A stretch of 21,201 bases of DNA from a virus. The stretch covers positions 1-21,201 of IMG/VR virus record IMGVR_UViG_3300033981_002212. One strand, given 5' to 3'. Under the pieces are notes generated by a model. It was not told the DNA's origin, searched no databases, and saw only the letters and a list, made by a program, of their open reading frames with translations. Shown here piece by piece: positions 1 to 21,201 of this stretch (within the stretch, counting starts at the first letter, position 1; each line of letters starts with the position of its first letter). Both the position numbers and the translations under genes were made by a program.

Positions 1-2
1 AA

Positions 3-512
3 TGGTTGCAACTTGGTAGGCATCAGTTCAAGTCGTTGATCATTGACTCTGTATCTGAACTTCAGGTTAAGTGCATGGATAACATCGCCGGCACTAACCA
101 GATGCAGATGCAACAGTGGGGCGAGTTGCTTCGTCACATGGGCGCGCTTTTGCGAGACCTGCGTGACTTGACAATGCACCCAACGGCACCGCTTGAAGCA
201 GTAGTTCTTACTGCGATGGCTCGTCAGGATAAAGACGGTCGTTACCGTCCGTACCTGCAAGGTCAACTTGCAATTCAAGCACCATACTTCTACGACATCC
301 TCGGCGCAATTACCGTTGAGGACGTGTTCCCTGGTGACCCTACTCAGGCACCGTACAAGGCACGTCGTATGTACGTTGAGCGCACAAACCAGTATGAAGC
401 TGGCGAGCGCGTTCAAGGCAGGCTCGGCAAGGTTGTCGAGCAAGAAAATCTCGGTATTGAGCGAATGCTCGACATCGTGTTCGGACAGCGTCCGCAAGAA
501 ACATCCAAATAA
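3..512 (+). CDS. Sak4-like/AAA_24 RecA-fold ATPase, 3' part only
   Basis: The reading frame is open to the left edge, so this is the C-terminal ~169 residues of a gene that starts outside the window. A Walker B-like strand (SLIIDSVSELQ) lies right at the visible start, followed by a Trp-Gly-containing helix, a strand ending VVLTAMARQD and a G-x-L-A-I-Q-A-P-x-F-x-D stretch. This order is typical of phage AAA_24/Sak4 ATPases, which are RecA-like single-strand annealing or recombination ATPases. The Walker A P-loop must lie upstream and cannot be checked. A DUF669-type DNA-binding protein follows 29 bp later, the usual partner for such ATPases, which supports a role in phage DNA recombination or replication. 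The apparent TTG start at base 6 is not used here because a P-loop ATPase could not begin at Walker B. Confidence 0.7.
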   Translation, partial: WLQLGRHQFKSLIIDSVSELQVKCMDNIAGTNQMQMQQWGELLRHMGALLRDLRDLTMHPTAPLEAVVLTAMARQDKDGRYRPYLQGQLAIQAPYFYDILGAITVEDVFPGDPTQAPYKARRMYVERTNQYEAGERVQGRLGKVVEQENLGIERMLDIVFGQRPQETSK

Positions 513-541
513 CAACAACAAAGAAAGCATAGGTAATAACT

Positions 542-1123
542 ATGAGTACCCTCAATTGGGGCGACCTAATCAAAGAAGCAGGCGATACCGCTGGTGGGTT
601 TGATCCACTACCGGATGGCGACTACGATCTTCAAATCGTTGAAGCCACAGCTGCTGTTTCGCAATCAGGAAAGACAATGTTCAAAGTCAAGGCACAGGTC
701 CAGACTGGTGCGCACGCAAAGCGTCTTGTCTGGGACAACCTTGTTGTTTCAACTGACAACCCAACAGCACTCGGAATCTTCTTCCGTAAGATGAACGCAC
801 TTGGTCTCGGCCGTGAGTTCTTCGCAACAAGCCCAACCAACGCGCAAATTGAAGCTGCAATGAAGAGCAAGTTCTTCCGTGCACAAGTCGGTTCACGCAC
901 TTGGCAAGGTCAGAAGAAGAATGAAATCAAGGCGTACTACACTGTAGCTAATGCTGCATCTGCAGTACCTACTGTTGCAGCTGCTCCAGCGCCCGCTCCA
1001 GCACCTGCTCCTGCTCCAGCACCGGCACCGGCCCCTGCTCCTGCACCAGCGGCAGCGGCTCCTGCTCCACAGGAAGCAGCACCTGCTCCAGCGACGGACA
1101 CTCCGCCGCCAGCACCGTTCTGA
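542..1123 (+). CDS. DUF669-like single-strand DNA-binding protein with Ala-Pro tail
   Basis: A 193-residue protein. Residues 20-135 match the pattern of phage DUF669 proteins: PLPDGDYDLQIVEA, then SGKTMFKVKAQV and a following D-N-L-V strand, ending in an aromatic AYY. DUF669 members are regarded as phage SSB-like proteins often encoded beside Sak4-type ATPases, as here. Residues 146-193 are an unusual low-complexity tail of alternating Ala-Pro, then two acidic residues (one Glu, one Asp) and a C-terminal Pro-Ala-Pro-Phe. Bacterial SSBs end in a flexible linker and an acidic tip finishing in Pro-Phe, so this tail may mimic a partner-binding tip with a rigid linker; that is inference. The ATG is preceded by AGGT at a workable distance. 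A hairpin after the stop suggests it ends a transcript. Confidence 0.68.
   Translation: MSTLNWGDLIKEAGDTAGGFDPLPDGDYDLQIVEATAAVSQSGKTMFKVKAQVQTGAHAKRLVWDNLVVSTDNPTALGIFFRKMNALGLGREFFATSPTNAQIEAAMKSKFFRAQVGSRTWQGQKKNEIKAYYTVANAASAVPTVAAAPAPAPAPAPAPAPAPAPAPAPAAAAPAPQEAAPAPATDTPPPAPF
977..1120 (+). repeat. Ala-Pro low-complexity repeat within the SSB-like gene
   Basis: Tandem imperfect 6-base units of the type GCNCCN encode alternating Ala-Pro over residues 146-193. Third positions vary (gct/gca/gcg; cca/cct/ccg/ccc), so the protein pattern is kept although the DNA is not a perfect repeat, which suggests selection on the peptide. It also produces spurious open frames on the opposite strand and in another plus frame. 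Confidence 0.85.
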
Positions 1124-1150
1124 TCTAGTCAGAACATATTGTTCATAGGC

Positions 1151-1180
1151 GGGCGTGTCTGTCGCAAGATAGGCACGCCC
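1151..1180 (+). terminator. Probable hairpin terminator after the SSB-like gene
   Basis: GGGCGTGTCT (1151-1160) pairs with AGGCACGCCC (1171-1180), a 10-bp GC-rich stem with one G-U pair and a 10-base loop. It lies 28 bases after the stop codon. Only a short T-containing stretch (TCTATGATT) follows, so the intrinsic-terminator signature is imperfect. The position between two transcription units supports the call. Confidence 0.6.
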
Positions 1181-1182
1181 TC

Positions 1183-1230
1183 TATGATTGAATCGTGATA
1201 TCATTTACACACGACTAACACAACGGAGAG
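1183..1230 (+). promoter_or_regulatory. Candidate promoter and RBS for the sugar-activation cassette
   Basis: The gap 1181-1234 holds a -10-like TATGAT (1183-1188), an 8-bp palindrome TGATATCA (1196-1203) and a clear Shine-Dalgarno GGAGAG (1225-1230) four bases before the ATG at 1235. No convincing -35 is seen. The string ACGGAGA recurs before the methyltransferase start at 6698, suggesting a shared leader layout. Confidence 0.35.
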
Positions 1231-1234
1231 ATTT

Positions 1235-2485
1235 ATGCGCGTAGCAATTCTTGAACCAGAGCCAGGGGTAAAAGGACCAACAGCCTGGGCATTTCGCTTA
1301 CGATATGGTTTTCAACAACTCGGACATGAGTGCGATGTTGTTTCGTTTACAAAGAGTGGAAAGACCCGAGCATCTTGGGGAAAGCCACAACCAGGTGGCC
1401 GATGGTGGAGTGAAGCGCCAGATGTTGTTGTAAAGACAGCGCATCTTGTTGAGACGCTTGACACCTATGACATGATTGTGCTTCCTGAAATTAAGGTGCC
1501 ATTGCACGACAAAACAGCAATCAAAGAATCCGCGAAGACTGGCCAGCCAGTGCTTCCAGAATACGTTGATGCATTGCGCAGAACAAAGACAAAGTGGACT
1601 ACGTCACTTCATGGATCGTTTTATCCAGAAAAAGACATTCCATTCGTGCCGCAGCTTCTTGAGTCGCCGTCACGAGGCGCAAAACTCGTCACGATGAGCG
1701 ATGACTCTGCTCGAGATAGCAATGAGCTTTTTAAGTCAATGGACTGGATCAAAGGCTGCATGCCATACATTCCAAAGTTTGACATTGACGCGCCGATAAC
1801 AAATGACTGGACTGTTGGCACCTCTGGGCGCTTCATATACAACAAGGGACAGCCAGTTGTTGCATTGGCCGGCGCACAGCTTCCAGAGCACGTCACTGTT
1901 GAAATCTGGGGATCGTGTTCAGTAGGGCTTGGTCCATCGCCAACATACATTGTCTACGAGCAACTTCGTGACCACTTTGGAGCGCAGACAAAACGCTATG
2001 CTCAGCGTGTTGATCCAACAAAGGGCGCTGATGGAAACATCATCACGCCTTACCCGTGGGACGCACGAATTCCTGGACACGCGCTAGTTCGCTATCTTGG
2101 AAACTACATGGACTCAGCAGCTATTGCATCAAGGTTCCGTGTTCACATGAACCTTACTGCGCACAATTTTGCACGAGGACTTGTTGAGTATTCGTCGCTC
2201 GAGGCAGCAGACGCTGGTGCAATGTGCATTGTCCCAGGTCACTTATCTGATCCACAGTTCAGAATGCTTGTTCTTGACTGGTACAAAGGATCGCCAACGC
2301 AATCACGATTGGTTAAAGAAGACGGCCTTGAGATTATTCGCAAGTGCAAAGAAGCGTTTGAACAATGTCTTGAGATTTCAGATGCTGATCGCTTTAGTAT
2401 CGCAAAGCACAACCGCGAAGTACTTAGGACACGAAATGATCCACGCAAGAGTGCAGAGATATTGATTGAAAGCGCTTTCTCGTGA
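1235..2485 (+). CDS. GT-B fold glycosyltransferase (GT4-like)
   Basis: A 416-residue cytoplasmic protein without signal or membrane segments. The N-terminus (MRVAILEPEPGVKGPTAWAF) is a Rossmann start with a Gly-rich loop, as in GT-B enzymes. Near residue 320 the stretch VEYSSLEAADAGAMCIVPGH fits the C-terminal donor-binding E-x(n)-E region of GT4-type transferases, where a Glu-rich helix precedes an Ala-Gly turn. It probably transfers a sugar from an NDP-sugar donor. The start has a strong GGAGAG site. It overlaps the downstream phosphotransferase by 4 bases (GTGA), so the two are translationally coupled. Acceptor and donor cannot be deduced: phage DNA base, virion protein or host glycan are all possible. 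Confidence 0.68.
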   Translation: MRVAILEPEPGVKGPTAWAFRLRYGFQQLGHECDVVSFTKSGKTRASWGKPQPGGRWWSEAPDVVVKTAHLVETLDTYDMIVLPEIKVPLHDKTAIKESAKTGQPVLPEYVDALRRTKTKWTTSLHGSFYPEKDIPFVPQLLESPSRGAKLVTMSDDSARDSNELFKSMDWIKGCMPYIPKFDIDAPITNDWTVGTSGRFIYNKGQPVVALAGAQLPEHVTVEIWGSCSVGLGPSPTYIVYEQLRDHFGAQTKRYAQRVDPTKGADGNIITPYPWDARIPGHALVRYLGNYMDSAAIASRFRVHMNLTAHNFARGLVEYSSLEAADAGAMCIVPGHLSDPQFRMLVLDWYKGSPTQSRLVKEDGLEIIRKCKEAFEQCLEISDADRFSIAKHNREVLRTRNDPRKSAEILIESAFS

Positions 2486-3243
2486 GGGGTCTATCTGGCG
2501 CCATTGTCATTGATAATGGCGATGGCACTGTTACCAAGTCAGGTGGAATTCCAGAGCGAACACGCGAGCAAGGCGAATGGATCATTCAGCATGGAAGTCA
2601 TGTTTTTCCAAGCATTGTCAGTCTTCTTGACGATGGCTATGTCATGGAAAAGCTTGAGTACATTGACTACTGGAATATTGACAACTCATTTGTTCACGTA
2701 GCTCTTCTTCGCCATGTGTGGTCGCAGCCCGCGGTGGTTCCGCCAACGACAAACACACATAATCTTCTTAAAGAAAAGATGCAAGCAACTATTGATCGTC
2801 ATCTTTCTGGACTTATCAGTAGCACTGCAGCCGACGCTATCATTGCAGACGCAACAAAAGCGGCTGTAGGCGCGTACAGACTCAAGCATGCATTGACTCA
2901 CGGGGATCCTACGGCAGAAAATGTCATGTTTCGTCTTGGCTATGGCAACGTGTTGATTGATCCAATCAGAGCAACTGAAGTCGTACCAGACTCTCCTGCT
3001 GTTGATGTTGGCAAAATGCTTCAAAGCGCCTATGGATGGGAGCACGCCAAGTACAACAATGGAATGCTTGCGTACAGCCACAATGACATTGCAGACATTG
3101 TAAATGATGAAGAGCTATTTGAGGTTGGAGAGGCATGGGCGGTTGTTCACGTAATGCGTGCAATTCCGTATGTCAAACGAAACATACCCGACTCGCTGCC
3201 TCGCGTAATTGAAGTACTACACAGAGCTATTGAAAGGAATTAA
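2482..3243 (+). CDS. APH/choline-kinase-like phosphotransferase
   Basis: A 253-residue protein, GTG start inside the preceding stop (GTGA). The kinase catalytic loop is present as T-H140-G-D142-P-T-A-E-N147, the APH/choline kinase form of the Brenner motif. LID160P is the metal-binding equivalent of DFG and D175 (AVDVGKMLQS) is the conserved downstream Asp. The N-lobe is short: TVTKSGG carries a possible ATP-binding Lys19, and VMEKLEYID looks like the hinge. Such enzymes phosphorylate hydroxyls of small molecules such as choline, ethanolamine, sugars or aminoglycosides. The neighbours are a phosphatase, a nucleotidyltransferase and glycosyltransferases, so its likely job is the first activation step of a small substrate, like the LicA kinase in the LicA/LicC pair. 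It should not be read as antibiotic resistance. Confidence 0.66.
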   Translation: MRGLSGAIVIDNGDGTVTKSGGIPERTREQGEWIIQHGSHVFPSIVSLLDDGYVMEKLEYIDYWNIDNSFVHVALLRHVWSQPAVVPPTTNTHNLLKEKMQATIDRHLSGLISSTAADAIIADATKAAVGAYRLKHALTHGDPTAENVMFRLGYGNVLIDPIRATEVVPDSPAVDVGKMLQSAYGWEHAKYNNGMLAYSHNDIADIVNDEELFEVGEAWAVVHVMRAIPYVKRNIPDSLPRVIEVLHRAIERN

Positions 3244-3245
3244 GT

Positions 3246-3764
3246 ATGGCAACATGGTGTTCAGACATTGACGGAGTTCTCGTTGACTCTCGAAGCTTAG
3301 TCATCGAGTCTTACAAGTACGTTGGAATTGAAATGCCGATGCAAGCCTGGGGCCACCCGTGGCAGACATGGCTGCCTTCTGCGGTTGGGTCGCACGAAAA
3401 AGCTCGCAGGCTTCATGAAAAGAAGACAGAGGCGTACATCGAGGTACTTCGCGCAGGCGCGGCACTAAAGAATGCGCTTCCGTTTGCTGAAATTATGCGT
3501 GCGCTTGAGCACGATATGCGAGCTCGAGTTTTTTATGTCACTGGCGCTGCAAAAGCAACTGCAACTGTGATACTTCAAGAGCTTGGACTTAATGCTGACA
3601 ATCTCGTAGCTGCAAGTGTTACAACTGACGCTCGCAAGGAAATACTTGAAAGCCTTGACTCGTCTGGTGTGTACATTGACGACAGAATTGAAGGAAAAGG
3701 TCCTGCAGAAGAAGCAGGCTGGGACTTCATCTGGGCAAAGCAGGACTGGCGTTGGAAGCAGTAA
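3246..3764 (+). CDS. HAD-superfamily phosphatase
   Basis: A 172-residue single-domain HAD hydrolase. All four signature elements can be seen: D7-I-D9-G-V-L-V-D (motif I, nucleophile and acid/base Asp), YVT99G (motif II Thr), K131 in DARKEIL (motif III) and YID145D146R (motif IV metal ligands). Residues about 20-85 form the helical cap between motifs I and II. It likely dephosphorylates a small phosphorylated metabolite; polynucleotide 3'-phosphatases share this fold but no kinase P-loop is present here. ATG at 3246 follows an AAAGGA-type site and the gap to the previous gene is 2 bases. The next gene starts inside its 3' end with a 13-base overlap. Confidence 0.75.
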   Translation: MATWCSDIDGVLVDSRSLVIESYKYVGIEMPMQAWGHPWQTWLPSAVGSHEKARRLHEKKTEAYIEVLRAGAALKNALPFAEIMRALEHDMRARVFYVTGAAKATATVILQELGLNADNLVAASVTTDARKEILESLDSSGVYIDDRIEGKGPAEEAGWDFIWAKQDWRWKQ

Positions 3765-4483
3765 TCCTTGCCGCAGGCCGTGGTCAGCGTATGGAAGGAC
3801 TGGCAAAGCCGTTCTACAAGCCTCTGCTTGAGATCAATGGCATGCCTTTGGTTGCTTATGCTGTTGAATACGCCTCTGCTTCTGGAGTTGAGCGAGTAAC
3901 TGTTGTTGCTTCTAGTGCAAACTACAACGACATTAGTGAAGCGCTTTCTTCGTATTCAAAATGGGTACGACTTGTTGTTCAAGAAGAACCAGCAGGGCCA
4001 GGACACGCGACAATGATCGGACTGTCTGACGCGGTTCACGATCAAACAATGCTGCTTATGAGCGACAATGTGATGGATCAAGACATTGTAGTTGACATGG
4101 CTTTTAACAGTAGAGTAAACCAGACCGACGCAATCGGAGTCCGAACAGTGACTCTTGAGCAGGCTTCTCGGTTTACAAGAATCCAGCACGCGCAAAACGA
4201 CAACGAAAACTATAAGTTTGTTGAAGGAACAGCAGTCGGAATAGACGATATTTGGATTGATGGAAACGTAAAGGTATGGTGCGGTCCAGTAGTATTTCAA
4301 ACAAGCAGAGCTTTTGACATACTGTCAAATGAATGGGCTAATCGCAAAGAGTCTTCTGAAATGAAAATTGGTCCATACCTAAATACAATTATGCGATGGC
4401 CAACGCATCTGTATGATGTCAAAGCTTTTGATGTCGGGATACCGTCTGCGTACATTGCAAGCAAGAACGGTGACCTAGTATGA
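3752..4483 (+). CDS. Nucleotidyltransferase (NDP-sugar/CDP-alcohol pyrophosphorylase type)
   Basis: A 243-residue GT-A-like nucleotidyltransferase. The signature LAAGRGQRM (residues 6-14) is followed by AKPFYKPLLEING with the conserved Lys-Pro pair. EEPAGPGHAT (78-87) matches the nucleotide-contact loop, D105 in LLMSDN is the first metal ligand, and FDVGIPSAYIASKNG resembles the W-D-x-G-T/I-P-x-x-Y ending of these enzymes. It should couple a phosphorylated sugar or alcohol to an NTP, releasing pyrophosphate. The kinase at 2482 could supply its substrate, recalling LicA-LicC phosphocholine activation or Glc-1-P nucleotidylylation. The start is TTG because the motif begins immediately (MEAVILAAG); it overlaps the HAD gene by 13 bases and the following gene by ATGA. 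Confidence 0.78.
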   Translation: MEAVILAAGRGQRMEGLAKPFYKPLLEINGMPLVAYAVEYASASGVERVTVVASSANYNDISEALSSYSKWVRLVVQEEPAGPGHATMIGLSDAVHDQTMLLMSDNVMDQDIVVDMAFNSRVNQTDAIGVRTVTLEQASRFTRIQHAQNDNENYKFVEGTAVGIDDIWIDGNVKVWCGPVVFQTSRAFDILSNEWANRKESSEMKIGPYLNTIMRWPTHLYDVKAFDVGIPSAYIASKNGDLV

Positions 4484-5484
4484 AAGTGCTAATATGCGGA
4501 ATGACTGCGTCGCAATCTTCACAGGCTTTAAGTCGGCGAAACTTTTCTTTTGCCGGTTCAATTGACTATGCTCTTACTAAAGACGGGCACGAGGTTGTTT
4601 GGGCAGACCCTAGCGTTTTGTGGACAAAAAAAGATTTTGACGAGTATGACGTAGTTCTTGCAGGCGTTGCACCGATGCTCAGTATGACTGCAAACAAGAC
4701 ATACGGAATTCTTGCGCTAATTGCCACACTGTATGGAAGTAAAAAGCTTAGACTATTTGTAGATGCGCCAGAGCCTACTAAGATCCATGCGAGCCTTAGG
4801 TCAATTGACAAAGAAAACTCGCGGTTGGTAAAGCAACTATACTCGTCAAGAAAAGAATTCAAAGAAGTCACGCAAAATAAAAAATCAAAAGACAAAGTGA
4901 TCGCTGGAGCAAAAATATTGCTTTCTGAAAAATGGCCAAAAACTATCTACCCAAAGCTTCCAGTAGATCAGAGCGTGTCTGACTCTCCAGGTATTCCAGA
5001 GTCAATGAACAGTTCTTTCTCTGGCGTAAACCTTGATTCAATATTTATTGAAGACGGCATGGCACTAAAGAACAGGCAGAACTATTGGATTGTTGGAAAC
5101 ACGAAGGCTAAATGGTGCATTGACACTGCTGAACATTTAATGTACCCAACAGACGTAGCCAAAGAAAGCAGAACCTGGACAGACGAGCACGTTGTTGAAA
5201 AAGTGTCAAACTCACTTGGAGTGCTTATCGGTCCACACAATGATAAGTTGTTGTGGTGGTCTCCATTGTTTATTCAAGCAATGAACGCGCTTACTCCAAT
5301 TGCAACAGAGTGGCGCATTAGCTCAACTATCGGTAAAGACTGGAATCATCTAGCGGCTGGAATAGAAGAAATGTCGGCGCTTGATAGATATGAAATTGCA
5401 GTTGCTCAGCGAGAGCAATATGTCAACGTGGTTCGCAACCCTGTACACGCAGTAAATCATCTAAAAGGAGAGATAGGAATCTAA
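4480..5484 (+). CDS. Probable GT-B-like glycosyltransferase, divergent
   Basis: A 334-residue protein starting in the stop of the nucleotidyltransferase (ATGA). The N-terminus MKVLICGMTASQSSQ followed by IDYALTKDGHEVVWADP is a Rossmann beta-loop-alpha of the GT-B type, with a second strand EYDVVLAGVAP. The middle (about residues 95-180) is Lys/Ser-rich and poorly conserved. The C-terminal half has SLGVLIGPHNDKLLWWSP, PIATEWR and a Tyr/Glu-rich final helix, like the C-terminal domain of GT4-like enzymes that tracks nucleotide donors. No firm family could be assigned by eye. Position directly after the activating enzyme makes transfer of the activated group the likeliest role. It shares one base with the next gene (TAATG). 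Confidence 0.5.
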   Translation: MKVLICGMTASQSSQALSRRNFSFAGSIDYALTKDGHEVVWADPSVLWTKKDFDEYDVVLAGVAPMLSMTANKTYGILALIATLYGSKKLRLFVDAPEPTKIHASLRSIDKENSRLVKQLYSSRKEFKEVTQNKKSKDKVIAGAKILLSEKWPKTIYPKLPVDQSVSDSPGIPESMNSSFSGVNLDSIFIEDGMALKNRQNYWIVGNTKAKWCIDTAEHLMYPTDVAKESRTWTDEHVVEKVSNSLGVLIGPHNDKLLWWSPLFIQAMNALTPIATEWRISSTIGKDWNHLAAGIEEMSALDRYEIAVAQREQYVNVVRNPVHAVNHLKGEIGI

Positions 5485-5945
5485 TGGGCATACTATTCAA
5501 CGATTGGCTCAAGAAAACAAAAGAGCTTCAAGAAGAAGCGTACGGAGTCATTTATCATAAGTTTGAAGGCGATCAACCGTACAAGCTCAACAACATCATC
5601 GAGTACCTGCGCTGGAACATGCTTGCGATTGACGACGAGCTTGCGGAAGTTCGCAAGGAAATCTCATGGAAGCCTTGGCAACATGATGATCCATATGTAA
5701 ACCGTGATGCAGTAGTCAAGGAATGCGTAGATATTCTTCACTTCGTTGCCAATATCATTTGTGCTGTAGGTGGAACTGACGAGCAACTTGATGAGTACTA
5801 CGTCAACAAAATGGAAGTAAACAGACAGCGTCAACTTAAAGGATACAAGGTCAAAGCTGACGGCGTAAAGTGCAGCACATGCACTCGAGCTCTTGACGAC
5901 TTTGACACTTCAACATGCCCGGAGGCGCAATGTCCTCAGAAGTAA
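5484..5945 (+). CDS. MazG/dUTPase-2-like all-alpha NTP pyrophosphohydrolase with cysteine tail
   Basis: A 153-residue helical protein. The metal-binding pattern is seen as DDE52LAE55VRKE59 and later VVKE80CVD83ILHF, the E-x2-E...E-x2-D arrangement of all-alpha NTP pyrophosphatases; SWKPW and HFVANIICAVGG resemble the type-2 dUTPase/MazG branch. These enzymes hydrolyse dUTP or non-canonical dNTPs, protecting phage DNA or tuning nucleotide pools. After about residue 125 there is an extra tail, KCSTC (C130, C133) and CPEAQC (C145, C150), that could bind zinc; this is uncommon in the family and its role is unknown. The start is within TAATG of the previous gene. Confidence 0.66.
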   Translation: MGILFNDWLKKTKELQEEAYGVIYHKFEGDQPYKLNNIIEYLRWNMLAIDDELAEVRKEISWKPWQHDDPYVNRDAVVKECVDILHFVANIICAVGGTDEQLDEYYVNKMEVNRQRQLKGYKVKADGVKCSTCTRALDDFDTSTCPEAQCPQK

Positions 5946-6169
5946 CTTGGAGTGAAGTATCGCTAAAAGATACAAACGTTGGCGACATTGTTCGCGTCAA
6001 ACTAAACGCATACCAAGGTGTCGTTGGAGAAATACACAACGGACGCTTTTGCGAAGTACTTGCAGTTGGTGGAGGCGACGTGATTGTTCGCAGCATTGAT
6101 GGCATACTTCCAGAATTACCAGAAACACATCACTCACCATACTCACTGGAGAAAAGAGCACTCGCATGA
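5930..6169 (+). CDS. Small hypothetical protein, possible SH3-like beta barrel
   Basis: A 79-residue protein beginning MSSEVTWSEV. The ATG at 5930 is chosen over the in-frame ATG at 5915 because GGAGG (5921-5925) lies just before it. Alternating hydrophobic strands (VGDIVRVKL, GVVGEIHNGRFCEVLAV, DVIVRSIDG) suggest a small SH3/KOW-like barrel, but no family is recognised. It overlaps the previous gene by 16 bases and the next by ATGA, so it is part of the same operon. Confidence 0.55.
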   Translation: MSSEVTWSEVSLKDTNVGDIVRVKLNAYQGVVGEIHNGRFCEVLAVGGGDVIVRSIDGILPELPETHHSPYSLEKRALA

Positions 6170-6369
6170 GAGCAGCAATTGAATTTGAAGTATTTGGATC
6201 AACGCTAGAAGAGATAAAAGAGCAGGCGTTGAGAAATTGGAAAGAATTTATGGAAAACGACGAAATTGAACTTCCGCATGATACCGAAATACACATTGAG
6301 CCATCGGCGTCAAATGACTATAAAGCAACAGTATATGTAAGAACAAAGGTAGAAAATGACGAAAGCTAA
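6166..6369 (+). CDS. Small hypothetical protein
   Basis: A 67-residue, Glu-rich protein. It starts with a beta strand (AAIEFEVFG), then an amphipathic helix (LEEIKEQALRNWKEFM) and two strands (EIHIEPS, YKATVYVRTKV), a ferredoxin-like or small alpha/beta layout. No known family is recognised. It starts in the stop of the preceding gene (ATGA) and its end overlaps the DUF6378 gene by 14 bases, which argues it is translated despite its size. Confidence 0.55.
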   Translation: MRAAIEFEVFGSTLEEIKEQALRNWKEFMENDEIELPHDTEIHIEPSASNDYKATVYVRTKVENDES

Positions 6370-6637
6370 GAATGGAAGAACTCGCTGTTTGGACGAAGCA
6401 GCCACGATTATCACTGGCCAGCGCGATGCGCAGTACGGCGGTCCAGAAGAGAACTTTACAAGAATTGCCAAACTATGGTCAGTAATCTTTGGAATTGAAG
6501 TTACTCAAGAAGATGTTGCTATGGCGATGGTTGCTGTAAAAGTGGCCAGATACGCTTCTAAGTCTGGATTCCAACCAGATACCTGGGTAGATATCGCTGG
6601 CTACGCTGCCTGCGGGTACGAAGTAGGCGAAAAGTAA
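6356..6637 (+). CDS. DUF6378 family protein
   Basis: A 93-residue protein. Its sequence fits the DUF6378 pattern closely: LDEAATIITGQRDAQYGGPEENF, then IAKLWSVIFG, a Val-rich helix with KVARY and a closing DTWVDIAGYAACGYE. The family is common in phages and prophages; its function is not established, though the helical core with Glu/Asp (E-N-F, D-I-A-G-Y) has been likened to MazG/NTP-pyrophosphatase folds and the MazG-like gene is nearby. Length is normal for the family. The ATG lies within the previous gene. Confidence 0.75.
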   Translation: MTKAKNGRTRCLDEAATIITGQRDAQYGGPEENFTRIAKLWSVIFGIEVTQEDVAMAMVAVKVARYASKSGFQPDTWVDIAGYAACGYEVGEK

Positions 6638-6697
6638 GTTACCACTTTTTCTGGCGTCACCGGATACAGTTGAATAAACGGCAACAACGGAGAACAC

Positions 6698-7945
6698 ATG
6701 TCAGAATTTACTTTTAACGACTGCAACGGCCTCGCTGGCTTTATGAGCCTTGGCTTTGTAAACAAGGGCATTGATATGAATGTCCGCACAGGAACTTTGA
6801 ACTTTGGCAACCGTGTTGCTGAGCTAAACCGCAAGCATCTTGGCGACAACTGGTCTTCATTCTTTTCAGATGATCCAAATGAATGGCCAGACAACAAAGC
6901 CGACATCGTACTTGGCTGCCCTCCATGCTCTGGTTGGTCGGTGTGGTCTGGCCCTGCAAACCGCGGTCCTGACGCAAAGGCACACGAGCACACTCGCGCA
7001 TTTATGAAGTACGCCGCGCGCATCAAGCCGAAGATGATTATCTTTGAATGCGTGCAACAGGCGCTTACTCAAGGGCGCGATGCAATGATTAAGTACCGCG
7101 ACATGGTTGAAGAGCTTTCTGGAAAAGAATATGACCTGTACCATGTCAAGATGAACAACCTTCAGGTTGGTGGTTTTTCATACCGCATGCGTTACTTCTG
7201 GACTGCTGTTGAAAAAGGAATGCCATTCGGTGCAGAGGCAATTGCACCAGCAGAAATGCCAACAATGATGGACGTAATTGGTGACCTTGAGGATCTCGAC
7301 ATGTCATGGGATCCGCAGCCGTACAGAAAGGCTCCATCAAAGTTTGTTGAGCACCTTCGCAATGAAAGTGGCGTAGTTGACGGACACATCAACAAAACAA
7401 ACCTTGAAGGACAGCGCATCAAAGAAATCTTTGACATTCTTGGAAACGATGGTTGGAAGCCAATGACTCCAGTAAGCAAGGCGCTTCGAGAAGCTGTCGC
7501 AAAGAACAACGACCAGTTTCCACAGGCTTGGCTTGCACAAGAAGAAAAGCTTCGTGCCAGTGACTTCAACATGGGATTTACGATGCCGTGCCGTTGGGAT
7601 GGAAACTCGTGGGCGCACGTTATGACAGGCGGTGCACTTGATCACGTGATCCACCCAACACTCGAGCGTCGCATTACTCACCGCGAAGCTGCACGACTGC
7701 AGGGTCTTCCAGACGACTGGGAATTCGCTGCCGCAAAAGACTACTCGCCGTTGTCTGCAACTTGGGGCAAGGCAGTTGCAGTACAGGCCGCTGAATGGAT
7801 TGCTGACGCTGCAAAGGCATCACTTGAAGGACAGCCAAATGGCCCGCAGGGCGAACTAATCGGCGACCGCGAGTGGTTAGTCAATACAGACAAAGGCTTT
7901 AGCCGCCAGGCAGTTAAGAAGAAGTACTACACAAAAGAAAGCTAG
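6698..7945 (+). CDS. C5-cytosine DNA methyltransferase
   Basis: A 415-residue protein. Motifs in order: I as FNDCNGLAGFMSLGF (residues 6-20, SAM site), IV as GCPPCSGWS (73-81, catalytic Cys77), VI as FE117CV in place of ENV, VIII as S-Y-R-M-R (161-165) where the usual Gln is Ser, IX as RRITHREAARLQGLPDDW (324-341) and X as GKAV in place of GNAV. The region between VIII and IX (about 170-320) is the target-recognition domain. It methylates C5 of cytosine in DNA using SAM; the target site cannot be read. No restriction endonuclease is adjacent, so it is an orphan, probably for anti-restriction or as the first step of base modification. It has its own leader with CGGAGA before the ATG. Confidence 0.87.
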   Translation: MSEFTFNDCNGLAGFMSLGFVNKGIDMNVRTGTLNFGNRVAELNRKHLGDNWSSFFSDDPNEWPDNKADIVLGCPPCSGWSVWSGPANRGPDAKAHEHTRAFMKYAARIKPKMIIFECVQQALTQGRDAMIKYRDMVEELSGKEYDLYHVKMNNLQVGGFSYRMRYFWTAVEKGMPFGAEAIAPAEMPTMMDVIGDLEDLDMSWDPQPYRKAPSKFVEHLRNESGVVDGHINKTNLEGQRIKEIFDILGNDGWKPMTPVSKALREAVAKNNDQFPQAWLAQEEKLRASDFNMGFTMPCRWDGNSWAHVMTGGALDHVIHPTLERRITHREAARLQGLPDDWEFAAAKDYSPLSATWGKAVAVQAAEWIADAAKASLEGQPNGPQGELIGDREWLVNTDKGFSRQAVKKKYYTKES

Positions 7946-7982
7946 TACTTTGGTTGGTCACAAAAAATGGCCACTAATGATG

Positions 7983-8006
7983 TATAATGTAGCCAACGAC
8001 AAAGGA
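7983..8006 (+). promoter_or_regulatory. Candidate -10 and RBS before the dimer-glycosylase gene
   Basis: A perfect TATAAT (7983-7988) lies in the 68-base gap after the methyltransferase. It is followed by AAAGGA (8001-8006), a good Shine-Dalgarno 7 bases before the ATG at 8014. No -35 hexamer is obvious at 16-18 bases upstream, so this is at best a -10-dependent promoter. Confidence 0.45.
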
Positions 8007-8013
8007 CGGCTAC

Positions 8014-8520
8014 ATGCAATCATTTCTTACAAACACCGAGTCATTCGAGCTTACGGCCCATCATCTCGACAATAAGCGACTGCATAAGCAGACGCTCGAG
8101 GCATGGCAGTGCCTTATGACAATGTGCAAGCTCGACCCGAACAACGAGCATCGCGAGCCTAAAGGCTGGACAAACCATCCAGTTGTCCGTATGTGGCGCG
8201 GCTACGAGACGCTATTTGTTTCGTACATCTCAGCGACATACTTTGAGTGGATCTCGCGCGGTTACAAGTCAACACTTCTTGATAAGACGTACCGCACCTA
8301 CGACAAGGCTCTTGAGCTTGGTCGCATATCGTCAGAGCTAATTGTTCCACCATGGATGGCAGATGCAAAGTACTACGCAGATTTGTGCTCTACTCACCGC
8401 ACCGCGCTGCTTTGCAAAAATTATGAGTGGTACAAGCAGTTTGGTTGGCCAGAGGACACTGGTGAGCAGCCACCAACCTACGACTACTTATGGCCTCATC
8501 AGGACGGCTACGCAAACTAA
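8014..8520 (+). CDS. Pyrimidine-dimer DNA glycosylase-like protein (MSMEG_6728/Pyr_excise type)
   Basis: A 168-residue protein. The N-terminus MQSFLTNTESFELTAHHLDN followed by KRLHKQTLEA matches the start of the MSMEG_6728-type family, a bacterial and phage relative of T4 endonuclease V (DenV). WTNHPVVRMWRGYE and a late Tyr-x-x-F-G-W-P...YLWP are further family marks. DenV cleaves the glycosyl bond at UV-induced cyclobutane pyrimidine dimers and nicks DNA through its N-terminal amine; here the residue after Met is Gln rather than the Thr of T4. A repair role is sensible for a phage of sunlit water. Family membership is fairly sure, enzyme activity is not. Confidence 0.7.
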   Translation: MQSFLTNTESFELTAHHLDNKRLHKQTLEAWQCLMTMCKLDPNNEHREPKGWTNHPVVRMWRGYETLFVSYISATYFEWISRGYKSTLLDKTYRTYDKALELGRISSELIVPPWMADAKYYADLCSTHRTALLCKNYEWYKQFGWPEDTGEQPPTYDYLWPHQDGYAN

Positions 8521-8528
8521 TCTGAGAC

Positions 8529-8549
8529 GCTTCTACATTCACTAGAAGC
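8529..8549 (+). terminator. Hairpin after the glycosylase gene
   Basis: GCTTCTA (8529-8535) and TAGAAGC (8543-8549) form a perfect 7-bp stem with a 7-base loop; allowing one bulged C, GAGA/TCTT lengthens it. It starts 9 bases after the stop at 8520. The flank is TCTTAAAAA rather than a U-run, so it may be a weak terminator or an RNA-stabilising stem. Confidence 0.45.
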
Positions 8550-8621
8550 TCTTAAAAATGGTGTGATAGTCGTCTAAGCATCTATAAATTAGACGTGACC
8601 AGGAATCACTAGAATGCGAGA

Positions 8622-8627
8622 TACAAT
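8622..8627 (+). promoter_or_regulatory. Candidate -10 element of a leaderless WhiB-operon transcript
   Basis: TACAAT (8622-8627) sits 9 bases before the ATG at 8637, and there is no Shine-Dalgarno before that ATG. With a usual -10-to-start distance the RNA would begin at or next to the ATG, giving a leaderless mRNA, a common arrangement in actinobacteria. No -35 is visible. Confidence 0.35.
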
Positions 8628-8636
8628 GCTATACGC

Positions 8637-8975
8637 ATGAAGGATTCAAGAAAAGGCGAGTGCCTATGGTCAGAATGGTCTGGAGAAGGCTACAGAACTT
8701 ATAATAGTTCTACTGTCGTCTTTTACACAGAAGATCACGTTGACACTGAGCACGAGATAGTCAAACGAGCGCTCGCATCTGCAATTCAACGCGACGGAGT
8801 AGTTGATTCTCTTGGTGACGCTTTCAAAAAGATAGAAAATGCAAAGACAAGCTACGGTTACGCAGGTACGGTTGACGGTTCGCACGAAAAGTATGCGTGC
8901 AACGAAGATGGCGAAACACAGCTTGGTGACATTGTTGATTCAATTCACGAGGTTGTGTGGGTTGAAATTACGTGA
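8637..8975 (+). CDS. Hypothetical protein coupled to WhiB
   Basis: A 112-residue acidic protein (MKDSRKGECLWSEWSGEGY...), not recognised. It has a beta start (STVVFYTEDH), a long helix (EHEIVKRALASAIQRDG, continuing as VVDSLGDAFKKIENAK) and a Tyr/Gly-rich C-terminal part ending EVVWVEIT. Two Cys (C9, C88) are too few for a metal site alone. It begins without an RBS just after a -10-like TACAAT, and its stop overlaps the WhiB start (GTGA), so it is co-translated with the regulator and could be a partner or a product of the same regulatory unit. The function is unknown. Confidence 0.6.
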   Translation: MKDSRKGECLWSEWSGEGYRTYNSSTVVFYTEDHVDTEHEIVKRALASAIQRDGVVDSLGDAFKKIENAKTSYGYAGTVDGSHEKYACNEDGETQLGDIVDSIHEVVWVEIT

Positions 8976-9517
8976 AAAAGCCTGGAGGCTTGAGCGACGT
9001 GGCGTGGATGGACGATGCCGCATGCGCACAGCCAGAAAACGCACACATTAAGAAGTACTGGTTCTCAAAAGTTCCAAAAGAAAAGTACGCAGCTAAAAAC
9101 TTATGCTACACATGTCCAGTAAGAAGTCAATGCCTTAAGTGGGCTCTTGAAAATAAACAAATACATGGCGTGTGGGGTGGAAAAGATGAAGGAGAACTTC
9201 GTCGTGCATTGTCCGTTTCATACACTGGCCAAGAAGTTAGACGTAAAAGATTTCCAAACTGCCCTCATTGCGGTGGTCGCCCTAATAAGCTTAGGGTAGT
9301 TGTTGCTGACTCACCAGAAGGCGGACGGTGGACAAAAATGAAGCTTGTAGTTTGTGATGAGTGCCAGTTCGTGTGGCGTAGCCGCACTAGCGCTAACGCC
9401 GTAACTGCGTACCACTCTGACCGTGAAACGCGTGATGAAAAGAAAAAGAACGAAAAAGAAAAAGCTAAAGAAAAGAAAGTAAAAAAGCTTAAGACTGCTT
9501 CACAGCCCAGCACCTAG
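8972..9517 (+). CDS. WhiB-family iron-sulfur regulator fused to a zinc ribbon
   Basis: A 181-residue protein. The WhiB domain (about residues 8-85) has the four [4Fe-4S] ligands as C18, C45-x2-C48 and C54, and the diagnostic turn GVWGG (66-70) with a basic segment after it. WhiB proteins are actinobacterial and actinophage factors that bind the principal sigma factor and respond to redox or NO. A second metal site follows: C97-P-H-C100 and C128-D-E-C131, a zinc-ribbon pattern not part of normal WhiB. Residues 149-173 are a Lys/Glu-rich charged tail. The start is GTG, coupled to the gene before (GTGA). The final 29 bases overlap the convergent methyltransferase gene. Confidence 0.85.
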   Translation: MKKPGGLSDVAWMDDAACAQPENAHIKKYWFSKVPKEKYAAKNLCYTCPVRSQCLKWALENKQIHGVWGGKDEGELRRALSVSYTGQEVRRKRFPNCPHCGGRPNKLRVVVADSPEGGRWTKMKLVVCDECQFVWRSRTSANAVTAYHSDRETRDEKKKNEKEKAKEKKVKKLKTASQPST

Positions 9518-10013
9518 TATCGGTGTCTTGGACGTTTACTTCGCCATCTGCGAATATCTGCAGGTACTGCGCTAATTCTGTTGCTGTAACATTCTTGTAG
9601 TATTCCCAACTACGAATTGGATTCTCATCTATAGCTGAGTGAGGTGGTCGTCCTTCTCCTGCCATCGTTGCAATGAAAAATCCACCGGGAACAAGGTGGT
9701 TGTACGCATTAGCAATGATTGACGGCCATACTGGAGTATGCTCAAATACCTCAGCACACACGATGATGTCAAACGGTGTATCGCTTCTAAACGCCACCCC
9801 GTCAACAACAATGTCTACACCAGGGCCTTCTTGAAGATCAATTCCAAGGTATGATCCACCTTCAGAAGTAAGTTCACTGAACATTGACTTAATGCTGCCA
9901 TTAATGTCAAGACTTCCGATCTCAAGAACGTTGTTCCCAGTTTTCTTTATACTCTCTCGAGCCGCAATCTGACTAAGTGAATAGCCAAACCACTGAGTTA
10001 CCGCGCCGTGCAT
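9489..10013 (-). CDS. Class I SAM-dependent methyltransferase
   Basis: A 174-residue Rossmann methyltransferase. Motif I is NVLEIGSLDINGS (residues 28-40), acidic post-I LGID59LQEGPGVD, motif II region FDIIVCAEVFEHT (81-93) and a later LVPGGFFIATMAG strand. This is the Methyltransf_11/23 pattern of small-molecule, sugar or protein methyltransferases, not a DNA base enzyme (no DPPY or PC motif). It follows the GT2-TPR-GT2 gene with a one-base gap, so it may methylate the sugar that the glycosyltransferase adds. Its 3' end overlaps the convergent WhiB gene by 29 bases. Confidence 0.77.
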   Translation of the reverse strand: MHGAVTQWFGYSLSQIAARESIKKTGNNVLEIGSLDINGSIKSMFSELTSEGGSYLGIDLQEGPGVDIVVDGVAFRSDTPFDIIVCAEVFEHTPVWPSIIANAYNHLVPGGFFIATMAGEGRPPHSAIDENPIRSWEYYKNVTATELAQYLQIFADGEVNVQDTDTRCWAVKQS

Positions 10014-10014
10014 G

Positions 10015-11754
10015 TTACGCCTCCAAATTCCATTTGATGTAGAACTTAAGCTTATCGTCTTGTACTACTTCTCTAAAGTTAGGTGGAGGATCGGTTGCAA
10101 TCGTGAGCGACCGATTTCCACTGCATCTTGTAATGCACGTCAGTACTCCGCGGCGCTTCTTTGTTGTGTTGCACCACATAAGTACATCGTCGTCTCCGTA
10201 CCACCACTTCATTGACTCGTCGAAGCGCCATTCTTTTGTCAGGTCTTCTGGAAGCACCATGCAAAATCCACCAAGTCCGCCACTGCCATCAGTTCTGCCG
10301 TTGCTTGTTGATGTCACGTCCTGAGTTATGTCAGTAAACTTTCTATAGTCATACAGCGGAGATGTTAGTCCAAGACTCTTGTCATACTCAAGAAGCGAGG
10401 CAAGTGAGCCAATACAGTTATCTTCAAGAACTACATCGTCGTTTACAAAGGCCGTTGCGGTGTTGTTCCTGGCAGACACAGCAATTCCGATGTTCCACAT
10501 GACGTGAATTCCAACAGCTAAGTCAACTTTCTTTAGCGTTACTTTTTCTTTATCTTTAAGAACTTTCTTGTATGTTGCATGCGCATTTGGTCCGTCTGCA
10601 ACCACAACAATTTCAATAACCTGTGGGTCGTTTTGCAGCTTTTCAATTACAGCTAACGCACCGGCCACGTTTGACTTTGTTGGAATCACTGCTGTAACCT
10701 GCACAGGATACGTCTCGCGAAGCATCATCGCAAGGTTTGACTGCAGTCTTTCGTTGTTTGGTTCAAACTTAAGCGCGTCTCGTATATACGAAATAGCCTC
10801 GTGTTTGTTTCCAATATTCCACGACGAGATTGCCGCAAGGTCATGAGGAAGAGCTCCCCATGCAGATGCGTCATTAAGGTATACCAGCGGCTTTTCTTTA
10901 ATTGTTAGCGCGCGCCTTGCTGATGACACGCAGTTTTCCCACTTGCCTGCCGTGTAGTAATGAAACGCAAGTTCAACCCACGGCTCACGGGAGTCGGGCG
11001 CCTCTGCCGCAGCGCGAAGAAGCCACGTCTCTGCCTCGTGCGGTTCTATCTTTGCTAAGTACCGCATTGACGCTGCTCGCTCTGGCCGCCACTGCGCTGT
11101 CGGTAGGGCTAAATGACGCTTGAATTCTGTTACAGCCTCGTCATTCTTTCCATAGAAGAATAATTCACGAGCGTAGTAGTAAGCGTTTCTATCGTCATTC
11201 GGGCGTTCGTCAACAGCTTTCTTAAGCAGAGGAAGATACTGTCCGCGGGACTTTGAAGAATCAGCATGATGATGAACTTCCATACCAATCCAAGCTTGAA
11301 ATTCATCGTTAGTTGGTGAAAGCACCTCGTGCACTGGGTGAACCCAGCGGTAGCCATGGCGTGCATGCGCTTTATCCGCGCCGTACACCAGGCCTTCTGT
11401 TCCGTCTGGGTTCCAATTCCACACATATTTGTAGCGTGGTCTTGTTGTTTCCTTTGGCATATTTTCTAGATGATCTCGCCAGCCTTCAACAAAGACTTCG
11501 TCCATGTCAAGCGCAATGCATATATCAATGTCAGGTGGTATCAGCGCAAGTGATGCGTTTCTAGCGTCGTCAAATCTCCAAGGTTTTACTGAAATTTGTA
11601 CAACATTAATGCCAAGCTTTCGTGCCTTTTCAATTGTGCCATCAGTTGAGCCTGTATCCGCAATTAGCAAATAGTCAGCGTTTTTAGCAGAATTGAACCA
11701 CGGCTCGACGAACTGCTCTTCATTTAGTGCTATTGTGTAGACTGCAATTTTCAT
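10015..11754 (-). CDS. Fused glycosyltransferase: GT2-TPR-GT2
   Basis: A 579-residue multidomain protein. Residues 1-165 are a GT2 domain of the LPS core-glycosyltransferase/SPBc2-like kind: AVYTIALNEEQF, IADTGSTDGT (31-40) and metal-binding ALD83MD85EVF. Residues about 175-345 are helical TPR-like repeats (NAYYYARELFFYGKNDEA, WVELAFHYYTAGKWENC, SWNIGNKHEAISYIRDAL). Residues 350-579 are a second GT-A domain (VTAVIPTKSN, VVVADGP, AFVND439DVVL and a late WWYGDDDVLMW). GT2-TPR proteins are known in bacteria and phages; the second GT domain is a notable addition. Two activities could build a disaccharide on one acceptor held by the TPRs. Overlap with the upstream gene is ATGA. Confidence 0.8.
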   Translation of the reverse strand: MKIAVYTIALNEEQFVEPWFNSAKNADYLLIADTGSTDGTIEKARKLGINVVQISVKPWRFDDARNASLALIPPDIDICIALDMDEVFVEGWRDHLENMPKETTRPRYKYVWNWNPDGTEGLVYGADKAHARHGYRWVHPVHEVLSPTNDEFQAWIGMEVHHHADSSKSRGQYLPLLKKAVDERPNDDRNAYYYARELFFYGKNDEAVTEFKRHLALPTAQWRPERAASMRYLAKIEPHEAETWLLRAAAEAPDSREPWVELAFHYYTAGKWENCVSSARRALTIKEKPLVYLNDASAWGALPHDLAAISSWNIGNKHEAISYIRDALKFEPNNERLQSNLAMMLRETYPVQVTAVIPTKSNVAGALAVIEKLQNDPQVIEIVVVADGPNAHATYKKVLKDKEKVTLKKVDLAVGIHVMWNIGIAVSARNNTATAFVNDDVVLEDNCIGSLASLLEYDKSLGLTSPLYDYRKFTDITQDVTSTSNGRTDGSGGLGGFCMVLPEDLTKEWRFDESMKWWYGDDDVLMWCNTTKKRRGVLTCITRCSGNRSLTIATDPPPNFREVVQDDKLKFYIKWNLEA

Positions 11755-12596
11755 TTTGGCATTGTCATAATACTATTGACGTACGAATTGGCGCTTCCAC
11801 TGTACTTGAACCGGCCAGTGTGCACTAAATCAATTGAAGGATCAAGCCACGTCTTTCCTCCGAGTTGCTGCCAGTATCTGCAAAAAGCGTAGTCTTCTGA
11901 AAGATACCGCTGGCGAGAGTCAATATGCGGATTGAAAAAATTGTACGAGTACTTTTTCTCTTCAGAACTCAGTCCGCCAGTGTCATCTACATACTTAAGT
12001 TCAGGGAATGCTTCAATCATTTTTTCAATTGTGCTTCGCTTAATAAGCATAAATCCAGTACCAAGGTCGTACGCAGATATTGCTCCATCTGAGATGTCTA
12101 CTTTTGTTTGGCCAGGCTCTATTGCGCTAAAAGCAAACCGTGCAGATTCTTTTACTGCCTGCCTTATCGGAATTCCTTCGCGTACCATAGCTTCTGTCTT
12201 TTCCCAGTTTATTTCTTTTACCGGGTACGCTCCAGCAATTACGTCTTTATTGTGCCACAGCAACTTGAGAATAGAGTCGGACTCAAACGATATATCTGAG
12301 TCAATAAAAAGCAAATGAGTGTACTCTGGATTTGCCATAAACTTTGCTACAAGCATATTTCTTGACCTTGAGATCAGTGAATCCGCTAAAGTGCTTACAC
12401 TTGTCTTTAGACCTATATTTGTAAATGTCAGCATTGACTTTATAAGTGACATCATGAACGGCTCTGTAACAGTGTTGTCATAGCATGGAACTGCGATATA
12501 CAGATTCCAGCTTTTAAGCTCTTCATTTGATATGACTATTTTGCCGGTCTCGTCTGGCGTAGCCTTGCTAGAAGTTTTGCTCTTTTTGATTGCCAT
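11751..12596 (-). CDS. GT-A glycosyltransferase
   Basis: A 281-residue protein. After a Lys/Ser-rich leader of about 25 residues comes LYIAVPCYDNTVTEPFMMSL, the first strand-loop of GT-A enzymes. SRSRNMLVAKF is the donor-binding Arg-x-R region and LLFIDSDISF (D99-S-D101) the DxD metal motif. DLGTGFMLIKR and LSEDYAFCRYW complete the fold, the latter containing the usual catalytic E-D. It resembles phage and cyanobacterial GTs annotated as Anp1-like or GT2. It is the first gene of a three-gene minus-strand unit with the GT2-TPR-GT2 and methyltransferase genes. The ATG has no clear SD; a TAATAT (12608-12603) lies immediately upstream, so the message may be leaderless. Confidence 0.76.
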   Translation of the reverse strand: MAIKKSKTSSKATPDETGKIVISNEELKSWNLYIAVPCYDNTVTEPFMMSLIKSMLTFTNIGLKTSVSTLADSLISRSRNMLVAKFMANPEYTHLLFIDSDISFESDSILKLLWHNKDVIAGAYPVKEINWEKTEAMVREGIPIRQAVKESARFAFSAIEPGQTKVDISDGAISAYDLGTGFMLIKRSTIEKMIEAFPELKYVDDTGGLSSEEKKYSYNFFNPHIDSRQRYLSEDYAFCRYWQQLGGKTWLDPSIDLVHTGRFKYSGSANSYVNSIMTMPK

Positions 12597-12662
12597 TCAT
12601 TCATATTATCTCGATAACCAGTGTAAAATTGGTAACAGCGTATAGTATTGAATAGAGGACAT
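12597..12662. promoter_or_regulatory. Divergent intergenic region, candidate back-to-back promoters
   Basis: This 66-base AT-rich gap separates a minus-strand gene (start 12596) from a plus-strand gene (start 12663). Plus strand: TATAGT (12641-12646), then AGAGGA (12654-12659) close to the ATG. Minus strand: TAATAT (12608-12603), which would place the start of RNA at about the ATG. No clear -35 is present for either. Expression of both units must begin here or upstream, so promoter function is likely although the exact elements are uncertain. Confidence 0.4.
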
Positions 12663-13694
12663 ATGCAAAATTTTTCAGAACCACCTGCTGACTTTGACAA
12701 ATGGCCAGTGCTGCCGTCTACTCCAAAAATTGGAGAAGCTGAGCTTTTAGAGATAAGTAAGCTTCAATACACAGACCTAGGCAGTGGTTTGGTTGTATTT
12801 CACGATGCCTTTAGCGTAGAAAAGTACGCTTTAGACTACATTGATCGTCGAGCATATGAAATTGGCAAAGATAGATGGTCATACGCTGTTGGAGAAGACG
12901 GAGTTGAGTACGGAATAAACGAAGATGGGTTTAGGTACCGTCTTGAAGATGTGCCAAACGCGCCTACGCGAATTCTTGCTCCAGTTGTTTACGAAACACC
13001 TAAAGATATTGTAGACTATTTTGTTGGGCTAGAAGACTCAATATACAAGTGCCTTATTAAGTATATTGATATGTTTCCTCTTGTCGTAGGAAGCCTGTGG
13101 TGGAAGACACGGGGGCACGTTCTTCGATACGACAGCGGTGGAGTCTTAGGATGGCACCAAGACAATGACACAAACTATAAAGTCACTGGTGGAGTTCGCT
13201 ATATGCCACGAGGTATGGTCGCCGCGAGGCAGACCGCAGGGGCTCTTGCGTATTTTAATGACTCAGTAGAAACGCAAGAAGAGCTCGATGGAGAAAACTT
13301 TTCAGGAGGGCATCTAAAATTTCCACACGCAAATGTAGAGTACATTCCTAAAAAAGGTGACATCATCTTTTTTCCTACAAACTACATTGCAGCACACGGC
13401 GTAACAAAAATGAATGGCGGTACGCGGTATGCATACTTAACATTTTTTGGCCAGGGTGGAAACGACGAAAGCGCGCACATCAACATAGTAGAAAGCTCAG
13501 AAAGTAGAGAATGGTGTCCACCTGTGTGGTTTGACAGTATCTACGACGACTACGAAATGTATTGCAAGTCTCAGTACTCCATTTGGTCTTTAAATGCTAC
13601 AGAACTTGAGCATGGGATTAACCCAGTGTTTCAAAACAGATGTGTAACGCAATACGGGCAAAGTCACACTGCTCAAGAAATTAAGAAAGCTTGA
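12663..13694 (+). CDS. 2OG-Fe(II) oxygenase, prolyl-4-hydroxylase-like (paralog A)
   Basis: About 343 residues from the ATG at 12663, preferred over an in-frame TTG at 12648 because AGAGGA precedes it. The double-stranded beta-helix core has the Fe(II) triad and 2OG-binding Arg: GWH165QD167ND, AAH245GVTKMNGGTR255YAYL. The segment LGSGLVVFHDAF before the core, YFNDS, and PKKGDIIFFPTNYIAAHG are shared with the three minus-strand genes that follow. It probably hydroxylates a peptide or small substrate with O2 and 2-oxoglutarate. It is the only gene of its island on the plus strand and it runs into paralog B with a 14-base tail-to-tail overlap. A 35-residue N-terminal extension and a C-terminal part of about 75 residues are specific to it. 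Confidence 0.8.
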   Translation: MQNFSEPPADFDKWPVLPSTPKIGEAELLEISKLQYTDLGSGLVVFHDAFSVEKYALDYIDRRAYEIGKDRWSYAVGEDGVEYGINEDGFRYRLEDVPNAPTRILAPVVYETPKDIVDYFVGLEDSIYKCLIKYIDMFPLVVGSLWWKTRGHVLRYDSGGVLGWHQDNDTNYKVTGGVRYMPRGMVAARQTAGALAYFNDSVETQEELDGENFSGGHLKFPHANVEYIPKKGDIIFFPTNYIAAHGVTKMNGGTRYAYLTFFGQGGNDESAHINIVESSESREWCPPVWFDSIYDDYEMYCKSQYSIWSLNATELEHGINPVFQNRCVTQYGQSHTAQEIKKA

Positions 13695-14445
13695 TCGCCC
13701 CTACTGGGACAAATCTTTGAGCTGAATTTGTATTGACTGTTTCGTACCCAGTTTCTTTTTTTATTTGATCTGTCATACGATGGTCTGAGCTATTTATTGG
13801 TCCCTGACCGTACCAACACAGGTATGCGTACCGTGTGCCTTCAGTGACTGCGGCAACTTCGTGGCAACCCATGTATGAAGAAGGATATATAAGAACTGAT
13901 CCAGGCTTTGGTCTTACTGAAATGCCCCACGGCCTGTATGACACTGTGCCGCCTTCAAAATCGTCATTAAAGAACAGCCCACAAGTAAGAATGTTTTGCA
14001 TTGGAAACGAGTTAACAGGAGTTACTCCATCTTCGGCGTATGCAATATTGCAGTCAGAGTGGGCGCCAATTGACTGACCGTTTTCATATTTGATGACGTA
14101 TCCGTTTGTTGCCCATCTTATGTTTTCAATCACTATTGGAAAAACCTTGCAGTACTCAACTACACACGAGTGGATTGCATCTCTAACTTCTTCAATAAAC
14201 TTCTTATCTTCTTGATTTAAGTTAGTCAGTTTAGAAAAACGGCGCGGCGCGTAGTCTGCATCATTTCTTGTGATCCTGTATCCGCCCTCTGTAAGCACGT
14301 ACGCTTCGTCTTCTTTAGCAACTACCTGTTCGTGGCGCCTATCAGTGTCGTGCAGTCTTTCAACAAAACTACTAAAGTAGTCGTTGTCAAAGGTAAACAC
14401 GTCTTTAAAATACACAATTCCGTTTCCTAAATGAACAGCATTCAT
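13681..14445 (-). CDS. 2OG-Fe(II) oxygenase (paralog B)
   Basis: A 254-residue P4H-type oxygenase, the shortest of the four paralogs. Ligands: IGAH129SD131CN and GCH195EVAAVTEGTR205YAYL. The N-terminus HLGNGIVYFKDVF matches the shared LGxGVVxF start, and FFNDDFEGGTVSY and PKPGSVLIYPSSYMGCHE are the family core. It lacks the 40-50 extra C-terminal residues of C and D. Its ATG overlaps the stop of paralog C (ATGA), so they are co-translated. Substrate unknown; soluble, no signal peptide. Confidence 0.8.
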   Translation of the reverse strand: MNAVHLGNGIVYFKDVFTFDNDYFSSFVERLHDTDRRHEQVVAKEDEAYVLTEGGYRITRNDADYAPRRFSKLTNLNQEDKKFIEEVRDAIHSCVVEYCKVFPIVIENIRWATNGYVIKYENGQSIGAHSDCNIAYAEDGVTPVNSFPMQNILTCGLFFNDDFEGGTVSYRPWGISVRPKPGSVLIYPSSYMGCHEVAAVTEGTRYAYLCWYGQGPINSSDHRMTDQIKKETGYETVNTNSAQRFVPVGAIKLS

Positions 14446-15302
14446 GAGCTCATTCTTTCTACTAATTGATAGGCGTGAGAAGATTTGTCATGGTCTATAC
14501 TGTCTAAATAATTTTTAAAGTCTTCGCGAAGAGTCGGCATGTACACGTTTGTTGCCGTTTTAGCAAGTTCTGGATCAGTTGCTGGATCTACTATATGCTC
14601 ATTAACTTCTTTATTTGGAGAACCCTGCGCATACCAACCAAGATACGAGTATCTGCTTCCGTTAATGATCGGTGTTACTTCGTGTGAAGCCATGTAGTTT
14701 GCTGGAAACATAAGAATGTCGCCTGAGTTTGGCTTGTAGTCTATGTCTAAGTAATTAAAGTAGTGGTGACCACCATCAAAATCATCGTTGATGTACACGA
14801 CGCAAGAAACACTATTTCTTGTAGCGAGTTGGTTGCCGGGGTGCGGATAGCCGTAAGCGTAGTCGGCACTTGTATCAGAGTGCGGGCCTAAAAAGCTTCC
14901 TCCGTATTGTGTGGAATACGAGACAAGGTGACCTTTGACTTTCCACCACACATTTTTATACGCAATTGGAAACAGCACGAAGTACTTTAAAAGATACTCG
15001 TCTTTAGCGCGCTCGACAGCTTCAATAAAATCGCGAACATCGTCGCGGCTTGTTCCGTGTATTTGCGAACCCCTGCGAGGCATTATGTCAACACCGTATG
15101 CTTTAAAGTAGTATCCGCTTTTATTTAAGTATGCTGGTTCTCCAGTTTCTGGGTCTACAGCTTTAGTGTACATTTCTTCACGTTCTTTGCTAATTTGTTC
15201 TTCTGCAAACTGAACTGCCCAGGCGACGTCAAAAGATATTGCATTGCGAAACAGTACGACGCCTCCACCAAGGTGCTCGGCTTCTACATTGTTATTTAGC
15301 AT
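14442..15302 (-). CDS. 2OG-Fe(II) oxygenase (paralog C)
   Basis: A 286-residue protein. Fe(II) and 2OG ligands: LGPH141SD143TS and ASH207EVTPIINGSR217YSYL. The start HLGGGVVLFRNAISFD is the paralog signature, and INDDFDGGHHYFNY and SGDILMFPANYMASHEV complete the core. WWKVKGHLVSY before the H-x-D is shared with A and D (WWKTRGHVLRY, WWREQGHVAAY). The ATG lies inside the end of paralog D (11-base overlap). The last ~55 residues, ending in SYQLVERMSS-like polar sequence, are not assigned. Confidence 0.8.
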   Translation of the reverse strand: MLNNNVEAEHLGGGVVLFRNAISFDVAWAVQFAEEQISKEREEMYTKAVDPETGEPAYLNKSGYYFKAYGVDIMPRRGSQIHGTSRDDVRDFIEAVERAKDEYLLKYFVLFPIAYKNVWWKVKGHLVSYSTQYGGSFLGPHSDTSADYAYGYPHPGNQLATRNSVSCVVYINDDFDGGHHYFNYLDIDYKPNSGDILMFPANYMASHEVTPIINGSRYSYLGWYAQGSPNKEVNEHIVDPATDPELAKTATNVYMPTLREDFKNYLDSIDHDKSSHAYQLVERMSS

Positions 15303-16218
15303 TTTTTCTCTTTTCCTTAAGAACTTCTTCTGTCGTGCCGCTGCTAGTTAGCGTTCTTCCAAGAGGAAGAGTTAGGTGCGGGTAGTTTATTAAGTCTTCT
15401 CCGTATTTATTTTTTAAGTAAAAATGATAGTCATTGAATAGATCTGGCATCCAAACTTGACCTGAACAGAGAAAATCTAAATCTTCAAGAGGAGATATTC
15501 CACGCTCATGGTCTGGAGAACCTTGAGAAAAATAAGCAATGTAGACGTATCGTGTGCCTTCGTACACATCTTTGACTTCATGAACCGCCATGTAGTTAGA
15601 TGGAAACATCAACACGTCTCCTTTCTTTGGCCTGTATGTAATTCCAAGGTACTTAAAGTCTAACTCTCCACCAACATACTCGTACTTAGTGAGGTCTGCA
15701 TTTTCTTCTACTGAGTCATTAAAGTACAGAAGAGCACCCACAACGTGTCGTGTCGCTAATTGCATATCAGGGACTGCGCCTGGGCTGTAGTTTACATCAT
15801 TGTCAGAATGGTAGCCCATTGCGCCGCTTGGTCGGTAGGCCGCAACGTGCCCCTGTTCTCTCCACCATAGAGATGGAAGAATTAGTGGAAATAGCTCGAT
15901 GTATCTTATGAGGCAGTCGTAGATAACATCTTCGCATGAAGCAAAAAACTTGTAGGCTTTACTTTCTTTATCATCTGTAGCAAAACCAGTTAGTCTATTT
16001 ACTTTGTAAATACCGTCAATTTCGTACCTATGACCGGAATTATTTATTGCGTACAGCGGTTCGCCATTTTCGTCGTGAATAATTGTGTACTCTTTTTCAA
16101 CAATTCCTTCATGTATTGCGGAAAGATGAGGAATTAGAAAACTATGATCAATGTTTTCTAGGGCGTTCCTAAACACAACAACGCCGCTGCCAAGATGCTC
16201 AGGCTTTGGATCAAACAT
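15292..16218 (-). CDS. 2OG-Fe(II) oxygenase (paralog D)
   Basis: A 308-residue protein. Ligands: MGYH137SD139ND and AVH213EVKDVYEGTR223YVYI. It is visibly closest to paralog A: both have SLWW...GHV, an H-x-D-N-D-x-N-Y string, GAL-x-YFNDSVE followed by a variable Glu-rich loop, and a C-terminal W-x-P...D-x-Y segment. B and C have the shorter ND-DF-x-GG loop instead. It is separated by 12 bases from the peroxidase-like gene upstream, so all are probably one transcript. Likely peptidyl or small-molecule hydroxylase, substrate unknown. Confidence 0.8.
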   Translation of the reverse strand: MFDPKPEHLGSGVVVFRNALENIDHSFLIPHLSAIHEGIVEKEYTIIHDENGEPLYAINNSGHRYEIDGIYKVNRLTGFATDDKESKAYKFFASCEDVIYDCLIRYIELFPLILPSLWWREQGHVAAYRPSGAMGYHSDNDVNYSPGAVPDMQLATRHVVGALLYFNDSVEENADLTKYEYVGGELDFKYLGITYRPKKGDVLMFPSNYMAVHEVKDVYEGTRYVYIAYFSQGSPDHERGISPLEDLDFLCSGQVWMPDLFNDYHFYLKNKYGEDLINYPHLTLPLGRTLTSSGTTEEVLKEKRKNAK

Positions 16219-16230
16219 AAGCGTATTCTA

Positions 16231-16860
16231 CTACTTTTTGTAGTCAGAAGTTAGCATTTCTACTGCACCTTTTATTGTCCACTCGCTCTCGTTAGTTAGG
16301 GATACCTCTGCAAGTGGCCAGTTTCTGTAGCTAAATCTCATGAGTTGTTGCCCGTCACGACCGACAATAAACTTTTCATTGTTGCCTGGCACTCTTGCAA
16401 TTGCTTGGTTGGCAAGATTTTGCCCGGCCATTGCTGCGGCGCTGGTGTCGGCTGGGCTGTCGTCAGACCGCCGTGTCTCGGTTCCTTTGAGTATTGTAAA
16501 GATCCTGTGCTCATTTGCTCCATTTACGTCTACTTTTTCGGTGACTGGAAACGTGACAAACGGGTACGCTGTTTCTAAGAACTCGGCTATTTCTTTGTTT
16601 GAAGATGGCTCCATTCCATAGAACTGATTGCATGGAAGTCCTACGACAGAAAATCCTTTGTCGTAGTACATTTCGTGAAGTTGTTGAAGTTCCCATAGCT
16701 GCCGTGAAGTTCTAGCAAACGACCACATAGGGCTACACGTCGGCGTGTACCCACATTTTGTTGCGATATTCACAAATAGGCATACTTTGCCTTTTACAGT
16801 GCTAAGAATATCTTGGTCTCCGTTTATTGAACTAATCGGTACTTCAAAAATAGATGTCAT
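16231..16860 (-). CDS. Glutathione-peroxidase-like thioredoxin-fold protein
   Basis: A 209-residue GPx-family protein. KGKVCLFVNIATKCGYT carries the peroxidatic Cys36 (the selenocysteine position of animal GPx). GLPCNQFYGMEPSSNKEI gives C77 and catalytic Gln79, and FPVTEKVDVNGANEHRIF and NEKFIVGRDGQQLMRF complete the fold. The Trp of the catalytic tetrad (usually W-N-F-x-K-F) is replaced, as GNNEKF. About 20 residues are inserted after residue 40 (TCSPMWSFARTSRQLWE) compared with typical GPx, and an Ala-rich loop sits at 138-155. It reduces hydroperoxides, probably using thioredoxin. Its ATG overlaps the stop of the oxygenase at 16857 (ATGA), so the two are co-translated. Confidence 0.82.
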   Translation of the reverse strand: MTSIFEVPISSINGDQDILSTVKGKVCLFVNIATKCGYTPTCSPMWSFARTSRQLWELQQLHEMYYDKGFSVVGLPCNQFYGMEPSSNKEIAEFLETAYPFVTFPVTEKVDVNGANEHRIFTILKGTETRRSDDSPADTSAAAMAGQNLANQAIARVPGNNEKFIVGRDGQQLMRFSYRNWPLAEVSLTNESEWTIKGAVEMLTSDYKK

Positions 16861-17843
16861 TGAACTACCAGTCCTTCAATTGAAACTGACATAAACTTTC
16901 CAATATCAGCAGTCCCTGCTATAAACCCGGTGGACCGATCAACAGTAAATCTTAAGTCAACATCTGTGGTCATTGGTGTGCTTACTGCAAAACAAGCACA
17001 AAATGACGTTCCATCAAAACTAACGTCTTCAATATCTACTCGGCCTCTGTAGTGTGTAATTGCCGCGGTTGTTTTTCCAGTCATCTCGACACTGTAGTCG
17101 TCCGTGCCAAGAGGAGATCTTACTTTAAGAGAAAATTGAGTAGGCTCAATTGCTTGAGTCTGGTCTGGCGCTTCGTACGCAAATTTGTTTAGCGCAAGCC
17201 CGCGGGGAGGATTGTTTTTATGCCAAACATTTACAACCATTACCTGACGTGTCCCCGACTTAGCAGGAGTTGTTCCGTGCAAAACGTGGCCAGTGTCAAA
17301 GATGACTAAGCGGTTTCCTCTGTACGCAATTCTTTCAAGATCTTCAGTTGGTGAAAACAATGATTCAATATTTTCTCTTTCGAGCGCGTTTTTCTCGCCG
17401 TCAGTGAGAACACTCTTATGAATCTCTAGAAAACCTCCGTCATGGTTATGTTCTCCGTAGTACACGCAGCCAGCAATTGGCCCACTGAAAGTCTTGCTTT
17501 CTTCATAAAGAAATGTGTCTTCGTCAACATGAGGACTTAGTACCTGCCCAGGGCCAAAAGTCCTGGTCCAGTACTCAAAACCAACGATATCTTCTAACTG
17601 ATAATCAAGGTTATTTTCCCATATCGCACGAATTACTTTTTTCTTAAGCGTGTTCGCTGGGCTTTTCCACCAACCGTCCCAGAACAAGTACGGAGAGTAC
17701 ACACTAGAATCTTGGTAGTGGTACGAGTTTAGTTGCTCTGCTATTCTTTGGCCGTCACCCATTGACTCGGGGAAGAAAGAATTATCGCTTCTAACCGCGC
17801 TAAGAAGCTGCTGATCTGTTATGAAGTTATCTATGACTTTCAT
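16857..17843 (-). CDS. 2OG-Fe(II) oxygenase with extra beta-rich C-terminal domain
   Basis: A 328-residue protein. The core (1-215) starts MKVIDNFITDQQLL, as in P4H-like oxygenases. Ligands: SPH105VD107ED, GHVLH189GTTPAKSGTR199 and the closing strand VMVVNVW; VYYGEHNHDGGFLEIH is the intervening sheet. It belongs to the P4Hc/2OG-FeII_3-like branch, distinct from paralogs A-D. Residues about 235-328 are an additional domain with alternating strands (FSLKVRSPLG, GKTTAAITHYRGRVDIEDVSFDG, TPMTTDVDLRFTVD, ISM-like end SVSIEGLVVQ), perhaps a small barrel for substrate binding. Its start overlaps the upstream methyltransferase-like gene by ATGA and its stop overlaps the peroxidase start. Confidence 0.78.
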   Translation of the reverse strand: MKVIDNFITDQQLLSAVRSDNSFFPESMGDGQRIAEQLNSYHYQDSSVYSPYLFWDGWWKSPANTLKKKVIRAIWENNLDYQLEDIVGFEYWTRTFGPGQVLSPHVDEDTFLYEESKTFSGPIAGCVYYGEHNHDGGFLEIHKSVLTDGEKNALERENIESLFSPTEDLERIAYRGNRLVIFDTGHVLHGTTPAKSGTRQVMVVNVWHKNNPPRGLALNKFAYEAPDQTQAIEPTQFSLKVRSPLGTDDYSVEMTGKTTAAITHYRGRVDIEDVSFDGTSFCACFAVSTPMTTDVDLRFTVDRSTGFIAGTADIGKFMSVSIEGLVVQ

Positions 17844-18568
17844 TTCTTAACCGCCACTGTATATCCATAGTGCAAAGGAATGTGGTACACGTACAAAGAT
17901 TCATCGCTTTTTAGTTCGTCGTGCAGGTCAAACATTGGGTGTGCGTCTGTCTCGTTTTCGTAGAGAAACGCCCAGTCTGAGCTTCCATTGATCAAAAGCA
18001 TGCCTTTGTCGTTCAGTAAAGACGTGTAGTAATGAATGTTTGTAAACGTCGTATCTACTTGGTTATGCCATAGTTCAATCAAATCAAACTTTTTTGAATT
18101 GCCTGACTCTAGATCTTGCATGGTAAGAACATCATAGTTGACACTTGCAAATCTTGGGTTTATTGTCTTTACGCATTGCTCGAAGTAGTCAAGGAAAACC
18201 GTGTTTAGTAGAGTAACATCAACATTTGCGTCTTCGCAGCATTGAATTACGCGGGTGTTAGACATGTCTGGCCCGCATATCAACACTGACTTTGGTTGTT
18301 GCAGTTGATACAAAAGATCTTGTATTACTTGCGAAAGCGTATATGTACGCAAAGTTCTTTCATTTGTATCGGCAAACATTTCCCATGGAAATATTGACAA
18401 GTCAACACCTCCCGTGGCTATGTTTCTTCTGTCAAAGTCCAGTGCCGCTGTGTACTCAGCCATAATTGTAGAAGATAGTTTGTAGTACTTGCCAGGAAAT
18501 GACGGCACGTAACTTTGAGTTTTAGAGAATGCATCAACAATTCGTGGAATGTTATAGCTGTTATCCAC
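17840..18568 (-). CDS. Probable SAM-methyltransferase-fold protein
   Basis: 242 residues from the GTG at 18568. A longer frame begins at 18691 but would overlap the upstream gene by 131 bases; in that stretch the upstream frame has codon use like the rest of the window (GTT, GCA, AAG) while this frame uses rarer AGG, TTA and TCC. With the GTG at 18568 the overlap is 8 bases (GTGGATAA). PKSVLICGPDMSNTRVI (92-108) is a Rossmann first strand, FLDYFEQCVKTINP a helix, FDLIELWHNQ (161-170) the strand-4 region and LLNDKGMLLINGSSD the strand-5 turn, the order of class I methyltransferases. The SAM Gly-loop is unusual (GPDMSN), so activity is uncertain. Confidence 0.55.
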   Translation of the reverse strand: MDNSYNIPRIVDAFSKTQSYVPSFPGKYYKLSSTIMAEYTAALDFDRRNIATGGVDLSIFPWEMFADTNERTLRTYTLSQVIQDLLYQLQQPKSVLICGPDMSNTRVIQCCEDANVDVTLLNTVFLDYFEQCVKTINPRFASVNYDVLTMQDLESGNSKKFDLIELWHNQVDTTFTNIHYYTSLLNDKGMLLINGSSDWAFLYENETDAHPMFDLHDELKSDESLYVYHIPLHYGYTVAVKK

Positions 18569-19034
18569 GGCTGGCAACCTGAATTCTGTGATTTGCTCTT
18601 CGGATACCTCTAACCATAGCAATGTTTTTTCTTTTGATGTAAACTTGGCCTGCCAGCTCGTGTGCAACTTGCTTGTACTTGTACACTTCACGGACCTTAT
18701 GAATTAGGTCATCTACAGTAAGACGGTCAATCTCATCGTCAGAGAATCCCAACACGTACATGTGCGCGTGCAACTGTGTCTTGTGGTACTCGTAGTCTGC
18801 GCCACTATCGTACTTTTTTACTGTGTCTGAATGCGCAACATCTGTCGGGCTGTCCCATACAAGATGAGTTTCTCCACGAGGGAGTCTTTCTACTGGAGGA
18901 CCGTACAAATGACAATGAGCTGAAGAACCGTTTTCAACCACCCATGTTTCAGTAGCTTTGTCCCAAACTACGCCATTGTTGTCTAATGATGGGTAGTCAG
19001 TCGGATCTTGCCCAACCATTTCTTCACTATTCAT
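18561..19034 (-). CDS. Hypothetical protein
   Basis: A 157-residue protein from the ATG at 19034 (a TTG two codons upstream is possible); the ATG overlaps the previous stop as ATGAATAG. The N-terminal half is acidic and Trp/Pro-containing (NGVVWDKATETWVVE, GPPVERLPRGETHLVWD). The middle is a His-rich stretch (HKTQLHAHMYVLG) and DDEIDRLTVDDLIHKVREVY is a helix. The end is strongly basic (KRKNIAMVRGIRRANHR), which could contact nucleic acid. No family is recognised. It is placed between oxygenase and methyltransferase genes on the same transcript. Confidence 0.6.
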   Translation of the reverse strand: MNSEEMVGQDPTDYPSLDNNGVVWDKATETWVVENGSSAHCHLYGPPVERLPRGETHLVWDSPTDVAHSDTVKKYDSGADYEYHKTQLHAHMYVLGFSDDEIDRLTVDDLIHKVREVYKYKQVAHELAGQVYIKRKNIAMVRGIRRANHRIQVASRG

Positions 19035-19218
19035 TATCAAGTAGCTTTCTGTAGGCAGCTACTTCATGCATTAAGCAATAGTATGAGTCGTACATCTGTG
19101 AAGACTTGTCTACAGGAATTTCAGTAAGAGAAAACGCATCTACTCCTAGAATTGATTGCAGCGTGTCTATAGACTTTTTTAGATACTGCTTTGCCTGTTC
19201 TTTTGCTAAGTCATTCAC
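19027..19218 (-). CDS. Small helical hypothetical protein
   Basis: A 63-residue protein starting with GTG inside the stop of the oxygenase upstream (GTGA) and ending inside the next gene. It is mostly helical: LAKEQAKQYLKKSIDTLQSIL and SYYCLMHEVAAYRKLL flank a short Leu-Thr-Glu-Ile-Pro turn. No known domain. Overlaps at both ends support that it is translated. It may be an adaptor or subunit for a neighbour, but that is a guess. Confidence 0.55.
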   Translation of the reverse strand: MNDLAKEQAKQYLKKSIDTLQSILGVDAFSLTEIPVDKSSQMYDSYYCLMHEVAAYRKLLDNE

Positions 19219-19790
19219 TTGTCACCTCTGTACACACCCATGTCTGGCACCTCTGTGATGTTTGGATTTTTTGGCTTTAAGTTAAAACTGATTGCAACCC
19301 TAGGCGTGTCAGACTGGTGCATAGTTGTAAAATGCGGAACATACGAGTTAAAAAACGCTACTTTGCCAATCTCTGGCTTTATCTTGGTCATTGACTCAAT
19401 CCTGTTATAGCCAAATGAATGTAAAACCAACTCGGCTGAGTTGTCGTCAGAAGATGTGTAGACAACTCCACTCCAATATTCTTCTGGTCTCATGTGAGTG
19501 TTGGAGTGGTGTGAATGGTATGAAACCGACTCGCCCTTGCTAGTCGTAGTCGCCCATATGTCTGTTAGGTTTACTGGCAATGGAAGAACAGTATTTGCTA
19601 ATAGTTCAATAGAGTTTCGCAACTTGTGGCATTCATTTGAGTCTGGATACACGCGAAAACCATAGCCTCTTGAAAACACCAAGTCCTGTTGAAGAACTTC
19701 CGCTGTCACTACGCCATAGTCAATGCCGTCAATTTGAGAGACATAGGCATGCGTTGCCATTAAAGTTAGCAACTCATGCATGCGGTTCAT
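19215..19790 (-). CDS. 2OG-Fe(II) oxygenase, TIGR02466/PF13759-like
   Basis: A 191-residue cupin-like oxygenase of a subfamily different from the other five. IWATTTSKGESVSYHSHHSN matches the W-x-N...KG...H-x-H start of TIGR02466-type proteins (metal ligands among H92 and H94). YWSGVVYTSSDDNSAELVLH is the S-G-V-x-Y region, IGKVAFFNSYVPH153FTTMH the distal His, and DTPRVAISFNL the Arg strand (R164). An Asp in the usual second-ligand position is not obvious, so iron binding might use His. The ATG at 19790 overlaps the DUF6065 gene by 17 bases; a second ATG at 19781 would overlap by 8. Confidence 0.68.
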   Translation of the reverse strand: MNRMHELLTLMATHAYVSQIDGIDYGVVTAEVLQQDLVFSRGYGFRVYPDSNECHKLRNSIELLANTVLPLPVNLTDIWATTTSKGESVSYHSHHSNTHMRPEEYWSGVVYTSSDDNSAELVLHSFGYNRIESMTKIKPEIGKVAFFNSYVPHFTTMHQSDTPRVAISFNLKPKNPNITEVPDMGVYRGDK

Positions 19791-20478
19791 TCAGTTTTGG
19801 TAGTCCAGTAAATGTTGGCCCGATGCGGTTACCGTCTGCGTCTAGCCCTGTTTTGATACCTTTAGTCCAAGTCCATGGATTGTCTTCTTGGTTCTTCATC
19901 TTCATATCGCTATACTTGACCCGAGACTCAATAAGGTCTGGCTTATCCCAGATATTGCCTACTTCAAATTCTACAGACTCTAAAAGATTTTCTGGGTAGA
20001 TAGTGAAAAAACAATATGGAGTACCTGCTGGAAAAGTCACTGGCTCGTTGACCTTGGTAATCTTCCAATTCATTTGAACTTCGTCAGGCCACCAACTGCT
20101 TGGGATAGTTGCCGCAAGAGGAACTGCGCCATCAATGAAGTAGTTTGGTGAGCCAGTCACCCAAGTCGCATAACCTTCTTCAGTGTTGATAGCCCAGCCG
20201 GTGCTAAGAGAAATAATCCCAATCATAGACGGGTGGGCAACTTGCCTGTCTTTTTGCGTTCCTCCGCTTATCACTTTGACAACACTATTTCCACCTTCCC
20301 AAATAACCACAAGATCTTCGTCCAGCACAAGCTCCCAACCGCTGACATTTGCTACTGTCATTGGCAGGCATTGATACGCATGCTTATTGTAAGTATCGTC
20401 CATCCAATCTCGCTTGATACGAGACTGCTGAACTAATGGTGCGTTTTGATGTCCCCGAGTTAGCCGTACTTTTGTCAT
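19774..20478 (-). CDS. DUF6065 family protein
   Basis: A 234-residue protein. HAYQCLPMTVANVSGWELVL (34-53) is the signature start of DUF6065, then VIWEGGNSVVKV, a Gly/Ser-rich segment with ISLSTGWAINTEEGYATWVTG and PAGTPYCFFTIYPE. The family has no established activity; members are often found with 2OG oxygenases and methyltransferases in phage and bacterial clusters, as here. The fold is predicted by eye to be largely beta. A SD AAAGG lies about 11 bases before the ATG. It starts the coupled run of genes going leftward. Confidence 0.68.
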   Translation of the reverse strand: MTKVRLTRGHQNAPLVQQSRIKRDWMDDTYNKHAYQCLPMTVANVSGWELVLDEDLVVIWEGGNSVVKVISGGTQKDRQVAHPSMIGIISLSTGWAINTEEGYATWVTGSPNYFIDGAVPLAATIPSSWWPDEVQMNWKITKVNEPVTFPAGTPYCFFTIYPENLLESVEFEVGNIWDKPDLIESRVKYSDMKMKNQEDNPWTWTKGIKTGLDADGNRIGPTFTGLPKLNEPHA

Positions 20479-20529
20479 TTGATGATGTACCTTTCGCTAG
20501 TCTTACTGTGTCTTAAGATGCCTGCTTCT

Positions 20530-21132
20530 TTACTCTTCTTCATTAAGTAGCGTTTCAATTGCTTCCTTGATAAAAATTAGCGCTGTGTCTGCGTCAATTG
20601 ATCTGTCGCCGGCGTCGTAGCCTAAGTTAAGAAGATCTGAATTGCAGAACCTAAATATCTTTTTTCCATTTTTTGAGATAATGATTTTTTCAAAGTTTCC
20701 TTGCATTGGGCCGCCAATACTTTGAAGTTTTTCATACAATGGGTGTATGTCAAGCCCCGTCTTTGAGTTTTCAACAGTTGCAGTTAGCTTTGAAAACGGA
20801 AGATCTGTCTTATACAGTTTTTTCATATGATCTCTCATATTTTGAGGACTTGCGTTTGAATCCGTAAACTCACCGTAAGCGTGCTCGCAAAAATCTGTGC
20901 TTGGCACAGCCACTACTTCGAATCCTCGGTCTTTATACTCGTCATAAAGAGATTGAATAGGAATGTACTGCGCCGAGTTAGCGCACTCGCCGGTGACATT
21001 TACGATCATTGTTACTTTGCCTTTGTTACTTTCAAGAACATTGACGCCAGAGTCAAGGTCTTCAAGAACAAACTCGTACAGCGACGTGCCAAGATCTTCT
21101 AACACTGGGATTTCTTCTGGTCGTATTTCCAT
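20530..21132 (-). CDS. Second, divergent glutathione-peroxidase-like protein
   Basis: A 200-residue thioredoxin-fold protein. NKGKVTMIVNVTGECANSAQ places a Cys (C50) where GPx has its peroxidatic residue, and LYDEYKDRGFEVVAVPS aligns with the helix-strand that precedes the GPx Gln. That motif is lost: CNQF is replaced by STDF (C82 follows). The Trp position of the C-terminal motif is Gly (QGNFEKIIISKNGKKIFRF), although the F-E-K-I is well kept. Residues 1-33 form an extra N-terminal segment with an acidic run (EEIPVLEDLG). Peroxidase activity is doubtful; it may have been repurposed. A good SD (AGAGGA) precedes the ATG. Confidence 0.72.
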   Translation of the reverse strand: MEIRPEEIPVLEDLGTSLYEFVLEDLDSGVNVLESNKGKVTMIVNVTGECANSAQYIPIQSLYDEYKDRGFEVVAVPSTDFCEHAYGEFTDSNASPQNMRDHMKKLYKTDLPFSKLTATVENSKTGLDIHPLYEKLQSIGGPMQGNFEKIIISKNGKKIFRFCNSDLLNLGYDAGDRSIDADTALIFIKEAIETLLNEEE

Positions 21133-21151
21133 AGTTCCTCTACTTAAAATT

Positions 21152-21201
21152 CTAATATTGGGCTGGTGCGGCTACGCCATCACGGCTGCCTTTGATGTCA
21201 T
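21152..21201 (-). CDS. C-terminal end of a gene entering from the right
   Basis: On the minus strand the frame open to the edge reads DIKGSRDGVAAPAQY followed by TAG at 21154-21152. It lies 19 bases before the peroxidase-like start, the same orientation and spacing as the operon. The Gly/Ser/Pro-rich end is like many virion or tail-associated proteins, but 16 codons are too few to assign a family. Confidence 0.45.
   Translation of the reverse strand, partial: DIKGSRDGVAAPAQY

Follow-up and report, generated by a model that had tools for sequence, protein, structure and literature searches.

Six genes for 2OG-Fe(II) oxygenases, clustered in a 21,201-nucleotide stretch of viral DNA (IMG/VR record IMGVR_UViG_3300033981_002212, positions 1 to 21,201; hereafter the window), belong, on the evidence of sequence comparison, to a single conserved operon-like module in a tailed phage. 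The module comprises about 12 genes, occupies positions 12663-21132 and runs past the window's end, and is thus larger than the 12663-19790 to which an earlier note on this DNA had confined the feature, the partner genes having escaped notice. Few unexplained auxiliary genes of aquatic phages are as numerous as those for 2OG oxygenases, and the conservation of a quartet of them, with its order, partners and catalytic residues, across phages with differing tails replaces a vague "auxiliary metabolism" by a proposal that can be tested, namely that the attachment proteins of the phage are modified post-translationally in an oxygen-dependent way. Our preferred reading, to which we assign a probability of roughly 0.45, is that the module is expressed late and hydroxylates proteins of the tail fibre or virion as its putative substrates.

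Open reading frames are present at all six positions (12663, 13681, 14442, 15292, 16857 and 19215), and a profile search places every product at or above the Pfam gathering score for 2OG-Fe(II) oxygenases (PF13640 for five, PF13759 for one), as the earlier note had claimed from motifs. Four of them, denoted A to D, match PF13640: A (12663..13694, + strand, 343 aa from its ATG; 38.3 bits, E = 2.6e-09), B (13681..14445, - strand, 254 aa; 37.5 bits, 4.6e-09), C (14442..15302, - strand, 286 aa; 47.0 bits, 5.2e-12) and D (15292..16218, - strand, 308 aa; 36.1 bits, 1.4e-08). A TTG at 12648 is a possible alternative start for A. The fifth, ox5 (16857..17843, - strand; PF13640, 8.3e-06), scores barely above the cut-off (27.1 versus 27.0 bits) and is fused at residues 235-324 to a domain, s103, described below, while the sixth, OX6 (19215..19790, - strand; PF13759, 38.1 bits, 2.1e-09), belongs to a family found in 38 loci. 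The H-x-D...H...R set that had been ascribed to five of the six is indeed there: A has H165/D167/H245/R255, D has H137/D139/H213/R223, and ox5 shows HxD and a distal H..R by eye; five is the correct count because OX6 has HSH where HxD is expected, so that its iron triad is not clear. For A-D, 217 of 220 distinct proteins have the catalytic H, D, H and R unbroken and the remaining three have alignment gaps at those sites; the active sites have therefore been retained, as was proposed.

Comparative analysis shows A-D to be old orthologs, separately maintained and with intact Fe(II)/2OG sites, insofar as this can be read from sequence. D matches its three paralogs with E-values of 4e-33 or better at 31-37% identity, far beyond chance, which upholds the common ancestry suggested for these tandem genes; a recent local duplication, however, is ruled out by the tree, in which they fall into four old orthologous groups (support 100 for A, B and C, 83 for D). 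Pseudogene decay is likewise ruled out, by the intact sites and by low dN/dS (medians of 0.05-0.13 across the module genes, indicating purifying selection, with dS near saturation). The picture of related phages carrying one working copy, with the rest as broken pseudogenes, is contradicted by the presence of all four groups in 33 of 35 distinct virus loci, a count that, like those below over 35 distinct loci, was taken over module loci of 14 kb or more. Gene order is A-D-C-B in 35 loci and, in most others, D-C-B with A inverted; in the window, A lies on the + strand, converging on the other three, and overlaps B by 14 bp. A cellular origin was considered and rejected: in 200 genomes of one bacterial phylum other than Actinobacteria, the A-D profile matched in just 7, weakly and in the core domain, and the one metagenome-assembled genome with strong matches has all of them on a single phage-like contig.

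The oxygenases, of which a median of eight per locus are recognisable across the 35 distinct loci, are accompanied by a set of recurrent partners. Two are glutathione-peroxidase-like (GPX-like) proteins, one at 16231..16860 (- strand; PF00255, 1.2e-26, 92.8 bits versus a cut-off of 27) and a second, more diverged, at 20530..21132 (- strand; PF00255, 6.8e-12, 45.4 versus 27 bits); both fall below the NCBIfam glutathione peroxidase equivalog cut-offs, and the family occurs in all 35 distinct loci. Nearly as constant is a DUF6065 protein (19774..20478, - strand; PF19541, 5.6e-43, 147.6 bits versus a cut-off of 26.6), present in 33 of the 35; DUF6065, which also served as the query of our one genome scan, gave no match in named phages and nothing significant among PDB sequences, and is not named by any paper found in our literature search. 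A protein without a Pfam match but Rossmann/methyltransferase-like by eye (17840..18691, - strand) has family members in 28 of the 35 loci and a median dN/dS of 0.07, its start being uncertain because of a 131-bp overlap with the next reading frame. That frame (18561..19040, - strand) is placed in the module by its operon position and by a C-terminal part that, by eye, resembles s106, a small protein of the module in relatives, as seen in loci L020 and L012, and it is followed by s76 (19027..19218, - strand), a protein of 63 aa, probably helical by eye, whose family occurs in 40 loci. Alignments of s76, s78, s84 and s106 lacked by eye the conserved-leader/variable-core pattern of RiPP precursors, a role that was accordingly rejected for them. 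The s103 domain, of 100 aa, stands alone in most phages, yet it is joined to ox5 in the window (E = 1.2e-19), to OX6 in three loci (L008, L009 and L011) and to DUF6065 in three more (L043-L045); it matched nothing in the PDB and nothing significantly in Pfam. Like the Rossmann-like protein, ox5 and s103 belong to the module in most cases.

Large tail-fibre-like genes adjoin the module in all contigs inspected (picked by length, not at random), and those compared with PHROG matched its tail or virion families. Beside these genes, in phages whose tails differ, the module is tightly packed and for the most part shares their strand. In one relative with a window-like gene layout (G004), a fibre gene is followed by those for an fn3 protein and PhyH, then by three 2OG genes, DUF6065 and further genes, with neighbours overlapping or at most 12 bp apart, save for one gap of 204 bp. 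The host of the source phage is probably an actinobacterium; the actinophage papers found by our literature search do not mention 2OG oxygenases. Since the module is kept intact beside tail-fibre genes in many related phages, it may modify the phage's own attachment proteins. The tail or virion protein that the earlier note had offered as a target fits this adjacency in the contigs examined, the target itself staying putative, and a position beside fibre genes is not proof of action on fibres.

Structure prediction, run on D as the one protein modelled of the six, gave an AF2 model of pLDDT 96 with a double-stranded beta-helix of the protein-prolyl-hydroxylase kind, whose best matches (Z about 16) are P3H1, PHD2, the PBCV-1 viral prolyl hydroxylase and an algal P4H. 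The PDB entries nearest by profile belong to PKHD hydroxylases, prolyl 4-hydroxylases, P3H1 and, at weak strength, LH3. With the prolyl and lysyl hydroxylases (PHD2, P3H1, LH3, PBCV-1) A-D have in common the HxD...H...R arrangement, but identity is about 15-19% and the module has no regular collagen-like partner. The basic residue that binds 2OG is Lys in prolyl 4-hydroxylases of the collagen and viral type, whereas an Arg ten residues after the distal His is the arrangement of P3H and lysyl hydroxylases; A-D have Arg in place of the P4H-type Lys, ten residues past the distal His. The PKHD-type enzymes (PiuC, YbiX, Sbal_3634) are the top sequence-profile matches among solved structures and give partial NCBIfam matches, yet these stay below the equivalog cut-offs (NF003972-NF003975; best 32.7 versus 143 bits), and the N- and C-terminal parts of A-D are longer. 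A prolyl-hydroxylase fold does not fix the substrate, as the superfamily acts on small molecules too.

If the preferred reading is right, the module genes would be made late, together with the fibres, and A-D and ox5 would be protein hydroxylases of prolyl/lysyl-hydroxylase type, each specific to one site or residue, with the tail-fibre or adhesin proteins of the neighbouring genes as their substrates. As a shared binding part, the s103 domain could bring enzymes and substrate together, and the GPX-like proteins may deal with thiols or peroxide while this oxygen-dependent reaction proceeds. The hydroxyls would stabilise the fibre, alter its binding or give the phage's glycosyltransferases a point of attachment. 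We advance more tentatively the fuller version of this proposal, a dedicated virion-protein hydroxylation machine in aquatic actinophages, in which four non-interchangeable hydroxylases, together with DUF6065, a GPX-like protein and a common docking domain, would place several hydroxylations on the fibre. Such a machine would parallel, in phages, the apparatus with which eukaryotes modify collagen, but with fibre substrates other than collagen. If attachment proteins are indeed modified in an oxygen-dependent way, host recognition and fibre stability would gain a further layer, the siting of such oxygenase genes next to those for fibres would be accounted for, and DUF6065 and the s103 domain would stand out as functional partners.

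Some relatives carry accessory genes in the same stretch (an AurF-like oxygenase, TauD, PhyH, a tryptophan halogenase, an NAD-binding dehydrogenase-like gene and, by eye, desaturase-like and radical-SAM-like genes), and the desaturase-like, AurF-like, TauD, PhyH and halogenase enzymes count against our reading in that they also fit small-molecule or lipid chemistry. Together with the glycosyltransferases, nucleotidyltransferase and kinase-like gene of the window, they favour a tailoring pathway for a small molecule, lipid or surface glycan, with hydroxylation of successive positions on a metabolite, a lipid or a sugar of the host surface or the virion glycan, and with a fibre-side place owed to a shared insertion hot-spot. 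We consider such a pathway less likely than the preferred reading: these accessory enzymes vary between phages, in contrast to the nearly invariant quartet, GPX and DUF6065, NRPS, PKS and carrier-protein genes were not recognised in the annotated stretches, and the nearest solved structures are mostly protein hydroxylases. One of the fold matches of D, 4iw3, is the structure of a bacterial P4H bound to EF-Tu, and a 2OG-related role has been proposed for T4-like cyanophages (PMC3037559); both would suit auxiliary genes that reprogram host metabolism, for instance by consuming 2-oxoglutarate or by modifying proteins of the host, EF-Tu and ribosomal ones among them, but lowering 2OG needs no four conserved paralogs with fixed partners and order, and the module sits with fibre genes, which makes this reading improbable. 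Modification of phage nucleotides or DNA by TET/JBP-like hydroxylation, with DUF6065 as nucleotide-binding partner, echoes the modified nucleotide of the earlier note and is very improbable, for apart from a C5 cytosine methylase elsewhere in the window (6698-7945) nothing favours it beyond a weakly dUTPase-like DUF6065 model (Z 9.4, with rmsd above 5 Å for most matches), while none of the window's proteins matches Tet_JBP significantly (E 0.09 or worse), the best folds are those of protein hydroxylases and the module sits with the fibre genes, apart from those for replication.

Collagen-like repeats are the classic target of P4H, and such a substrate was suggested by the Actinomycetia phage DSL-LC01 (OQ999401), which is 78% identical in nucleotides to the window in the RecA-like region and shares its layout up to a WhiB gene, after which comes a reverse-strand block opening with a glycosyltransferase. 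The corresponding region of DSL-LC01 holds tryptophan halogenase and collagen-like genes, but its whole 129-kb genome yielded no member of the A-D family, the module has no regular partner of this kind, and Gly-X-Y runs of eight or more, absent from the window, are rare near the module, with short ones in only three loci of the initial set; the collagen-like substrate was therefore set aside. In the literature searched, the quartet and the module appear undescribed. A 28.8-kb stretch of the cyanophage S-SCSM1 has neither an A-D ortholog (best quartet-profile match E = 1.6e-17) nor DUF6065, and S-SCSM1 and Nanhaivirus ms29 differ further in their cyanobacterial host and in that the parts of their description available to us give no fixed quartet or partner set. 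Multi-copy 2OG genes as such are known from T4-like cyanophages, S-SCSM1 having 24 (PMC9602691); for that phage a virion proteome of 974 peptides from CsCl-purified particles exists (PMC9602691). Nanhaivirus ms29 has eight 2OG-Fe(II) oxygenase genes, four of them consecutive, and these cyanophages resemble the window in carrying many PF13640/PF13759 paralogs per phage, some of which in S-SCSM1 lie beside annotated tail-fibre genes.

All six genes at 12663-19790 that the earlier note had read as 2OG-Fe(II) oxygenases reach the Pfam gathering score, five with PF13640 and the sixth, OX6 (19215), with PF13759, although the gene at 16857 (ox5) passes the PF13640 threshold by only 0.1 bit. The claim that four of them, A (12663), B (13681), C (14442) and D (15292), are paralogs with a retained active site also held: a D query recovers the other three at E 4e-33 or better, and H, D, H and R are common to all four. 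A lies on the + strand of the window, and B, C and D on the - strand, with reading frames that overlap one another. Phages with many 2OG genes are already known: S-SCSM1 carries 24, with no function tested (PMC9602691), and Nanhaivirus ms29 has eight listed, including a run of four (PMC10436341). In S-SCSM1, too, 2OG genes lie among those for fibres, but the stretch examined contains neither a close A-D relative nor DUF6065 (PF19541), and no description of a fixed quartet with its module was found in the open-licence papers searched. 2OG-oxygenase proteins here hit PHROG families 3531, 2297 and 274, whose labels read 'ferrochelatase', 'DNA endonuclease' and 'DNA endonuclease V', and an S-SCSM1 gene annotated 'ferrochelatase' (NC_070962 216908-218269) matches the quartet profile at 1.6e-17; these labels are probably propagated mis-annotation.

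Sequence comparison indicates that the quartet is old and retained. A four-oxygenase profile matched 330 virus contigs, 80 of which were fetched, their ORFs called mechanically and their loci ranked by similarity to gene A, which biases the sample towards relatives of the window. Nearly all carry several oxygenase copies, and two tree methods divide the sequences into four groups, one for each window gene (support 100 for A, B and C, 83 for D). Gene order is A-D-C-B in 35 loci and D-C-B with two A copies beyond in 22; all four groups occur in 33 of the 35 distinct loci of at least 14 kb, which carry a median of 8 recognisable oxygenases. Of 220 distinct proteins, 217 retain the four catalytic residues (H, D, H and R) and three are gapped at these positions. 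Median dN/dS is 0.05-0.07 for A-D, a soft value as dS nears saturation. Group A is doubled in one phage set (A-A, L024 9995-11969) and group D in another (D-A-D-C-B, L043-L045), so copy number in the quartet is still changing.

By its gene content, the quartet is part of a module. The same 35 loci contain a glutathione-peroxidase-like gene (GPX, PF00255; 35/35), DUF6065 (33/35), ox5 (29/35), a Rossmann-like gene resembling that at 17840 (28/35), a free-standing gene for the 100-aa domain s103 (25/35) and OX6 (18/35). The window order is GPX-DUF6065-OX6-small-small-Rossmann-ox5-GPX-D-C-B, with A on the opposite strand and minus-strand genes overlapping or at most 51 bp apart. Mostly a gene of its own, and with no recognisable relative in Pfam or PDB, s103 is present in the window as a fusion at the ox5 C-terminus (residues 235-324, E 1.2e-19); elsewhere it is joined to OX6 (L008, L009, L011) or DUF6065 (L043-L045). 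Because one domain is fused in turn to three different members, ox5, OX6 and DUF6065 are suggested to act together.

Gene neighbourhoods place the module at a tail-fibre locus. The related contig G004, laid out like the window, has on its minus strand a fibre-like gene (truncated at the contig end), an fn3-domain gene, PhyH, three more 2OG genes, then DUF6065 and the rest, neighbours overlapping or at most 12 bp apart save for one 204-bp gap. Among contigs picked by length, large fibre-like genes also adjoin the module in G006, G009, G011, G012, G017, G021, G023 and L139, and those tested with PHROG profiles have tail-fibre, minor-tail or virion identity. The window stops before this region, and we infer its own fibre adjacency from these relatives. 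G021-like phages have contractile-sheath genes beyond the module, whereas none was seen next to it in G011; module-bearing phages therefore differ. Tryptophan halogenase genes occur at the fibre locus of two phages, one with the quartet and one without (L137 16597-18114 in G023, PF04820, 5.9e-95; DSL-LC01 record 102221-103792). L139 comes from a genome collection (DUCD01000215.1, a contig in a Verrucomicrobiales MAG). Besides fibre-like genes it carries DUF6065 and several oxygenases of the A-D type, and since every match in that MAG is confined to this contig, it appears to be phage sequence that was binned with a bacterial genome. The search for cellular relatives covered one phylum other than Actinobacteria.

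Against solved structures, a 65-sequence profile matched PKHD-type hydroxylases best (1.2e-07), followed by prolyl 4-hydroxylases and P3H1, lysyl hydroxylase LH3 not being significant. The predicted D structure (pLDDT 96) matches P3H1, PHD2, the PBCV-1 viral prolyl hydroxylase and an algal P4H at Z ~16 (rmsd ~3-4 A over 163-198 residues), which speaks for a hydroxylase with a fold of the protein-hydroxylase group, not for a particular substrate; the DUF6065 model (pLDDT 84) weakly resembles dUTPases. The genetic facts behind the module are strong, and the best-supported mechanism, to which we give a probability of roughly 45% with its substrate step inferred, is that the oxygenases hydroxylate adjacent fibre or virion proteins in an O2-dependent manner, each with a distinct site and assisted by shared partner proteins. 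Tailoring of a small molecule, lipid or glycan is the main rival, if a doubtful one, since the module region of some relatives contains further oxidative enzymes (AurF-like oxygenase, TauD dioxygenase and PhyH; L059 2030-3139, L019 10933-11787 and L128 5417-6133); methyltransferase, desaturase and radical-SAM labels of some neighbours were assigned by eye. Host reprogramming, as proposed for cyanophages (PMC3037559), is improbable, and nucleotide modification, which the earlier note had suggested, very improbable.

The 21,201-base virus record is probably a fragment. Its + strand half encodes a WhiB regulator (PF02467, 8.3e-17) besides genes for replication, sugars and DNA modification. WhiB genes occur in all five related contigs above 150 kb and in 9 of 28 contigs overall, many of the 28 being fragments; judged by these WhiB genes in the window and its relatives, the host is probably an actinobacterium. 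At the DNA level the window resembles a single phage record, that of Actinomycetia phage DSL-LC01, which was assembled from a metagenome (78% identity, ~1 kb). At 1235-5484 (+ strand) lies a run of sugar or surface-decoration-like genes, encoding a glycosyltransferase-like protein without a Pfam match, an APH-like kinase, a HAD hydrolase, a MobA-like nucleotidyltransferase and another large protein; the kinase-nucleotidyltransferase pair is reminiscent of LicA/LicC-type pathways. The minus-strand genes between WhiB and A (9489-12596) encode a methyltransferase, a TPR-repeat glycosyltransferase and another glycosyltransferase-like protein, whose family is present at other loci too.
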